A stretch of DNA of 64,000 bases from NCBI RefSeq assembly GCF_000472425.1, contig NZ_AXAI01000007.1, positions 199,464 to 263,463 of the forward strand. The letters are read 5' to 3'. Positions 1 through 64,000 of this stretch are shown here, one piece after another; positions within the stretch are counted from its first letter, which is position 1; the number at the start of each line of letters is the position of its first letter. Below the pieces are notes generated by a model, which saw only the letters and a list, made by a program, of their open reading frames with translations, made no database searches and had not been told where the DNA came from. A program made the position numbers and the translations under genes. Source of the stretch: Bradyrhizobium sp. Tv2a-2 (lineage in GTDB: Bacteria > Pseudomonadota > Alphaproteobacteria > Rhizobiales > Xanthobacteraceae).

Positions 1-2
1 CC

Positions 3-509
3 GCGACGCGCGCGGACATCGTCGCCAATTCGAAGTTCGAGGTCGGTTACGGTATGTTGCCCTACTGGCCCGACATCGAGGGGGCGCCGCAAAATTCCAT
101 TATCGGGGGCGCGACGTTGTGGGTGCTGCGCGACCGCCCGCCCGAAGAATACAAGGGCGTTGCCAAGTTCTTTGCCTTTCTCTCCCGGCCCGAGGTGCAG
201 GCCGCCTGGCACCAGAACACGGGCTATTTGCCGATCACCCGCGCCGCCTTCGACCTGACCCGCTCGCAAGGGTTCTACGACCGCACTCCCGGCGCTGCGA
301 TCTCGATCGAACAGATCACCCTCAAACCGCCCACGGAGAATTCGAGAGGCATCCGGCTCGGATCGTTCGTGCTGATCCGCGACGCCATCGAAGACGAACT
401 GGAGTTGGCGTTTGCGGGTAAGAAATCGGCCCAGGTCGCACTCGATTCCGCGGCCGGGCGAGGAAATCGGCTGCTGCGCCAGTTCGAGCGGGCAAACCCG
501 GATCGTTAA
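3..509 (+). CDS. ugpB: sn-glycerol-3-phosphate ABC transporter substrate-binding protein UgpB, 3' part only
   Basis: C-terminal 168 residues of a periplasmic binding protein; the 5' end lies outside the window and the frame is open from base 3. The stretches APQNSIIGGATLWVL, WHQNTGYLPITRAAFDLT and ERGNRLLRQFE-like ending (here GRGNRLLRQFERANPDR) follow the C-terminus of UgpB closely as I recall it from Escherichia coli. UgpB delivers glycerol-3-phosphate and glycerophosphodiesters to the UgpAEC membrane complex. The rest of the ugp operon is not visible. The gene ends about 240 bp before the next one, with repeats and a hairpin in between, so it is probably a separate transcription unit. Confidence 0.88.
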   Translation, partial: ATRADIVANSKFEVGYGMLPYWPDIEGAPQNSIIGGATLWVLRDRPPEEYKGVAKFFAFLSRPEVQAAWHQNTGYLPITRAAFDLTRSQGFYDRTPGAAISIEQITLKPPTENSRGIRLGSFVLIRDAIEDELELAFAGKKSAQVALDSAAGRGNRLLRQFERANPDR

Positions 510-526
510 CGGGCGCCCGTCAATAA

Positions 527-558
527 AAGGACCTGCCAAATTAAGGACCTGCCAAATT
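527..558. repeat. two tandem 16-bp direct repeats
   Basis: The unit AAGGACCTGCCAAATT occurs twice head to tail (527-542 and 543-558) just after the ugpB stop. It could be a slippage product or a tandem protein-binding site; its function is unknown. Confidence 0.7.
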
Positions 559-559
559 A

Positions 560-582
560 AATTGCTCTTTTTGTGAGCAATT
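560..582. terminator. hairpin after ugpB, possible terminator
   Basis: AATTGCTC and GAGCAATT are perfect 8-bp arms around a T-rich 7-base loop. The hairpin lies 50 bp after the ugpB stop. There is no U-run after the stem, so termination is uncertain and an operator role is possible. Confidence 0.4.
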
Positions 583-599
583 GCGCGTCTTTGTATGCA
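582..599. promoter_or_regulatory. weak NtrC-like dyad
   Basis: TGCGC...ATGCA has the outer TGC-N12-GCA spacing of NtrC enhancer sites, but the inner bases match poorly (about 8 of 14 defined positions by eye). It lies roughly 100 bp upstream of the sigma-54 core at 685-701, a suitable distance for an enhancer. This is tentative. Confidence 0.25.
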
Positions 600-684
600 A
601 TCGGCCTGGCCGCCGTCAGAACAGTCCGACAAGATCCTGAAATCAAATCATGGGTTTATCGCGCCACTCGGCATTCGTTACGCC

Positions 685-701
685 TTGGCACGAACCTTGC
701 G
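685..701 (+). promoter_or_regulatory. sigma-54 (RpoN) -24/-12 promoter
   Basis: TTGGCACGAACCTTGC fits the consensus TGGCAC-N5-TTGC exactly. The invariant GG (687-688) and GC (699-700) are separated by 10 bases, as required. It lies about 45 bp upstream of the start codon at 747. It implies that the importer and amidohydrolase genes downstream need RpoN plus an activator, most plausibly NtrC given the nitrogen-release function of the encoded enzymes. Confidence 0.75.
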
Positions 702-746
702 ATGCTAGCTCCAATCGGTTGTCCTGCCAATGTTGGAGCATCACCC

Positions 747-2366
747 ATGAAACGCCGCGACTTCCTCAAATCCGTCTCCGGATTGGCCGCGGGCACCATG
801 GTGTCGGCGCCTGCGATCTTCTCGCCCGCCAAGGCCGATGCGCGGTCCGAGACGCTCCTGATCGTCTCCGAAGGCGGGCCAAACAATCTCGACATCCATG
901 GCGTCGGCACCAACGTGCCCGGCTATGAGGTGTCGTGGAATTGCTACGACCGGCTGATCACCCATGAGATGAAAAGCGGCCCGGGCGGCGTGCCCTATTA
1001 CGATCGCGACAAGATCAAGGGCGAACTCGCCGAGGACATGAACCTCGGCGACATGTCGGTCACCTTCAAATTGAAGAAGAACGCCAAATTCCACGACGGC
1101 GCGCCGGTCACCGCGAAGGACGTCAAATGGTCGCTCGACCGCGCGGTCAGCGTTGGCGGCTTCCCGACCTTCCAGATGAGCGCGGGCTCGCTCACCAAGC
1201 CCGAGCAGTTCGTCATCGTCGACGACTACACGGTGCGCGTCGATTTTCTCAAAAAGGACAAGCTCACCATTCCCGACCTCGCGGTCATCGTGCCCTGCGT
1301 GGTCAATTCGGAGCTGGTGAAAAGGAGCGCCTCCGAGAAGGACCCCTGGGGCCTCGAATACACCAAGCAACAGACCGCGGGCTCCGGCGCCTACAAGGTG
1401 ACCAAATGGACCGCGGGCACCGAAGTGGTGATGGAGCGCAACGACGCCTGGGTCGGCGGGCCCGTGCCGAAGATCAGGCGCGTGATCTGGCGCATGGTGC
1501 CGCAGGCCGGCAACCGCCGCGCGCTGCTCGAACGGGGCGACGCCGATATCTCCTATGAGCTGCCGAACAAGGACTTTCAGGAGATGAAGGCGGAGAGCAA
1601 GCTCAACGTGGTGTCGCTGCCGTTTTCCAACGGCATCCAGTATATCGGCATGAACGTCACCAAGCCGCCGTTCGACAATCTCAAGGTGCGGCAGGCGGTG
1701 GCCTATGCGCTGCCCTATCAGAAGATCATGGACGCGGTGTTGTTCGGCCTCGCCAACCCGATGTTCGGCGCGCCCGCAGACAAGCCGACCGAGGTCGGCT
1801 GGCCGCAAGCCCATAAATATTTCACCGACATGGAGAAGGCCAAGGCGCTGATGGCGGAAGCCGGCTACGCCAACAGCATCGAGACCACGCTGTCATTCGA
1901 CCTCAATTTCGCGCAGGTCAACGAGCCGCTTTGCGTGCTGGTGCAGGAGAGCCTGGGCCAGATCGGCATCAAATGCACGATCAACAAGGTGCCCGGCGCC
2001 AACTGGCGCACCGAACTCACCAAGAAGGAAATGCCGCTGTTCACCAACGTATTCTCGGGCTGGCTCGATTACCCCGAATACTTCTTCTACTGGTGCTATC
2101 ACGGCAACAATTCGATCTTCAACACCATGAGCTACAAGTCGCCGGAGATGGACAGGCTCATCGACGGCGCGCGCGAGTCGGCCGCAACCGGCGACACCGC
2201 AGCCTACGACAAGGACGTGAAGGGCTTTGTCGATCTGGCCTTTAGCGACATTCCGCGCATCCCGCTCTATCAGCCCTTCGTCAACGTCGCGATGCAGAAG
2301 AACATCTCCGGCTATCAATACTGGTTCCACCGCCGGCTCGACTATCGCAGCCTGGTGAAGGCGTGA
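747..2366 (+). CDS. ABC transporter substrate-binding protein, peptide/nickel family (SBP_bac_5), Tat-exported
   Basis: 539 residues. The start at 747 is chosen because GGAG at 735-738 is correctly spaced and the protein then opens with a twin-arginine signal (KRRDFLK, R3-R4), a hydrophobic stretch and a likely cleavage after AKA at residue 30. The remainder is a family-5 binding protein like DppA/OppA, with GAPVTAKDVKWSLDRA and a characteristic PPFDNLKVRQAVAYAL segment. It should capture the solute in the periplasm for the permeases at 2527-4444 and the ATPase at 4450-6180. Family 5 proteins bind peptides, nickel, opines and other compounds. The adjacent AtzE/AtzF-type enzymes suggest a nitrogen-rich amide or ureide as ligand, which is inference. 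It is first gene after the sigma-54 promoter at 685-701. Confidence 0.9.
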   Translation: MKRRDFLKSVSGLAAGTMVSAPAIFSPAKADARSETLLIVSEGGPNNLDIHGVGTNVPGYEVSWNCYDRLITHEMKSGPGGVPYYDRDKIKGELAEDMNLGDMSVTFKLKKNAKFHDGAPVTAKDVKWSLDRAVSVGGFPTFQMSAGSLTKPEQFVIVDDYTVRVDFLKKDKLTIPDLAVIVPCVVNSELVKRSASEKDPWGLEYTKQQTAGSGAYKVTKWTAGTEVVMERNDAWVGGPVPKIRRVIWRMVPQAGNRRALLERGDADISYELPNKDFQEMKAESKLNVVSLPFSNGIQYIGMNVTKPPFDNLKVRQAVAYALPYQKIMDAVLFGLANPMFGAPADKPTEVGWPQAHKYFTDMEKAKALMAEAGYANSIETTLSFDLNFAQVNEPLCVLVQESLGQIGIKCTINKVPGANWRTELTKKEMPLFTNVFSGWLDYPEYFFYWCYHGNNSIFNTMSYKSPEMDRLIDGARESAATGDTAAYDKDVKGFVDLAFSDIPRIPLYQPFVNVAMQKNISGYQYWFHRRLDYRSLVKA

Positions 2367-2435
2367 GTGCCGCGCGCCAAATCGGTTTTGACAGTTTTCG
2401 CTTTCCCTCGGGAGCTGGGGGAAGGATGGATGCGC

Positions 2436-2517
2436 CCCGCGCAAGCGGGCTGCGTCCAGGTGGGGGGCATGTCTGGAACGGCCCTGGCATGCCCCGCCAC
2501 CGTCCACGCTGCGTGGA
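2436..2517. other. three consecutive hairpins between binding protein and permease genes
   Basis: CCCGC-GCAA-GCGGG (2436-2449), GGGGCATG/CATGCCCC (2464-2495) and TCCACG-CTG-CGTGGA (2503-2517) lie in the 160-bp gap. Such structures after a binding-protein gene commonly protect its mRNA so that it is made in excess over the permeases. The last stem overlaps the GGAG (2515-2518) that serves the permease start at 2527 and could lower its translation. Confidence 0.55.
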
Positions 2518-2526
2518 GACGCGTCC

Positions 2527-3540
2527 ATGCTGAGCCTGATCGGCAAGCGGCTGATGTTTGCGGTCCCGAGCCTGATCGGGGTCGTGATCGTGACCTTCCT
2601 CCTGACCCGCGCGCTGCCCGGCGATCCCGCCGCCTATTTTGCAGGTCCCGCGGCGACCACGGAGGCGGTCGAGCAGATCCGCAAGAAACTCGGCTTCGAC
2701 CGGCCGCTGATTGAGCAGTTCATCCGCTACACCAACGATCTCGCCCATGGCGACCTCGGAACGTCGCTGACCACAGGCCAGCCGGTTGCGACTGAAATCC
2801 GCAATCGTTTGCCGGCCTCCGCCGAGCTCACCTTGCTCGGCCTCATCATTTCAGTTGCGATCGCGCTGCCATTGGGTGTGCTTGCCGCAACCAGACCAGG
2901 CTCCTGGATCGATCATCTCTGTCGTGTGACGACAACGGCCGGCGTGTCGCTGCCGGTGTTCTTCACCGGGCTGGTGCTGGTCTATGTGTTCTATTTCCTG
3001 CTTGGCTGGTCGCCCGCGCCGCTCGGCCGTCTCGATGTGTTCTACAGCGCGCCGCCGACGGTGACCGGCTTCTATTTGATCGACGCCCTGATCGAGCGCG
3101 ATTTCGAGGCGTTCCGCTCGGCACTGAGCCAGCTCATCCTCCCCGCGGCGACGCTTGCAATCTTCTCGCTGGCGCCGATCGCGCGCATGACCCGCGCCTC
3201 CATGCTCTCGGTGCTGGCGTCCGATTTCGTGCGCACCGCGCGCGCCAGCGGGCTCGCACCCGGCAAGGTGATCGTCACTTATGCGTTCCGCAACGCCTTG
3301 CTGCCGGTCATCACCACGCTGTCCATGGTGTTCTCCTTCCTGCTCGGCGCCAATGTGCTGGTGGAGAAGGTGTTCGCCTGGCCCGGCATCGGCTCCTATG
3401 CGGTGGAAGCCTTGATCTCCTCGGACTTCGCGCCGGTGCAGGGTTTTGTCCTCACCATGGCGGTGATGTACGTCGTTCTCAATCTGCTGATCGACATCCT
3501 CTATGGCGTGATCGATCCACGCGTCCGGCTGGAGGGCTGA
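2527..3540 (+). CDS. ABC transporter permease, DppB type
   Basis: 337 residues with an N-terminal membrane segment (FAVPSLIGVVIVTFLLTRALPGDP) typical of DppB/OppB, then about five further helices. The EAA loop is around the segment ARASGLAPGKVIVTYAFRNALLPV, which contacts the ATPase. The start at 2527 has GGAG 8 bases upstream. It forms a heterodimeric channel with the DppC-type permease that begins 4 bp after its stop. The substrate is unknown but shared with the operon. Confidence 0.92.
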   Translation: MLSLIGKRLMFAVPSLIGVVIVTFLLTRALPGDPAAYFAGPAATTEAVEQIRKKLGFDRPLIEQFIRYTNDLAHGDLGTSLTTGQPVATEIRNRLPASAELTLLGLIISVAIALPLGVLAATRPGSWIDHLCRVTTTAGVSLPVFFTGLVLVYVFYFLLGWSPAPLGRLDVFYSAPPTVTGFYLIDALIERDFEAFRSALSQLILPAATLAIFSLAPIARMTRASMLSVLASDFVRTARASGLAPGKVIVTYAFRNALLPVITTLSMVFSFLLGANVLVEKVFAWPGIGSYAVEALISSDFAPVQGFVLTMAVMYVVLNLLIDILYGVIDPRVRLEG

Positions 3541-3544
3541 AGTC

Positions 3545-4444
3545 ATGAGCAGCGTCGCGCCGACGGTTGAACCTGCCGCGCCCGCACGGTCTTCGGGGCT
3601 GATCGCGCTGTTCGAGCACACCCGCTATGTGCTCGGCGAGAACAAGGTCACGGCATTTGCCTTCGGCCTGCTGGTCGTCATCCTCTTCGCTGCCCTGTTC
3701 GGGCCCTATATCGTTCCCTACGATCCGCTCGCCTCCGATACGGTCGCGGCGCTGAAGCCGCCCTCGGCGGCGCATTGGTTCGGCACCGACCAATTGGGCC
3801 GCGACATCTTCAGCCGTGTCGTGGTCGCAACCCGGCTCGACACCTTCATCGCGGTTGCCTCCGTGGTGCTGGTGTTCCTGATGGGCGGGCTCGCCGGCAT
3901 CGCGGCCGGCTATTTCGGCGGCTGGACTGACCGCATCGTAGGCCGCATCGCCGACACCATCATGGCCTTCCCGCTGTTCGTGCTGGCGATGGGCATCGTC
4001 GCCGCACTCGGCAACACCGTGCAGAACATCATCATTGCGACGGCGATCGTGAACTTCCCGCTCTACGCCCGCGTCGCGCGTGCGGAGGCCAACGTTCGCC
4101 GCGATGCCGGCTTCGTGCAGGCGGCGCGGCTCTCCGGCAATACCGAGTTCCGCATCCTGCTCGGGCATATCCTGCCCAACATCATGCCGATCATGATCGT
4201 GCAGATGTCGCTGACCATGGGCTACGCGATTTTGAACGCCGCCGGTCTCTCCTTCATTGGGCTTGGCGTACGGCCGCCGACCGCGGAATGGGGCATCATG
4301 GTCGCGGAGGGCGCGAGCTTCATGGTGTCAGGCGAATGGTGGATCGCGCTGTTCCCGGGCCTCGCGCTGATGATCGCGGTGTTCTGCTTCAACCTGCTCG
4401 GCGACGGCCTGCGCGACATCGTCGACCCGCAACGACGGACGTGA
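3545..4444 (+). CDS. ABC transporter permease, DppC type
   Basis: 299 residues. It has the DppC/OppC layout: an N-terminal cytoplasmic stretch, one helix, the signature HWFGTDQLGRDIFSRV, then the BPD_transp_1 domain with the EAA loop around ARLSGNTEFRILLGHILPN. The ribosome-binding site GGAGGGCTGAAGTC overlaps the end of the preceding permease gene, which indicates translational coupling. It pairs with the 2527-3540 product in the inner membrane. Confidence 0.92.
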   Translation: MSSVAPTVEPAAPARSSGLIALFEHTRYVLGENKVTAFAFGLLVVILFAALFGPYIVPYDPLASDTVAALKPPSAAHWFGTDQLGRDIFSRVVVATRLDTFIAVASVVLVFLMGGLAGIAAGYFGGWTDRIVGRIADTIMAFPLFVLAMGIVAALGNTVQNIIIATAIVNFPLYARVARAEANVRRDAGFVQAARLSGNTEFRILLGHILPNIMPIMIVQMSLTMGYAILNAAGLSFIGLGVRPPTAEWGIMVAEGASFMVSGEWWIALFPGLALMIAVFCFNLLGDGLRDIVDPQRRT

Positions 4445-4449
4445 CCAGC

Positions 4450-6180
4450 ATGACCGCGCAACCCCTGCTCGACGTGCACGATCTCACGGTGGAGTTCACC
4501 ACCCGCCGCGGCATCGTCAAGGCGGTGCAGCATGTCAATATCAGCGTCGGCAAGGGCGAGACGCTCGGCATTGTCGGCGAATCCGGCTCCGGCAAGTCGG
4601 TGACCTCCTATGCGGTGATGCGGATCCTCGACCGCGCGGGAAAAATCGCCGAGGGCTCGGTGATGTTCTCCGGCATCGATGTGAAAGCCGCCAGCGAAGG
4701 CGCAATGCGCGACCTGCGTGGCCGCGAAATCTCGATGATCTTCCAGAACCCGCGCGCCGCGCTCAACCCGATCCGTAAAGTCGGCGACCAGATCGAGGAC
4801 GTGCTGCGCCAGCATGTGCAGCAATCGACCGTAGTCGAACGTGGCGAGAAGGCGATTCAAGCGCTGGAGCAGGTCAAGATCGCCCGTCCCCGCGAGCGCT
4901 ATCACGCCTATCCGTTCGAGCTTTCCGGCGGCATGTGCCAGCGCGTCGTCATCGCGCTAGCGCTCGCCTGCAACCCGCAGCTCCTGATCGCGGACGAGCC
5001 GACCACCGGCCTCGATGTCACCACGCAGAAGGCGGTGATGGACCTGGTCGTCGAGCTCACCAAAAAGCGCGGCATGTCGACCATCCTGATCACACATGAC
5101 CTCGGGCTCGCTGCTGCCTATTGCGACCGCGTGGTGGTGATGGAGAAGGGCCGGGTGGTCGAGACGGCGAAATCTGCCGAGATCTTTGCCAACCCGCAGC
5201 ACCCCTACACAAAGAAGCTGATGCGCGCGACACCGCGGATCGGCGTGTCCCTGCGTGACCTGTTGCCAGAGGAGGCGCCTCTCAGCGCGAGCTCCGCTCG
5301 CCGCGACCCCCTGAAGGGCGAGGAGAGGGAGAAGAGCGGCGACTGCCAACCCCTCCTTCTCGTCGAAAAGCTGGTCAAGGAATATCCCCGCCAGGGCGCC
5401 ACTGCGGTGCTGTCCAAACTCTTCTCCCGCAAGCCGCCGGTCGAGCCGGAAGTCTTTCGCGCCGTCGATGGCATCAGCTTCTCCGTCGGCCGAGGCGAGA
5501 GCGTCGGTCTGGTCGGCGAATCCGGCTGCGGCAAGTCAACGACGTCGATGATGGTGATGCGGCTGCTCGACCAGACCTCGGGCCGCATCGTGTTCAATGG
5601 CGAGGAGATCGGCGCCATCATGCCGAACGCCTTTGCGCGGCTGCCTTTGCGCAGCCAGATCCAGATGGTGTTCCAGGATCCGACCGACAGCCTCAACCCG
5701 CGCTTCACCGCGGCCCGCGCCATCGTCGATCCGATCCTGCAACTTGGCGACATCAGGGGCCGCGACGCGCGCGCCCGCTGCGAGGAGCTGGCCACCCTGG
5801 TCGGCCTGCCGCTCAATTTGCTGGATCGTTTCCCGCATCAATTGTCCGGCGGCCAGAAGGCCCGTGTCGGCATCGCGCGCGCGATCGCGCTCCACCCCAA
5901 ACTCGTCATCCTGGACGAGCCGACCGCGGCGCTCGACGTCTCCGTGCAGGCCGTGGTGCTGAACCTGCTGCAGGACCTCAAGGCCTCCCTGGGCATGAGC
6001 TATTTGTTCGTGTCCCATGATTTGAATGTGGTACGCTTGTTGTGCGATCGTGTGATCGTGATGCGCACGGGACGGATCGTCGAGCAGGGGCAGGCCGAGC
6101 AAGTGCTTTCGGACCCGCAAGATCCCTACACCAGGGAGCTCCTGACAGCGATTCCGCATCCGCCACTGCCGGTGCACTGA
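4450..6180 (+). CDS. ABC transporter ATP-binding protein with two fused ATPase domains (DppD-DppF type)
   Basis: 576 residues with two complete nucleotide-binding domains in tandem. NBD1 has Walker A GESGSGKS, signature LSGGM and Walker B LLIADEPT; NBD2 has GESGCGKS, LSGGQ and LVILDEPT. An oligopeptide-transporter C-terminal segment (NPQHPYTKKLM, DPQDPYTRELL) follows each. The fusion replaces separate DppD and DppF, as in GsiA-like proteins. ATG 4450 is used; an in-frame GTG at 4441 overlapping the permease stop is an alternative. It powers the importer made of the two preceding permeases. It is followed after 33 bp by the AtzG-like gene, which ties transport to amide hydrolysis. Confidence 0.93.
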   Translation: MTAQPLLDVHDLTVEFTTRRGIVKAVQHVNISVGKGETLGIVGESGSGKSVTSYAVMRILDRAGKIAEGSVMFSGIDVKAASEGAMRDLRGREISMIFQNPRAALNPIRKVGDQIEDVLRQHVQQSTVVERGEKAIQALEQVKIARPRERYHAYPFELSGGMCQRVVIALALACNPQLLIADEPTTGLDVTTQKAVMDLVVELTKKRGMSTILITHDLGLAAAYCDRVVVMEKGRVVETAKSAEIFANPQHPYTKKLMRATPRIGVSLRDLLPEEAPLSASSARRDPLKGEEREKSGDCQPLLLVEKLVKEYPRQGATAVLSKLFSRKPPVEPEVFRAVDGISFSVGRGESVGLVGESGCGKSTTSMMVMRLLDQTSGRIVFNGEEIGAIMPNAFARLPLRSQIQMVFQDPTDSLNPRFTAARAIVDPILQLGDIRGRDARARCEELATLVGLPLNLLDRFPHQLSGGQKARVGIARAIALHPKLVILDEPTAALDVSVQAVVLNLLQDLKASLGMSYLFVSHDLNVVRLLCDRVIVMRTGRIVEQGQAEQVLSDPQDPYTRELLTAIPHPPLPVH

Positions 6181-6213
6181 CGCGCCAAGGCAAAGACGAG
6201 GCAAAGGATAGGT

Positions 6214-6396
6214 ATGGCTGCTGACCCGCTTGACGACTACATCGATGCCCTTGCAAACGCACTGGCGTTGCCGGTCGAGGATGCCTGGCGGCCGGCGATC
6301 AGGGCCAATCTCGATGTGTCGCTGAAGCTGGCGCGGATGGTCGACGCCTTTGCGCTGCCGGACGAGACTGAGCCTGCCCCCATCTTTAGCGCTTGA
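6214..6396 (+). CDS. atzG: AtzG-like small subunit (DUF4089 family)
   Basis: 60 residues. It starts DPLDDYIDALANALALPVEDAWRPAI and continues NLDVSLKLARMVDAFALPDETEPAPIF. This is the DUF4089/AtzG/HpxX pattern, a GatC-like strap that wraps the amidase partner AtzE and ends in a PAP motif. A strong Shine-Dalgarno (AAAGGATAGG) precedes ATG 6214. The amidase gene begins 7 bp after its stop, the usual AtzG-AtzE arrangement. It is expected to stabilise the amidohydrolase and complete its heterotetramer in the cytoplasm; it has no catalytic residues of its own. Confidence 0.82.
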   Translation: MAADPLDDYIDALANALALPVEDAWRPAIRANLDVSLKLARMVDAFALPDETEPAPIFSA

Positions 6397-6403
6397 TGCC
6401 GTG

Positions 6404-7801
6404 ATGACTGCAAACCCGATTGGACTTTCCGCCGCGGAGATCGCGCAAGCGGTCGCAGCACGCAAGATGTCCGCGCTTTCCGTCACCGAAGCCGCGCTGG
6501 CGCGGATCAAGCAGCACGATACGGTGCTCAATTCCTTCACCGACGTGACCGGCGATCGCGCCCGCGCCAGGGCGCGCGCGATCGATGCTGCGCTCGCCGC
6601 AGGCGAGGGGGTCGGTCCGCTCGCCGGCGTTCCCTTCGCCGTCAAGAACCTGTTCGACGTGAAGGGGCTTGCGACCCGCGCAGGTTCGAAGATCAACCGT
6701 GACCTGCCGCCGGCTTCGCGCGATGCAACCCTGATCGAGCGGATGGAAGCGGCCGGCGCCGTGCTGGTCGGCGCGCTGAACATGGGCGAATACGCCTATG
6801 ACTTCACCGGCGAGAACGTCCATGACGGACCGTCGCGCAACCCGCATGACCCGACGCGGATGAGCGGCGGTTCCTCGGGCGGCTCGGGCAGTGCCGTCGG
6901 CGGCGCGTTGGTGCCGATCGCGCTCGGCTCCGACACCAACGGCTCGATCCGCGTGCCGTCCTCGTTCTGCGGCATCTTCGGCCTGAAACCGACCTATGGA
7001 CGATTGTCGCGTGCGCGCTCCTTTCCCTTTGTCGCAAGCCTCGATCATCTTGGCCCGTTCGCGCGCAGTGTAACCGACCTTGCGCTGGCCTATGACGCCA
7101 TGCAGGGTCCCGACGCGGATGATGGCGCCTGCGCGACGCGCGAGATCGAGCCCGTGACATCGCTGGTCGGCCAGGGCCTCGGCGATCTTCGCATCGCTCT
7201 CGCCGGCGGCTACTTCCAGCAGAACGTCTTTGCCGAAGCCAAGGAAGCGGTCGCGCGTGTCGCAAGGGCGCTGAATGTGAGTGAGACGGTTGAGCTGCCC
7301 GAGGCGGCCCGCGCCCGCGCTGCGGCCTATGTCGTCACCACGGTCGAAGGCGCCTCACTGCATCTTGAGCGCCTGCGCACGCGCCCCAACGATTTCGATC
7401 CCGCGGTGCGCGACCGGCTGATCGCGGGCGCCATGATCCCCGCGCCCCTGGTCGATCGCGCGCAGAAATTCCGCTGCTGGTATCGCGCGCAGGTGGCAGA
7501 CCTGTTCAAGACGGTCGACGTGATCATTGCGCCGGCGACGCCCTGCGTTGCGCCCAAGCTCGGCCAGTCGGCCTTCGTGCTCGACGGCGTCGAGCTGCCG
7601 GTGCGCGCCAATATCGGCATCCACACCCAGCCGATCTCCTTCATCGGCCTGCCTGCCGTTGCGGTGCCGGTCCCGCTGGAGCCGATGCCTATTGGGGTGC
7701 AGATCATCGCCGCGCCGTGGCGCGAGGACATCGCACTGCGAGTGGCCTTCGCGCTCGAGCAGATGGGCGTTGCCGTCGCGCCGCAGCCGAAAGGACTCTA
7801 G
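6404..7801 (+). CDS. atzE: AtzE-family amidohydrolase (amidase signature enzyme)
   Basis: 465 residues, close to AtzE length. The amidase-signature Ser-cisSer-Lys triad is visible: K81 in FAVKNLFD, the cis-Ser in GGSSGG (157-158) and the nucleophile S181 in [15 protein letters not shown] instead of the usual DTGGS is a feature I associate with AtzE. In Pseudomonas ADP, AtzE with AtzG deaminates 1-carboxybiuret to 1,3-dicarboxyurea during cyanurate breakdown; the related HpxY acts in oxalurate catabolism, so the natural substrate here is open. ATG 6404 is chosen, with GTG 6401 in frame as an alternative. It lies between the small subunit and the AtzH-like gene. Confidence 0.85.
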
Positions 7802-7815
7802 AGGATCACGAAGAG

Positions 7816-8214
7816 ATGGATATCGATCTGCCTGACGTCGTCGCCGAAATGACCGCGCAATTCGAGCGCTATGAGACCGCGCTGGTCAACAACGACGTTG
7901 CCGTGCTCGGGGAGTTGTTCCGCAACGATCCCCGCACGCTGCGCTATGGCATCGGCGAGAATCTCTATGGCCATGCCGAGATCAACGCCTTCCGCGCCGC
8001 CCGCTCGCCGGTCGGACTGATGCGCAGCACCGCGCGGACCGTGATCACGACCTACGGCCGGGACACCGCTGTGGCCTCGACCCTGTTCTACCGCGACAGT
8101 GCGCCCGGTCGGGTCGGACGGCAAATGCAGACCTGGGTCCGTTTCCCGGAAGGCTGGAGAATCGTCGCTGCCCATGTCAGCATCATCGATGAACCAAAGG
8201 TTGTTGCCACATGA
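7816..8214 (+). CDS. AtzH/HpxZ-like protein (DUF3225, NTF2-like fold)
   Basis: 132 residues beginning [20 protein letters not shown], with the NTF2-like pattern of family DUF3225: [33 protein letters not shown] and [17 protein letters not shown]. Members are AtzH, described as a 1,3-dicarboxyurea deaminase that yields allophanate, and HpxZ of oxalurate catabolism. Its position directly after AtzE fits either. GAGGA lies about 10 bases before the ATG. The stop overlaps the GntR start (ATGA at 8211-8214), so the regulator is translationally coupled to the catabolic operon. Confidence 0.8.
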
Positions 8215-8963
8215 GCCTCGACGATCTCCCCGCCAACAGCGCCTCGCCCAAGGAAAGGGCTAAAGAAGGGGCCAAGGACGGGGTCGTGGTTCGGCGTGTC
8301 GACCGGGCGTCGGGGCCTGCGGAAAAGATCACCCGGGCAGAAGAACTGCGGCTCCAACTCGCTGATGAGATCGTGCGCGGCACGCTGGGGCCAGGCGCGC
8401 CGCTGGACGAGACCGAAATCGCCCGCCGCTTCAACGTTTCGCGCACCCCGGTGCGCGAGGCGCTGCGCCAGCTCGCGGCTTCCGGGCTGGTCGAAACCCG
8501 CGCCCATCGCGGCGCCGTGGTGGCGCGACCGACGCTGGAACGGCTGACCGGCATGTTCGAGGCCATGGCGGAACTGGAAGCGATCTGCGCCGGTCTTGCC
8601 GCCGAGCGCATGACCCCGGTCGAGCGTCACCAGCTGGAGGCCGTGCATGAGGAGTTGCGCGTGCTCTCCTATGCCGGCAACCCGGACCGCTTCCACGAGG
8701 TCAATGAGCGCTTCCACAACACGATCTATGCTGGCTCGCAGAACACCTACATTGCCGAGATGACGCTTGCGACCCGGGTGCGCGTGCAGCCGTTCCGCCG
8801 CGCCCAGTTCCGCAATCTCGGGCGGCTCGCGAAGTCGCACGCCGAGCACGACCGCGTGGTGGTCGCGATCATGCGGGGCGACAAGGCCGGCGCCGAGCTC
8901 GCGATGCGCGCGCATATCGAGCTGGTGCGCGACGAGTACGAGCTCTACGCGGTGTCGGTGTAG
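8211..8963 (+). CDS. GntR-family transcriptional regulator, FCD (FadR-like) subfamily
   Basis: 250 residues. A winged helix at about 42-110 ([39 protein letters not shown]) is followed by an FCD ligand-binding domain with metal-type His residues ([24 protein letters not shown]). It is the last gene of the importer/AtzGEH operon and overlaps its neighbour by 4 bp, so it probably controls this operon and/or the divergent-side allophanate hydrolase. A candidate operator is the dyad at 10953-10971. It may repress until a pathway intermediate binds, which is inference. Confidence 0.88.
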
Positions 8964-8977
8964 CGCGCGCTCTCTCT

Positions 8978-9060
8978 CCGTCATTCCGGGGCGCGCGAAG
9001 CGCGAACCCGGAATCTCGAGATTCCGGGTTCGATGCTGTCGCATCGCCCCGGAATGACGG
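8978..9060. repeat. palindromic intergenic repeat, CATTCCGG family, copy 1
   Basis: The outer arms CCGTCATTCCGGGGC and GCCCCGGAATGACGG (15 bp) are perfect complements. Inside are GCGCGAAGCGC, a perfect 26-bp palindrome at 9005-9030 centred on CTCGAG, and GATGC-TGTC-GCATC. The element fills the gap between the convergent GntR and allophanate hydrolase genes and could end both transcripts. A related copy is at 32331-32436. Confidence 0.85.
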
Positions 9061-9067
9061 TGCCAAA

Positions 9068-10867
9068 TCACACCGCAGCGGCTTCCGCCATATACGCCCG
9101 CCAGCCGCCGAACTCGGAGATATTCCGCGCGCGCTCGAGCGCGGCCGGCTCGACGATAAAGCCCTTCACATTGCGGCCGTCGGCGAGCCGGATGGTGCCG
9201 ATCGAGAGCGGCGGCGGGATTGCTGCGACGAATTTGCCAAAGGCGGCGGCCGACAGCGCCCAGATCTCCAGCTCTATCGCCGTGCCCGTACCAGGCTCGA
9301 CGCGCAGCATGCCCGGCTTTGGCGGGGTGGTGTCGAGCGCATAGAGCTTGTAGTCGGGCGCCGTCACGGTGGTCTCGACCAGCCGCCCGGATAGCGCCTT
9401 CAATTCACCGTTCAGCGCCATGCCGGACAGATGCGCGCCGACCACGGCGATCGGAATGTCGTCCTGGCCGACACTTGCCGGCAGCGGCGCGAGCGGCGGC
9501 TGCGCAATGTTGTTGGCGCCGACACCGAGCCTGGTGTCGGCGTGGAAGACGCGGCCGATCGAGGCGAGCAGCGCATCGCGCCCGGCAGGTGCGAGCAGGG
9601 TGACGCCGAACGGCAGGCCGTCGCTGCGGAACGAGGCTGGCAGCGCCAGTCCGCAGAGGTCGAGCAGGTTGACGAAATTGGTGTAGGTGCCGAGCCGGCT
9701 GTTGAGCAGGACCGGATCGGCCAGCACCTGCGCTGTCGTATAGACCGACGGCGTTGTCGGCAGCACCATGGCATCGAAATTCGCCAGGATACGCTCGGCG
9801 ATCTTGCGGACGCCCTGCAGCCGGTAGAGCGCGGAAAAAGTCTCCGCCGCGGTGAGCCGCGCGCCGGGCGCAATGACCTCGCGCGTGACAGGATGGATAG
9901 CGTCGGGCGATGACGCCAGCAGATTGCGGATCACGAGATAGCGCTCCGCTACCCACGGCCCCTCATAGAGCAGCCGCGCCGTCTCGTAGAACGGCTCCAT
10001 GTCAAATTCGACGAGGGTGGCGCCGAGTGCGGCAAACCGCTTCAGCGCGTCGCGATAGGCGGCCTCTTGCGCCTTGTCGCCGAAGAAGATCAATTGCCCG
10101 CTCTTGGGAATGCCAAGGCGGAAATTGGCCGGCAGCCCGGTGATCTCGCCCAGCGCTCGGTCGCGCGAAAATGGATCGGCGCCGTCGGGGCCGCTCATGG
10201 CGGCAAGTGCGGTCACGGCGTCGTCGACGGTGAGCGAGAAGATCGACACACAGTCGAGCGTACGGCAGGCCGGTACGACGCCGGCGGTCGAGATCATGCC
10301 GAGGCTTGGCTTGAGGCCGACGATATTGTTGAGCAGCGCCGGCACGCGGCCGCTTCCCGCGGTGTCGGTGCCGAGCGCAAGCGGCACAAGCCCTGCGGCA
10401 ACCGCGACCGCTGATCCCGAGCTTGAGCCGCCCGGCAACAGCTCGGCGCGCAGCGGGTTCTTCGGGATGCCGTAAGGTGAGCGCACGCCGACAAGGCCGG
10501 TCGCGAACTGGTCGAGATTGGTCTTGCCAATGGGAATGGCGCCGGCCGCCCGCAGCCGCGCGACCGCGGTCGCATCAAATGTCGGCGAATAGGCGAAAGC
10601 CGGGCAGGCGGCCGTGGTCGGCAGGCCCAGCATGTCGATATTGTCCTTCACGGCGACCGGCACGCCAAGAAGCGGCAGCCGGGTCGCGTCCTTGCGTGCT
10701 GCGAGGCTCTCGGCCTCCGCGATCGCATCCTTTTCGTCGCGCAGTGAGATGAAGATGGCGGGATCGTTGTGGTCGCGGATACGCTGATAGCTGCGTGCGA
10801 CGGTCTGCGCAGGCGTTAGGGTGCCTGCGCGATGCGCGGCCACGATCGCGGCAACGGTTTCGGTCAC
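9068..10867 (-). CDS. atzF: allophanate hydrolase
   Basis: 599 residues starting at GTG 10867, with GGAG about 8 bases upstream; the ATG 4 bp further out is in another frame. The amidase domain (about 1-460) carries K74 in VAVKDNID, the cis-Ser in GGSSSG (147-150) and the nucleophile S172 in TDTAGSGRVP. The extra C-terminal domain (about 480-599) ending ISEFGGWRAYMAEA is characteristic of allophanate hydrolases such as AtzF/DUR2. The enzyme converts allophanate to two ammonia and two CO2. It is the terminal step for products of the AtzG/E/H-like set, and it has its own sigma-54 element at 10942-10956. Confidence 0.93.
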   Translation of the reverse strand: MTETVAAIVAAHRAGTLTPAQTVARSYQRIRDHNDPAIFISLRDEKDAIAEAESLAARKDATRLPLLGVPVAVKDNIDMLGLPTTAACPAFAYSPTFDATAVARLRAAGAIPIGKTNLDQFATGLVGVRSPYGIPKNPLRAELLPGGSSSGSAVAVAAGLVPLALGTDTAGSGRVPALLNNIVGLKPSLGMISTAGVVPACRTLDCVSIFSLTVDDAVTALAAMSGPDGADPFSRDRALGEITGLPANFRLGIPKSGQLIFFGDKAQEAAYRDALKRFAALGATLVEFDMEPFYETARLLYEGPWVAERYLVIRNLLASSPDAIHPVTREVIAPGARLTAAETFSALYRLQGVRKIAERILANFDAMVLPTTPSVYTTAQVLADPVLLNSRLGTYTNFVNLLDLCGLALPASFRSDGLPFGVTLLAPAGRDALLASIGRVFHADTRLGVGANNIAQPPLAPLPASVGQDDIPIAVVGAHLSGMALNGELKALSGRLVETTVTAPDYKLYALDTTPPKPGMLRVEPGTGTAIELEIWALSAAAFGKFVAAIPPPLSIGTIRLADGRNVKGFIVEPAALERARNISEFGGWRAYMAEAAAV

Positions 10868-10941
10868 TCATGACTCCGAAAGAAACCCGGCAGCTTGTCC
10901 GGGACGTAAGCGTCTTCGACTAAATTTTCTCCCGTTGCGAA

Positions 10942-10956
10942 GCAAGGGGTATGCCA
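10942..10956 (-). promoter_or_regulatory. sigma-54 (RpoN) -24/-12 promoter for allophanate hydrolase
   Basis: Read on the minus strand, TGGCATACCCCTTGC matches TGGCAY-N5-TTGC with the obligatory 10 bases between GG and GC. It lies about 75 bp upstream of the GTG start at 10867. Together with 685-701 it places both transcription units of the island under nitrogen-type control. Confidence 0.7.
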
Positions 10957-10971
10957 TGTGTACAACATGGC
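10953..10971. promoter_or_regulatory. dyad overlapping the -24 element, candidate operator
   Basis: GCCATGT-GTACA-ACATGGC has perfect 7-bp arms and covers the -24 box on the minus strand. A repressor bound here would block RpoN holoenzyme. The FCD-GntR regulator at 8211-8963 is the obvious candidate, but this is inference. Confidence 0.5.
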
Positions 10972-11091
10972 TCGACGCGGAACATGCCGGATTTTCGGTT
11001 TGGAGTCAGCGCTTTGCGGAGTCTACAAGGTCTGAGAAGAGGTGCGGTCGCGTTGCCTCGGCCGCCCTGTCTGCTTAATCGTTGGGCAATC

Positions 11092-12366
11092 TCACGTCGT
11101 GACCTTGCTGCTGCCTTGCGTGATCAGCCGCGCCGAGCGCTGGTCGCGGGCGTAGATCCAGAGCCAGCTCAGGGCGACGCTTAGCCGGTGACGCAGGCCG
11201 ATCAGGAAGTAGATGTGGGCAATCCCCCAGATCCACCAGGCGATCGCGCCCTTCAGCCGGATGCGTCCGAAGTCGATCACGGCGAGCCCTTTGCCAATCT
11301 GCGCGAGGCTGCCGGAGTGATGATAGCGGAACGGCGGCAGCGTCCGCCCGGCAAGGCGCGCCTTGATCAGGTTGGCGACATAGCGCCCCTGCTGCTTGGC
11401 GGCCGGAGCAATGCCGGGGACAGGCTTGCCATCCCAGGCGGCGATCGTGACGGTGTCGCCGATGGCAAAGATGTCGGGGTGACCGGGCACTGAGAGGTCG
11501 GGCGCGACCTCGACGCGGCCCGCACGGTCCGCCGGCGCGCCCAGCCATTCCGCGGCAGGTGAGCCGCGCACGCCGGCCGCCCAGATGATGGTGCGCGCCT
11601 CCAGTTTCTTGCCGCCATAGACCACGCCGTCCTGCGAACAGTCGGTGACGCTCTGGCCCAGCACCACCTCGACGCCGATGCGCTCCAGCGAGGCCTGCGC
11701 GTAGGCGGAGAGCTGGTCGGGAAAGCCCGTGAGCACGCGCGAGCCGGCCTCGATCAGCACCACGCGTGCCTTGCGGGTATCGATCTTGCGGAAATCGCCG
11801 ATCAGCGTGTGATGGGCGAGCTCGGCGATGGTGCCGGCGAGTTCGACCCCGGTCGGGCCCGCGCCGATGATGGCAAAGGTGAGCCGCGCGGCGCGCTTTT
11901 GCGGATCGCTTTCGCGCTCGGCGCGCTCGAAGGCGATCAGGATATGCCGCCGCAGCGTGGTCGCGTCTTCCAGCGTCTTCAGGCCCGGCGCGAATTGCTC
12001 CCATTCGTCGTGGCCGAAATAGGTGTGGCGCGCGCCGGTGGCGAGAATGAGCGTGTCGTAGGGCACGGAACCATCGCGGTCGAGCAGCACGTGGCGGTTT
12101 TCAGTATCGATGCCGGTCACGGTGGCGAACAGCGTCGTCACCTCGGGGCGGTCGTGCATCAGGTAGCGGATCGGCCACGCGATCTCGGACGTTGCCAGCG
12201 AGGCGGTCGCGACCTGGTAGAGCAGCGGCTGGAACAGGTGATGGTTGCGCCGGTCGATCAGGGTGATCTGAACCGGCGCCCCCTTGAGACGATAGGTCGC
12301 CTCCAGCCCGCCGAAACCGGCGCCGACGATCACCACGCGATGTGGATTTTGCGGTGTCAATGTCAT
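11092..12366 (-). CDS. type II NADH dehydrogenase (NAD(P)/FAD-dependent oxidoreductase)
   Basis: 424 residues from ATG 12366, with GAGG 10 bases upstream; a longer in-frame start at 12405 adds 13 residues without homology. There are two Rossmann folds: FAD binding at the N-terminus (VVIVGAGFGGLEA) and NADH binding (FAIIGAGPTGVELAG). LATGARHTYFGHDEW and DTVTIAAWDGKPVPGIAPAAKQQG are typical of NDH-2. The C-terminus (LRHRLSVALSWLWIYA) is an amphipathic membrane anchor. The enzyme passes electrons from NADH to quinone without pumping protons. It is a stand-alone gene. Confidence 0.9.
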   Translation of the reverse strand: MTLTPQNPHRVVIVGAGFGGLEATYRLKGAPVQITLIDRRNHHLFQPLLYQVATASLATSEIAWPIRYLMHDRPEVTTLFATVTGIDTENRHVLLDRDGSVPYDTLILATGARHTYFGHDEWEQFAPGLKTLEDATTLRRHILIAFERAERESDPQKRAARLTFAIIGAGPTGVELAGTIAELAHHTLIGDFRKIDTRKARVVLIEAGSRVLTGFPDQLSAYAQASLERIGVEVVLGQSVTDCSQDGVVYGGKKLEARTIIWAAGVRGSPAAEWLGAPADRAGRVEVAPDLSVPGHPDIFAIGDTVTIAAWDGKPVPGIAPAAKQQGRYVANLIKARLAGRTLPPFRYHHSGSLAQIGKGLAVIDFGRIRLKGAIAWWIWGIAHIYFLIGLRHRLSVALSWLWIYARDQRSARLITQGSSKVTT

Positions 12367-12471
12367 GGCGTCGGAACCTCGTTTCGTGCATTTCCTTCTG
12401 ATCATGTATTCATTTGCAAGCTCGCTCCAAGCTCTATCTTCCTATCGGGCGATAGCGAAATCCTATCGAAA

Positions 12472-13878
12472 TCACACGCCTTTCGGCGTCGGCGCGGCGA
12501 CGATGCGCTCGCGCGCCGGCAACCAGGACCCGGCGATCGCGCCGCACAGCGAGAGCAGCGCTGCTGAGAGCATCGCTTCCGCAAATCCAGCGGTAAACGC
12601 CGCCGGCGACGTGCCGGCGCTGTTTGCGGAGAAGGTGGCGACGAGCAGGGCGACACCGAACACGCCGCCGAGGAATCGTCCCATGTTGAAGATGCCGGAG
12701 GCCTTGCCCATCTCGACCACCGCGACGGAGCCGAGGATTGCGTTCTGTACCGCGGGCATCGCCGCCGATACGCCGACACCGGCGATAACGAGCGGCGCGA
12801 TCAGTGCCGAATAGGCCATGTCGGGCGCAACGATCAGAGCGATCCACAACAGCCCGATCGCTTGCATCAACAGTCCGACCACGACGAGGGCCCGCTCGCC
12901 GATCTTGCCGACCAGCCCGCCCGCGACCGGCGCTGTGACGAACAGGGTCGCGGTCCAGGGCAACAGGCGCAAGCCAGCGCCGAGCGGGGTATTGCCGAGC
13001 GCGCTCTGCAGCAGTTGCGGCAGCAGGAACAGCACGCCGTACATGGCAGCGTAGAACAGGAAGCTCGCGACAATGCCCGACGAGAACGCGCGCGCTCGGA
13101 ACAGTCGCATTGGCACCATCGGGGTCTGCGCGTGCAACTCCCAGGCGATGAAGGCGGCCGTGAGCAGCACTCCGACTGTCAGCGCCGTCAGCACCTCGGC
13201 ACTTCGCCAGCCTGCGCCGTTGCCGCGCAACAAGGCCCAAACCAGCGCGAAGGCTGCGGCTGCGACCAGCGCCAGCCCCGGGAAATCGAGGTCCGCCGCG
13301 GGTCCAAGACTTTCCCGCAGTCTGGCCGAGATCACGGCAAGCGCGACGACGCCAATCGGGACATTGATCCAGAAGATCCACTGCCAACCGAATGTTTCTG
13401 TCAGTGCGCCGCCTGCTGCAGGACCTGCGATCAGGGCAAAGCCGGTGACACCGGAGAAGATGCCGAGTGCACGGGCGCGCTCTTCCCTTGGAAACACAGC
13501 GCTCAACAGCGCCATCGCGAGCGGCAGAGTGAGCGCAGCGGCGGCTCCCTGGCCTGCCCGTGCCGCGATCAGCCAATAGATGTTGTTGGAGAGCGCGCAG
13601 CCGATCGAGGTCAGCACGAACAGGGCGACGCCTGTTGCAAACATGCGGCGGCGGCCGAAGCGGTCGCCGAGCGCAGCACCCGTGAGCAGCAGCACCGCAA
13701 AACTGAGATTATAGGCATTGACCGTCCACTGCAGCATTTCCATCGGCGCGTGGAAATCAGCGCGAATGGTCGCAAGTGCTGATGTCAAAACCATCGTATC
13801 GAGCGCCACCATGAATGACGCCAGCGCCGCCACCGCCAGCACCCAGTTCTTCTCACCTGCCGAATGACTTTCCTGCAT
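12472..13878 (-). CDS. MFS transporter, DHA2 (EmrB/QacA-like) drug exporter
   Basis: 468 residues from ATG 13878, served by GAGGAGA; the open frame extends 60 residues further upstream but that part is low-complexity and unrelated. About 14 predicted helices give the DHA2 topology. Motif A (GAALGDRFGRRRMF) follows helix 2 and the motif C-like GVTGFALIAGPAAGG is in helix 5. It likely exports hydrophobic compounds by proton antiport. It is divergent from the small ECF-operon gene at 14124, with a palindromic repeat between them. Confidence 0.88.
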   Translation of the reverse strand: MQESHSAGEKNWVLAVAALASFMVALDTMVLTSALATIRADFHAPMEMLQWTVNAYNLSFAVLLLTGAALGDRFGRRRMFATGVALFVLTSIGCALSNNIYWLIAARAGQGAAAALTLPLAMALLSAVFPREERARALGIFSGVTGFALIAGPAAGGALTETFGWQWIFWINVPIGVVALAVISARLRESLGPAADLDFPGLALVAAAAFALVWALLRGNGAGWRSAEVLTALTVGVLLTAAFIAWELHAQTPMVPMRLFRARAFSSGIVASFLFYAAMYGVLFLLPQLLQSALGNTPLGAGLRLLPWTATLFVTAPVAGGLVGKIGERALVVVGLLMQAIGLLWIALIVAPDMAYSALIAPLVIAGVGVSAAMPAVQNAILGSVAVVEMGKASGIFNMGRFLGGVFGVALLVATFSANSAGTSPAAFTAGFAEAMLSAALLSLCGAIAGSWLPARERIVAAPTPKGV

Positions 13879-14007
13879 GTTGCCGTCTCCTCTTGGCCAT
13901 GGCCGCCTCGAGCGGCTCCGCGAGCAGGACGAGCGGGGAGGGGAGAAAAGATCGGAGCAAAAAATATTTTCTTTGGGCGAATCCTTTGGCCGGCGCCGTG
14001 CGTCTAG

Positions 14008-14056
14008 GGGCATGATCCGGAAAAGTGTGTAGCGGTTTTCCGGAAAGATCATGCCC
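14008..14056. repeat. palindromic intergenic repeat, GCATGATCCGGAAAA family
   Basis: GGGCATGATC/GATCATGCCC form 10-bp outer arms and CCGGAAAA/TTTTCCGG form 8-bp inner arms. The same family recurs at 62650-62749 (two copies), 16831-16873 and, degenerate, at 40868-40932. It lies between divergent genes. Confidence 0.85.
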
Positions 14057-14123
14057 AACCAAAACCTGAAGCGCGATGGCGCCTCAGGTGTGACGGCATC
14101 GGCATCATCAAAAGGAGAAAACG

Positions 14124-14432
14124 ATGAGACGTACCCTGATCAGATACAAAGCGAGGCCGGAATCGGCCGAAAAGAATGCCGAGCTGATTGCGGCGGTTTT
14201 TGCGGAATTGAAGGATGCAAAGCCTGCCGGCCTTCGCTACCTTGCCCTGCGGCTTGAGGACGACAGCTTCGTTCATCTGGTCGTAACCGACGCCGACGAC
14301 GGATCGAGCCCATTACGCGAACTGCCGGCCTTCCAGGCCTTCCAAAGCGGAATCCGCGATCGTTGCGACGAGATGCCGCTGGTCCGCAGCGCCAGGATCG
14401 TGGGCAATTATCGCATGCTGGAGACGGAATGA
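14124..14432 (+). CDS. small protein with antibiotic-biosynthesis-monooxygenase-like pattern
   Basis: 102 residues with a very good Shine-Dalgarno (AAAGGAGAAAACG). The pattern RTLIRYKARPESAEKNAELIAAVFAEL ... FVHLVVTDADDGSSPLRELPAFQAFQSGI resembles the dimeric ferredoxin-like ABM fold, but no catalytic residue can be assigned. Its stop overlaps the ECF sigma factor start (ATGA, 14429-14432). It is therefore co-translated with the sigma factor and may be a partner or target of it. Confidence 0.65.
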   Translation: MRRTLIRYKARPESAEKNAELIAAVFAELKDAKPAGLRYLALRLEDDSFVHLVVTDADDGSSPLRELPAFQAFQSGIRDRCDEMPLVRSARIVGNYRMLETE

Positions 14433-15313
14433 CGTCAACGCCTGACGCATCCGAGGGAAGTCTCGATCGCCTGCTTGTAGCGATGCGGCCCAGGCTGCAT
14501 CGCTATTGTGCGCGCATGGTCGGTTCGGTGATCGACGGCGAGGATGTCCTGCAGGACGCCCTGATCAAGGCCGTCGAGGCGTTTGCGTCGGCGGGCCGGA
14601 TCGATAATCCGGCGGGCTGGCTGTTCCGGATCGCGCACAACACCGCGCTGGATTTCCTGCGCCGCCGCAGCCGGCTCGCGTCTTTCCAATCGGGCGAGGA
14701 GGTCGAGATGATTGCGGACCCGACTGATGCGATCTGGAGCCGGCAGGTCGCGAGCACGAGCCTTCGCACCTTCATGCGGCTTCCGGTTGCCCAGCGCTCC
14801 AGCGTGATCCTGGCCGACGTGCTGGGTTGCTCGCTGGCCGAAGTCTGCGAGGTCATGGACTGCAGCCTGCCGGCCGCCAAGGCTGCGCTGCACCGCGGAC
14901 GCACGCGGCTGCGCGAGCTCGCCGATGAAGCCGATGATGCGCCGGGGCCAAAGATGTCGGAGGCCGATCGCGATCGCCTGTCGGCCTATGTCGCACATTT
15001 CAACGCGCGTGATTTCGACGCCATCCGCGCCATGATCGCCGATGACGTCAGGCTTGAGCTCGTCAGCAAGACGCGGATGCAGGGCAAGGCCGAGGTGTCC
15101 CGCTATTTCGGAAATTACGCCGGGGTCGCGGACTGGCATCTGGTGCCCGGACTGGTCGAGGGCCGCCCGGCCATCCTGGTGTTCGATCCCGGCGAGCCCG
15201 GTGAGCGGGCGAAATATTTCATGCTGCTCGACTGGTCGGCAGACAAGGTCACGACCATCAGGGATTTCCGCCATGCCGCTTACGTCATCGACGGCGCGGA
15301 CTACGTCATTTAG
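14429..15313 (+). CDS. ECF RNA polymerase sigma factor with C-terminal SnoaL-like domain
   Basis: 294 residues. Sigma region 2 is at about 20-85 (YCARMVGSVIDGEDVLQDALIKAVEAF, NPAGWLFRIAHNTALDFLRRR) and region 4 at about 110-165 (LPVAQRSSVILADVLGCSLAEVCEVMDCSLPAAKAALHRGRTRLRE). After a linker, residues about 180-294 form an NTF2/SnoaL-like domain (HFNARDFDAIRAMIADDVRLEL). ECF groups with such tails, for example ECF41, use the fused domain instead of a separate anti-sigma factor to modulate activity. No anti-sigma gene is adjacent. Which ECF group this belongs to needs a profile search. Confidence 0.88.
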   Translation: MTSTPDASEGSLDRLLVAMRPRLHRYCARMVGSVIDGEDVLQDALIKAVEAFASAGRIDNPAGWLFRIAHNTALDFLRRRSRLASFQSGEEVEMIADPTDAIWSRQVASTSLRTFMRLPVAQRSSVILADVLGCSLAEVCEVMDCSLPAAKAALHRGRTRLRELADEADDAPGPKMSEADRDRLSAYVAHFNARDFDAIRAMIADDVRLELVSKTRMQGKAEVSRYFGNYAGVADWHLVPGLVEGRPAILVFDPGEPGERAKYFMLLDWSADKVTTIRDFRHAAYVIDGADYVI

Positions 15314-15348
15314 CGTGTGATCGGGCTCCGGCGACGGCCTGGGGCGGG

Positions 15349-15378
15349 TTAACCGTGCCGGCTAACCGGCACTATAAT
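15349..15378 (+). promoter_or_regulatory. sigma-70-type promoter with a dyad filling the spacer
   Basis: TTAACC (15349-15354) and TATAAT (15373-15378) are separated by 18 bases that are exactly GTGCCGG-CTAA-CCGGCAC, a perfect 7-bp inverted repeat. This is a classic repressor-operator position. It lies about 200 bp before the binding-protein gene at 15575. Other dyads follow: GCACATGTGC (15411-15420) and AGGTTC/GAACCT (15429-15448). Confidence 0.6.
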
Positions 15379-15574
15379 TCTTGCCATTTCCAACATTCAC
15401 GAATTATGGTGCACATGTGCTGGGCCGAAGGTTCTAAGCCTTGAACCTCGCTTGGAGCTTGCTGCCGGGGCGGAAATTCGCGCAAAAAAACCATGGAGAC
15501 ACGCCCTGGCAGGGTGCGACCGCAACGAGGCGGCGCAGACAGTTCAATTTTGGAAATTGAGGGAGGGGAATATT

Positions 15575-16747
15575 ATGAAATCGGCATTCTGGCTGGCGGG
15601 CGCGGCTGCGCTTGCGCTGGCGAGCCCGGCCTTTGCCGGCGACACCATCAAGATCGGCTTTGTCTCGACCTTCTCCGGCCCGACGGCCGTGATCGGCAAC
15701 GACATGCGCAATTCCTTCGAGCTCGCGCTCGACCATCTCGGCCGCAAGATGGGCGGCAAGCCGGTCGAGGTGATTTACGAGGACGACCAGCAGAAGCCCG
15801 ACATCGGCAAGCAGAAGACCGAGAAGCTGGTGCAGTCCGACAAGGTCGATTTCATCGCAGGCTATATCTGGTCCAACGTGCTGCTCGCCTCGCTGAAGAC
15901 GGCCGTCGATTCCCAGACCTTCCTGATTTCGGCCAATGCGGGTCCTTCGCAACTCGCCGGCGAATTGTGCTCGCCTTACGTGTTCTCGACCTCCTGGCAG
16001 AACGACCAGACGCCCGCGGCCATGGGCCTCTACATGAACCAGAAGGGCGTGAAGTCGGTATTTTTGATCGGCCCGAACTATGCAGCCGGCAAGGACATGC
16101 TTGCCGGTGTGAAGAGCACCTTCAAGGGCGAAGTGGTCGGTGAGGAATATACGGTGTGGCCGAGCCAGCTCGACTTCTCCGCCGAATTGACCAAGGCGCG
16201 CAACTCCAAGGCCGAATCGATCTTCGTGTTCTATCCCGGGGCGGCCGGCGTGCAGTTCCTCAACCAGTATGCGCAGTCGGGCCTCAAGCAGCAGATGCCG
16301 CTTTATACGGCGTTCACCGTCGACGAATTGTCGCTGCCGCTGCAGAAGGACAATGCGATCGGCGTGCCCGGCGCGCAGGAATGGGTCAACGACCTGCCGG
16401 GCGAGCAGAACAAGCGCTTTGTCGAGGACTACCGCAAGAAATATCCGGGACTGCGGCCGACCTATTACGGCGCGCAGGCCTATGACGCGGCACAACTCAT
16501 CGACAGCGCCGTGGTCGCGGTCAAGGGCGACACCTCCAAGAAGGACGCCATGAAGGCGGAGATGGAGAAGGCGAATTTCAAGTCGTTGCGCGGTGCCTTC
16601 AAGTACGGCAACAACCACATCCCGATCCAGAATTTCTACCTGCAGGACGTGGTCAAGGACGCAAGCGGCGAATTGTCGCTGAAGACGGTCGCCACCATCG
16701 TCAAGGACGATCAGGACCGCTTCCACGACAAATGTCCGATGAAGTGA
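15575..16747 (+). CDS. ABC transporter substrate-binding protein, branched-chain amino-acid (LivK/HAAT) type
   Basis: 390 residues with GGGAGGGG 4-5 bases before ATG 15575 and a Sec signal peptide cleaved after residue 21 (SPAFA-GDT). The mature start DTIKIGFVSTFSGPTAVIGNDMRNSFELALDHLG is a periplasmic-binding-protein type 1 domain of the HAAT class. The substrate cannot be told from sequence; members take up amino acids, amides, urea and aromatic acids. It is the first gene of a five-gene importer operon (to 20244). Confidence 0.9.
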   Translation: MKSAFWLAGAAALALASPAFAGDTIKIGFVSTFSGPTAVIGNDMRNSFELALDHLGRKMGGKPVEVIYEDDQQKPDIGKQKTEKLVQSDKVDFIAGYIWSNVLLASLKTAVDSQTFLISANAGPSQLAGELCSPYVFSTSWQNDQTPAAMGLYMNQKGVKSVFLIGPNYAAGKDMLAGVKSTFKGEVVGEEYTVWPSQLDFSAELTKARNSKAESIFVFYPGAAGVQFLNQYAQSGLKQQMPLYTAFTVDELSLPLQKDNAIGVPGAQEWVNDLPGEQNKRFVEDYRKKYPGLRPTYYGAQAYDAAQLIDSAVVAVKGDTSKKDAMKAEMEKANFKSLRGAFKYGNNHIPIQNFYLQDVVKDASGELSLKTVATIVKDDQDRFHDKCPMK

Positions 16748-16779
16748 GCACGGATTTTGCTAGACACGGCGGCAGCGCC

Positions 16780-16873
16780 AGAGCGTGATGACTTTTGAAC
16801 GTCATCCCGCTCTGTCCCTTTATTGAGCCTGGTCATCTCGGAAAACCGGTTTCCACTTTTCCGGATCATGCTC
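16780..16873. repeat. two adjoining palindromic intergenic repeats
   Basis: AGAGCGTGATGAC (16780-16792) and GTCATCCCGCTCT (16801-16813) pair with one mismatch. This is followed by a GCATGATCCGGAAAA-family element in inverse orientation at 16831-16873. They occupy the gap between the binding-protein and permease genes and may stabilise the upstream mRNA. Confidence 0.7.
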
Positions 16874-16910
16874 GAGACGCTGCCGCCTTTGTTTAATCAC
16901 GTGTGAGCCG

Positions 16911-17828
16911 ATGCTGCTGCTCGTCGAACAGATTTTGAATGGACTGCAGTTCGGGCTGCTGTTGTTCCTGCTTGCAGCCGGATTGACCCTGGTGTTCGGC
17001 ATCATGGACCTGGTCAATCTGGCGCATGGCTCGCTCTACATGATGGGCGCCTATTTCGCCGCGACCTTTGTCGCCTGGACCGGGAGCTTCGTGCTCGGTG
17101 CGGTGCTGGCGCTGGGTGCAACGCTGGTGCTCGGCATGGTGCTGGAGTTCACCACGCTCCGGCATCTCTATGGCCGTGATCATCTCGACCATGTTCTGGC
17201 GACATTCGGGCTGATCCTGTTTTTCAATGAAGCCGTGCGGCTGATCTGGGGCCCGGCGGGGCTGGCGCTGCCGCTGCCGCCCTGGCTGACGGTGCCGGTG
17301 CAGATCTTTCCCGGCATCTATTATCCGGCCTATCGCCTCGCCATCATCGTGGTGGCGCTGCTGGTTGCGCTCTTGCTCTATCTCGGGGTGATGCGCACCC
17401 GCATCGGCATGCTGATCCGCGCCGGCGCCTCCAATCGCGAGATGATCGGCGCGCTCGGCATCAACATCAAGCTGCTATACACCCTGGTGTTTGGCCTTGG
17501 CGCAGCGCTCGCGGGGCTCGCCGGGCTGATGCAGGCGCCGATCCTGACCGTGCAGATCGGCATGGGCGAGAACATTTTGATCCTCGCCTTTGTGGTGATC
17601 GTCATCGGCGGCATCGGCTCGATCCGCGGCGCATTCCTGGCCGCGATCTTTGTCGGCCTGATCGATACGCTCGGCCGCGCCTTCCTGCCCAATCTGCTGC
17701 GGCAGGTGCTGGACTCCGCCTCAGCCTCGACGGCGGCGCCCGCGCTGTCCTCGATGCTGATCTATCTCTTGATGGCAATGGTGCTGGTCGTGCGGCCGGA
17801 GGGGCTGTTTCCAGCCAACCGCCGATGA
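16911..17828 (+). CDS. branched-chain amino-acid-type ABC transporter permease (LivH-like)
   Basis: 305 residues, nearly all hydrophobic helices. LivH signatures are present: QFGLLLFLLAAGLTLVFGIMDLVNLAHGSLYMMGAY at the start and FVVIVIGGIGSIRGAFLAAIFVGLIDTLGRAF before the last helices. The stop overlaps the next permease by 4 bp. The ribosome-binding site is weak, and the preceding repeat may separate its expression from that of the binding protein. Confidence 0.92.
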   Translation: MLLLVEQILNGLQFGLLLFLLAAGLTLVFGIMDLVNLAHGSLYMMGAYFAATFVAWTGSFVLGAVLALGATLVLGMVLEFTTLRHLYGRDHLDHVLATFGLILFFNEAVRLIWGPAGLALPLPPWLTVPVQIFPGIYYPAYRLAIIVVALLVALLLYLGVMRTRIGMLIRAGASNREMIGALGINIKLLYTLVFGLGAALAGLAGLMQAPILTVQIGMGENILILAFVVIVIGGIGSIRGAFLAAIFVGLIDTLGRAFLPNLLRQVLDSASASTAAPALSSMLIYLLMAMVLVVRPEGLFPANRR

Positions 17829-18764
17829 AATCCGCGTTGCAAGTTCGTAGCGTCGTCTCCGCGCTCCTCGTCGCGGGACTTCTGCTGCTGCCGCTCTATT
17901 CGAGCCTCACCGGCAACATCTTCGTACTGACGATGTTTACCCGCATCGTGATCCTGGCGCTGGCCGCCGCAAGCCTGAACCTGATCATGGGGTATGGCGG
18001 CATGATGAGCTTTGGCCATGCTGCCTATCTGGGCATCGGCGGCTATGCGGTCGGCATGCTGGCGCAGGAAGGCATCGGCTCCGGCTTCATCCAGTTTCCT
18101 GTGGCGCTGGCCGCGTCGGCGATCTTCGCTCTGGTCATCGGCGCGCTGTCGCTGCGCACCCGTGGCGTCTACTTCATCATGATCACGCTCGCCTTCGCGC
18201 AGATGGCCTATTACGTCGCATCTGGCCTCGCGCGCTATGGCGGCGACGACGGGCTCACCATCTACAAGCGCAGCGATTTCGCCGGCCTGATCAACCTGTC
18301 GAACCGCGTGCAGTTCTATTATCTCTGCCTCGCCTGCCTGCTGCTGGTGCTGTTCTTGATCTGGCGCATCGTCAATTCCCGCTTCGGCATGGTGGTGCAG
18401 GGGCTGCGCTCCAACGAGCAGCGCATGCGGGCGATCGGCTTTCCCGGCACGCGCTATCGCCTTGTCTGCTTTGTCATCGCCGGCACCATGTGCGGGTTAT
18501 CAGGCGCGCTGCTCGCCAACAACACCGATTTCGTCAGCCCCGCCGTGATGTACTGGACCCGCTCCGGCGACCTGATGGTGATGGTGATCCTGGGCGGCAT
18601 GGGTACGCTGTTCGGGCCCGTGCTCGGCGCGGTGGTCTATCTCCTGCTGGAAGAGTTGTTGTCGCAGATCACCGAATACTGGGCCATCATCATGGGGCCG
18701 CTGCTGCTGTTGATCGTGCTGTTCGGCCGCGGTGGCATCATGGGCGTGCTGGGGAGGTTCTCGC

Positions 18765-18772
<8 letters not shown>
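17825..18772 (+). CDS. branched-chain amino-acid-type ABC transporter permease (LivM-like)
   Basis: 315 residues. LivM features: AAASLNLIMGYGGMMSFGHAAYLGIGGYA and the conserved GLRSNEQRMRAIGFPGTRYRL cytoplasmic loop, then GDLMVMVILGGMGTLFGPVLGA. It forms the membrane channel with the LivH-like protein. ATGA overlap with the gene before and an 8-bp overlap with the ATPase after show tight coupling. Confidence 0.92.
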
Positions 18773-19524
<752 letters not shown>

Positions 19525-19532
<8 letters not shown>

Positions 19533-20244
19533 TGCAGCGACATTGCTCGACGTCGAGGGCATCGAGACCTGCTATGGCCTGAGCCAGGTGCTGTTCGGGC
19601 TGTCGCTCGCGATCAAGCGCGGCGAGATGGTCTCGCTGATGGGCCGCAACGGCATGGGCAAGACCACCACCATCCGCTCCATCATGGGGCTAACGCCCGC
19701 GCGCGCCGGTGCGATCCGCTTCGCCGGCACCGAGGTGCGCAGCCTGCCGTCCTATCGGATCGCCAAGCTCGGCATCGGCCTGGTGCCTGAGGGCCGACAG
19801 ATCTTTCCCAATCTCACCGTGCGCGAAAATCTCGTCGCAGCCTCTGCCAACCGGCTTGGCGCATCCGATCCCTGGACGCTGGACAAAATCCACGCACTGT
19901 TTCCACGACTGGCCGAGCGCGGTGCCAACATGGGCAACCAGCTTTCCGGCGGCGAGCAGCAGATGCTCGCGATCGGCCGCGCCCTGATGACCAATCCTCA
20001 TTTGTTGATCCTCGACGAGGCCACGGAAGGACTCGCGCCGCTGATCCGCGAGGAGATCTGGAACTGCCTGTCGATGCTGAAGGCGCGCGGGCAGTCGATC
20101 CTGGTGATCGACAAGAATGTCGAGAACCTCACCCGCATCTGTGACCGCCACTATATCATCGAGCGTGGCCGCACGGTGTGGAGCGGCTCCTCCGCCGATC
20201 TGATGGCCGAGCCGGGTCTGCAGCATCGTTATCTCGGCATTTGA
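19525..20244 (+). CDS. HAAT-type ABC transporter ATP-binding protein (LivF-like)
   Basis: 239 residues, overlapping the preceding ATPase by 8 bp. Walker A is GRNGMGKTT, the signature is LSGGEQQMLAIGRAL and Walker B is LLILDEATEGL. GMGKTT and ATEGLAP are the usual LivF variants. It is the last gene of the importer operon. Confidence 0.92.
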
Positions 20245-20360
20245 GCGGGGCTCTCGTCCCGCCGATGCGGTGAGAGCAATCCCCCCTTCCCAAAGGCACC
20301 CAGCCTCGGCTAAGATCGATTTCGCGGCGCAAAATGCCGCGGGAAGATCGTCGACGGCGG

Positions 20361-20729
20361 ATGCGCTGGTTCCGGGATAATGTCAGGCATGGGTCATGGC
20401 TCGCGCTGGTCGCGATCGCCATTAACCTTGCCTTGTCCTTTGGCCATATTCACGTCGCGGGTCAGGTTTCCGACCGTGGCCTGATCGCGGCCGCGCTCGG
20501 TGCAACCGACCATGGCAAGGCGCCCGGCCACCCCGACGGTCCGCTGGGCGATGATCTGTGTCCGATCTGCATCGCGACGAGCGCCATCGCCAGTGCGATT
20601 GCGTCGGCGCCGCCTGCCATCCCGCTGCAGCTCGACGCAACGGTCGTCGATCGCCCGGTCGCGCTGGTTCGTCTTGCCGTTACGCTGCCGCGCGCGCCAT
20701 TCCAGTCGCGCGGACCCCCGGTTTCCTGA
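20361..20729 (+). CDS. small membrane/periplasmic protein, DUF2946-like
   Basis: 122 residues from ATG 20361; an in-frame ATG at 20334 adds nine basic residues. One N-terminal hydrophobic segment (SWLALVAIAINLALSFGHIHV) is followed by a His/Asp/Pro-rich part and the motif DDLCPICIATSAIA, then a Pro-rich tail. A CPxC motif and this length fit DUF2946 proteins, which often sit next to TonB-dependent metal receptors. The receptor gene follows about 140 bp downstream. A role in metal handling is inference. Confidence 0.55.
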   Translation: MRWFRDNVRHGSWLALVAIAINLALSFGHIHVAGQVSDRGLIAAALGATDHGKAPGHPDGPLGDDLCPICIATSAIASAIASAPPAIPLQLDATVVDRPVALVRLAVTLPRAPFQSRGPPVS

Positions 20730-20807
20730 CGTAGTTCACTCCTTTCCCGCGTCTTGGCACTGCGTGCTGGACCACGCTGCTGAAGCGGGGGCGGAGTTGC
20801 GTTCGAG

Positions 20808-20837
20808 GGGTCGAGAGCTCTGTTGATGCCTCGACCC
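20808..20837. other. hairpin in the leader of the TonB-dependent receptor gene
   Basis: GGGTCGAG and CTCGACCC pair perfectly around a 14-base loop, 28 bp before the chosen start at 20866. No known riboswitch consensus was seen. It could affect mRNA stability or end upstream transcription. Confidence 0.4.
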
Positions 20838-20865
20838 AGTGAAATCCGGGGTCAGGTTACCAATA

Positions 20866-23262
20866 ATGGGTCTTTTCTCTTCGTCGATGCGCCAGGGAGC
20901 GCTCATATCCGTATCGTCACTTGCCTTGCTCGCTGCGATGGACGCGGCGGCGTTGGCGCAAAGCGACAATTCCTCGCAACCGCCGCCGGCTGCCGCCGCG
21001 CCGCAGCCGCCGGCCGCAACGCCAGCGCCTGAAGCGACGCCGGCGCCGCAACAGAACGCGACACCCGCGCCAGAGTCGTCACCCGCACCCGCAGCCCCAC
21101 AGCAGGCAGGCGGCGGCAATGTCCTTCCCGAGACCCGGGTCGTCGCGCCGGTCGAGCGCACGCGGCCGCGCAAGCCGCCGACCCAGCAGGTCGTGGCCAG
21201 CCCGCCGCCCCCCGCGCCGACCCAGGCGCAGGTCGTGACCGAGCAGAACCGGAAGCTCGATGCCGCGCGCCAGACCATCTACGCGCCGAGCGGCACCGCG
21301 CCCTACCTGATGACGCAGCAGAACATCGAGGCGTTGCCGCAGGGCGAGAACACCTCGCTCGACCGCGTGCTGCTGCAGGCGCCGGGCGTCAGCCAGGACT
21401 CGGCCGCGAGTGGTGATTTCCATATCCGCAACGAGCACGCCAATGCACAGTACCGCATCAACGGCATCATGCTGCCGGACGGTGTCGGCGCCTTCGGCCA
21501 GATCCTCGACACCGGCATCATCGGCAGCCTCGCGCTGATTACCGGCACGCTGCCGGCACAATATGGTCTGCGGACCGCAGGCGTCGTCGACATCCAGACC
21601 AAGGCCAGCGCCTTCGACAATACCGGCAAGGTCGGTGTCTATGGCGGCAGCCATGACACCGGCACGACCTATGGCGAATGGGGCGGCACGGTCGGGAACA
21701 CGCAGTACTTCGTCTCGGGGCGTTTCTTCACTAGCAATCTGGGCCTGGAAAATCCCACGTCATCCGTCAACGCGATCCACGATCACACCGACCAGGAGAA
21801 AGGCTTTCTCTATTTGTCGACGGTGATCGATCCGACCATGCGGCTCACATGGATGAGCGGTGTTGCCAACAGCGCCTTCCAGATTCCGAACAATCCGGGT
21901 CAGACGCCGGCGTTCTCGCCGTTCGGCATCACGAATTTCAATTCGGCCAACCTCAACGAGAATCAAACCGAGTTCAACGCGTTCAATGTGCTGGCGCTGC
22001 AATATTCCAGCAATGGTCTGGACCTGCAGACCTCCTACTTCAACCGTATCAGCACCGTGCATTTCACGCCTGACGTGATCGGCGACCTCGTCTTCAATGG
22101 CGTGGCGTCGGACGTCTATCGCCGCAGCTTGACCAACGGCATCCAAACGGATGGGTCCTATCGTGTGGCGGATGCCCATACGCTGCATTTCGGCTTCACC
22201 GCCAGCGCAGAGAATGCCTTTGTCAGCAATTTCTCCTCGGCCATCCTGCTGGACCCCGCTACGGGCCTTCCTATCGACGGCACCGTCGATCCGAACAATG
22301 TCACCAGCTTTCTCGACCAAAGTGCAAAGATTGGCTTCCTGTTCGGCACCTATATTGCCGACGAATGGAAGATCACGAACCAGGTCACCCTGAATTACGG
22401 GCTGCGCTTTGATCAGATGATGCAATATACGAATGCCAACCAGTTCAGCCCGCGCATCAGCGTGACCTATACGCCCTGGGATGGCACCGTATTTCACGCC
22501 GGCTATGCCCGCTATTTCACGCCGCCCGAGCTCGTGCTGGCGGCGCCGGTCAATCTCGCTCTGGTGCAGAACACCAGCCAGCAGCCGGAGGTCAACCTGG
22601 CCGATCCAGTGCTGCCCGAACGCTCCCATGTTTTCGACGTCGGCGTCACGCAGAAGTTGATGCCGGGCCTCGAAGTCGGTGTCGATAGCTATTACAAGAT
22701 CGCCCAGGATCTGCTGGACGATGGTCAGTTCGGCGCGGCCTATGTGTTGACGGCGTTCAACTACGCGAAGGGTAACAACTACGGCGTCGAGCTCACGGCC
22801 AAATATACCGACGGCCATTTCACCGCCTATAACAACTTCTCCTTTGCGCGCCAGATCGCGACCAACGTCGTCTCCAACCAATACCTCTTCGGTGCAGACG
22901 AACTGGCCTACATAGCGGCCAACTATGTCTACACCGATCATTCCCAATGGGTCTCGGGATCTGCCGGTGCATCCTACAAGTGGGACGAGGGCACCCGGCT
23001 GTCGGTGGACCTGCTCTACGGGAGCGGCCTGCGCGACGGCTTTGCCAATACCAGCACCGTGCCCTGGTATTCGCAGGTCAATCTCGGCGTCTCGCACGAG
23101 TTCAAATGGTTCGACAACGCAAAGCCGACGACGCTGCGCCTCGACGTCGTCAACCTTTTCGATACGACCTACGTGATCCGGGATGGATCCGGCATCGGCG
23201 TATTTGCCCCGCAATACGGGCCGCGCCGCGGATTCTTCTTCGGCATCTCGCAGAAGCTTTGA
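20866..23262 (+). CDS. TonB-dependent outer-membrane receptor
   Basis: 798 residues from ATG 20866; a GTG at 20839 is an alternative. The signal peptide ends near ALA at residue 31. A Pro/Ala/Gln-rich segment (about 35-120) precedes the plug domain (PYLMTQQNIEALPQGENTSLDRVLLQAPGV ... YRINGIMLPDGVGAFGQIL), then a beta-barrel that ends RRGFFFGISQKL. It should bring an unidentified substrate across the outer membrane with energy from the exbB-exbD-tonB genes directly downstream. The neighbouring DUF2946 protein hints at a metal or metal complex. No Fur box or cobalamin riboswitch was recognised. Confidence 0.87.
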   Translation: MGLFSSSMRQGALISVSSLALLAAMDAAALAQSDNSSQPPPAAAAPQPPAATPAPEATPAPQQNATPAPESSPAPAAPQQAGGGNVLPETRVVAPVERTRPRKPPTQQVVASPPPPAPTQAQVVTEQNRKLDAARQTIYAPSGTAPYLMTQQNIEALPQGENTSLDRVLLQAPGVSQDSAASGDFHIRNEHANAQYRINGIMLPDGVGAFGQILDTGIIGSLALITGTLPAQYGLRTAGVVDIQTKASAFDNTGKVGVYGGSHDTGTTYGEWGGTVGNTQYFVSGRFFTSNLGLENPTSSVNAIHDHTDQEKGFLYLSTVIDPTMRLTWMSGVANSAFQIPNNPGQTPAFSPFGITNFNSANLNENQTEFNAFNVLALQYSSNGLDLQTSYFNRISTVHFTPDVIGDLVFNGVASDVYRRSLTNGIQTDGSYRVADAHTLHFGFTASAENAFVSNFSSAILLDPATGLPIDGTVDPNNVTSFLDQSAKIGFLFGTYIADEWKITNQVTLNYGLRFDQMMQYTNANQFSPRISVTYTPWDGTVFHAGYARYFTPPELVLAAPVNLALVQNTSQQPEVNLADPVLPERSHVFDVGVTQKLMPGLEVGVDSYYKIAQDLLDDGQFGAAYVLTAFNYAKGNNYGVELTAKYTDGHFTAYNNFSFARQIATNVVSNQYLFGADELAYIAANYVYTDHSQWVSGSAGASYKWDEGTRLSVDLLYGSGLRDGFANTSTVPWYSQVNLGVSHEFKWFDNAKPTTLRLDVVNLFDTTYVIRDGSGIGVFAPQYGPRRGFFFGISQKL

Positions 23263-23297
23263 GCGGAGTGATGCAGAAACAGGAAAGCGAGAACCCT

Positions 23298-24110
23298 ATG
23301 CGACATCATGATCGCGAACCGCGTGCGCCCCTCCCGGGGCGCGCGTGTCGACTTCTTCCGATGCTTGCGGCCGGCGTGGCGCTCACGCTGGCGTCGCCTG
23401 CGTTCGCGCAAGGTGAAAATCCGCTGCTGCCGAAGAACCTGTCGCCCTGGGGCATGTTCCTCAACGCCGACATCGTTGTGAAGGCGGTGATGATCGGGCT
23501 CGCCATCGCGTCGCTGGTGACCTGGACCATCTGGCTCGGCAAGACTGTCGAGCTGCGAATGGCGACGCGCCGGGTGCGGCGGCGGCTCAGGCTGCTGGAG
23601 AGTGGCCCGCGTCTGGCGGAGGCTGTTCGCGTCTGCGACGGCGAGCGGGATGCTGTGGCGCAACTCGTGCTTACGACTGCGCGGGAGGCCGAGCTGTCCG
23701 GCGGCATCATCGATGACGGCTTCAAGGAGCGCGTCGCGCTGCGGCTGGAGCGGGTCGAAGCCGCGGTGACGCGACAGATCTCGCGCGGCACGGGCATCCT
23801 CGCAACGATCGGCGCCACCGCGCCCTTTGTCGGCCTGTTCGGCACGGTGTGGGGCATCATGAATGCCTTCATCGGCATCTCGGAATCCCACACCACCAAT
23901 CTCGCGGTCGTTGCGCCTGGCATCGCAGAGGCACTCCTGACCACCGCGATCGGCCTTGTGGCCGCGATCCCGGCGGTCGTGATCTACAACCACCTGGCGC
24001 GGGTGATCAGTGGCTACAAGGCGCTGCTCGGAGATGCCTCGGCGCAGCTGCTGCTGATGATCAGCCGCGGCGATCGCGCCAGCGCCCCGCGGCTGCGGGC
24101 GGCGGAGTGA
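23298..24110 (+). CDS. exbB: TonB-system energiser ExbB
   Basis: 270 residues from ATG 23298; ATG 23271 is also in frame but its GGAG is too close. An N-terminal signal (LLPMLAAGVALTLASPAFA) precedes three helices. The MotA/TolQ/ExbB domain has TGILATIGATAPFVGLFGTVWGIM and AEALLTTAIGLVAAIPAVVIYN. It forms the proton channel with ExbD and transmits force to TonB for the receptor at 20866-23262. Confidence 0.93.
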   Translation: MRHHDREPRAPLPGRACRLLPMLAAGVALTLASPAFAQGENPLLPKNLSPWGMFLNADIVVKAVMIGLAIASLVTWTIWLGKTVELRMATRRVRRRLRLLESGPRLAEAVRVCDGERDAVAQLVLTTAREAELSGGIIDDGFKERVALRLERVEAAVTRQISRGTGILATIGATAPFVGLFGTVWGIMNAFIGISESHTTNLAVVAPGIAEALLTTAIGLVAAIPAVVIYNHLARVISGYKALLGDASAQLLLMISRGDRASAPRLRAAE

Positions 24111-24115
24111 CCGAT

Positions 24116-24550
24116 ATGGCAGTTCGTCTGGGCACTCGCAGCAGCGGCGACGATCTCGAGATCCAGCACGAGATCAACGTCACGCCATTCATCGATGTCA
24201 TCCTCGTGCTGCTGATCATCTTCATGGTCGCGGCGCCGCTTGCAACCGTCGATATCGGCGTGAATTTGCCGGCGAGCACTGCGCCGGAGCAGCCGCGTCC
24301 GGATAAGCCGGTGTTCGTCACGGTCAAGAGCGATGGCGGAATCGCGATCGGCGAGACGATCGTGCCGCGCGAGGGCCTGGCAGGTGCGCTCGATGGCGCG
24401 ACGAATAGCCACAAGGACGAGACCATCTTCATTCGCGGCGACAAGGCGCTGAGCTATGGCGATCTCATGGAGGTCATGAACGTTCTGCGCGATGCCGGCT
24501 ATCTCAAGCTGGCACTGGTCGGGCTGGAAACCCCTGGTACGAAGCCATGA
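24116..24550 (+). CDS. exbD: TonB-system protein ExbD
   Basis: 144 residues. The N-terminal EINVTPFIDVILVLLIIFMVAAPL contains the single helix with the proton-carrying Asp that follows PFI. The C-terminal periplasmic domain includes FIRGDKALSYGDLMEVMNVLRDAG. GGAG from the exbB end serves as ribosome-binding site. The stop overlaps tonB by 4 bp. Confidence 0.93.
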   Translation: MAVRLGTRSSGDDLEIQHEINVTPFIDVILVLLIIFMVAAPLATVDIGVNLPASTAPEQPRPDKPVFVTVKSDGGIAIGETIVPREGLAGALDGATNSHKDETIFIRGDKALSYGDLMEVMNVLRDAGYLKLALVGLETPGTKP

Positions 24551-25269
24551 CGGCGTTTGCGCTGCATCTGCCCGAGCGAAGCGGTACGCCGCGCTGGATA
24601 CTTGCCGGCGCGGTGATCCTGGCCGTGCACGCGGCGATCGTGCTTGGCGTTGCGTTCTGGTATGTGCGGCAGCCACCAGTGCCGATGATTGTCCCGGCGA
24701 TTTCGGTGTCGCTCGCGCCTGTTGATGCCAGCTCGCCTGAGACGCAGAACCAGGACATCGCGGTCGGGCCGAGCATGCAGCAGGCCGAGGAACAGCCGAA
24801 GGAGCAGCCCAAGGTCGAGGACAAGCCGGTCGAGCAGGTGGTGCCACCGCCGCCGCAGCAACAGGCTGAGGTCACGCTGCCGACCGAGCAGAAGGAAGTT
24901 GAAAAACCCAAGCAGGAAGTCCAACCGCCTGCGCCGGAAACTCGCGCACCGCCGCCGACGCCGAAGGTCGCGCAGTTCAGCCAGGCCGCTTCAAATGCCT
25001 ACAATGCGCTGATCCTCGGCCATCTGCAGCGCTTCAAGCGCTATCCGGCCGCGGCTCACGGCGCGATGGGGGTCGTCACGGTTCGCTTCACGCTGAACCG
25101 GGCAGGCCAGGTGATCAAGAGCGAGGTGGAAAAGTCGTCCGGCAATGGCGTGCTCGACCGGGAAGCGCTCGACATCCTTCGCCGCGCCAATCCGTTCCCG
25201 GCGTTTCCCGCCGCCAAGTCCGTCGCCGATGATCTTTATATCGCTCCCATCAGGTTCGATCGCGATTAG
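24547..25269 (+). CDS. tonB: TonB family energy transducer
   Basis: 240 residues. One N-terminal helix (ILAGAVILAVHAAIVLGVAFWYV) carries a membrane His. A long Pro/Glu/Lys-rich spacer (about 60-140) crosses the periplasm. The C-terminal TonB domain (HLQRFKRYPAAAHGAMGVVTVRFTLNRAGQVI ... LDILRRANPFPAFP) contacts the receptor TonB box. It completes a receptor-exbB-exbD-tonB operon dedicated to one substrate. Confidence 0.92.
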   Translation: MTAFALHLPERSGTPRWILAGAVILAVHAAIVLGVAFWYVRQPPVPMIVPAISVSLAPVDASSPETQNQDIAVGPSMQQAEEQPKEQPKVEDKPVEQVVPPPPQQQAEVTLPTEQKEVEKPKQEVQPPAPETRAPPPTPKVAQFSQAASNAYNALILGHLQRFKRYPAAAHGAMGVVTVRFTLNRAGQVIKSEVEKSSGNGVLDREALDILRRANPFPAFPAAKSVADDLYIAPIRFDRD

Positions 25270-25299
25270 GATAGATCAGGGATCACGGGAGAAGGCTTT

Positions 25300-25620
25300 A
25301 TGTCGTTCAAGACCGCCGTGCTGCTGATCACCACCGCAATCGCGCTGCCGGGACTGGCCTCAGCCGACACACCGCACGGCGGCTCGACCATCCTGCGGGC
25401 CGCCTCCGGCGCAGGGTATGACTATGTCATCCATGTGCAGAATACCTACGACTACAAATATAATCCGGAGGTCCGCGCCGACCGTATTGTGCTGGCGAAG
25501 CGGATCGTGCGTCCGTTCTGCTCACGAAACCAGATCGTCGGCGAGGACAAGATCGAGACCGAGATTTTTGGGATCAAGCCGGGCAAGCCGGATTATGTGG
25601 TGTATGTGAAGTGTATGTAG
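25300..25620 (+). CDS. secreted hypothetical protein
   Basis: 106 residues with a signal peptide (MSFKTAVLLITTAIALPGLASA, cleavage after residue 22). The mature 84 residues contain one Cys near the middle (FCSRNQ) and a C-terminal Cys (YVKCM), which may form a disulphide. I do not recognise the family. It follows tonB by 30 bp on the same strand and could be read through from that operon. Downstream hairpins mark the end of the transcript. Confidence 0.6.
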   Translation: MSFKTAVLLITTAIALPGLASADTPHGGSTILRAASGAGYDYVIHVQNTYDYKYNPEVRADRIVLAKRIVRPFCSRNQIVGEDKIETEIFGIKPGKPDYVVYVKCM

Positions 25621-25634
25621 ACCCGCAGTTCTTC

Positions 25635-25679
25635 CCCTCTCTTTGTTTGTGGGAGAGGGTGCCGTCGCAAAGCGACGGC
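25635..25679. terminator. two hairpins between convergent genes
   Basis: CCCTCTC/GAGAGGG (25635-25659) and GCCGTCGC-AAA-GCGACGGC (25661-25679) lie between convergent genes ending at 25620 and 25688. They probably stop transcription from both sides, though there is no clear U-run. Confidence 0.55.
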
Positions 25680-25687
25680 GGCTGACG

Positions 25688-27124
25688 TCAAAACATCTCG
25701 AAATATTCGCGCTGTTCCCAATCCGACACTTCAGCCTGGAAGCGCTCGATCTCCGCGTTCTTGATGTGCACGTAGTAATCCACGAACTCGGCGCCCAGCG
25801 CGTTGCGGAAGAAGGAGTCCTCGTGCAGCGCGAATACGGCTTCGCGCAAGCTCTTCGGCAACAACGCCGCCTTGGTCTCATAGGGCGTGTCGGCAGATGG
25901 CGGGGGCTTGAGCTTGCGATCGACGCCGTCGAGCCCTGAGAGCACCTGCGAGGCCATGTAGAGATAGGGGTTGGCGGCCGGTTCGCCGATGCGGTTCTCC
26001 AGCCGTGTTGCTGGATCGTCCGGTCCGCCGAGCACACGGATCATGACGCCGCGATTGTCGCGGCCCCAGATCGCGCGGTCCGGCGCCAGTGAGTAGGAGC
26101 GGTAGCGCTTGTAGCCGTTGATGGTCGGTGTCGAGAACACGGCCGAGGCCCGCGCGTGCTGCAGCAGGCCGGCAAGATAGGCGCGGCCGAATTCGGACAG
26201 CGGCTCGCCGCTTTCCCTGGCCATGAAGGCGTTGTCGCCGCTGTCGCGCGCCACAATCGATTGATGCAGATGCCAGCCCGAGGCGAACACGTTGGGCAGC
26301 TTCGGCCGGCACATGAAGGTTGCGTGATAGCCGTGCCGGCGTGCGATCTGCTTCACAGCCGAGCGGAGCAGCACCATGTTGTCGGCGGGCACCAGGCCCG
26401 TCCTCGGCGCGAAGGTGAACTCGCACTGGCTGGGACCGAATTCGACTTCCACGGACCGCAGGGGAAGTCCGAGCGCGATGATGTCGCGGCGAATGATGTC
26501 AAGCGCCGGCTCCATCAGGTCGTAACGCTGCTCGGTCAGGTACTGATAGCCATGCGAGAGCAGGCTCACCTGCGGCGGCTGTCCGGGCTGGCCGGCATCC
26601 TGCGGCGCCATGCGCGGATCATCGAGCTTGAACAGATGAAATTCGACCTCGAGGCCGGCAACGAAATCGTAGCCGCGCTTGTCGAGGCCATCGAGCACCT
26701 TGCGAAACAGCTGGCGCGTCGAAAACGGGATCGGCCGCCCATCGGCGAAATAGATGTCGCAGAGCACCCAGCCCGTGGTCGGCGACCACGGCAGCACGCG
26801 GAACGTCGTCGGATCCGCCACCATCAAGACATCGGCGGCGCCTTCCATTTCCTTCATGCCAAAGCCGCCGCCGGCAGTGAACACCGGAAATACCGTGCGG
26901 TGCGAGGTGTCCTTGGCCAGCATCGTGGTGGTGATGCTGCAGCCGCTTTCGAGACAGCCAAGCGCCTCGGACGTCACCAGCGTCTTGCCGCGCAGGATGC
27001 CGTGCTGGTCGGCAAAGGACAGCCGGATGGTCTCGAGCTTTTGCTCCTCGGCGATGCGGCGCAGCCGCGTGGCCGCCTCCTTCTGCTCATCCGACCAGAG
27101 CGCGTGACGCGCGACGAAACTCAA
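25688..27124 (-). CDS. glutamine synthetase family protein (gamma-glutamyl-amine ligase-like)
   Basis: 478 residues from TTG 27124, chosen because AGGAG lies 7 bases upstream; the frame is open further but runs through a palindromic repeat. N-terminal beta-grasp: LSFADQHGILRGKTL. The catalytic domain carries EVEFGPSQCEFTFAP and HLHQSIVARD, then RLENRIGEPAANPYLYMASQVLSGLDG. These are hallmarks of glutamine-synthetase-like ligases such as PuuA, IpuC or the aniline enzyme subunit, rather than of GlnA. It lies downstream of, and in the same direction as, a Rieske oxygenase, so gamma-glutamylation of an amine before oxidation is possible. The substrate is unknown. Confidence 0.85.
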   Translation of the reverse strand: MSFVARHALWSDEQKEAATRLRRIAEEQKLETIRLSFADQHGILRGKTLVTSEALGCLESGCSITTTMLAKDTSHRTVFPVFTAGGGFGMKEMEGAADVLMVADPTTFRVLPWSPTTGWVLCDIYFADGRPIPFSTRQLFRKVLDGLDKRGYDFVAGLEVEFHLFKLDDPRMAPQDAGQPGQPPQVSLLSHGYQYLTEQRYDLMEPALDIIRRDIIALGLPLRSVEVEFGPSQCEFTFAPRTGLVPADNMVLLRSAVKQIARRHGYHATFMCRPKLPNVFASGWHLHQSIVARDSGDNAFMARESGEPLSEFGRAYLAGLLQHARASAVFSTPTINGYKRYRSYSLAPDRAIWGRDNRGVMIRVLGGPDDPATRLENRIGEPAANPYLYMASQVLSGLDGVDRKLKPPPSADTPYETKAALLPKSLREAVFALHEDSFFRNALGAEFVDYYVHIKNAEIERFQAEVSDWEQREYFEMF

Positions 27125-27158
27125 GGGGGGGCTCCTAAAAATAGCTCGAAGATCGGTC

Positions 27159-27249
27159 ACTCCGTCATTGCGAGGAGCGTACGCGACGAAGCAATCCAGG
27201 GTCGCTCGCGCGGCTCTGGATTGCTTCGCTTCGCTCGCAATGACGGAGT
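27159..27249. repeat. palindromic intergenic repeat, TCATTGCGAG family, copy 1
   Basis: ACTCCGTCATTGCGAG and CTCGCAATGACGGAGT are perfect 16-bp outer arms. GAAGCAATCCAG (27188-27199) and CTGGATTGCTTC (27216-27227) are inner arms. It lies between the GS-like and Rieske genes. A diverged copy is at 52289-52370. Confidence 0.85.
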
Positions 27250-27275
27250 GCGTGGCAGAAGTGCCGATTCCATCA

Positions 27276-28634
27276 TCACTCCGCCGCCGAGAGATGGCGC
27301 ACCTTCTCCGCGATCTCCGCCGGCACCGGCACCGACCACGGCGCGCCACGGCGTCGCCTGACGTCGACTTCCATCCAGTAGGTCTCCCAGCCCAGCGTCG
27401 GGCCGATGCCGTCCATGGTCGCCGGGCCCTGGATGCTGCGCGCATTGCCGTCGTCGAGAACCAGCATCGGCGTCTCGCCTGAAGCGACCTTCTCGATCTC
27501 GGCCCGCAGCATGCGGCGGTATTGCACGATCGCCTTGTCGCTTTGGCCCAGATGTTCGTTGGTGCGGTCCTGGATCGGGCCCATCGACTCGACCGCCCAC
27601 TGGTCGTGCACGTTGATGTCGTTGCCCATGCCGGTGTAGGTCGCGTTCAGCTGCTCCTGCGCATCGAAACCGTAATCGTTCGACTTGTTCTTGCGCGACT
27701 TGTAGTCCGGCAGCTCATAGAGCTCGAGCCGCTGCTCGCGCATCTTCTTCTTGTCGACTGGCGTCGTGTAGCTCGTGAAGATCGCGTACCAGTAGCAATT
27801 CTGGTCATCGATCGGCACATGCCACTGCGTGATCGTCATCTCCGTGCTCATGGGAATGACGAAGCCATGCGGGAAAAGCTGGTTGGTGACGCGCACATGG
27901 GTGCGCTCCTGGTCGATCTCGCGCAGCGCGATCAACCTCAAGCCATATTCGGTCTGTTCGACATTGATGATCGGGCGGTCATATTCGCGCAGGATCTTGG
28001 TCATCGGCATTTCGCTGCCGGCGGAGGCGCCGCGGAACTGCTTGCCATAGGCGGTCGAGGTGTCCTCGTCTTCGAAGAAACGATGCAGGTAGGAGGCGTG
28101 GCTCGGATCGATGCCGACTTCCAGCGCCTGCAGCCAGTTGCAGTTCATGTGGCCCTTGAACGCAAAGGTGTGACTGCCGGGCGCGACGAAGCAGTCGATC
28201 TCCGCAAACGCGGGCGGCTCGCCATCACCGAGATAGGCCCAGAGGATGCCGCTCTTCTCGATCACGGGATAGGAACGTTGCCTGATGCCCTGGCAGAGCT
28301 TCGAGCCCTTGGGCTCAGCTGGCGTTTCCAGGCACTGGCCAGACGCATCGAACAGCCAGCCGTGGAAAGCGCAGCGCAGGCCGCCGTGCTCGAGCCGGCC
28401 GAAGGCGAGGTCGGCGCCGCGATGCGCGCAGTGGCGGTCGATCAGACCGTAGCGTCCCTGTTCGTCGCGAAACAGCACCAGGTTTTCGCCCAGCAGCTTC
28501 ACCGGGCGCACCGCGCGCGGTCCCTCGAGCTCGTCGAGCAGGGCCGCCGGCTGCCAGTATTTCCGCATCAGCTTGCCGCAGGGGGCGTTTGGCCCGGTGC
28601 GGGTGATCAGGTCGTTCTGCTCCTGACTCATCAT
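27276..28634 (-). CDS. Rieske-type aromatic ring-hydroxylating oxygenase, phthalate 4,5-dioxygenase-like alpha subunit
   Basis: 452 residues from ATG 28634 (ATG 28631 also possible); the open frame upstream runs through the likely IclR operator. Rieske 2Fe-2S ligands are C69-x-H71 (RHCAHRGADL) and C88-x2-H91 (RCAFHGW). The mononuclear iron site is E172-x3-D176-x2-H179-x4-H184. The N-terminal LMRKYWQPA and the C-terminal LigXa-like part place it with phthalate 4,5-dioxygenase and O-demethylase relatives. No reductase gene is adjacent. It is divergent from an IclR regulator. Confidence 0.88.
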   Translation of the reverse strand: MMSQEQNDLITRTGPNAPCGKLMRKYWQPAALLDELEGPRAVRPVKLLGENLVLFRDEQGRYGLIDRHCAHRGADLAFGRLEHGGLRCAFHGWLFDASGQCLETPAEPKGSKLCQGIRQRSYPVIEKSGILWAYLGDGEPPAFAEIDCFVAPGSHTFAFKGHMNCNWLQALEVGIDPSHASYLHRFFEDEDTSTAYGKQFRGASAGSEMPMTKILREYDRPIINVEQTEYGLRLIALREIDQERTHVRVTNQLFPHGFVIPMSTEMTITQWHVPIDDQNCYWYAIFTSYTTPVDKKKMREQRLELYELPDYKSRKNKSNDYGFDAQEQLNATYTGMGNDINVHDQWAVESMGPIQDRTNEHLGQSDKAIVQYRRMLRAEIEKVASGETPMLVLDDGNARSIQGPATMDGIGPTLGWETYWMEVDVRRRRGAPWSVPVPAEIAEKVRHLSAAE

Positions 28635-28690
28635 GGCAGCGTCTCTCCCGATGCGGCGGACGACGGTGTCCGCACTGTTTTGTTCGTCTA

Positions 28691-28706
28691 TTGAACTAAT
28701 GGTCAA
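28691..28706. promoter_or_regulatory. candidate IclR-type operator
   Basis: TTGAAC-TAAT-GGTCAA is an inverted repeat with one mismatch in 6-bp arms. It lies between the divergent Rieske (start 28634) and IclR (start 28833) genes, about 57 bp from the former. The size and AT-rich character fit IclR-family sites, and the assignment rests on position. Confidence 0.45.
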
Positions 28707-28749
28707 ATTATGCCATGGATTTCGACAGCAGCAAGAACTTTTTGTCCCA

Positions 28750-28800
28750 GAGCGTTTTCGAGCGAAGTGAACACCGGGTTCGCGCGAAGAAAACGCGTCA
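28750..28800. repeat. palindromic intergenic repeat, GCGTTTTC family
   Basis: GCGTTTTC (28752-28759) and GAAAACGC (28789-28796) enclose TTCGAGCGAA and TTCGCGCGAA. I remember similar elements from Bradyrhizobium intergenic DNA. There is a single copy in this window. Confidence 0.55.
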
Positions 28801-28832
28801 AAACAAGCAGCTAGTGGGTGACGAGACCAGGA

Positions 28833-29618
28833 ATGCCGAAGTTGAAGCGCAGCCAGGGAGAGGAGCGGGCGACCGACTTTGTCGAGAGCCTCGATCGCGG
28901 CTTGCGGCTGCTGCAGTGCTTTGCTGCCTCACCCGAGCCGATGACCTTGAGCGATCTCGCGCGCGCCGCGGAACTGCCGCGCGCCACTGCCCGGCGCATC
29001 CTGTTCACCCTTGAACGGGGCGGCTACGTTGCCTCCGACGGCAAGCTGTTCACGCTCACGCCGCATGTGCTGACGCTGGCCGCGTCCTATCTGAACTCGA
29101 GCCAGATCGTCACCGTTCTGCAGCCCGTGCTGGATCGCATCGCCACCGAGGCGCATGAAATCGCCTCGCTCGCCGTGCTCGATCGCAACGATGCCGTGTT
29201 CATCGCGCGCTCCAGCCCGACGCGCATGTTCTCCGCGGGTCTCGATATCGGCTATCGCCTGCCGGCGTTCTGCACCTCGGTCGGCCGCGTGATGCTCGGG
29301 CGCTTCAGCGACCGGGATCTGGCCACGGTGCTCAGCGCGATGCCGCGCGAAAAGCTGACGCCGGAGACCGTGACCGATCTCGCTGCGCTGCTAGCCGCGA
29401 TCAAGGGCGATCGCGACAGGGGCTATTCGCTCGTCGACCGCGAGGCCGAGCCGCACTTTCGCTCGATCTCGGTCCCGGTCCGCCGCTACGACGATGTCAT
29501 CATCGGCGCGATCAATATCGGTGGCCATGTCGACCGCGTCTCGACAGAGGAGATGACCGAGCGCTTCCTGCCGCTGCTGCGCGAGGGCGCGGAGTCGGTA
29601 CGATCGCAGTTGTTGTAG
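28833..29618 (+). CDS. IclR-family transcriptional regulator
   Basis: 261 residues from ATG 28833 (GTG 28818 in frame adds five). The N-terminal winged helix (SLDRGLRLLQCFAASPEPMTLSDLARAAELPRATARRILFTLERGGYV) and the C-terminal effector domain (IASLAVLDRNDAVFIARSS, YRLPAFCTSVGRVMLG, DREAEPHFRSISVPV) resemble PcaR/PobR. Such regulators sense aromatic acids. It probably controls the divergent Rieske/GS-like pair through the dyad at 28691-28706. Confidence 0.9.
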   Translation: MPKLKRSQGEERATDFVESLDRGLRLLQCFAASPEPMTLSDLARAAELPRATARRILFTLERGGYVASDGKLFTLTPHVLTLAASYLNSSQIVTVLQPVLDRIATEAHEIASLAVLDRNDAVFIARSSPTRMFSAGLDIGYRLPAFCTSVGRVMLGRFSDRDLATVLSAMPREKLTPETVTDLAALLAAIKGDRDRGYSLVDREAEPHFRSISVPVRRYDDVIIGAINIGGHVDRVSTEEMTERFLPLLREGAESVRSQLL

Positions 29619-29700
29619 AAGCAGAAGGTTATCGCCTGCGTATTGATGTGCGCTCGCCCCTTGTGGGAGGGCGGCATCGCAATTGCGGCCGATCTCATCT

Positions 29701-30606
29701 CTACACGGCAACCGTCCGCAGCCCGAAGGCGCGGGCCTGATTCTGCAGCACGGGCCGCACACCATCGATCAGCTTGGCCGCGGCGGCATCGACCGAAAGC
29801 CCCGCTGTATCCACCACCGCCGCTGCCCGTGCGTAGAGCGGTTCGCGGCTCTTCAAAATGTTGCGCAGCTCCGCCATCGCGGAGCGGTCATCGGCCATCG
29901 GCCGCAGATCGCCCTGCCTGCGCACGCGCGCCATATGCTCTTCCGGCTCAGCCTTCAGCCATATGGTGTAGAACGACGACAGGATCAGATCGAAGGTGAG
30001 CGGCTCGGAGACGATACCGCCGCCGGTCGCCAGCACCATCAGTTCATTGCGCGCCAGAAGCTGCTGGACCGCGGCTTGCTCCAGGCGGCGAAAACCCTCC
30101 TGGCCATAGAGGTTGATGATCTCGGCGACCGAGAGCCCGTTCTCGCGCTCGATCTCCTTGTTGAGCTCGACGAAATTCCAGCCGACGCGTTTTGCCAGGA
30201 CCTTGCCGAGGGTCGACTTGCCGGCGCCGCGCAGTCCGATCAGGGCAATCCCTGAGAACGAGGCGCGATGCGACGAGGCCGCGTGTCCGGCGAGCACGTC
30301 CTTGGCCTGTGTAATCTGGGCGGGCGTCGCTTTTCGCATGAGATCGCGGATCACCTGCCAGTCCGGCGCGAGGTCGGCGGCCGGGATCAGGTCTTCCAGA
30401 TGCGCGCCCATGGCATTCGACACCCGGCGCAACAGCACGATCGAGACATTGCCTTTGCCGCTTTCGAGCTGGGCGATGTAGCGCTCGGAAATCCCTGATA
30501 CCTTGGCCAGCACCTTGCGTGACATGCCGCGCAGCGCGCGCATGTTGCGCACCCGCTGCCCGAGCTGCTCAAGGAAGGCTGTTTCCGGATCGGATTCGTC
30601 GCTCAT
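29701..30606 (-). CDS. boxR: benzoyl-CoA-responsive regulator, BzdR/BoxR type (HTH plus shikimate-kinase-like domain)
   Basis: 301 residues. An N-terminal Xre-type helix-turn-helix (LGQRVRNMRALRGMSRKVLAKVSGISERYIAQLESGKGNVS, about 14-55) is joined to a domain like shikimate kinase (Walker A GLRGAGKST, residues 124-132). This architecture is diagnostic of BzdR/BoxR, which binds benzoyl-CoA in the kinase-like domain and releases DNA. It is divergent from the benzoate-CoA ligase gene. Candidate operators with TGCA boxes lie at 30676-30689 and 33485-33498. Confidence 0.92.
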   Translation of the reverse strand: MSDESDPETAFLEQLGQRVRNMRALRGMSRKVLAKVSGISERYIAQLESGKGNVSIVLLRRVSNAMGAHLEDLIPAADLAPDWQVIRDLMRKATPAQITQAKDVLAGHAASSHRASFSGIALIGLRGAGKSTLGKVLAKRVGWNFVELNKEIERENGLSVAEIINLYGQEGFRRLEQAAVQQLLARNELMVLATGGGIVSEPLTFDLILSSFYTIWLKAEPEEHMARVRRQGDLRPMADDRSAMAELRNILKSREPLYARAAAVVDTAGLSVDAAAAKLIDGVRPVLQNQARAFGLRTVAV

Positions 30607-30675
30607 GTCAGGACCAACTCAGGAAACATAATTCCGAAGAGGATTGACAGCAAGCACGCGCGATGGCTTTCTATA

Positions 30676-30704
30676 TGCATTATAATTCAACAGACGTTGT
30701 TGAA
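30676..30704. promoter_or_regulatory. imperfect TGCA-N6-TGCA box and adjacent dyad upstream of benzoate-CoA ligase
   Basis: TGCA-TTATAA-TTCA (30676-30689) is one base off the TGCA-N6-TGCA motif known for BzdR. It overlaps TATAAT at 30681-30686. Directly after it is the dyad TTCAACA-GACGT-TGTTGAA (30686-30704). The site lies in the boxR-bclA divergent gap, so it could serve both. Confidence 0.5.
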
Positions 30705-30724
30705 AGATGCCGGAGAGGGATGTC

Positions 30725-32323
30725 ATGGCAAGTTCGGCCGTTTCGAAGCGCGAGGCCGTCTCCAAGCCCACTTCATCAGATTCCGCCCCCAATTCCTACA
30801 ACGCGGTGACCTTCCTGCTCGACCGCAATGTGGATGAAGGCCGTGGCAACAAGCTCGCCTACACCGACACGGTCTCCGAGCTGACTTATGGCGAGCTGCA
30901 GAAACAGACCTGCCGGCTCGCCAATCTCCTGCGCCGGCTTGGCGTGCGACGCGAGGAGCGCGTCGCCATGATCATGCTCGATACGATCGATTTCCCGATC
31001 GTGTTCCTGGGCGCAATCCGCGCCGGCATCGTGCCGGTGCCGCTCAACACGCTGCTGACGACGGAGCAATATGCCTATGTGCTGGCCGATTGCCGCGCGC
31101 GCGCGCTATTCGTCTCGGAGGCGCTCTATCCTGCCGTGAAGGATATCGTGGGACGCATGCCGGATCTGGAATGCGTCATCGTCTCGGGCAAGAACGCCTT
31201 CGGCCACAAACTATTGTCCGAGGAGATCGCGCGCGAGGGCGATCAGTTCGCAACCGTCGCGACCCATGCCGACGAGCCGGCCTTCTGGCTCTATTCATCG
31301 GGCTCGACCGGCATGCCCAAGGGCGTGCGGCACCTGCATTCCAATCTCGCGGCCACCGCCGACACCTATGCAAAGCAGGTGCTGGGCATCCGCGAGGACG
31401 ATGTCTGTCTGTCCGCGGCAAAACTGTTCTTCGCCTATGGCCTCGGCAACGCGATGACCTTCCCGCTGTCGGTCGGCGCGACCACGATCCTCAACGCCGA
31501 GCGTCCGACGCCGCCGCGGATGTTCGAGCTGATGAACACATACAATCCGACCATCTTCTATGGTGTGCCGACGCTGTTTGCCTCCATGCTCAACGAGCAA
31601 TCGCTGAAGGACGCGAAGGGCGGCGGTCGCTTGCGCATTTGTACGTCGGCCGGCGAGGCGCTGCCGGAATCGGTCGGCGATGCCTGGAAAGCCCGTTTCG
31701 GCGTCGACATCCTCGACGGCGTCGGCTCGACCGAGCTGTTGCACATCTTCCTCTCCAACGCGCCCGGCGACATCAAATATGGCTGCTCGGGCCGGCCGGT
31801 GCCGGGCTACGAGGTGCGGCTGGTCAACGAGGCGGGCGGCGACGTTGCCGACGGCGAGGTCGGCGAGATGCTGGTGCATGCACCCTCCGCCGGCGAGGGC
31901 TACTGGAATCAGCGCGCCAAGAGCCGCTCGACCTTCGAGGGTTACTGGACGCGCACCGGCGACAAATATGTCCGCGACGCCGAGGGCCGTTATACCTTCT
32001 GCGGCCGCTCGGACGATATGTTCAAGGTCTCCGGCATCTGGGTCTCGCCCTTCGAGGTCGAGAGCGCACTGATCACGCACCCGGCCGTGCTGGAAGCCGC
32101 CGTGGTGCCGGAAGCCGATCCGGAAGGCCTCCTGAAGCCGAAGGCCTATGTCGTGCTGCGTGCGGATGCCGCCAATGGCCGGCTGGACGAGGCGCTGAAA
32201 GAGCATGTGAAGCAGAAGATCGGGGTGTGGAAATATCCGCGGTGGATCGAGGTGGTGGACGCGTTGCCGAAGACAGCGACGGGGAAGATCCAACGGTTCA
32301 AGCTGCGCGATCGCACCTCGTAG
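30725..32323 (+). CDS. bclA: benzoate-CoA ligase
   Basis: 532 residues from ATG 30725, with GGAGAGGG just upstream; ATG 30707 is a weaker alternative. It belongs to the ANL adenylate-forming family with the P-loop YSSGSTGMPKG (around residue 190), GVGSTELLHIFLS (A5) and the C-terminal PKTATGKIQRFKLR with the catalytic Lys. Benzoate-CoA ligases share the segments AKLFFAYGLGNAMTFPLSVGA and SNAPGDIKYG. It activates benzoate to benzoyl-CoA with ATP and CoA, the first step of the box pathway and the source of the BoxR effector. Confidence 0.93.
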   Translation: MASSAVSKREAVSKPTSSDSAPNSYNAVTFLLDRNVDEGRGNKLAYTDTVSELTYGELQKQTCRLANLLRRLGVRREERVAMIMLDTIDFPIVFLGAIRAGIVPVPLNTLLTTEQYAYVLADCRARALFVSEALYPAVKDIVGRMPDLECVIVSGKNAFGHKLLSEEIAREGDQFATVATHADEPAFWLYSSGSTGMPKGVRHLHSNLAATADTYAKQVLGIREDDVCLSAAKLFFAYGLGNAMTFPLSVGATTILNAERPTPPRMFELMNTYNPTIFYGVPTLFASMLNEQSLKDAKGGGRLRICTSAGEALPESVGDAWKARFGVDILDGVGSTELLHIFLSNAPGDIKYGCSGRPVPGYEVRLVNEAGGDVADGEVGEMLVHAPSAGEGYWNQRAKSRSTFEGYWTRTGDKYVRDAEGRYTFCGRSDDMFKVSGIWVSPFEVESALITHPAVLEAAVVPEADPEGLLKPKAYVVLRADAANGRLDEALKEHVKQKIGVWKYPRWIEVVDALPKTATGKIQRFKLRDRTS

Positions 32324-32330
32324 TTTCTCT

Positions 32331-32436
32331 CGTCATTCCGGGGCGCGCGTGAAACGCGCGAACCCGGAATCTCGAGCAGCATACAATAATCTCGAGATTC
32401 CGGATCAGCTCGCTATACGAGCTGTCCGGAATGACG
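32331..32436. repeat. palindromic intergenic repeat, CATTCCGG family, copy 2
   Basis: CGTCATTCCGG and CCGGAATGACG are the outer arms. Inside are GCGCG-TGAAA-CGCGC and two partly overlapping CTCGAG palindromes, then CAGCTCG-CTATA-CGAGCTG. It is the same family as 8978-9060 with an enlarged middle. It fills the gap between bclA and the hydrolase gene. Confidence 0.8.
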
Positions 32437-32453
32437 GAGTGAACGTGAACGGC

Positions 32454-33284
32454 ATGACGACCCTTTCCCCTTCAGGCTTCCTGCGCATCGGCGAATCCGA
32501 TCTCGAATACCGCATGCTTGGTCCCTCGCCGCAGGACGCACCCACCATTGTCATGCTGCATGAAGGACTGGGCTCGGCTGCGCTGTGGGGCGATTTTCCG
32601 GAAAAGCTGCAAGCTGCGACCGGCGCCGGCGTGTTCGTCTATTCGCGCGCCGGCTATGGCAACTCGTCGCCCGTAGAACTGCCGCGACCGCTCGACTATA
32701 TGCATAGCGAGGCGCTGGACGTATTGCCGAAGCTGCTCGACCAGATCGGCTTCCGCCGCGGGCTCTTGCTCGGCCATTCCGACGGTGGCTCGATCGCGGC
32801 GATCTATGCCGGCGGCGTTGCAGACCACAGGCTCGACGGCATCGTGCTGATGGCGCCGCATTTCGTGGTGGAGGATGTCTCGGTCGCCTCGATTTCCGAG
32901 ATCAAGACAAGCTACGAGACCACTGACCTCAAGCAAAAGCTCGCGCGCTGGCACAAGGACGTCGACAACGCCTTCTATGGCTGGAATGGCGCCTGGCTCG
33001 ATCCAGAATTCCGTTCCTGGGATATCTCCGATTCTCTCGCCTATATCCGTGTCCCCATCGCGCTCATTCAGGGCGAGAGCGATCAATATGGGACAGTCCG
33101 ACAGGTCGAGATTGCGCAGGAAGAATGCTATTGTCCGGTCGAAGTGACCCTCATTAAGGGCGCCGGACATTCGCCGCATCGTGACGCGGCAGCGCAGACA
33201 GTCAATGCGATCTCAGAGTTTGCGTCCGCCTTATTGCAGGCGGAAGGCTCGCACGGGCGAGCAATCCGAGCGGGGCTCCGATGA
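32454..33284 (+). CDS. alpha/beta hydrolase
   Basis: 276 residues from ATG 32454; GTG 32445 has better Shine-Dalgarno spacing (GGAG at 32436-32439) and would add three residues. The fold shows IVMLHEGLGSAALWGDFP (oxyanion loop), the nucleophile elbow GHSDGGS and the C-terminal GAGHSPH with the catalytic His. Hydrolases of this kind often accompany bclA and box genes and might hydrolyse a CoA or ring-opened intermediate, but the substrate is not proven. It lies between bclA and boxC on the same strand. Confidence 0.82.
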   Translation: MTTLSPSGFLRIGESDLEYRMLGPSPQDAPTIVMLHEGLGSAALWGDFPEKLQAATGAGVFVYSRAGYGNSSPVELPRPLDYMHSEALDVLPKLLDQIGFRRGLLLGHSDGGSIAAIYAGGVADHRLDGIVLMAPHFVVEDVSVASISEIKTSYETTDLKQKLARWHKDVDNAFYGWNGAWLDPEFRSWDISDSLAYIRVPIALIQGESDQYGTVRQVEIAQEECYCPVEVTLIKGAGHSPHRDAAAQTVNAISEFASALLQAEGSHGRAIRAGLR

Positions 33285-33484
33285 GCGTTCCGCCTTCCTG
33301 GTTGTTTGGTGATGCGCGCGCCGAACTCGATCGGTGACTGCACTCACAGACGTGCTGAAAGCCCGGCTATCCCGGCCCTGCTTACCAAGGCGGATTTAGT
33401 CAAGATCGGAGCCGCCGGCCGGCTATAGGTGGCATGAAGCAAAATGCATGTTTTCATGATTTGAGCTGGACTTGCTCCAATACA

Positions 33485-33498
33485 TGCAATATATTGCA
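33485..33498. promoter_or_regulatory. TGCA-N6-TGCA operator upstream of boxC
   Basis: TGCA-ATATAT-TGCA sits at the centre of a perfect 20-bp palindrome (33482-33501). It equals the motif described for the benzoyl-CoA regulator BzdR. A further TGCA lies at 33445-33448. The site is 45 bp before the boxC start and probably overlaps the promoter, so BoxR would repress boxCB until benzoyl-CoA accumulates. Confidence 0.75.
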
Positions 33499-33543
33499 TG
33501 TTACGACGCCTCTAAGCAAGCACCTCAAGCACAAGGGTGGCAC

Positions 33544-35232
33544 ATGGCCGGGGAAGACCGCGTTCTCGCGAACGGCGCCAAATTCATCGATTTCCAGACC
33601 GATCCCTCGCGCTACCGGCATTGGAAGCTGGACGTGGCAGGCGACGTCGCAACGCTCTCCATGGACGTGGATGAGGACGGGGGCCTGTTCGAGGGCTACC
33701 AGCTCAAGCTCAATTCCTACGATCTCGGTGTCGATATTGAGCTTGCGGACGCCGTGCAGCGGCTGCGCTTCGAGCATCCGGACGTAAAGGTCGTGGTGCT
33801 GCGCTCGGCCAAGAACCGCGTGTTCTGCGCCGGTGCCAACATCCGCATGCTTGCGGGCGCCACCCACGCCCACAAGGTCAATTTCTGCAAATTCACCAAT
33901 GAGACGCGCAACGGCATGGAGGATTCCTCGGAGAATTCCGGTCAGCGCTACATCACCGTGGTCAACGGCACCGCGGCCGGCGGCGGCTACGAGCTTGCGC
34001 TCGCCACCGACCACATCATCCTCGCCGACGACGGCTCGTCCTCGGTGGCGCTGCCTGAGGTGCCGCTCTTGGCAGTGCTGCCGGGCACCGGCGGGCTCAC
34101 CCGTGTCGTCGACAAGCGCAAGGTGCGCCGCGATCATGCCGATTTCTTCTGCACGATCGAGGAAGGCATCAAGGGTAAGCGCGCCGCGCAATGGCGCCTG
34201 GTCGATGAGCTCGCGCCGAACAGCAAGCTGGAAGCCAGGATTTCCGAGCGCGCCAAGCAATTCGCGGAGACGTCAGCACGCAAGACCGACGGCAAAGGCG
34301 TCGCGCTGACCCCGCTCAAGCGCACAGTCGACGACAAGAGCCTGCGCTACGGCTTTGTCACCGTCGACATCGACCGCACGGCACGGATTGCGACGGTCTC
34401 GGTGCAGGCGCCGGACAAGGCGCCGCCGTCGGATATCGACGGCATGATCGCGCAAGGTGCGTCGTTCTGGCCGCTGCAGGTCGCGCGCGAGATCGACGAC
34501 GCGATCCTGCATCTGCGCATCAACGAGCTCGAGATCGCGCTTCTGGTGTTCAAGTCGCATGGCGATCCGGCGCAGGTTCTGGCCTATGACGCTTTCCTCG
34601 ACGCCAACAAGTCGCACTGGCTGGTCAATGAGATCAGGCACTACTGGAAGCGGGTGTTGAAGCGTATCGACGTCACCTCGCGCACCCTGGTGACCCTGGT
34701 CGAGCCCGGCTCCTGCTTCGTCGGCACGCTTGCCGAGCTCGTGTTCGCCGCGGACCGTTCCTACATGCTGATCGGCTCGCGCGAGGGCGACAACCGTCCG
34801 CCGCCGGCGCTGCAGCTGACCGCACTCAATTTCGGCCCCTATCCAATGAGTCATGGCCTGACGCGGCTGGAGTCGCGCTTCCAGGCCGATCCTTCGGACG
34901 TCGAACGCGCGCGTGGAAGAATCGGCGAGGCGCTGGACGCTGAGCAGGCCGAGGAACTCGGCCTCGTCACCTTCGCGCTCGACGACATCGACTGGGACGA
35001 CGAGATCCGCGTGTTCCTGGAGGAGCGCGCCAGCTTCTCGCCCGACAGCCTCACCGGCATGGAAGCAAACCTCCGCTTCGTCGGCCCTGAGACGATGGAA
35101 TCGAAAATTTTTGCACGCCTGACTGCCTGGCAGAACTGGATATTCCAGCGTCCCAATGCAGTCGGCGAGGAGGGCGCCCTGCGCCGCTACGGCAGCGGCC
35201 AGAAGCCGAAGTTTGATATGACGCGAGTTTAG
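33544..35232 (+). CDS. boxC: 2,3-epoxybenzoyl-CoA dihydrolase BoxC
   Basis: 562 residues from ATG 33544; the frame is open 24 codons further back, through the operator, so that longer start is rejected. Two crotonase-like halves: VVVLRSAKNRVFCAGANIRML and GTAAGGGYELALATDHIILADD in the first, ALLVFKSHGDPAQVL and VTLVEPGSCFVGTLAELVFAADRSYML in the second. BoxC opens the epoxide ring of 2,3-epoxybenzoyl-CoA hydrolytically to a dihydroxy-cleaved semialdehyde-CoA with loss of formate. boxB follows after 10 bp. Confidence 0.95.
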   Translation: MAGEDRVLANGAKFIDFQTDPSRYRHWKLDVAGDVATLSMDVDEDGGLFEGYQLKLNSYDLGVDIELADAVQRLRFEHPDVKVVVLRSAKNRVFCAGANIRMLAGATHAHKVNFCKFTNETRNGMEDSSENSGQRYITVVNGTAAGGGYELALATDHIILADDGSSSVALPEVPLLAVLPGTGGLTRVVDKRKVRRDHADFFCTIEEGIKGKRAAQWRLVDELAPNSKLEARISERAKQFAETSARKTDGKGVALTPLKRTVDDKSLRYGFVTVDIDRTARIATVSVQAPDKAPPSDIDGMIAQGASFWPLQVAREIDDAILHLRINELEIALLVFKSHGDPAQVLAYDAFLDANKSHWLVNEIRHYWKRVLKRIDVTSRTLVTLVEPGSCFVGTLAELVFAADRSYMLIGSREGDNRPPPALQLTALNFGPYPMSHGLTRLESRFQADPSDVERARGRIGEALDAEQAEELGLVTFALDDIDWDDEIRVFLEERASFSPDSLTGMEANLRFVGPETMESKIFARLTAWQNWIFQRPNAVGEEGALRRYGSGQKPKFDMTRV

Positions 35233-35242
35233 GGAGCACGCC

Positions 35243-36694
35243 ATGAATATGAACATCATGAACGTCGACTACTCCACCAAGATCCCGAACAATGTGGATC
35301 TGGCGTCGGACCGCCAGGTGCTCAAAGCTCTCGAAGGCTGGCACCCCGGCTATATCGACTGGTGGCACGACATGGGGCCCGACGGCTTCCAGCAGTCGCT
35401 CGTGTACCTGCGCACGGCCTATTCGGTCGATCCGCGCGGCTGGGCCAAGTTCGACTATGTGAAGATGCCCGATTACCGCTGGGGCATCCTTCTCGCTCCT
35501 CAGGAAGAAAATCGCGTCATTCCCTTCGGCGAGAAGTATGGCGAGCCGGCCTGGCAGGAAGTGCCCGGCGAGCATCGCGCCACGCTGCGCCGCCTGATCG
35601 TGATCCAGGGCGACACAGAGCCGGCCTCCGTCGAACAGCAGCGTCATCTCGGTAAGACCGCGCCCTCGCTCTACGACATGCGCAACCTGTTCCAGGTCAA
35701 TGTCGAGGAAGGCCGCCATCTCTGGGCGATGGTGTATCTCTTGCAGAAATATTTCGGCCGCGACGGCCGCGAAGAGGCGGACGAGTTGCTCCGCCGCCGC
35801 TCGGGCGACGCGGATTCCCCGCGCATGCTGGGCGCGTTCAATGAGAAGACGCCGGACTGGCTGTCCTTCTTCATGTTCACCTATTTCACCGACCGCGACG
35901 GCAAGATGCAGCTGCATTCGCTCGCGCAGTCGGGCTTCGATCCGCTGTCGCGCACCTGCCGCTTCATGCTGACCGAAGAAGCCCACCACATGTTCGTCGG
36001 CGAGACCGGCATCACGCGCGTTGTGCAGCGAACCTGCGATGCGATGCGCGAAGCCGGCATCGACGATCCCACCGACGTCAACAAGGTCCGCGCGCTCGGG
36101 GTCATCGATCTGCCGACCATCCAGAAGAAGCTGAACCTGCATTATTCGCTCTCGCTCGACCTGTTCGGCTCGGAGGTCTCGACCAACGCGGCAAATGCTT
36201 TCAACGCCGGCATCAAGGGCCGCTATCACGAGACCCAGATCGACGACGATCACAAGCTGCAGAACTCGACCTATCCGGTGCTCAAGCTCGTCGACGGCGA
36301 GATCAAGCGGGTCGACGAGCCGGCGCTCACCGCGCTGAACATGCGGCTGCGCGACGATTACACCCAGGACTGTGTCAAGGGCATGCTGCGCTGGAACAAG
36401 GTGATCTCGACCGCGGGCTACGACTTCAAGCTGATGCTGCCGCACACCGCCTTCCACCGCGCCATCGGCGAGTTCAAGGACGTGCGCGCGACGCCGGAAG
36501 GCCTCTTGATCGACGATGCGACCTGGAGCAAGCGCAGGGACGACTGGCTGCCGTCGAAGGCCGACGGCGATTTCATCGCCTCGCTGATGCAGCCCGTCAC
36601 CGAGATCGGCGAATACGCCAGCTGGATCTCGCCGCCCAAGGTCGGCATCGACAACAAGCCCGGCGATTTCGAGTACGTGAAGATCGAGACCTGA
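35243..36694 (+). CDS. boxB: benzoyl-CoA 2,3-epoxidase oxygenase subunit BoxB
   Basis: 483 residues, with AGGGAG before ATG 35243. Recognised by NNVDLASDRQVLKALEGWHPGYIDWWHDMGPDGFQ and by the ferritin-like diiron part with NVEEGRHLWAMVYLLQKYFG (a ligand-rich helix) and FMLTEEAHHMFVGETG. BoxB epoxidises benzoyl-CoA with O2 and electrons from the BoxA reductase, which is not encoded in this window. It is the last gene of the operon; a hairpin follows at 36703-36728. Confidence 0.96.
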   Translation: MNMNIMNVDYSTKIPNNVDLASDRQVLKALEGWHPGYIDWWHDMGPDGFQQSLVYLRTAYSVDPRGWAKFDYVKMPDYRWGILLAPQEENRVIPFGEKYGEPAWQEVPGEHRATLRRLIVIQGDTEPASVEQQRHLGKTAPSLYDMRNLFQVNVEEGRHLWAMVYLLQKYFGRDGREEADELLRRRSGDADSPRMLGAFNEKTPDWLSFFMFTYFTDRDGKMQLHSLAQSGFDPLSRTCRFMLTEEAHHMFVGETGITRVVQRTCDAMREAGIDDPTDVNKVRALGVIDLPTIQKKLNLHYSLSLDLFGSEVSTNAANAFNAGIKGRYHETQIDDDHKLQNSTYPVLKLVDGEIKRVDEPALTALNMRLRDDYTQDCVKGMLRWNKVISTAGYDFKLMLPHTAFHRAIGEFKDVRATPEGLLIDDATWSKRRDDWLPSKADGDFIASLMQPVTEIGEYASWISPPKVGIDNKPGDFEYVKIET

Positions 36695-36702
36695 GACGTG
36701 TG

Positions 36703-36728
36703 GTCGTCCCGGCGAAAGCCGGGACGAC
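36703..36728. terminator. hairpin between convergent boxB and SDR genes
   Basis: GTCGTCCCGGC-GAAA-GCCGGGACGAC is a perfect 11-bp stem with a GNRA loop, 9 bp after the boxB stop. Relatives occur at 48985-49006 and 54052-54069, so it is also a dispersed repeat. Confidence 0.65.
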
Positions 36729-36747
36729 GGCGGAGTTCGCAGGTCGC

Positions 36748-37557
36748 CTATTCCGCCCAGCCCTCGCCCTTGATGCCGGCATTGGCAAACGCCACGCCGC
36801 CATCGACCGTCAGCGTAGCACCCACCACGTAATCGCCGGCGCGCGAAGCCAGGAAGATTGCCGCGCCCGCCATGTCCTCGGTGTCGCCGATGCGTCCCGA
36901 GGGTACGCGCTTCGACACTTCGTCGGCATGATCGCGCGCGGCGCGGTTCATGTCTGACGCAAACGGCCCGGGCGCGATCGCTGTGACCACGACATGGTCC
37001 TTGATCAGCTTCAGGGCCATTCGCCGCGTCAGATGGATCAGCCCGGCCTTGCTCGCAGCGTAGGAATAGGTCTCCTGCGGATTGACGAAGATGCCGTCGA
37101 TGGAGGCGATGTTGATGACCTTGGCCGGTCGCTCGGCGCTTGCGGCCGCGCGCAACGGCGCGGCGAGCGCCTTGGTCAGAAAGAACGGCGCCTTGAGATT
37201 GAGGTTCACCACCTTGTCCCAGCCGCTCTCCGGAAACTCGTCGAAGTCAGCGCCCCAGGCGGCACCGGCATTGTTGACGAGGATGTCGAGCCTGTCCTCG
37301 CGCTTCCTGATCTCGGTCGCCAACAGCTCGATGCCGGCAAGCGTGGAGATGTCGATCGGCAGTGCGATGCATTCGCCGCCATAAGCGGCGGTCAATTTCT
37401 TCGCCGTCGCCTCGCACGGTCCCGCCTTGCGCGCGGTGATGTAGACCTTCGAAGCCCCCTGCGCGAGAAAGCCCGCCGCGATCATCTTGCCGATACCGCG
37501 CGAGCCGCCGGTTACCAGTGCAATGCGGCCGACGAGCGAGAACAAATCCTTGAACAT
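36748..37557 (-). CDS. short-chain dehydrogenase/reductase (SDR)
   Basis: 269 residues. NAD(P) site TGGSRGIG near the N-terminus, NNAG in the middle, catalytic Ser in NIASIDG and YxxxK in YSYAASKAG, and the C-terminal FLASRAGDYVVGATLTVDGG. Length and motifs are classical SDR. The substrate is unknown. It is convergent with boxB and has no operon partner. Confidence 0.9.
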   Translation of the reverse strand: MFKDLFSLVGRIALVTGGSRGIGKMIAAGFLAQGASKVYITARKAGPCEATAKKLTAAYGGECIALPIDISTLAGIELLATEIRKREDRLDILVNNAGAAWGADFDEFPESGWDKVVNLNLKAPFFLTKALAAPLRAAASAERPAKVINIASIDGIFVNPQETYSYAASKAGLIHLTRRMALKLIKDHVVVTAIAPGPFASDMNRAARDHADEVSKRVPSGRIGDTEDMAGAAIFLASRAGDYVVGATLTVDGGVAFANAGIKGEGWAE

Positions 37558-37673
37558 GACGCCTCCCTGAGAATTTGCGTTCGTGTGTGAAGCCGCCGGG
37601 CGGGGGAGTCAAGGAGCGCCATCGTCCCGCATTCCGCTTTCGTCGGGACGACGGAAAGGGCCGAGTGAGACGC

Positions 37674-38729
37674 TTACGCCGCGTCGATGCGACGAAAGCC
37701 GTTCCACATCGCGGTGGCCGCACCTGACGTCAGCACCGGCAGGATGCGCTCGTTCTGATAATTGCCGTTGAGCGAGACGCGCGGCAGTGCAGTCAAATGG
37801 CGGCTGCTTTCGGCAAAGATCATGCCCGGCCGCGTTGTCACCGCGGTCTTGTAGCCGGCGGTGCGGGCAAGGGCGAATTCGCGCGGGCCCGCGGCGATGC
37901 GGTCGCCATAGGGATAGGCGAGATGCACGACGTCGCGCTGCAGGGCCTTTGCGATCCTGGCGCGGCTTTCGCGCATCTCGTGTACGGCGACGTCCTCGCT
38001 CTGCTTGGCGAGATTGCAATGGGTGATGGAGTGGGCGCCGACCGTGACCAGCGGATCGGCGGCAAATGCCTTCAGCTCGCGCCAGGACATGCAGAGATCG
38101 GCGCAGATCGCAGCGATGTCGACGCCGTGGCGCGTGCACAGCGCGTCGATCTCGCGCTTCAGTTCGAATTCCGGCAAGCCGCGCAGCCAGTCGTGCAGGC
38201 GGTCGAACGCGGCCTGCTTGCCTGCCGTCGTCGAGGTGTCGAACTGGATGACCGTGCCGCCGATGCTCGCCTCGACCGAACTGGCTTTCGCAATTGCCAT
38301 TTCCAGCGCGATCCACCACAGACGTCCGCTGCCCTCCGCGAAATCGGACGCGACGAACACGGTAAACGGCGCGTTGAACTCGCGCATCACCGGAAGCGCA
38401 TAGTCGCGGTTGTCGCGATAGCCGTCGTCGAAGGTGAAGCAGGCGACGCGGCGGCTGAAATCCCGTGTCGTCAGCCGCTGATGCAACTCGTCGATGGTGA
38501 CGATGTCGATGTCGCGCGAATGAAGATGCGCCAGCATCGCGCGCAGGAAGTCGGGCGTCACCTCCAAATGGCGATTGGGCGCGAATTCGGCGTCGCGAGC
38601 AGGGCGGACCTGGTGCAGCATGAAAATCGCGCCAACGCCGGAGAAGATCGGCCGCAACAAATAATGCGCCCCGGAAAAATACAGCGCACCCAGACCAGCG
38701 CGGATCACATTGTTGCGGAACTGCTTCAT
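37674..38729 (-). CDS. polysaccharide deacetylase family protein
   Basis: 351 residues. The NodB-homology domain shows VACFTFDDGYRDNRDYALPVM (catalytic Asp pair), the His motif GAHSITHCNLA and LAYPYGD. An insertion with predicted helices lies between the first two motifs (about 135-230). These enzymes deacetylate or modify surface polysaccharides with a metal ion. It is divergent from the OmpA-family gene at 38904. Confidence 0.87.
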   Translation of the reverse strand: MKQFRNNVIRAGLGALYFSGAHYLLRPIFSGVGAIFMLHQVRPARDAEFAPNRHLEVTPDFLRAMLAHLHSRDIDIVTIDELHQRLTTRDFSRRVACFTFDDGYRDNRDYALPVMREFNAPFTVFVASDFAEGSGRLWWIALEMAIAKASSVEASIGGTVIQFDTSTTAGKQAAFDRLHDWLRGLPEFELKREIDALCTRHGVDIAAICADLCMSWRELKAFAADPLVTVGAHSITHCNLAKQSEDVAVHEMRESRARIAKALQRDVVHLAYPYGDRIAAGPREFALARTAGYKTAVTTRPGMIFAESSRHLTALPRVSLNGNYQNERILPVLTSGAATAMWNGFRRIDAA

Positions 38730-38903
38730 AAATGATGGTGACTGGCCGGTTGAGATGTGTTTCCGAACGTTACCGAAAAACGGTTGAACAAAGAGTTAGC
38801 CGGACCTTTAGTCGCATCCATCCGAGAAAGAGTCCATTTCCGGTTTGACAGCCCGACAAGGGTTTGATTTCTCTCTGTTTCCCCGACCATTGGTGAATCT
38901 TAA

Positions 38904-40298
38904 ATGCGTGGACTTTTCAGGTGGAGCAGCAAATGGTGGCCGGGGGTGGTGCCTCTCGTGCTGTTTTGGGTCATTGCCGCCTGGAATAATACTGTTGCCG
39001 TGGAAACCGACCTCGCTGGCAAGGCCGCGTCCGCGGTGAAGGACATTGTCCTCGACAAGGTCAAGATTTCCGCCGACGGCCGCGACATCGATTTCGAGGC
39101 AGAGGCGTTCTCGGAAGAAGGCCGTCGCGGCGCGCTGACCGCGGTTGAGGCCGCGCCGGGCGTGCGGCTGGTCAATGACCAGACGCGCCTCGTTCCCGAG
39201 TCGAAACCCTTCGTCTGGTCGGCCGAGCGCGAGGTCGCCAAGATCACGCTGTCAGGCAACGCCCCCTTGCCCGCGGTCAAGGGCAAGCTGATGGATGTGG
39301 CGCGCGACCAGGTCAAGGGCATCGAGATCGCAGACCAGATGGGCCTGGCCCGCGGCGCGCCTGTCAATTTCGAAGATGCGGCCGCGCTTCTGATCGGCCA
39401 GATCGGCAAGCTGAAGGACGGCAAGGTCACGATCTCCGATTCAACCGTGTCGCTGTCGGGCATGGCGCGCGATCTCGGCGGGAGGGAAGCGATTGCGGCC
39501 GCACTGAAGACCCTGCCGCAGGGCTTTTCGGTTGCCGCCAACGACGTCAAGGCGCCGCCCTATATTTTCCAGGCCAACAAGGATCCCGTCGCGGTGACGC
39601 TGACCTTGTCGGGCTATGTGCCTGACGAAAACATCCATGCGGTCGTACTCGGTGCGTCGTCGCGCAAATTCTTCAGCGAGAAGGTCGTCGACAACCTCAA
39701 GACCAGCCTCGGCGCCCCGCCGGGATTCGTGAATGCGGTGATTCCGGCGCTCGGCGTGCTGTCTCGGCTCTCCACCGGCACGCTTGTGGTGTCGGACCGC
39801 GAGGTGAAGATCTCGGGAGACGCGCTCTACGAGGCGGCGGCGCAGCAGATCCACGCTGGCCTGGCCAAGGATTTTCCGAAGGAGTGGCAGGTCACCGCCG
39901 ACATTTCGGTCAGGCCGGCCTCGGCGCCGGTCGATGCCAGCGTCTGCCAGCAGCTGTTCTCCGAACTGTTGTCGAAAGCCAAGATTCGCTTCCTGACCGG
40001 GCGCGACACGCTGGATTCCGATTCCACGGGTTTGTTGGACCGCCTGGTCGAGACCGCGCTGCGCTGCCCGAACGCCACGATCGAGATCGCCGGCCATACC
40101 GATTCCGATGGTGAGGACACGGCCAACCAGACGCTGTCGGAGCGGCGCGCCCAAGCCGTGCTGGACTATTTCGTGAAGGCGGGCCTGCCGGCTGACCGCT
40201 TCACGGCAATCGGCTATGGCGGGACCAAGCCGATCGCCTCCAACGACACTGACGACGGCAAGGCGCAGAACCGTCGCATCGAATTCCTGGTGAGATAG
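38904..40298 (+). CDS. OmpA family protein with BON-like repeats
   Basis: 464 residues. An N-terminal membrane anchor (WWPGVVPLVLFWVIAAWNNTVAVE) is followed by two or three BON-like repeats in which stretches such as VSLSGMARDLGGREAIAAALKTLPQGF and VTLTLSGYVPDENIHAVVLGASS recur. The C-terminal OmpA domain (about 350-464) has IEIAGHTDSDGEDTANQTLSERRAQAVLDYFV, the peptidoglycan-binding motif. It probably links the inner membrane to peptidoglycan. A small membrane protein gene follows after 4 bp. Confidence 0.82.
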   Translation: MRGLFRWSSKWWPGVVPLVLFWVIAAWNNTVAVETDLAGKAASAVKDIVLDKVKISADGRDIDFEAEAFSEEGRRGALTAVEAAPGVRLVNDQTRLVPESKPFVWSAEREVAKITLSGNAPLPAVKGKLMDVARDQVKGIEIADQMGLARGAPVNFEDAAALLIGQIGKLKDGKVTISDSTVSLSGMARDLGGREAIAAALKTLPQGFSVAANDVKAPPYIFQANKDPVAVTLTLSGYVPDENIHAVVLGASSRKFFSEKVVDNLKTSLGAPPGFVNAVIPALGVLSRLSTGTLVVSDREVKISGDALYEAAAQQIHAGLAKDFPKEWQVTADISVRPASAPVDASVCQQLFSELLSKAKIRFLTGRDTLDSDSTGLLDRLVETALRCPNATIEIAGHTDSDGEDTANQTLSERRAQAVLDYFVKAGLPADRFTAIGYGGTKPIASNDTDDGKAQNRRIEFLVR

Positions 40299-40302
40299 GC
40301 CA

Positions 40303-40599
40303 ATGGCTTACATGATCGCGTTCCACTGGGGTTGGCTGCTCGCTTCGCTCGTGCTCGGCTTCTGCATGGGCTGGGTCGCAGTCGTCACCCATGCTCGCCC
40401 GGTGCCGCGGCGCTGGATGATCGTGCTCGGCGTGGTCGCGGCGGGCCTCGTCGCGCTCGCGGTGACGCAGGTCGTCCCCGGCCGCTTCGGCTACTGGCTC
40501 GATTTGCTGCTGATCATGTTCGTGCCCTACCTCGTCGGCTGCGCCATTGGCTCGCAATTGCGGGACTGGGTGGTCATGAGGACGGCGCCGCCGGGGTAG
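40303..40599 (+). CDS. small inner-membrane protein
   Basis: 98 residues with about three hydrophobic helices (IAFHWGWLLASLVLGFCMGWVAVV, MIVLGVVAAGLVALAVTQVV, LLLIMFVPYLVGCAIGSQL). The family is not recognised. It starts 4 bp after the OmpA-family stop and is very likely co-transcribed, so it may be its membrane partner. Confidence 0.65.
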   Translation: MAYMIAFHWGWLLASLVLGFCMGWVAVVTHARPVPRRWMIVLGVVAAGLVALAVTQVVPGRFGYWLDLLLIMFVPYLVGCAIGSQLRDWVVMRTAPPG

Positions 40600-41000
40600 A
40601 CGCGGGGCAGTTGTTGCCCATGTTGCGGTCATGACGACCGGAGACTGGCGACCGGAGATTGCGGTCAATATGCCGCAGCTCGCATACCGGGATTTTGCGG
40701 GTGCGAGCAGTCGGATCCGCTGGGATGCGGCAAAACTATGCATGGTGGTGTCATTAAGCGCACCTAATATATTGAGGCGGCGGCTTTTTACTCACCTTCC
40801 GATTTCACTCCGGCGCAAAACGCGCTACCAACGAGCGCCAAGGTGAAAGCCGAGCTGGAAACAAGCCCATGATCCGGACCTGGAACGCTGCGTTAGTAAC
40901 TTATGGGTACCGGTTTTCCGAAAGAGATCATGCGCGCATGAATGAGTTAGGTGCGGCGCGCGATCCCGCGCCGCCCGATGCCATCGTGTTCGAGGTCTAG
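40600..41000. other. 400-bp intergenic region
   Basis: No gene is supported. A degenerate GCATGATCCGG-family repeat (CATGATCCGG ... CCGGTTTTCCG ... GATCATG) is at 40868-40932. The stretch around 40750-40790 is AT-richer than its surroundings and could hold a promoter for the gene at 41001, but no clear -35/-10 pair is visible. Confidence 0.6.
40868..40932. repeat. degenerate GCATGATCCGG-family repeat
   Basis: CATGATCCGG (40868-40877), CCGGTTTTCCG (40910-40920) and GATCATG (40926-40932) are kept, while the centre differs from the other copies. Confidence 0.6.
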
Positions 41001-42071
41001 ATGCTGGAAGCCCTACGCAGAACGTTCTCGTTTCTGCGCCACAAGCAAGTCCTGCACAGGCTCGGAGTTGTGGTCAGCGTCACTGTCATCGCCATCGCCT
41101 GCTATGTGCTCTATCACATGTTGCGCGGCATCGATGTCGATGAGGTGGTCGAGGCCATCAAGGAAACCGAGACCCGCCAGATTGCCGAGGCGGCCTTGTT
41201 CGTTGCTGCCGGCTATTTCACGCTGACCTTCTACGACCTGTTTGCGGTGCGCGCGATCGGCCAAAAGCACATCCCGTACCGCATCAACGCGCTCGCGGCC
41301 TTCACCAGCTATTCCATCGGCCACAATGTCGGCGCCAGCGTCTTCACCGGCGGCGCGGTCCGCTATCGCATCTATTCGGCCTGGGGCCTCAACGCGATCG
41401 ATGTGGCAAAAATCTGCTTCCTCGCCGGCCTCACCTTCTGGCTCGGCAATGCCGCCGTGCTGGGTTTGGGCATCGCCTATCACCCCGAGGCCGCCGCCTC
41501 CATCGATCAGCTGCCACCCTGGCTCAACCGTACGGTTGCGCTTCTGATCATCTGCGGGCTGATCGGCTATGTGATCTGGGTCTCGCGGGAGCCGCGCGTG
41601 GTCGGCCGCGGGCCCTGGAGCGTGACGCTGCCCGGCGGGACGCTGACGTTGTTGCAGATCGCGATCGGGATCATCGATCTCGCCTTCTGCGCGCTGGCGA
41701 TGTACGTCCTGGTGCCCGACGAGCCCAATCTCGGCTTCATCGTGGTCGCCGTCATCTTCGTCTCGGCGACGCTGCTGGGCTTTGCCAGCCATTCGCCGGG
41801 CGGGCTCGGCGTGTTCGACGCGGCGATGCTGGTCGGCCTCTGGCAGATGGACCGCGAGGAACTGCTGGCCGGCATGCTGCTGTTTCGCCTGCTCTATTAT
41901 ATTTTGCCTTTTGTCATATCTGTAATCTTGCTGACGTTTCGGGAGCTTATCCTTGGGGCCCGGTCGAAGCGGTTGCGTCAGGCCGCAGCACGCGGACTGG
42001 AGGCTGGGCTGGACGCGGGCCGGTCGCCTGATGCGATCTATGTGAGAAAGCGTGGCGATAGCGGCGTCTGA
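41001..42071 (+). CDS. membrane protein with lysylphosphatidylglycerol-synthase transmembrane domain (UPF0104)
   Basis: 356 residues with about eight helices. The conserved patterns SYSIGHNVGASVFTGGAVRYRIYS and FASHSPGGLGVFDAAMLVGL mark the flippase-like membrane domain found in MprF and in stand-alone UPF0104 proteins. The cytosolic aminoacyl-transferase domain of MprF is absent. It may flip lipids or be an uncharacterised transporter. It precedes phoR by 90 bp, with no evident link. Confidence 0.8.
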   Translation: MLEALRRTFSFLRHKQVLHRLGVVVSVTVIAIACYVLYHMLRGIDVDEVVEAIKETETRQIAEAALFVAAGYFTLTFYDLFAVRAIGQKHIPYRINALAAFTSYSIGHNVGASVFTGGAVRYRIYSAWGLNAIDVAKICFLAGLTFWLGNAAVLGLGIAYHPEAAASIDQLPPWLNRTVALLIICGLIGYVIWVSREPRVVGRGPWSVTLPGGTLTLLQIAIGIIDLAFCALAMYVLVPDEPNLGFIVVAVIFVSATLLGFASHSPGGLGVFDAAMLVGLWQMDREELLAGMLLFRLLYYILPFVISVILLTFRELILGARSKRLRQAAARGLEAGLDAGRSPDAIYVRKRGDSGV

Positions 42072-42162
42072 CGGGGGGGGGCGGACCGGCAGCCAAAACC
42101 GGGGGCCAAGACGAGGCCGCGAAACCCGGATTAACCCGGATTAAAACGGAGAAGCCGTCCAT

Positions 42163-43467
42163 ATGGCTATTGAAGCGCCTCCCAGCTCGGCCTCCTTTTT
42201 TGCGCCCTGGCCCGACCGTTTGCGGCATTCCGCCATCGTGCTGCTGGTCGCCGGCCTTGCGCTCGCGGTGCTGGTCGCCTTCGACGAATTATCGCCGCTG
42301 CGGGCCGCGGTGGTGTTCGGCTGCATCACGGCGGCGGCACTCGTGCCCTGGCGGCTGCATCATGCCGCCATCTCTCGCGAAGACGTCCGTGGCGCCAATC
42401 CGGTTGAGGCGGCCGCGGTCGCGGCTGTCGTCGCCGGCATGCCCGATCCCGCCGTGCTGCTCGACCGCGCGGGGCGGGTAATCCATCTCAATGCCGCCGC
42501 AGCCCAACTTGCGCCCGCGTTGCGCAAGAACGAGCTTGCGCAATTCGCGCTGCGCTCGCCCGAGATCATCACCGCGCTGCGCGAGGCCATCGCCACCACA
42601 GAGCCGCGCCGCGCCACCTATCTCGATCACGTTCCGGTCGATCGCTGGATGGAGCTGATGATCACGCCGGTTCCGGTGCCGACCGCCTTCGGCGGCACCG
42701 ATAAATGCATGCTGATGACCTTCCACGACCAGACGCCGCTGCGCCGGGTCGAGGAGATGCGCGCCGATTTCGTCGCCAATGCCAGCCACGAACTGCGCAC
42801 GCCGCTCGCCGCGCTCTCCGGTTTCATCGACACCCTGCAGGGCCCGGCCAAGGACGATGTGCGCGCCCGCGATCGCTTCCTCGGCATCATGCATGCCCAG
42901 GCAACCCGCATGGCGCGCCTGATCGACGACCTGCTGTCGCTGTCGCGGGTGGAGCTCTCGGCCCATGTCCGGCCCGACGCCTCGGTCGATCTCGTCCCCA
43001 TCATCCGCCAGGTCGCCGACGGGCTCGAGCCACTGGCGCGGGAACGTCAGGTCGAGGTCGACATCGGCCTGCCGGACACGCCAGTCGCCATCGCCGGCGA
43101 CCGCGAGGAGCTGATGCGCCTGTTCGAGAACCTGATCGAGAACGCGCTCAAATATGGCGCCTCCGGCGGCAAGGTCATCGTGTCCTTGAACTCGGCCGCG
43201 ACAGGCGAGGGCGCGCCGGAGATCCGTGTCATGGTGCGCGACTTCGGCCCCGGCATCGCGCCCGAGCACCTGCCACGGCTGACCGAGCGCTTCTACCGGG
43301 TCGACGTCGGCGACAGCCGTTCGCAGGGCGGAACCGGGCTCGGCCTTTCGCTGGTGAAGCACATTCTGAACCGTCATCGCGGCCGGCTCCTGATCGAAAG
43401 CGTGCCCAGGAACGGGGCGACCTTCACGGCCTGTTTTCCTCAGCCCAAAACGGCCCCTTCCGCTTAA
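42163..43467 (+). CDS. phoR: phosphate regulon sensor histidine kinase PhoR
   Basis: 434 residues. Two N-terminal helices (24-66), a short PAS-like part (about 90-190), then HisKA with H209 in FVANASHELRTPLAALSGFI. The HATPase domain has LIENALKYGA (N box), VRDFGPGIAPEHL and GGTGLGLSLVKHIL. The neighbours pstSCAB-phoU-phoB identify it as PhoR. It autophosphorylates under phosphate limitation and passes the phosphate to PhoB D53; PhoU and PstSCAB inhibit it when phosphate is plentiful. Confidence 0.92.
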   Translation: MAIEAPPSSASFFAPWPDRLRHSAIVLLVAGLALAVLVAFDELSPLRAAVVFGCITAAALVPWRLHHAAISREDVRGANPVEAAAVAAVVAGMPDPAVLLDRAGRVIHLNAAAAQLAPALRKNELAQFALRSPEIITALREAIATTEPRRATYLDHVPVDRWMELMITPVPVPTAFGGTDKCMLMTFHDQTPLRRVEEMRADFVANASHELRTPLAALSGFIDTLQGPAKDDVRARDRFLGIMHAQATRMARLIDDLLSLSRVELSAHVRPDASVDLVPIIRQVADGLEPLARERQVEVDIGLPDTPVAIAGDREELMRLFENLIENALKYGASGGKVIVSLNSAATGEGAPEIRVMVRDFGPGIAPEHLPRLTERFYRVDVGDSRSQGGTGLGLSLVKHILNRHRGRLLIESVPRNGATFTACFPQPKTAPSA

Positions 43468-43492
43468 ACTTAAGTATTATCAGATACTTGAT

Positions 43493-43521
43493 CTGTCATC
43501 CAACTGTCATCTGCCTGTCGT
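43493..43521 (+). promoter_or_regulatory. Pho box with three 11-bp-phased repeats
   Basis: CTGTCAT (43493-43499), CTGTCAT (43504-43510) and CTGTCGT (43515-43521) recur every 11 bp, the spacing of PhoB dimers. The box lies about 90 bp before pstS and shows that the pst operon is under PhoB control. Confidence 0.9.
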
Positions 43522-43607
43522 AAAAGCGGTACCGACCGCTCCTAAAGGGGCGGATGTGAGCGCCATCGGGCGCACGCCAGCGCTTCGCTCACAACAGGGA
43601 GATCAGC

Positions 43608-44618
43608 ATGAATTTCGTCAAGGCGATTGTCGCGGCCGGTTTGGTCGCTGCATCGACGTCGGCCTATGCCGCCGATATCACCGGTGCCGGGTCCACCTTC
43701 ATCTATCCGGTCCTGTCGAAGTGGGCCGACTCGTACAAGAAGGACTCGGGCAGCGGCGTGAACTATCAGTCGATCGGCTCGGGCGCCGGCATCAAGCAGG
43801 TCCAGGCCAAGACCGTGACCTTCGGTGCCACCGACATGCCGCTCAAGGTCGAGCAGCTCGAGAAGGACGGCCTCGCCCAGTGGCCGATGATCATGGGCGC
43901 GATCGTTCCGGTCGTGAACATCGAGGGCGTGAAGGCTGGCGATCTCGTGCTCGACGGCCCGACGCTGGGCGAGATCTATCTCGGCAAGATCACCAAGTGG
44001 GACGATCCGGCGATCAAGAAGCTCAACCCGAACGCCAAGCTGCCGTCGGCGGCAATCTCGGTCGTGCACCGTGCCGACGGTTCGGGCACCACCTTCAACT
44101 TCACCAACTATTTGTCCAAGGTGAGCCCGGACTGGAAGAGCAAGGTCGGCGAGGGCACCGCGGTTGAGTGGCCGGCGGGCGTCGGCGCCAAGGGCAACGA
44201 AGGCGTTTCGGCCAATGTCGGCCAGACCCAGAACTCGATCGGCTATGTTGAATACGCCTATGCCAAGCAGAACAAGCTGACCTATACGGGTCTCGTCAAC
44301 AAGGCGGGCAAGGCCATCCAGCCGACCAACGACGCCTTCCAGGCGGCTGCGTCCAACGCTGACTGGTCGCATGCACCGGGCTACTACCTGATCCTGACCG
44401 ACCAGCCGGGCGACAAGTCCTGGCCGATCGTCGCCTCGACCTTCATCCTGATGCACAAGGATGCGACCGACAAGGCGGCCTCCCAGGAAGCGCTCAAGTT
44501 CTTCAAGTTCTCGTTCGAGAAGGGCGACAAGATGGCTGAGGAGCTCGACTACATCCCGATGCCCGACGCAGTCGTCAAGCAGATCGAGAAGACCTGGTCG
44601 TCCGAGATCAAGAGCTAA
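43608..44618 (+). CDS. pstS: phosphate ABC transporter substrate-binding protein PstS
   Basis: 336 residues with a Sec signal (cleavage after residue 21, AYA-A). The phosphate-binding loops are [24 protein letters not shown] and [13 protein letters not shown]. It captures inorganic phosphate in the periplasm for PstCAB. It is preceded by the Pho box and followed by a strong hairpin that probably keeps pstS mRNA more abundant than the distal genes. Confidence 0.96.
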
Positions 44619-44645
44619 GCTTCGGCTGATTGTTCAAGCAAGTTT

Positions 44646-44672
44646 CCCTCCCCCTCCGAGCTTGGGGGAGGG
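44646..44672. terminator. hairpin between pstS and pstC, partial terminator
   Basis: CCCTCCCCC and GGGGGAGGG are perfect 9-bp arms around a 9-base loop, 28 bp after the pstS stop. There is no U-run, so read-through into pstC is expected. Its likely effect is higher pstS than pstCAB mRNA. Confidence 0.6.
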
Positions 44673-44753
44673 CTCCTCCTTCCCGAAAAGAAGACTGGAG
44701 CGGGTCGGCCGGCGATCCGCCGGTTGCGCGTCAGACAAACTCAGGGGATTGGC

Positions 44754-45761
44754 GTGGCAGAGATGGCCGTTGAAACCGACGTGAACGACATGCTCGAAGC
44801 CGCCGGTCCTTATGACCGCGCGAAGGCGCTGTCCGCTTTCAGGCTGGGCGACGCCACCTTCTACTGGATCACGCGCCTGAGCGCGATCTCGGTGCTCTTG
44901 ATCCTCGGCGGCATCATCATCTCGCTGATCGTCGGCGCCTGGCCCGCAATGAAGCAATATGGCTTTGCCTTCCTGTGGACGCAGCGCTGGGCGCCGGAGG
45001 CCGATCCGCCCGTTCTCGGCGCGCTCGGGCCGATGTACGGCACGCTCGTCACCTCCTTCATCGCCATGCTGATCGCCATTCCGGTCGGGCTCGGCATCGC
45101 CATCTTCCTGACCGAGCTGTGCCCGCAATGGCTGCGCCGGCCGATCGGCATCGCGGTCGAGCTGCTCGCCGGCATTCCCTCGATCATCTACGGCATGTGG
45201 GGCTTCTTCGTGCTGGGGCCGTTCCTTGCCTACACGTTCCAGCCCATCATGATCCGCATCTTCGACGGCGTCCCGGTGCTCGGCGCGATTTTCGCCGGTC
45301 CGCCGTCCTACCTGTCGCTGTTCAACGCCGCGCTGATTCTGGCGATCATGGTGCTGCCCTTCATCACCGCGATCTCGGTCGACGTGTTCAAGACCGTGCC
45401 GCCAGTTTTGAAAGAGGCGGCCTACGGCGTCGGCTGCACCACCTGGGAAGTGGTCCGCAATGTCGTGATCCCCTATACCCGCGTCGGCGTGATCGGCGGC
45501 GTCATGCTGGCGCTGGGACGTGCGCTCGGGGAGACCATGGCCGTGACCTTCATCATCGGCAACTCGTTCCGCATCTCGTCCTCGATCTTTGCGCCGGGCA
45601 CCACCATCTCGGCCGCGATCGCCTCCGAATTCGCCGAGAGCGACGGTCTGCACCAGTCCAGCCTGATCCTGCTTGGCCTGCTGCTGTTCGTGCTCACCTT
45701 CTTCGTGCTGGCCGCGGCGCGGCTGATGCTCTTGCGTCTGGAAAAGAAGGCGGGGAAGTGA
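44754..45761 (+). CDS. pstC: phosphate ABC transporter permease PstC
   Basis: 335 residues from GTG 44754, chosen because AGGGGA ends 5 bases upstream; ATG 44763 is too far from it. About six helices, with PstC patterns [49 protein letters not shown] and [16 protein letters not shown]. It forms the phosphate channel with PstA. Confidence 0.94.
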
Positions 45762-45765
45762 CGCC

Positions 45766-46644
45766 ATGACTGACATGCCCGCAAACGACATGACCCAGGT
45801 CAACCCGATCTACGGCCGTCGCCGCAGGAAGGACATCGTGGTCCGCTGGCTTTGCGTCGGCGCCGCCGCGTTTGGCGTCACCTGGCTTGCGCTGATCCTG
45901 ATCACGCTGTTCTACAACGGCATCGCGGGGCTGAGCCTGCAGATGTTCACCGAGAGCACGCCGCCGCCGGGCTCGACCGAGGGCGGCCTGCTCAACGCGA
46001 TCGTCGGTTCCGTCATCATGACCGTCATCGGTGTCGGCATCGGCGCGCCGCTCGGCATGTTCGCGGGGACGTATCTGGCCGAATACGGCCGCCACGACCG
46101 CCTGACCTCGGTGATCCGCTTCATCAACGACATCCTGCTGAGCGCGCCCTCCATCATCATCGGCCTGTTCATCTATGGCGCGGTGGTGGTGCCGATGCGC
46201 GGGTTCTCGGCCATCGCGGGCTCGCTCGCGCTTGCCGTGATCGTCATTCCCGTGGTGCTGCGCACCACCGAGGACATGCTGCTGCTGGTGCCCAATCCCT
46301 TGCGCGAGGCGGCCAGTGCGCTCGGTCTGCCGCGCTCGCTGGTGATCAAGAGGATCGCCTACCGCGCGGCTCGCTCCGGCCTCATCACCGGCGTGCTGCT
46401 CGCCACCGCCCGCGTCGCCGGCGAGACCGCGCCGCTGCTGTTCACGGCGCTGTCGAACCAGTTCTTCAGCCTCGACCTCACCAAGACGATGGCCAACCTG
46501 CCGGTGACCATCAACAATTTCGTTCAGAGCCCGTACGCCTACTGGAAACAGCTGGCCTGGAGCGGCGCCCTGCTCATTACTTTGACCGTGCTCGCCCTCA
46601 ATATCGGGGCGCGCTACCTTGGCGCCGAGAGGAGCGCAAAATGA
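45766..46644 (+). CDS. pstA: phosphate ABC transporter permease PstA
   Basis: 292 residues, 4 bp after pstC, with a GGGGAAGTG ribosome-binding site. PstA features: [50 protein letters not shown] and [19 protein letters not shown]. It partners PstC in the membrane. The stop overlaps pstB by 4 bp. Confidence 0.95.
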
Positions 46645-47453
46645 ACGAGCTTTCAGTATCAGTCTCGCCTTCGAGCTCTGCCACGCATCTGCCCGAAGCG
46701 CCAGCGAAGGTCACTGCGCGCAATCTCAATTTCTATTATGGCGAACACCATGCACTCAGGAACATCAACCTGACGCTCGGCACCAACCGGGTCACCGCCT
46801 TCATCGGCCCGTCCGGCTGCGGCAAGTCGACATTGTTGCGCATCTTCAACCGCATGTACGACCTCTATCCGGGCCAGCGCGCGGTCGGCGAATTGAAGCT
46901 CGACAACACCAACATCCTCGACCCCAAGCTCGATCTCAACCTCCTGCGCGCCCGGGTCGGCATGGTGTTCCAGAAGCCGACGCCGTTCCCGATGACCATC
47001 TACGAGAACATCGCCTTCGGCATCCGCCTCTATGAGAGGATTCCGAAGTCGGAGATGGACGGCCGCGTCGAGAGGGCGTTGCGCGGCGGCGCGCTGTGGA
47101 ACGAGGTCAAGGACAAGCTGAATGCGTCGGGCCTCTCGCTCTCCGGCGGTCAGCAGCAGCGGCTCTGCATCGCGCGGACGGTCGCGGTGCGGCCCGAGGT
47201 GATCCTGTTCGACGAGCCCTGCTCGGCGCTCGATCCGATCTCGACCGCGAAAGTCGAGGAGCTGATCCAGGAGCTGTCCGAGAACTACACCATCGCCATC
47301 GTCACCCATAACATGCAGCAGGCCGCGCGCGTCTCCGACAAGACTGCGTTCATGTATCTCGGCGAGCTGATCGAGTTCGACGACACCAGCAAGATCTTCA
47401 CCTCGCCTGGCGATCGCCGCACCCAGGACTACATCACCGGCCGGTTCGGCTGA
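46641..47453 (+). CDS. pstB: phosphate ABC transporter ATP-binding protein PstB
   Basis: 270 residues from ATG 46641, with GAGAGGAG upstream. Walker [10 protein letters not shown], signature [16 protein letters not shown] and Walker [28 protein letters not shown] and [18 protein letters not shown] are PstB-specific. It drives phosphate uptake and, with PhoU, reports transport status to PhoR. Confidence 0.97.
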
Positions 47454-47464
47454 GGAGAAAGAGA

Positions 47465-48181
47465 ATGGCTTCCGAACACACCGCCAAGGCCTTCGACAGC
47501 GACCTGCAGGAGCTCACCCGGCTGGTCGCGGAGATGGGTGGTCTTGCCGAGCGCATGATCGTCGAATCCGTCGACGCGCTGGTTCGCCACGATGTCGCGC
47601 TCGGCCAGCGCGTGGTCGCCGCCGACCTCGAGATCGACAACATGCAGCACTCCATCGAGGAGCGGGCGGTCTTGACCATCGCTCGCCGCCAGCCGATGGC
47701 GATCGACCTGCGCGAGATCGTCGGCGCCATGCGCGTGGCGATCGATCTCGAGCGGATCGGCGACCTCGCCAAGAACATGGGCAAGCGGGTCGCTGCGCTG
47801 GAGAGCGATTTCCATCCCTTGAAGCTGATCCGCGGCCTCGAGCACATGACGGATCTGGTGCAGCAGCAGGTCAAGACCGTGCTCGACGCCTATGCCGCGC
47901 ACGATTTGCCGGCGGCGATGACGGTGTGGAAGGGCGACGAGGAGGTCGACGCCATCTGTACTTCGCTGTTCCGCGAGCTGCTCACCTACATGATGGAAGA
48001 CCCGCGCAACATCTCGTTCTGCATTCACCTGATGTTCTGCGCCAAGAACATCGAGCGGATCGGCGACCACGCGACCAACATCGCGGAAACCGTGTTCTAC
48101 ATGATCGAGGGACAGCAGATTCAGGACAAGCGCCCGAAGGGCGACATGACGACGTTCGCCACGACCGTTCCGGGCAACTAG
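47465..48181 (+). CDS. phoU: phosphate signalling complex protein PhoU
   Basis: 238 residues made of two PhoU three-helix repeats. The metal-cluster motif ExxxDxxxD-like segments are visible in both halves: MRVAIDLERIGDLAKNMGKR in the first, and FCAKNIERIGDHATNIAETVFYMIEG in the second. It acts as the negative link between PstB and PhoR. It follows pstB after 11 bp. Confidence 0.95.
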   Translation: MASEHTAKAFDSDLQELTRLVAEMGGLAERMIVESVDALVRHDVALGQRVVAADLEIDNMQHSIEERAVLTIARRQPMAIDLREIVGAMRVAIDLERIGDLAKNMGKRVAALESDFHPLKLIRGLEHMTDLVQQQVKTVLDAYAAHDLPAAMTVWKGDEEVDAICTSLFRELLTYMMEDPRNISFCIHLMFCAKNIERIGDHATNIAETVFYMIEGQQIQDKRPKGDMTTFATTVPGN

Positions 48182-48236
48182 AGGTTGATCGGCAAGGTCG
48201 CCGATCGGTCTTGAGCATTATGGAGAAGAGAAAGTC

Positions 48237-48941
48237 ATGAGCGCGCGGATTCTGGTGGTGGAAGACGAAGAAGCGTTGACCACGCTGTTGCGCTACAACC
48301 TCGAGGCTGAAGGCTACGAGGTGGAGACGGTCGCGCGCGGCGATGATGCCGATACACGGCTGAAGGAGCGGGTGCCCGATCTGATCGTGCTGGACTGGAT
48401 GCTGCCGGGCCTGTCCGGCATCGAGCTGTGCCGGCGCTTGCGCACCAGGCCCGATACCAAGCAGCTCCCCATCATCATGCTGACCGCGCGCGGCGAGGAG
48501 AGCGAGCGGGTGCGGGGATTGGCGACCGGCGCCGACGACTACATCGTCAAGCCGTTCTCGGTGCCCGAATTGCTCGCGCGCGTGAAGGGCCTGTTGCGGC
48601 GCGCGAGCCCCGAGCGGCTCGCCACCGTGCTCGCCTATGGCGACATCGAGCTCGACCGCGAAAAGCGCCGCGTTGCGCGTTCGGGCCGTCCGATCGATCT
48701 CGGCCCCACCGAATATCGCCTGCTCGAGTTTTTCCTGGAGCATCCGGGCCGCGTATTCTCGCGCGAGCAACTGCTCGACAGCGTCTGGGGCCGCGACATC
48801 TATATCGACGAGCGCACCGTCGACGTCCACATCGGCCGCTTGCGCAAGCTGCTCAACCCCGGCCGTGAGCAGGACCCGATCCGCACCGTTCGCGGCGCCG
48901 GCTACGCGCTGGATGACCGTTTTGCGAAGGCGGAGCCGTAA
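48237..48941 (+). CDS. phoB: phosphate regulon response regulator PhoB
   Basis: 234 residues. The receiver domain has the acidic pair E9/D10, phospho-acceptor D53 (LIVLDWMLPG) and the conserved Lys in DYIVKPFS. The C-terminal winged helix of the OmpR type includes GRVFSREQLLDSVWGRDIYIDERTVDVHIGRLRKLL. It is activated by PhoR and binds the Pho box at 43493-43521. The last gene of the cluster. Confidence 0.95.
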   Translation: MSARILVVEDEEALTTLLRYNLEAEGYEVETVARGDDADTRLKERVPDLIVLDWMLPGLSGIELCRRLRTRPDTKQLPIIMLTARGEESERVRGLATGADDYIVKPFSVPELLARVKGLLRRASPERLATVLAYGDIELDREKRRVARSGRPIDLGPTEYRLLEFFLEHPGRVFSREQLLDSVWGRDIYIDERTVDVHIGRLRKLLNPGREQDPIRTVRGAGYALDDRFAKAEP

Positions 48942-48984
48942 GGCGGCTCGCGGTTTTCGCGGCGGCAGGCCACGTTTGCGGTTT

Positions 48985-49006
48985 CGTCCCGGCTTTCGCC
49001 GGGACG
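48985..49006. terminator. hairpin between convergent phoB and gcrA
   Basis: CGTCCCGGC-TTTC-GCCGGGACG is a perfect 9-bp stem in the 87-bp convergent gap. It is of the same repeat type as 36703-36728. Confidence 0.6.
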
Positions 49007-49028
49007 ACCACGAGATGTCGTAGCGCCC

Positions 49029-49538
49029 TTACCGCGTCGTCTTCGCCTGCTGCCGCCTGCGGTCGCCGGCCGGCTGATAGGCGATGCGCGAGTGCTGCAC
49101 GCAATAGGGCAGACCTGTGAGCGCCTTGCCGCCGCAAAAGAAGAAGTCCGGACTTGCGGGATCGCCGACGGGCCAATGACAGGTGGCTTCGCTCAACTCG
49201 AGCAGCGACAGCCGCTGGCTCATCGGAACGACATTGTCATAGGCGATCGGATCGGGCTCGATCTCGACCTCGAAGGCATGGGCCAGCGCCGTGTTGCCGC
49301 GCGACACCGGGCGCGACACCCGCATCATATGCTGTGCGGGGCGCGGCTTGCGCTGGCGGGGCGCGGTCGCCGCGGGGCTCTTGGCGCGACCCGACAGCCC
49401 CAGCCGGTGCACCTTGCCGATCACCGCGTTGCGCGTGACATTGCCGAGCTCCGCAGCGATCTGGCTGGCCGACAGGCCGGACTCCCAGAGCTTCTTGAGC
49501 TGTTCGACGCGCTCGTCTGACCAGGTCAATACCGTCAT
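49029..49538 (-). CDS. gcrA: cell-cycle transcriptional regulator GcrA
   Basis: 169 residues from ATG 49538, with GGAGGA 8 bases upstream. The N-terminal HTH MTVLTWSDERVEQLKKLWESGLSASQIAAELGNVTRNAVIGKVHRLGL is the signature of GcrA. The basic linker (AKSPAATAPRQRKPRP) and the C-terminal sigma-70-contacting part with CxW and CxxH-like elements (SEATCHWPVGDP, FCGGKALTGLPYCVQHSRIAY) are complete. It co-activates methylation-dependent cell-cycle promoters with sigma-70 and CcrM in alphaproteobacteria. Confidence 0.95.
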   Translation of the reverse strand: MTVLTWSDERVEQLKKLWESGLSASQIAAELGNVTRNAVIGKVHRLGLSGRAKSPAATAPRQRKPRPAQHMMRVSRPVSRGNTALAHAFEVEIEPDPIAYDNVVPMSQRLSLLELSEATCHWPVGDPASPDFFFCGGKALTGLPYCVQHSRIAYQPAGDRRRQQAKTTR

Positions 49539-49891
49539 CGACTCTATCCTCCGCCTCGCGCCGGCCCGCCGTTCAGGCTGCGCTGCGATGCCCAATCTCA
49601 AAAACCCTTGCGGTCAGAATCCCTTAAGGCTCGCCGGGAGCGATTTGCTCGCCCGGACGTGTACGCCAACCAACCAGACCTAAGGGATCAAAACTGCCGC
49701 ACGAGATGTCGTATCCGACAAAAAAGACGCTACAATATGCCGTGACTCCGGCGCAAGAGTCCGCAGAGGCCTTCCACATGTTCCGCACAGCGCGCAATGT
49801 TCATAAACCCCTACGCAATGCGGGATTCCCGTTACGTCCCACCGGTATCGTACGGGCTGGTTTTGCCTTGAAATCGCGGTCCGAGGGCATG

Positions 49892-49919
49892 TTGACACGC
49901 CTTCCCGCCCGCTTAGAAT
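49892..49919 (+). promoter_or_regulatory. sigma-70-type promoter upstream of argD
   Basis: TTGACA (49892-49897) and TAGAAT (49914-49919) are separated by 16 bases. Transcription would start near 49926, about 140 bp before argD, at the foot of the hairpin at 49926-49959. Confidence 0.6.
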
Positions 49920-49925
49920 GGGCTC

Positions 49926-49959
49926 ACGTGCCGCCCTGAAAAGGCGGCACGTTTGTTTT
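49926..49959 (+). terminator. intrinsic-terminator-like hairpin in the argD leader
   Basis: ACGTGCCGCC and GGCGGCACGT form a perfect 10-bp GC-rich stem with a CTGAAAA loop, followed at once by TTGTTTT. This is the best intrinsic-terminator shape in the window on the plus strand. It would end RNA entering from upstream or attenuate argDF expression. Confidence 0.7.
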
Positions 49960-50065
49960 CCGGTTCGGGTCGTTGATGCGACCATCTGTTAGCGCGCATC
50001 GCCGCCGGTCCCACTCCTTCACTGAACGCAAATTTGAACGCTATTTGATCGCCAGAGTGACCGTC

Positions 50066-51277
50066 ATGACCAACAGCGCCGCGTCGCACCTGCTTCCCGT
50101 TTTCGCCAGGGTCGATCTCGCCTTCGAGCGCGGCGAGGGCGCGTGGCTGATCTCGACCAATGGTGAGCGTTTTCTCGACTTCACCTCCGGCGTTGCGGTG
50201 AATGCGCTGGGCCATGCCCATCCGCACCTGGTCCAGGCGTTGCAGGAGCAGGCTACAAAACTCTGGCACATGTCGAACCTGTTCAAGAGCCCCGACGGCG
50301 AGAAGCTTGCCGCGCGGCTCTGCGAGCAGAGCTTTGCCGACTTCGTGTTCTTCTGCAATTCCGGTGCGGAGGCGATGGAAGGCGTGATCAAGGTCACGCG
50401 CAAGCATCATGCCGCCAAGGGCCATCCCGAGCGCTATCGCATCATCACCTTCGAAGGCGCCTTCCACGGCCGCACGCTGGCGACGCTCGCCGCGACCGGC
50501 TCCGCCAAATATCTCGAAGGCTTTGGCCCGCCGATGGACGGCTTTGATCAAGTGCCGCATGGCGACATCGAAGCGGTGAAGAAGGCGATCGGGCCGCACA
50601 CCGCGGGCATCCTGATCGAGCCGGTGCAGGGCGAGGGCGGCGTGCGCACGGCGCCGCCGGCTTTCTTCAAGGCGTTGCGCCAGCTCTGCGACGAGCGCGG
50701 CCTGTTGCTCGCCTTCGACGAGGTGCAGACCGGCATGGGCCGCACCGGCGAGCTGTTTGCCTACAAGCGCCTCGGCGTCACGCCCGACGTGATGTCGCTG
50801 GCGAAAGCGCTCGGCGGCGGTTTCCCGATCGGCGCGGTGCTCGCGACCGCGGATGCTGCGGCCGGCATGACGCCGGGCTCGCACGGCTCGACCTTCGGCG
50901 GCAATCCGCTCGCGATCGCGGCCGCCACCGCCGTGCTCGACGTCATGCTCAAGCCCGGCTTCTTCGACCATGTGCAGAAGATGTCGCTGCTGTTGAAGCA
51001 GAAGCTCGCCTCCGCGGTCGATCGCCACCCAAGTGTGATCTCCGAAGTGCGCGGCGAGGGACTCCTGATCGGCGTCAAGGCGGTGGTGCCATCGGCGGAT
51101 CTCGTGGCCGCGCTGCGGACGGAGAAGCTGCTCACGGTCGGCGCCGGCGACAACGTGGTGCGGTTCCTCGCGCCTCTGATCGTCAACGAGGCCGAGCTCG
51201 ATCAGTCGGTCGCGATGCTCGAGCGCGCCTGCGTCGCGCTGGAGGCCAATTCTGCCAAACGGACGGCAGGCCTATGA
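50066..51277 (+). CDS. argD: acetylornithine transaminase
   Basis: 403 residues from ATG 50066; the frame is open 31 codons further upstream but only this start gives the family length. Class III aminotransferase with [49 protein letters not shown] and the PLP lysine in [14 protein letters not shown]. It makes N-acetylornithine in arginine synthesis. The stop overlaps argF by 4 bp. Confidence 0.94.
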
Positions 51278-52206
51278 GCAAGCCGCGGCACTTCCTGGAT
51301 ATCAACAGCGTTCCGCTTTCCGATCTGCGGAGCATCCTGGCCGCCAGCAACGCCATGAAGGCGAAGCTGAAGGCGCAGGAAAGGGATAGCGAGTCGGCGA
51401 AGAAGCCGCTCGAGGGCAAGGCACTCGCTATGATCTTCGAGCGGCCCTCGACCCGCACCCGCGTCTCCTTCGATGTCGGCATGCGCCAGCTCGGCGGCGA
51501 GGCCATCATGCTGACGGGCGCGGAAATGCAGCTCGGCCGTGGCGAGACCATCGCCGACACCGCGCGAGTGCTGTCGCGCTATGTCGACGCCATCATGATC
51601 CGCATTCTCAATCATGATGCGCTGCTCGAGCTTGCCGCGCATGCGACCGTGCCTGTCATCAACGGGCTGACGCGGCGCTCGCATCCCTGCCAGGTGATGG
51701 CCGATCTGATGACCTTCGAGGAGCATCGCGGGCCGATCGCCGGCAAGACCGTGGCCTGGACCGGCGACGACAACAATGTGCTGGCTTCCTGGGCGCACGC
51801 GGCCGAGCGTTTCAAGTTCAAGCTCAACGTCGCGACTCCGCCGGAGCTCGCGCCTCAAAAGCTGATGCGCGATTTCATCAAGGCGACCAATGCGTCGATC
51901 GTGCTCGGCAACGATCCGGAGGTGGCTGTGCGCGGCGCCGACTGCGTCGTCACCGACACCTGGGTGTCGATGGGTGACAAGGACGGCGAGCATCGCCACA
52001 ATCTGCTCAAACCCTACCAGGTCAACGCCAAGCTGATGTCGCTGGCCAAGCCGGATGCGATCTTCATGCATTGCCTGCCCGCCCATCGCGGCGAGGAAGT
52101 CACCGACGAGGTGATCGACGGTCCGCAATCGGTTGTGTTCGACGAAGCCGAAAACCGCCTCCACGCGCAGAAGGGCATTCTGGCCTGGTGCTTCGACGCG
52201 GTGTAG
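51274..52206 (+). CDS. argF: ornithine carbamoyltransferase
   Basis: 310 residues. Carbamoyl-phosphate motif [19 protein letters not shown], ornithine-binding and domain-closure motifs [21 protein letters not shown] and [12 protein letters not shown]. It converts ornithine to citrulline. It is translationally coupled to argD (ATGA). Confidence 0.96.
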
Positions 52207-52502
52207 CGCGGAACAGATGCTGTCGTCTCGGCGAAGCCCGGGACCCACAACCACAGGCAGTCGTTTTGGGGTAGAGAAATCAGCCCCATCATTGCGAGCG
52301 AAGCGAAGCAATCCGGAAATGTCTCCACGGAGATGTCTGGATGGCTTCGTCACTACGCTGCTCGCAATGACGCGGGGAGGCTACTCGATGAACAACACAA
52401 GCCTGTGGTTATGGGTCCTGGCCTTCGCCAGGACGACGACAAGCAGGGTCTCGACAGTCGCCCCCCTTTCACTTCCCGCGTTCCGACCCCATGTAAGCCG
52501 CC
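52207..52502. repeat. repeat-filled gap between argF and hslO
   Basis: It contains a TCATTGCGAG-family palindrome (52289-52370; copy 2 of the element at 27159-27249, with diverged middle). On either side are the related pieces GGGACCCACAACCACAGGC (from about 52240) and the complementary CCTGTGGTTATGGGTCC (from about 52405), then TCCTGGC-CTTC-GCCAGGA. No gene is supported. Confidence 0.75.
52289..52370. repeat. palindromic intergenic repeat, TCATTGCGAG family, copy 2
   Basis: TCATTGCGAGC (52289-52299) and GCTCGCAATGA (52360-52370) are perfect arms around a diverged middle that keeps GAAGCAATCC. It is related to 27159-27249. Confidence 0.8.
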
Positions 52503-53513
52503 ATGACCGCTCCATCCCCCGACATCAAGATCACCGAAAGCCCGATCCGGGCCCCGTCGTCCGTTCCGGTCGATGATGCCGTGCTGCCCTTCGAGGTGGA
52601 CGCGCTCGATTTGCGCGGGCGGCTGACCAGGCTCGGGCCCGCGCTCGACGACATCCTGACCAGGCACGATTATCCCGCGCCGGTCGGCAAGCTGCTGGGC
52701 GAAGCGATCGTGCTCACCACGCTGCTCGGTTCGTCCCTGAAATTCGACGGCCGTTTCATCCTGCAGACCCAGACCGACGGCCCGGTGTCGTTCATGGTGG
52801 TCGACTTTCAGGCGCCGGACCGCCTGCGTGCCTATGCGCGCTTCGATGCGAGCAGGCTCACGCAGGCCAAGGACTCGGCGGCGCTGCTCGGCAAGGGCCA
52901 TCTTGCCATGACCATCGACCAGGGGCCGGACATGAGCCGTTACCAGGGGCTGGTCGCACTGCATGGCGGCGGCCTGGAAGAGGCCGCGCATGAGTATTTC
53001 CTGCGCTCCGAGCAGATCCCGACCCGCGTGCGGCTTGCGGTCGGCGAGGAGTGGCGCGGCGGCGACGGCGGCAAGCGTCACTGGCGTGCCGGCGGCCTGC
53101 TGATGCAGTTCCTGCCCAAGGCGCCGGAGCGCGCGCGGCAGGCCGATCTGCATCATGGCGATGCGCCCGAAGGCACGGCGGTGCACGAGGTCAAGGAAGA
53201 CGACGCCTGGGTCGAGGGCCAGTCCTTGCTCGCGACCGTCGAGGACATCGAGCTGATCGATCCGGATCTCTCCGGCGAGCGGCTGTTGTACCGCCTGTTC
53301 CACGAGCGCGGCGTGCGCGTCTTCGCCCCGCTGAAGTTGCAGGCAAAATGCTCGTGCTCGCGCGAGGCCGTCGCGGCGATGCTGAAAAGTTTTGAGGCCA
53401 AGGACCGCGCCGAGATGGTGCAAGACGGCAAGGTGGTCGTCACCTGCGAATTCTGCAGCTCGGTCTATCATTTCACGCCGCATGAAGCGGGCGTTGAAGA
53501 GAGCGCGGTATAA
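52503..53513 (+). CDS. hslO: Hsp33 family redox-regulated chaperone
   Basis: 336 residues. The zinc/redox centre is complete: C283-x-C285 (KCSCSR) and C315-x2-C318 (TCEFCSS). The body shows LGEAIVLTTLLGSSLKFDGRFILQTQTDGPV and MTIDQGPDMSRYQGLVAL. Oxidation of the cysteines releases zinc and turns on holdase activity during oxidative and heat stress. An N-terminal extension of about 25 residues precedes the conserved fold. A hairpin follows at 53557-53578. Confidence 0.94.
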   Translation: MTAPSPDIKITESPIRAPSSVPVDDAVLPFEVDALDLRGRLTRLGPALDDILTRHDYPAPVGKLLGEAIVLTTLLGSSLKFDGRFILQTQTDGPVSFMVVDFQAPDRLRAYARFDASRLTQAKDSAALLGKGHLAMTIDQGPDMSRYQGLVALHGGGLEEAAHEYFLRSEQIPTRVRLAVGEEWRGGDGGKRHWRAGGLLMQFLPKAPERARQADLHHGDAPEGTAVHEVKEDDAWVEGQSLLATVEDIELIDPDLSGERLLYRLFHERGVRVFAPLKLQAKCSCSREAVAAMLKSFEAKDRAEMVQDGKVVVTCEFCSSVYHFTPHEAGVEESAV

Positions 53514-53556
53514 GACCGCCGCAATTTGTCAGCATGACGTGGCGCGCGTTATTGTG

Positions 53557-53578
53557 CCCTCTCCCGCAAGGGGGAGGG
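53557..53578 (+). terminator. hairpin downstream of hslO
   Basis: CCCTCTCCC-GCAA-GGGGGAGGG is a 9-bp stem with one G-U pair and a GNRA tetraloop, 44 bp after the hslO stop. There is no U-run. Confidence 0.55.
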
Positions 53579-53676
53579 TGTAGCGCCGGTGCGGCGCGTG
53601 ACGTCATTGCTCCCGACATCAACTGATGTGCCCGGCGGGTGCCGGCCGCAAAACCTTGTCAATCCTCGCCGTCGAA

Positions 53677-53700
53677 AATATTTCTGTTTTTCGAAATATT
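53677..53700. promoter_or_regulatory. AT-rich dyad, unknown role
   Basis: AATATTTC-TGTTTTTC-GAAATATT has perfect 8-bp arms in otherwise GC-rich DNA. It could be an operator or a weak terminator. Confidence 0.4.
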
Positions 53701-54189
53701 GAATCGGTCGTATGGTTCGCGCATCCCGCCTCGTTTGCAGAGCAACTGTTCTGAAGTAGCCTGGTGATCGGTCGGCCTCAAGGCTGGCGCAGCGCGCCAC
53801 CGCCTTCGGCGGCTTGCGGCCTTGACTCCGTCCGCGCCCCAGTCTGTTGGCTGTCCAAGCGCTCGGGCGAAACGCGTCGCGAGAATATAGAGTCGCGAGA
53901 ACATAGAGGCGTGTCAGCAGCCGTGCCGCGGCGCATCCTTCGAGACGGCACTTTGCATCGCCGGGAGAACCACGAAGGTCCCGCCGCGCGCCAAGTTCTG
54001 ATCAGATCGCGTGGCTGTTTGAGAATTGAATCGGAAAGCCCCGACACCGTCGTCCCGGCGCAAGCCGGGGACCCACAACCCAGGCAGGTGCTTTGCGAAG
54101 AACGACAGCCGGCGTGCGTCGCAGATAGACTCAGCGGATGGCCGATACGTCGTGCTGATGAAGGCGACGGCCCGCTTTCGCCGCCGGCC

Positions 54190-55665
54190 TTACTTCGTCG
54201 CGGAAAAGCGGTTGTCGAAGGAGTTCGACGAGACGATCGGCTGGGCGCCGGCGACGATGGCGTCCTTCGAGGAGGATGCCGACGGATCGGAGGCGGACTG
54301 GCTGCCGGAGATCGACGGCTTGAGGGCCGGTGGGTTGGCGGCCTGCCTGGTCTCGGCCGGCTTCGCCTTCGGCTTTGCCTCGCCCGTCTTCGACTTGGCA
54401 GACGCCGTGGCCTGTGCGGGCGGCGGCGTCGTCGCCGTGGTGTCGGCGGTCGCACCCCCGAGCCCCATCTTGTGGGCAAGGCTTGAGAAGAAACCGTCGG
54501 ACTGCGCGCCGCTGGCGGCGGACGCCACGCGCGTCGGCGCAGGTGTTGCGGTGGCGGGCACCGAGGCCGGCGCGGCTGCGACGACCGGCTGCTGGTCTTT
54601 CGCGTCGGGGGCATGCGGCGGGTTGACGGTTCCGGGGATCGTGCCCGGCAGGCGCGAATTGGCGACCAGCGACAGACCCTGTTCGTCGCCACCGTCGGAC
54701 AGGCCGGTCGAGGCGCCCGGCACATGGGAGGCGAACAGCTTGTTCATGCCGCCGTCGATGCCCGTGTTGAGTTTTGCAACCGGCGTGTCCTTGGAGACCA
54801 GCTTGGCGTATTCGGCGTCGTCCTGCGCCTGCTTCTCGCGCACGAGGCTCGCCAGCTCGTCGGGGATCACGTAAGCCGGACATTTCGCGGACGCCTCGAA
54901 CACCGGGTCGCGCTTGGCGTCGGGTGCTTTCGCAGCGTCGAACACGTAATGCTTGTCGCAGAAGTCGACCTTCGGCTCCTGGTGCGTCACCTCGAAATGA
55001 TCATAGCCTTCCTTGATCATCTTCCAGAAGGCCATGTTCGGATTGTTGCGGTGCTTGGCCATGTTCACCGGCGTCATCCGGAATGGGAACGCGTCGAACT
55101 GGAACGCCTTCTGCCCGCCGAAAAACGACTCGCGCCCGAGCGCATAAATCTCCGCGATCTGCTCATCCGTCATGGCGTAGCAGCCGCGCGACGAGCAATC
55201 GCCATGCACCATCAGCTCCGAGCCGCTGCGGCCAAGCGAGCGGTCATAAGCATTGGGGAAGCCGGTGTTGAACGAGAGGTAATAGGCCGAGCGCGGGTTC
55301 ATCTGCGCCGGCGAGATCGCATAGAAGCCCTCCGGCGCCTGGCGGTCGCCTTCGCGCACCTTGGGGCCAAGATCGCCGGACCAGCGGCAGATCGGGTAGG
55401 TCTTCAACAGCGCGAACTTGCCGGAGCGATCCTGCTTCCAGACCTCAAGCTCGGCCTCCTGCTTGAACAGGCGGATCAGGATCGGTGACTGCAGATCCAT
55501 GTCCTTCTCGACCATCGCCGCGAGCAGCTTGGGCGGGACAGGTTGGTTGGCCTTGGCGTTGGCTGCGAGCGAAACCTGATCGGTATCGCAGCCAGCCAGC
55601 GACACGCCGACGACTGCAAGCGCAGCCGAAGCCAAAAGCGCGCGAACCAGCGAGCGGTTGATCAA
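54190..55665 (-). CDS. L,D-transpeptidase (YafK-like) lipoprotein with long disordered tail
   Basis: 491 residues from TTG 55665, chosen because GGAG lies 8 bases upstream and the protein then opens with a short basic n-region, a hydrophobic segment and the lipobox LAGC (C26); the longer frame also begins with TTG. The YkuD-type catalytic centre is MVHGDCSSRGCYAMT with H154 and C162. YafK-like features include LIRLFKQEAELEVWK and TYPICRWSGDLGPK. The C-terminal 170 residues are Pro/Ala/Ser/Lys-rich. It should cut or form cross-links between peptidoglycan and outer-membrane proteins. It lies alone between large intergenic regions. Confidence 0.85.
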   Translation of the reverse strand: MINRSLVRALLASAALAVVGVSLAGCDTDQVSLAANAKANQPVPPKLLAAMVEKDMDLQSPILIRLFKQEAELEVWKQDRSGKFALLKTYPICRWSGDLGPKVREGDRQAPEGFYAISPAQMNPRSAYYLSFNTGFPNAYDRSLGRSGSELMVHGDCSSRGCYAMTDEQIAEIYALGRESFFGGQKAFQFDAFPFRMTPVNMAKHRNNPNMAFWKMIKEGYDHFEVTHQEPKVDFCDKHYVFDAAKAPDAKRDPVFEASAKCPAYVIPDELASLVREKQAQDDAEYAKLVSKDTPVAKLNTGIDGGMNKLFASHVPGASTGLSDGGDEQGLSLVANSRLPGTIPGTVNPPHAPDAKDQQPVVAAAPASVPATATPAPTRVASAASGAQSDGFFSSLAHKMGLGGATADTTATTPPPAQATASAKSKTGEAKPKAKPAETRQAANPPALKPSISGSQSASDPSASSSKDAIVAGAQPIVSSNSFDNRFSATK

Positions 55666-56027
55666 TGCAGAAGCTCCACACCCACCGGGCAATCGAGCCA
55701 ACCCCGTTTAGCGGCGCGACACCCTGAAGCCATCAGACCCAACAGATCCGAAGATCCAAGAGATCCGAGCAGCAACCCAAGTCCAGACCCAAGTCGTTGA
55801 CCCCGGCCGTTCGAGACCTGAAGCCATTGACTAAAATACTAACCTTTGGCCCCCTGCGCCGCAACCTGTACGGCTCCTGCCAGGAGGATCGATACCCCTA
55901 TAGTCAATGGAAGATAAATACGGCTCTTCGGCCTAATTGCGACCAAGTGGGGCCGCCGTCCCCTGGAAGGGAACAAAATTTGCGCCGCGACCATGGAAGC
56001 GCGGAAATGGCCGAGAATCGGGTCGAT
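55666..56027. other. 362-bp intergenic region between accA and the L,D-transpeptidase gene
   Basis: No gene is supported. Both flanking genes are on the minus strand, so it holds the accA end and the transpeptidase promoter. CCATTGACTA (55824-55833) and TAGTCAATGG (55901-55910) are perfect 10-bp inverted copies 67 bp apart; each contains TTGACT, a possible -35, but no convincing -10 follows. Confidence 0.5.
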
Positions 56028-56990
56028 TCAGACCAGTTTCCGGCCGATATCGAGGAATTTTTGTCGCCGCTGCTTGCGGATGGCCTCGCCATCCAGCCCC
56101 CGCAGCTCGTCGAAGGCACGGCCGATTGCCTCGCCCGTGGCGTTGATCATGGCCGCAGGGTCGCGATGGGCGCCGCCGACCGGCTCCTTCAAGATCGCGT
56201 CAATAACGCCAAAGCGAAGCATGTCCTGGGCGGTGATCTTCATGCTGTTGGCGGCTTCCTGGGCCTTGGTGCCGTCGCGCCAGAGAATCGAGGACGCCGC
56301 TTCCGGCGAGATCACGCTGTAGATCGCGTGCTCCAGCATCAGAACGCGGTTGGCGGTGGTGATGGCGATCGCGCCGCCCGACATGCCCTCACCGGTCACG
56401 ATCGCGACATTGGGCACGGAGAGCGAGAGACAGGCATCGGTGGAGCGGGCGATGGCTTCCGCCTGGCCGCGCTCCTCGGCGCCGATGCCTGGATAGGCGC
56501 CGGCGGAATCGACGATCGACAGCACCGGAATGCCGAAACGCTCGGCCATTTCCATCAGTCTGACCGCCTTGCGGTAGCCCTCCGGCCGGGCCATGCCGAA
56601 ATTGTGCTTGATTCGGGAGTCGGTCGAGTTGCCCTTCTCCTGGCCCATCACGCAGATGCTCTCGCCGCGGAAGCGGCCGAAGCCGCCCATCAGCGACTGG
56701 TCCTCGCCGAATTTGCGGTCGCCGGCGAGCGGGGTGAAGTCGGTGATCAGGCCGGCGATGAAATCGCTGAAATGCGGCCGCTGCGGGTGGCGCGCCACCA
56801 GCGTCTTCTGCCAGGGCGTAAGGCCGGCATAGAGGTCGGCCAGCGCCTGCGCCGCCTTCTCCTCGATCCGCGCCACCTCCTCGCTGATATCGGTGCCGGA
56901 GGCCGCAAGCGCGCGCAGCTCGTCCACCTTGGAATCGAGCTCGGCGACAGGCTTTTCGAAGTCGAGATAGGAGCGCATCTGGTCCGGCAT
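56028..56990 (-). CDS. accA: acetyl-CoA carboxylase carboxyltransferase subunit alpha
   Basis: 320 residues from ATG 56990 (MPDQMRSYLDFEKPVAELDSKVDEL); the Shine-Dalgarno is weak and ATG 56978 is possible. Carboxyltransferase motifs: GGFGRFRGESICVMGQEKG, FGMARPEGYRKAVRLM, AGAYPGIGAEERGQAEAIA and YSVISPEAASSILWRD. It transfers the carboxyl group from biotin to acetyl-CoA together with AccD, the first step of fatty-acid synthesis. The normally GEGGSGGA segment reads GEGMSGGA here, with Met at residue 203, in the oxyanion-forming region. Confidence 0.95.
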   Translation of the reverse strand: MPDQMRSYLDFEKPVAELDSKVDELRALAASGTDISEEVARIEEKAAQALADLYAGLTPWQKTLVARHPQRPHFSDFIAGLITDFTPLAGDRKFGEDQSLMGGFGRFRGESICVMGQEKGNSTDSRIKHNFGMARPEGYRKAVRLMEMAERFGIPVLSIVDSAGAYPGIGAEERGQAEAIARSTDACLSLSVPNVAIVTGEGMSGGAIAITTANRVLMLEHAIYSVISPEAASSILWRDGTKAQEAANSMKITAQDMLRFGVIDAILKEPVGGAHRDPAAMINATGEAIGRAFDELRGLDGEAIRKQRRQKFLDIGRKLV

Positions 56991-57185
56991 CAGGTCAATA
57001 TAGGTTGTGGCGGGCCTGGGGGCGAAGCGGGTTTCGAAGCGCGCCCGAAAGGCGCGTGTTTTCAATCGGTTGGTCGAGTGGTTCGGGCGGCGTGCCGCTT
57101 CCGTCGAAAGTTGTATCGACGCGGGGACTTAAGCGGAAAGCTCTTTCGGGTGTGTGAAGGCGGAAGTCAAGCGCGACAAGACCCG

Positions 57186-58154
57186 TTACTTTTCGGAGAG
57201 CGGGTGCAGGTCGCGGACCATGGCCTTGAGCCGCTCCTCCACCACATGAGTATAGATCTGGGTGGTCGAGATATCGGTATGGCCAAGCAGAGTCTGCACG
57301 ATGCGCAGGTCCGCGCCGTTGTGGAGCAGGTGGCTGGCAAAGGCGTGGCGCAGCACGTGCGGGGAGACCTGGCGCGCCGACAGGCCAGCAGCGACCGCGA
57401 GATCCTTGAGGTCGCGAGCAAAATGCTGGCGCGTCAGATGGCCGCTTTCGCCGAAGGACGGAAACAGCCATTTGGAGGCGGCGCTGGCCTTGCCCTTTGC
57501 ACCCTTCGTGGCCTCCATCGCGGCGAGATAGTCCGCCATCGCCTGGCGCGAGGCGTCGTTGAGCGGCACGAGCCGCTCCTTGCTGCCTTTGCCGCGCACC
57601 ACGATCATGCGGGCATCGCGGGTTGCGGCCGAGCGCGGCAGCGTCACGAGTTCGGAGACGCGCAGCCCCGTGGCGTAAAGCACCTCGAGGAGGCAATAGA
57701 GCCGCATGGCGCGCAGCCGCTGGGTCGGCGAGGCGCTGGCTCCTTGCGTCGCCTCCTTGGCATGCGACAGCATGCGGTCGACGTCCGCGATCGACAGCAC
57801 CTTGGGCAGGCTGCGGCCGCGCTTTGGCCCGGACAGGATCGCGGCCGGATCATCGCTGCGGATGCGCTCATTGAGCAGGAAGCGGAACAGATGGCGCGCC
57901 GCCGACAACCGCCGTGCCACGCTGGAGGATTTGAAGCCGCGTGTATCGAGATCGGCCAGATAGGCCCGCAACGCCTCGGTCGTGGCGCCGGCAAGATTCT
58001 GGCCGGTCTTGCCGAGGAATTCGGACAGATCGGTCAAATCGCGCCGGTAGGCGTCAAGCGTGTTCGCGCCGGCGCCTTGTTCGGCCGCCAGCATGTCGAG
58101 GAAGAGGCCGGTCAGCTTCGCGTCGGAGGACTTGGTGCGCATCCGGTATTCCAT
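57186..58154 (-). CDS. xerD: tyrosine recombinase XerD
   Basis: 322 residues. The full catalytic set is present: R165 (ATGLRVSEL), K192 (GKGSKERLVPL), H266 and R269 (SPHVLRHAFASHLL), H292 (LLGHTDISTT) and nucleophile Y301 (QIYTHV). The N-terminal SAM-like DNA-binding domain spans about 12-105. XerD resolves chromosome dimers at dif with XerC and FtsK. The location next to aroK fits the chromosomal xerD rather than a mobile integrase. It begins 6 bp after the small gene at 58161-58307. Confidence 0.93.
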   Translation of the reverse strand: MEYRMRTKSSDAKLTGLFLDMLAAEQGAGANTLDAYRRDLTDLSEFLGKTGQNLAGATTEALRAYLADLDTRGFKSSSVARRLSAARHLFRFLLNERIRSDDPAAILSGPKRGRSLPKVLSIADVDRMLSHAKEATQGASASPTQRLRAMRLYCLLEVLYATGLRVSELVTLPRSAATRDARMIVVRGKGSKERLVPLNDASRQAMADYLAAMEATKGAKGKASAASKWLFPSFGESGHLTRQHFARDLKDLAVAAGLSARQVSPHVLRHAFASHLLHNGADLRIVQTLLGHTDISTTQIYTHVVEERLKAMVRDLHPLSEK

Positions 58155-58160
58155 GCCGGA

Positions 58161-58307
58161 TCATTTCTTCAAAAATTTGTCCGGCGGAATGGTCACCGTC
58201 ATTTCCCGCGGTCTCGGATTGACGAAGTTTGCAAGCGCGTAAATCGCGCCATAGGCGACGCCGACAATGATGGCGACCACGGTCAGAAAACGGAACAGGC
58301 TAGGCAT
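58161..58307 (-). CDS. 48-residue single-pass membrane protein
   Basis: Read directly from the sequence: MPSLFRFLTVVAIIVGVAY..., with one transmembrane helix (about 4-27), then a short tail NFVNPRPREMTVTIPPDKFLKK. It lies immediately upstream of xerD on the same strand and the reading frame is clean. The family is not recognised; the conserved-looking PRPREMTVTIPP tail probably faces the periplasm. It is oriented divergently from aroK. Confidence 0.75.
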   Translation of the reverse strand: MPSLFRFLTVVAIIVGVAYGAIYALANFVNPRPREMTVTIPPDKFLKK

Positions 58308-58464
58308 CGGGGAGCCTTAGAAAGGCGTATTAACCATTGAAATCATCCAACATGTTCGCTCCCAACTGGCAAGTGGCTCTGGCAAGCCCCAAGGCCCGGG
58401 TAGTATAGGAGGCCTTAAGCGGGACGCTCCCGCGAGACCCCGAGCCTGAAAACACCGTAAACGT

Positions 58465-59079
58465 ATGCCCGAGATCACGTCCTTAGCCAGCACAGGTCCA
58501 ACGCCCGAGGCCGACATCGTCGCCGCTCTCGGCAATCGGCTTGTCGTGCTGGTCGGCATGATGGGGGCCGGGAAATCGACCATCGGGCGGCGGCTCTCGG
58601 TACGGCTGGGGCTGCCGTTCATCGATGCCGACACCGAGATCGAGGCGGCGGCCGGAATGTCGGTCCCGGAGATTTTCGAAACCCATGGCGAACCCTATTT
58701 CAGGGACGGCGAGGCACGGGTGATTGCCCGGTTGCTTGAGAGCGGGCCGGCCGTGCTGGCGCCCGGCGGCGGAGCGCTGATGCGCGAGGAGACCCGCCAC
58801 CGCATCGCCGACAAGGCCGTCTCGATCTGGCTGAAAGCGGATGTCGACGTCATCATGCGGCGGGTGAGGCGCCGCGCCGACCGCCCGCTGCTGCGGACCG
58901 CCGATCCCGAGGCGACCGTCACGCGGCTGATCACCGAGCGTGAGCCGCTCTATCAAGCTGCCAACCTGACGATCGCCTCGCGTGACGTGCCGCACGACAA
59001 GATCGTCGACGAATGCGTGGACGCGCTGCACGCCTATCTGTGCGGGGGCGCACCCGGAGTAGCTGGAGCCGCAGGATGA
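58465..59079 (+). CDS. aroK: shikimate kinase
   Basis: 204 residues. Walker A GMMGAGKST (31-39), shikimate-binding DADTEIEAAAGMSVPEIFETHGEPYFRDGE, the LAPGGGALM segment, and the lid RRRADRPLLRT. It phosphorylates shikimate in chorismate synthesis. The stop overlaps aroB by 4 bp, the common aroK-aroB arrangement. Confidence 0.95.
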   Translation: MPEITSLASTGPTPEADIVAALGNRLVVLVGMMGAGKSTIGRRLSVRLGLPFIDADTEIEAAAGMSVPEIFETHGEPYFRDGEARVIARLLESGPAVLAPGGGALMREETRHRIADKAVSIWLKADVDVIMRRVRRRADRPLLRTADPEATVTRLITEREPLYQAANLTIASRDVPHDKIVDECVDALHAYLCGGAPGVAGAAG

Positions 59080-60224
59080 CCGCGCCGCTGAAACATACCG
59101 ATCCCGTGGTCGTCGACGTCGCGCTCGGTGACCGCGCCTACGACATTGTCATCGGCCGCGACGTGTTGAGCTCGCTCGGCAGCCGCATCGCCGCCCTTCG
59201 TCCCGGCGTGCGCGCGGCGATCGTGACCGATCGCAGCGTCGCCGAACATTGGCTGGAGAAGACCGAGGCCGCGCTGGCGCAGGCCGGGATCGCGAGCTCG
59301 CGCATCATCGTCGAGGAAGGCGAGGGCTCTAAGAGCTACGCCACCCTGGAGAAGGTCAGCGAGGCGCTGATATCAGCGAAGATCGAGCGCAACGATCTGG
59401 TGATCGCGCTCGGCGGCGGCGTGGTCGGCGATCTCGCGGGCTTTGCGGCCGCGATCCTGCGTCGCGGCGTCGACTTCGTGCAGGTGCCCACGACGCTCCT
59501 GGCCCAGGTCGATTCATCGGTCGGCGGCAAGACCGGGATCAACTCGCCGCAGGGCAAGAACCTGGTCGGCGCCTTCCACCAGCCGGTTCTGGTGATCGCC
59601 GATACCGCCGTGCTCGACACGCTGTCGCCGCGGCAGTTTCGCGCCGGCTATGCGGAGGTGGCGAAATACGGCGTGCTGGGCGATGCGGCGTTTTTCAGCT
59701 GGCTGGAGGCCAATCACGCCGACATCTTCAAGGGCGGGGCTGCGCGCGAGCATGCGATCGCAACCTCCTGCCGCGCCAAGGCCGCGATCGTCGCGCGCGA
59801 CGAGCGCGAGACCGGTGACCGCGCGCTGCTCAATCTCGGCCATACGTTCGGCCATGCGCTGGAGGCCGCGACCGGCTTCTCGGACCGCCTGTTCCATGGC
59901 GAAGGCGTTGCGATCGGAATCGTGCTGGCCGCGGAATTTTCGGCCTCGCTTGGCATGATCGCATCCTCGGACGCGGTCAGGATCGAGCGTCACCTTGCCG
60001 AAGCGGGCCTTCCCACCCATCTGCAGCACATCGCGGGATTTTCCCAGGAGGGGCTCGCCGACGCCGACACGCTGATGGCGCTGATGGCCCAGGACAAGAA
60101 GGTCAGGCGCGGCAAATTGACCTTTATCCTTTTGGAAGCGATCGGCCGCGCCGTGATAGCAAAGGATGTCGAGCCCGCGCCGGTGCGCGACTTCCTGGCG
60201 AAAAAGCTCGCGGGCAACAAATAG
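59076..60224 (+). CDS. aroB: 3-dehydroquinate synthase
   Basis: 382 residues from ATG 59076, overlapping the aroK stop. NAD-binding GGGVVGDLAGFAAAILRRGVDFVQVPTTLLAQVDSSVGGKTGIN and the metal ligands in the RAGYAEVAKYG, LGHTFGHALEA and HGEGVAIG segments are intact. It makes 3-dehydroquinate from DAHP. Confidence 0.96.
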   Translation: MTAPLKHTDPVVVDVALGDRAYDIVIGRDVLSSLGSRIAALRPGVRAAIVTDRSVAEHWLEKTEAALAQAGIASSRIIVEEGEGSKSYATLEKVSEALISAKIERNDLVIALGGGVVGDLAGFAAAILRRGVDFVQVPTTLLAQVDSSVGGKTGINSPQGKNLVGAFHQPVLVIADTAVLDTLSPRQFRAGYAEVAKYGVLGDAAFFSWLEANHADIFKGGAAREHAIATSCRAKAAIVARDERETGDRALLNLGHTFGHALEAATGFSDRLFHGEGVAIGIVLAAEFSASLGMIASSDAVRIERHLAEAGLPTHLQHIAGFSQEGLADADTLMALMAQDKKVRRGKLTFILLEAIGRAVIAKDVEPAPVRDFLAKKLAGNK

Positions 60225-60247
60225 CAAGCGCCGAATGGCCTGACAAA

Positions 60248-61561
60248 ATGACCTTGGGTTGGCTGACAATCCTGATCGTGATCGCGCTTTTGGGCGTCTC
60301 CGCCTTTTTCGCGGCGAGCGAGACCGCGCTGACCGGCGCGTCGCGCGGCAGCATGCTGCGCCTTGCCAAGCAGGGCAATCGCGATGCGGATATCGTCTCC
60401 GAGCTGATGTCCAATCGGGAGCGCCTGATCGGTGCGCTCCTGCTCGGCAACAACATGGCCAATATCGGCGCGTCCGCGCTTGCCACCGGTATTCTCACCG
60501 CCTGGTTCGGAGAGGTCGGCGTGCTTTATGCGACCGCTGGCATGACCGCGATCGTCGTGATTTTTGCGGAAGTGCTGCCGAAGACCATGGCCATCAACGC
60601 GCCCGACAGGTTCGCGCTGCGGGTGGCCCGGCCGATGCGCGTCACCATTGCCGTGCTGGGACCGCTATTGACCGTGGTCGAGGTCGTGGTGCGGGTTCTC
60701 ATGCGCGCGCTCGGGGTCAAGGTCGGCGCCAACCAGCCAATCTTGTCGCCGATCGAGCGCCTCCGCGGTGCAGTCGATCTCTTGCACAGCGAAGGCAAAG
60801 TGGAGAAGACCGATCGCGACATGTTCGGTGGTCTGCTCGACCTGCGTGAGCTCCAGGTCTCGGACGTGATGGTTCACCGCACCGAGATGGTGACCATCAA
60901 CGCGGACCTGCCGCCCGAGGACTTGGTGCGGGAGGTGCTCGCCTCCGAATACACGCGGATCCCGCTCTGGCGCGAAAAGCCCGAGAACATCATCGGCGTG
61001 CTGCACGCCAAAGACCTGTTGCGCGCCATCCGCGCCTCCGAAGGCGAGACTTCGCGGATCGATGTGTCGACCATCGCGCTGCCGCCCTGGTTCGTGCCGG
61101 AAATGCGTCCCGTGTCCGAGCAGCTCAAGGCGTTTCGCCGCCGCAAGACCCACTTTGCGCTTGTGGTTGACGAGTATGGTGAGGTCGAAGGCATCGTCAC
61201 CCTGGAAGACATTCTGGAAGAGATCGTCGGCGACATCGCCGACGAGCAGGACGTAGTGGTGGCCGGCGTTCGCGCCCAGCCCGACGGCTCGGTGGTGGTC
61301 GACGGCTCGGTGCCGATTCGCGATCTCAACCGTGCTATGGACTGGAATCTGCCGGATGAGGAAGCAACCACGGTCGCAGGCTTGGTGATTCACGAAGCGC
61401 GCTCGATTCCCGAACGTGGCCAGAGCTTTACCTTTCACGGTTTCCGCTTTCGCGTGCTTCGCCGAGAGCGCAACCGGATCACCGCAATCCGTATTGTCCC
61501 GGTGCCGCGCGACGGCGAGCTTGAGGAGCCGCGACCAAAGCGCGCCGGCACGTCATTTTGA
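60248..61561 (+). CDS. HlyC/CorC (CNNM) family membrane protein with CBS domains
   Basis: 437 residues. The DUF21 membrane domain (about 1-150; FFAASETALTGASRGSMLRLA, LLLGNNMANIGASALATGIL) is followed by a CBS pair (VSDVMVHRTEMVTINADLPPEDLVREVL; HFALVVDEYGEVEGIVTLEDILEEIVGDIADEQD) and a C-terminal CorC_HlyC domain (PDGSVVVDGSVPIRDLNRAM). These proteins are linked to magnesium or cobalt efflux. It follows aroB by 23 bp. Confidence 0.92.
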   Translation: MTLGWLTILIVIALLGVSAFFAASETALTGASRGSMLRLAKQGNRDADIVSELMSNRERLIGALLLGNNMANIGASALATGILTAWFGEVGVLYATAGMTAIVVIFAEVLPKTMAINAPDRFALRVARPMRVTIAVLGPLLTVVEVVVRVLMRALGVKVGANQPILSPIERLRGAVDLLHSEGKVEKTDRDMFGGLLDLRELQVSDVMVHRTEMVTINADLPPEDLVREVLASEYTRIPLWREKPENIIGVLHAKDLLRAIRASEGETSRIDVSTIALPPWFVPEMRPVSEQLKAFRRRKTHFALVVDEYGEVEGIVTLEDILEEIVGDIADEQDVVVAGVRAQPDGSVVVDGSVPIRDLNRAMDWNLPDEEATTVAGLVIHEARSIPERGQSFTFHGFRFRVLRRERNRITAIRIVPVPRDGELEEPRPKRAGTSF

Positions 61562-61573
61562 TCGTACCTTTAA

Positions 61574-61606
61574 TATTGCTGTCATCGTCAGTATTGCTGT
61601 CATCGT
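61574..61606. repeat. short direct repeat
   Basis: TATTGCTGTCATCGT occurs at 61574-61588 and 61592-61606 (18-bp period), just after the CNNM-type gene and before the convergent bolA. Confidence 0.7.
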
Positions 61607-61636
61607 TCTGCGCACCGGAGAAGTACGGCAGGCCGT

Positions 61637-61906
61637 TCAAGCCTCTCCCGGCGCCTTGGCATGGAGGGCGAGGGCGTGCACCGAGCCTGCCAGTTCCCCG
61701 GCGAGCGTCGCATTAATCATGCGATGGCGTTCGAGGCGGCTCTTCCCTTTGAAGGCTTCCGACACAATATACACACGAAAGTGCGTCTCGCCGCCGGGCC
61801 GGTGACCAGCGTGGCCTTCATGCAGATGTGATTCGTCCTGCACATCGAGGCTCTCCGGCAGGAAAGCTTCGCGCAACTTGTTGGTGATAATATCTCTTGT
61901 AATCAT
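61637..61906 (-). CDS. BolA family protein
   Basis: 89 residues from ATG 61906. The BolA fold is recognised by ITNKLREAFLPESLDVQDESHLHEGHAG and ETHFRVYIVSEAFKGKSRLERHRMINATLAGEL. BolA proteins bind monothiol glutaredoxins through the conserved His and Fe-S clusters. It is divergent from the J-domain gene, the arrangement I recall from Bradyrhizobiaceae. The C-terminal HALALHAKAP is the usual ending. Confidence 0.92.
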   Translation of the reverse strand: MITRDIITNKLREAFLPESLDVQDESHLHEGHAGHRPGGETHFRVYIVSEAFKGKSRLERHRMINATLAGELAGSVHALALHAKAPGEA

Positions 61907-62013
61907 GGTTGCGGCATTAGATCCGCAGGCTCGTTTCGTCAATGATGTTGGGAGTTGAAGGATTCGCAATGTCAAGACTTGAAGCTTTTTGCATTGCGTA
62001 GTCAAAGTCCGCC

Positions 62014-62649
62014 ATGCCGATCGACACAAACAAATTCTTCGACTCCATTCGCATCAACAAGCGGAGTGCGAAGCAGGAAACGCAGGTGCGCCAAACCGCC
62101 ACGCCCTGCGAGTGGCCTGACTGCAAGAACAAGGGCTCCCATCGCGCGCCCAAGGGCCGCGACAATGCGCGCGAATATTGGCACTTCTGCCTCGACCATG
62201 TCCGCGAATACAATCAGTCCTACAATTTCTTCTCGGGCATGAACGCCGATGCCGTCGCCCGCTACCAGAAAGATGCGCTGACCGGCCATCGCCCGACCTG
62301 GAAGATGGGCGCCAACACCAGTGCCCGGAAAATGACCGGCAGTGCCGCCGATTTCGACGGCGCCTCCGATCCCTTCAGTGTGTTTGGTGAGCTGAACGGC
62401 CGCACCGGCGCCCGGCCGGGTGCCGAGGCCAAGCCCGAGACGCGCAAGATATTCAATGCCGAGCGGAAAGCGCTGCAGGTCATGGGCCTGGACGCCGACG
62501 CGACGCTCGGCGACGTCAAGGCCAAGTACAAGGCGCTGGTCAAGCAGCACCATCCCGACGCCAATGGCGGCGACCGCTCCACCGAGGATCGCCTGATCGA
62601 GATCATAAAGGCGTACAACTATCTGAAGACGGTGGTGCGCGAAGCCTAA
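62014..62649 (+). CDS. J-domain (DnaJ-like) protein with N-terminal Cys/His segment
   Basis: 211 residues. The N-terminal half has CEWPDCKNKGSHRAPKGRDN ... WHFCLDHVREYN, a conserved Cys/His cluster that may bind zinc. The J domain is at the C-terminus (about 152-211): ALQVMGLDADATLGDVKAKYKALVKQHHPDANGGD, with the HPD motif intact. This inverted order differs from DnaJ itself. It probably recruits DnaK to a specific client. Two repeat elements follow. Confidence 0.88.
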   Translation: MPIDTNKFFDSIRINKRSAKQETQVRQTATPCEWPDCKNKGSHRAPKGRDNAREYWHFCLDHVREYNQSYNFFSGMNADAVARYQKDALTGHRPTWKMGANTSARKMTGSAADFDGASDPFSVFGELNGRTGARPGAEAKPETRKIFNAERKALQVMGLDADATLGDVKAKYKALVKQHHPDANGGDRSTEDRLIEIIKAYNYLKTVVREA

Positions 62650-62749
62650 AGCATGATCCGGAAAAGTGTGTAGCGGTTTTCCGAAAAGATCATGCTCAAT
62701 CAAAAGCATGATCCGGAAAAGTGTGTAGCGGTTTTCCGAAAAGATGACG
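62650..62749. repeat. two tandem copies of the GCATGATCCGGAAAA palindromic repeat
   Basis: Copy 1 (62650-62696) has complete arms AGCATGATC/GATCATGCT with inner CCGGAAAA/TTTTCCG. Copy 2 (62705-62749) is offset by 55 bp and identical through AAAAGAT, after which its right arm is lost. They lie between convergent J-domain and citrate synthase genes. Confidence 0.9.
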
Positions 62750-62831
62750 ATTCAACCAAATCCCATCGCGCTTTAGCCCTGGCGGTGGCGGCGGAGATTG
62801 CGCTCCGCCGCGTCGGGTCGCGCGCTTTGCG

Positions 62832-63923
62832 CTAAGAAGGCATCGGCCCGACATAGGACGAGCTTGGCCGGATCAGGCGCCCGGTGCGCTGCTGTTCCCG
62901 CGCATGAGCGGTCCAGCCGGCCGCGCGGGCGACCGCAAAGATCGGCGTGAACGCCTGCCGCGGAATGTTCAGGGCGTCGAGCAGAATCGCGGTGAAGAAC
63001 TCCACATTGGTCTCCAGCGCCCGCTCCGGATTCTTCCGCCGCAGCGCCTCACGGACATAGGCCTCAACCTCGCCGGCGAACGGCAGATCGGTACCGTTGG
63101 TGGCGAGCCGCTCGATCGCCGCCCTGAGCACATCGGCGCGGGGATCGCGTACCCGGTAAATGCGATGGCCGAATCCCATCATGCGCTCGCCACGGGCAAG
63201 CGCGGCATCCACCCAGGGCTGGATGCGCTCGCGGGTGCCGATTGCATCCAGCATCTCCAGCACCGGCTCGGGCGCGCCACCGTGCAGCGGGCCGGTCAGC
63301 GCGCAATAGCCTGCGGTGACGGCCGCGAACAGGTCGGCGTGGGTCGAGGCGACAACGCGCGTGGTGAAGGTCGACGCGTTCATGCCGTGGTCGCACACCG
63401 TGACCAGGTAGGCATCGAGCGCGGCGGCCTCGCGCGGGGCGGGCTTGCGGCCGAGCAGCATCGACAGCGTGTCGGCAGCGTGGCCTGTGGTCGGGTCGGG
63501 CGCGACGGGCACGGCACCATTCGCCCGCTGCACCAGGGCGCCGGCAATCACCGGAAAAGCGCCGACGATGGTCGCCTCGTGCTCAAGTCCACTTTCGGCG
63601 CGCAGGCCGGCGATGGCGGCGCGAAAGCCGTCGACGATCGAGAGGCCGCGCGTGGCCGCAAGCAGCTCGGGAAGCCGGGCGAAGGCACGGGCGCGGGCCG
63701 CGCCAAGGCTCGCGCGGACGTCGGCCTCGCTCAAGCGGTGTCCGGTGGCGCCGTTCCACAGCCGCGCCGTGACGCCCTCAAAGCTCGACTGGGCGGCGAG
63801 GTCGGCGACGCGCTCGCCGGCGATGATGAGCTCGCCACGCTCGCCATCGACATGGCTCAAGACGGTCTCCGCGGCCGGAACGCCGTCCAGCCCGATCTGG
63901 CTCTTGGTGAGATGGATATTCAT
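62832..63923 (-). CDS. citrate synthase / methylcitrate synthase
   Basis: 363 residues from ATG 63923, with AAAGGAGA upstream; an in-frame start at 63977 would run through the operator-like dyads. The catalytic residues are present: His in LTGPLHGGAPEPV, His in GFGHRIYRVRDPRA and Asp in FTAILLDALNIP. It is shorter than the main citrate synthase (about 430 residues) and lacks its N-terminal part. This suggests a secondary citrate or 2-methylcitrate synthase. It is divergent from whatever begins beyond the window edge. Confidence 0.88.
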   Translation of the reverse strand: MNIHLTKSQIGLDGVPAAETVLSHVDGERGELIIAGERVADLAAQSSFEGVTARLWNGATGHRLSEADVRASLGAARARAFARLPELLAATRGLSIVDGFRAAIAGLRAESGLEHEATIVGAFPVIAGALVQRANGAVPVAPDPTTGHAADTLSMLLGRKPAPREAAALDAYLVTVCDHGMNASTFTTRVVASTHADLFAAVTAGYCALTGPLHGGAPEPVLEMLDAIGTRERIQPWVDAALARGERMMGFGHRIYRVRDPRADVLRAAIERLATNGTDLPFAGEVEAYVREALRRKNPERALETNVEFFTAILLDALNIPRQAFTPIFAVARAAGWTAHAREQQRTGRLIRPSSSYVGPMPS

Positions 63924-63968
63924 GGGCCGTTCTCCTTTCAGGCTTTGAAAGGTGAGGCGGCTCGACAC

Positions 63969-63996
63969 ATTGATCAATCTTGATTATGCTAATCAA
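63969..63996. promoter_or_regulatory. two AT-rich dyads upstream of citrate synthase
   Basis: ATTGATCAAT (63969-63978) is a perfect palindrome. TTGATT-ATGCT-AATCAA (63980-63996) is a perfect dyad. They lie at the window edge between the citrate synthase start and an ATG in the last three bases, and share the half-site TTGAT. A common operator is likely. Confidence 0.55.
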
Positions 63997-64000
63997 TATG

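Follow-up and report, generated by a model that had tools for sequence, protein, structure and literature searches.

A gene cluster predicted to break down 1-carboxybiuret in Bradyrhizobium sp. Tv2a-2 raised the question of which compound feeds it. The window (the whole stretch of 64,000 nucleotides that was analyzed, on contig C7) carries an AtzG-AtzE-AtzH-AtzF set beside a family-5 ABC importer, and the original prediction had either placed the first enzyme elsewhere or supposed a different amide, such as oxalurate or another ureide. We consider it quite probable that the cluster forms the lower part of a triuret pathway that is independent of biuret hydrolase (TrtA, AtzEG, AtzH, AtzF). Computation showed which genes are present, which residues specific to TrtA and AtzH they encode, and how the genes are linked and co-occur across genomes; the catalytic steps and transport were inferred, the former from characterized homologs.

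Gene content of the window and searches for a first enzyme

The coordinates and identities predicted for the set and the importer held, with profile scores above the cut-offs (Table 1). Both AtzE and the adjoining AtzG exceeded their family cut-offs, and by family membership AtzEG would be a 1-carboxybiuret hydrolase like its characterized homologs; the solved structure closest to this AtzE was 6C62. AtzF combines the amidase and C-terminal domains and passed the equivalog cut-off, and its gene is convergent to the importer-atzGEH-GntR genes. The importer belongs to family 5 by membership, and peptide carriage of the DppA/OppA type is putative.

Table 1. Predicted features of the cluster, in window coordinates, with matching models and scores
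Feature	Position	Strand	Evidence
SBP_bac_5 substrate-binding protein, family-5 importer	747..2366	+	PF00496, 264 bits
Importer permease, DppB/OppB type	2527..3540	+	PF00528, PF19300
Importer permease, DppC/OppC type	3545..4444	+	PF00528, PF12911
Importer ATPase, dual, two ATP-binding halves	4441..6180	+	PF00005 in two stretches
AtzG, 1-carboxybiuret hydrolase small subunit	6214..6396	+	PF13318, 56.6 bits (cut-off 24)
AtzE, 1-carboxybiuret hydrolase catalytic subunit	6404..7801	+	NF006631, 740 bits (cut-off 461)
AtzH (HpxZ family), 1,3-dicarboxyurea decarboxylase	7816..8214	+	NF033625, 201 bits (cut-off 135); PF11533
GntR/FCD regulator	8211..8963	+	PF00392, PF07729; 4-base overlap with atzH
AtzF, allophanate hydrolase, amidase and C-terminal domains	9068..10867	-	TIGR02713, 807 bits (cut-off 511); PF21986
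Slot between atzF and flavoprotein gene, empty here; trtA-permease there in S69	10868..11091		DNA comparison with L169
Flavoprotein (Pyr_redox_2) gene, synteny marker only	11092..12405	-	PF07992; 80% DNA match in L169

As predicted, no cyanuric acid hydrolase or biuret hydrolase was found in the window, nor any oxamate amidohydrolase among the matches listed, and the genome search proposed for atzD and hpxW homologs was carried out. AtzD, the enzyme of the cyanuric acid pathway, had no match in the whole genome with PF09663, a model that matched 18 of 50 genomes. Biuret hydrolase (BiuH), on which the biuret route of triuret breakdown depends, was not found above the cut-off in this genome (G000), where the sole match to its family at E <= 1e-30 lay outside the window contig, on C14. 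HpxW, which we take to be the marker enzyme of the HPX oxalurate pathway, was found at E <= 1e-125 neither here nor in 9 of the 10 other genomes of the genus. Among the five of eight own-genome HpxW-like matches listed, none lay in the window; the top protein (40%), on contig C9, was set aside, its surroundings of about 9 kb (L110) holding no gene of the pathway among those looked for. Neither TrtA nor the permease linked to it was matched in the window (best E 0.18). Urea carboxylase as the partner of AtzF was dismissed: none of 18 genomes exceeded the TIGR02712 cut-off, and the five own-genome matches, none of them full-length, all lay inside positions 1-445 of 1201.

The candidate first enzyme on C14 (L130:9658-10362), outside the window cluster, scored 288 bits against the TrtA structure 6XIX and 220 bits against the BiuH structure 6AZO; against the BiuH model NF050097 it reached 257 bits, below the 370-bit cut-off. 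At six positions that separate TrtA from BiuH it reads FNAEYI (YYSDTV in BiuH), and all seven diagnostic residues, as given in the available part of PMC7948467, are present (F35, N41, A134, E160, Y187, I205, and Q202), together with the D-K-C catalytic triad. To judge from its homologs, this protein is likely the first enzyme, of the triuret hydrolase (TrtA) type. That trtA stands outside the atzGEH-atzF cluster in this genome makes co-regulation of the two loci putative and counts against the triuret reading. A first enzyme located elsewhere, as originally predicted, is supported by this gene with its own permease on another contig and by the same pair inside this locus in relatives; the predicted alternative of another amide or ureide would be right in kind, the compound being triuret, and its example, oxalurate, is not favored by the HpxW search.

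In the proposed pathway, TrtA would convert triuret to ammonia and 1-carboxybiuret, which is the substrate of AtzE. AtzEG would then convert carboxybiuret to 1,3-dicarboxyurea and ammonia ahead of its decay to biuret (half-life about 20 min in the available part of PMC7948467), AtzH would form allophanate by removing a single carboxyl group, and ammonia and CO2 would be released from allophanate by AtzF. Because AtzF would complete the breakdown of allophanate, all four nitrogens of triuret would be recovered. The family-5 importer may take up triuret or a related ureide, and its ligand could, as originally suggested, be a new one.

Residues, synteny, and co-occurrence

All nine pocket residues of the window AtzH (Tyr22, Arg46, and seven more, in the published numbering) were identical to those of AtzH from plasmid pADP-1. 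Arg66 was present in 69 of 69 AtzE-bearing loci and in none of the five loci with TrtA and BiuH but without AtzE, and Arg96 in 68 of 69 and one of five, respectively. This split is expected if AtzH of the AtzE-bearing loci holds a dicarboxylate.

HpxX, HpxY, and HpxZ are presumably relatives of AtzG, AtzE, and AtzH. The key residues of AtzE read SINREH in the window type, whereas those of 11 fetched HpxW loci of the hpxWXYZ type (family f180, whose layout suggests Enterobacterales) read ALFSAY or near it. As a mark of substrate this contrast was weakened by L047, an HpxW locus outside the f180 clade that lacks the HpxY residues, and it is the contrast of one clade. In the AtzE tree, the window protein fell among rows linked to AtzF or TrtA, with a very long outgroup branch and an unsure root.

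The importer-atzGEH-GntR-atzF set is a conserved Bradyrhizobium module: of ten other loci from the genus, nine have an ortholog of the binding protein adjoining atzGEH, and AtzF is kept in place in nine, a contig end cutting the tenth. In Bradyrhizobium sp. S69 (L169), trtA and the permease lie between atzF and the flavoprotein gene, which flank the empty slot in the window; the fetched S69 stretch holds no importer, which counts against triuret. The Terrarubrum locus (L153) has importer, trtA, permease, atzF, and atzGEH all on one strand, and importer, trtA, permease, atzF, atzE, and atzH also share one locus in a Tardiphaga MAG (L201), a Beijerinckiaceae MAG (L232), and G670 (L018).

Co-occurrence was counted in 148 genomes of the same family, with the TrtA type called by score band. 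The TrtA type was present in 61, AtzE in 99, and both in 59 (Fisher p 6e-12, with shared ancestry not removed and relatives being non-independent samples). AtzE accompanied the TrtA type in all 48 genomes without BiuH, and the two TrtA-type genomes without AtzE both had BiuH. The two genes were less than 15 kb apart in six family genomes (0.3 expected). Among 109 fetched AtzH loci, 19 held a TrtA-type gene, with AtzE in 14 of these, BiuH in 10, and neither in none. Since 40 of the 99 AtzE genomes had no TrtA-type gene, AtzE probably serves other substrates too; 34 of those 40 carry HpxW.

Alternative substrates

The oxalurate, cyanurate, and urea-carboxylase readings were found weaker than triuret or without their defining enzymes. 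In an HPX-like pathway, AtzGE and AtzH would turn oxalurate into oxamate, and AtzF would be a neighbor for another purpose. This is improbable, although AtzH falls in the HpxZ family model, a likeness to the hpxWXYZ oxalurate cluster (PMC3560190, available part), and although HpxW adjoins atzE-atzH in the 11 f180 loci, L024, L028, and L047 and occurs in the 34 AtzE genomes noted above. In L024 and L028 HpxW also adjoins AtzF and the same importer type, which counts against triuret. Against oxalurate stand the lack of a close HpxW here and in nine of the ten other genomes of the genus, the retention of AtzF, and the finding that across the family AtzE does not follow HpxW (74 of 103, p 0.06) as it does TrtA (59 of 61); the f180 loci have HpxW and lack AtzF, the reverse of the Tv2a-2 cluster.

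We give still less credence to a cyanuric acid pathway after loss of atzD, or to uptake of carboxybiuret or biuret produced by other cells. The enzymes are the same as atzGEHF of pADP-1, an AtzD-family gene occurs in 7 of the 10 other same-genus genomes, and atzD adjoins atzGEH in G515 (L017) and G465 (L014); however, the AtzD family is unmatched here and in G533, G543, and G588, all with the whole module, and carboxybiuret decays within minutes (PMC7948467, available part). Because of those seven genomes, cyanurate may also feed the module elsewhere in the genus.

It is very unlikely that the importer and AtzGEH serve another, unnamed ureide or amide with trtA as one of several exchangeable first enzymes: importer-atzGEH occurs without trtA in the fetched stretches of L024, L028, L029, L050, and L051, and a Salipiger operon of this kind also encodes a pair of hydrolases that lack the residues typical of TrtA and those typical of BiuH, but trtA is closely syntenic with the same locus within the genus (S69) and AtzE was never missing beside a TrtA type without BiuH.

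Known systems and the trtA-linked permease

The cluster shares AtzG, AtzE, AtzH, and AtzF with atzDGEHF of Pseudomonas sp. ADP (pADP-1, NC_004956), at identities of 53% (AtzE), 61% (AtzH), and 50% (AtzF) and with the same key residues in AtzE and AtzH. It differs in that no AtzD was found in Tv2a-2, where carboxybiuret would come from TrtA, and in its family-5 importer and convergent atzF. The triuret pathway of Herbaspirillum sp. BH-1, as described in the available part of PMC7948467, is TrtA-(TrtB)-BiuH-AtzF and likewise has a TrtA-type first and an AtzF last enzyme; there carboxybiuret is decarboxylated to biuret, whereas AtzEG would deaminate it in Tv2a-2, which has no BiuH above the cut-off.

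Proteobacterial atzG-atzE-atzH clusters without atzD, a subset of which also carry ABC transporters and an allophanate hydrolase, were published in 2018, and the available part of PMC6219798 left their natural role and substrate open; the present analysis adds the link to TrtA. This link offers such clusters a concrete, testable substrate. It also shows that enzymes of the atrazine plasmid have relatives in what looks like a pathway for triuret, and it suggests that root-nodule bacteria may obtain nitrogen from this compound. Triuret is a product of uric acid oxidation, and a nodule setting where urate and oxidants meet has been proposed for TrtA (PMC7948467, available part). The chances seem evenly balanced that a second, biuret-free triuret pathway is common in Bradyrhizobium and its relatives, perhaps in soil or legume nodules, and is the natural role of many unexplained atzG-atzE-atzH clusters, with a dedicated triuret permease family and an AtzH family in which the loss of two arginines separates decarboxylases of monocarboxylates (possibly TrtB) from those of dicarboxylates (AtzH).

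The gene beside trtA on C14 encodes, on the minus strand, a membrane permease of 552 aa that is matched by no Pfam or NCBIfam model, and for this family a function is now suggested. It takes the place of the Bmp/NupABC importer seen in the BiuH-type loci of this comparison. G305 and G705 have a trtA locus without the permease, which counts against triuret. The structure model was moderate (pLDDT 70.5; TM-scores by query length about 0.4-0.5), and a UraA/SLC26-like fold is a lead. Two ORFs first assigned beside trtA lay on the wrong strand and were replaced by the 552-aa frame on the basis of per-frame conservation and codon-position GC. One RefSeq record labels a member of this permease family 'regulator'.

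The atzGEH-atzF gene set and its conservation

The original prediction of an AtzG-AtzE-AtzH-AtzF set with a family-5 ABC importer was borne out by profile search, in which all four Atz proteins of the window exceeded their curated cut-offs. Genes of the run overlap by 4 bases at the permease/ATPase and AtzH/GntR junctions.

Features of the window and of the loci compared with it
Feature	Location	Strand	Remarks
Importer-atzGEH-GntR run	window 747-8963	+	compact; in order: family-5 substrate-binding protein, two permeases, dual ATPase, AtzG, AtzE, AtzH, GntR regulator
AtzF	window 9068-10867	convergent to the 747-8963 run
Second ABC importer, part	window 15452-18772		Peripla_BP_6 binding protein and BPD_transp_2 permease
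Glutamine-synthetase-domain protein	window 25691-27646
Membrane protein (permease) gene, contig C14	L130:7986-9641		552 aa; 16 bases after trtA
Permease homologue, Terrarubrum	L153:5334-6935		RefSeq name 'regulator'
atzF, Roseomonas mucosa plasmid	L151:1658-3471		annotated as two overlapping reading frames; adjoins same importer type
Two BiuH-like hydrolases, Salipiger profundus plasmid	L152:2124-3499		neither TrtA nor BiuH residues; Q202 absent
HpxW, TRAP transporter genes and TauE-type exporter gene	L024:4208-9753		all downstream of importer-atzE-atzH

The AtzH profile (PF11533) was searched against 387 genomes of the class (61 over cut-off) and 397 of the phylum (47 over cut-off), and neighbourhoods were compared for 109 matches, all of them over cut-off. 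The importer-atzGEH-atzF set is a conserved module. Among ten other Bradyrhizobium loci, the importer was present in nine and AtzF was in place in nine, the exceptions being one locus without the importer (L010) and one whose contig stops before AtzF (L009). Distant families (L018, L024, L025, L028, L029, L050, L051 and L095) likewise combine the importer with AtzE, AtzH and AtzF, in variable gene order, as does the Terrarubrum plasmid, and the importer accompanies AtzG and AtzE on Roseomonas and Salipiger plasmids, where the AtzF relative is split or distant. Clusters of atzG-atzE-atzH were already described by Esquirol et al. 2018, seldom with atzD or atzF and with their role left open (PMC6219798). 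In many loci (L065-L080, L101, L104, L106 and others) a PRK08310-type amidase of 393 aa replaces AtzE as the partner of AtzH, a pairing that perhaps brings another substrate to the same decarboxylation step.

A candidate for the first enzyme

A search for atzD and hpxW homologues over the whole genome of the window strain (8.5 Mb, 87 contigs, completeness 100) gave no AtzD-family match by profile and no HpxW at E <= 1e-125 (best match 40%), and neither a BiuH (biuret hydrolase) over cut-off nor a full-length urea carboxylase was found in this genome. The sole biuret-hydrolase-family match, on contig C14, scored 257 bits against a BiuH cut-off of 370; compared with solved structures, this protein scored 288 bits with TrtA (triuret hydrolase, 6XIX) versus 220 bits with BiuH (6AZO). 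It carries all six residues listed in PMC7948467 as differing between TrtA and BiuH (F35, N41, A134, E160, Y187 and I205). Across the fetched loci these positions split cleanly into a TrtA type (FNAEYI, with one FNMEYI) versus a BiuH type (YYSDTV), and four more distant isochorismatases carry neither signature. A TrtA-type gene with all six residues was found in 11/11 Bradyrhizobium genomes, the window strain included (L130-L140), AtzD in seven and BiuH over cut-off in six. Judged by this signature, the predicted TrtA is the only known carboxybiuret-forming enzyme common to the 11 genomes and the only one found in that of the window strain; the earlier proposal that the first enzyme lies outside the window is consistent with this gene on C14. 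The BiuH-like hydrolases of Salipiger profundus, which are encoded within a comparable importer-atzGEH operon, possibly represent a third specificity.

Co-occurrence and linkage of trtA with the atz genes

The family was surveyed in 148 genomes (completeness >=95 requested), with the TrtA type taken as a score band of 230-315 bits. A TrtA-type gene was found in 61 genomes and AtzE in 99, with 59 genomes having the two together; the two genomes with the TrtA type and no AtzE both have BiuH, and all 48 with the TrtA type and no BiuH have AtzE. HpxW (E <= 1e-125) is not clearly tied to AtzE in the family, being found in 103 of the 148 genomes, 74 of them with AtzE (p 0.06); the Fisher values of this survey take no account of shared ancestry. 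The 99 AtzE genomes comprise 40 with both TrtA type and HpxW, 19, including the window strain, with TrtA type only, 34 with HpxW only and six with neither. The distance between trtA and atzE was below 15 kb in six genomes from five genera, where 0.3 were expected. Within the fetched stretches of the 109 AtzH loci, a TrtA-type gene was present in 19, accompanied by AtzE only in nine (in one of these, G505, a BiuH gene lies about 20 kb off), BiuH only in five, both in five and neither in none.

In Bradyrhizobium sp. S69 the order is flavoprotein gene-trtA-permease-atzF-GntR-atzH-atzE-atzG, and the window has this order minus trtA-permease, with flanks of about 80% DNA identity; the importer was not found in the fetched stretch of the S69 locus. 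A Tardiphaga MAG carries trtA-permease-atzF convergent with GntR-atzH-atzE-atzG-importer (protein identity 71-90%), and in Tardiphaga robiniae (L217, L218) the trtA-permease-atzF group occurs with the other cluster genes not nearby. In a Beijerinckiaceae MAG and in G670 (L018), a single locus comprises the importer, atzH, GntR, atzF, trtA, permease and atzE, and the Terrarubrum plasmid has importer-trtA-permease-atzF-atzG-atzE-atzH on a single strand. At L147 (genome G376), trtA adjoins GntR, atzF, the importer and atzE-atzH, and the permease is missing.

Proposed pathway, active-site residues and permease

In the proposed pathway, TrtA would convert triuret to carboxybiuret, AtzEG carboxybiuret to 1,3-dicarboxyurea, AtzH the latter to allophanate, and AtzF allophanate to ammonia and CO2. 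The individual steps are established in homologues, according to PMC7948467 and PMC6219798, and we infer their joint use in the window strain. Relative to the biuret route, the advantage would be the capture of carboxybiuret ahead of its decay to biuret, a compound whose hydrolase was not found over cut-off in this genome. Two papers were found that name both triuret and AtzE: PMC7948467 points to AtzEG as a known enzyme acting on the product of TrtA and reports TrtA, BiuH and AtzF operons, and PMC12625717 describes TrtA, TrtB, BiuH and AtzF in nitrifiers. Neither a TrtA-AtzEG route nor a paper on triuret together with Bradyrhizobium was found in the literature searched, whose coverage excluded most subscription papers, the AtzEG paper among them.

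Six AtzE residues (SINREH) are common to the window and pADP-1, which bears a cyanuric acid operon, and 11 HpxW-linked rows of one family (f180) have ALFSAY or near; this contrast may mark lineage, because L047, an HpxW locus outside f180, has SIHKEH. The window AtzH keeps 9/9 pocket residues of the solved AtzH. Arg66 was found in 69/69 AtzE-bearing loci (one gene, L025 and L147, is counted twice) versus 0/5 TrtA and BiuH loci without AtzE, and Arg96 in 68/69 versus 1/5, a pattern that we read as a putative dicarboxylate versus monocarboxylate pocket. Five loci (L096, L098, L099, L103 and L105) combine Bmp/NupABC, BiuH and TrtA with no AtzE, and their AtzH relative, which lacks Arg66, may be the TrtB decarboxylase.

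Relatives of the trtA-linked permease were sought in GTDB genomes, where at least 591 passed. Among the best 80 loci, which are mostly Bradyrhizobium and therefore not independent, 77 have a TrtA-type gene (76 with all six residues, one with five), and in 74 it precedes the permease in the same orientation, no more than 300 bases away; in the remaining three the contig starts at most 869 bases ahead of the permease. The C14 and Terrarubrum proteins gave no Pfam or NCBIfam match, and a structure model (pLDDT 70.5) matches SLC26Dg, UraA, BicA and SVCT1. That the permease transports triuret is a guess from its linkage to trtA. The RefSeq name of the Terrarubrum homologue looks like a misannotation.
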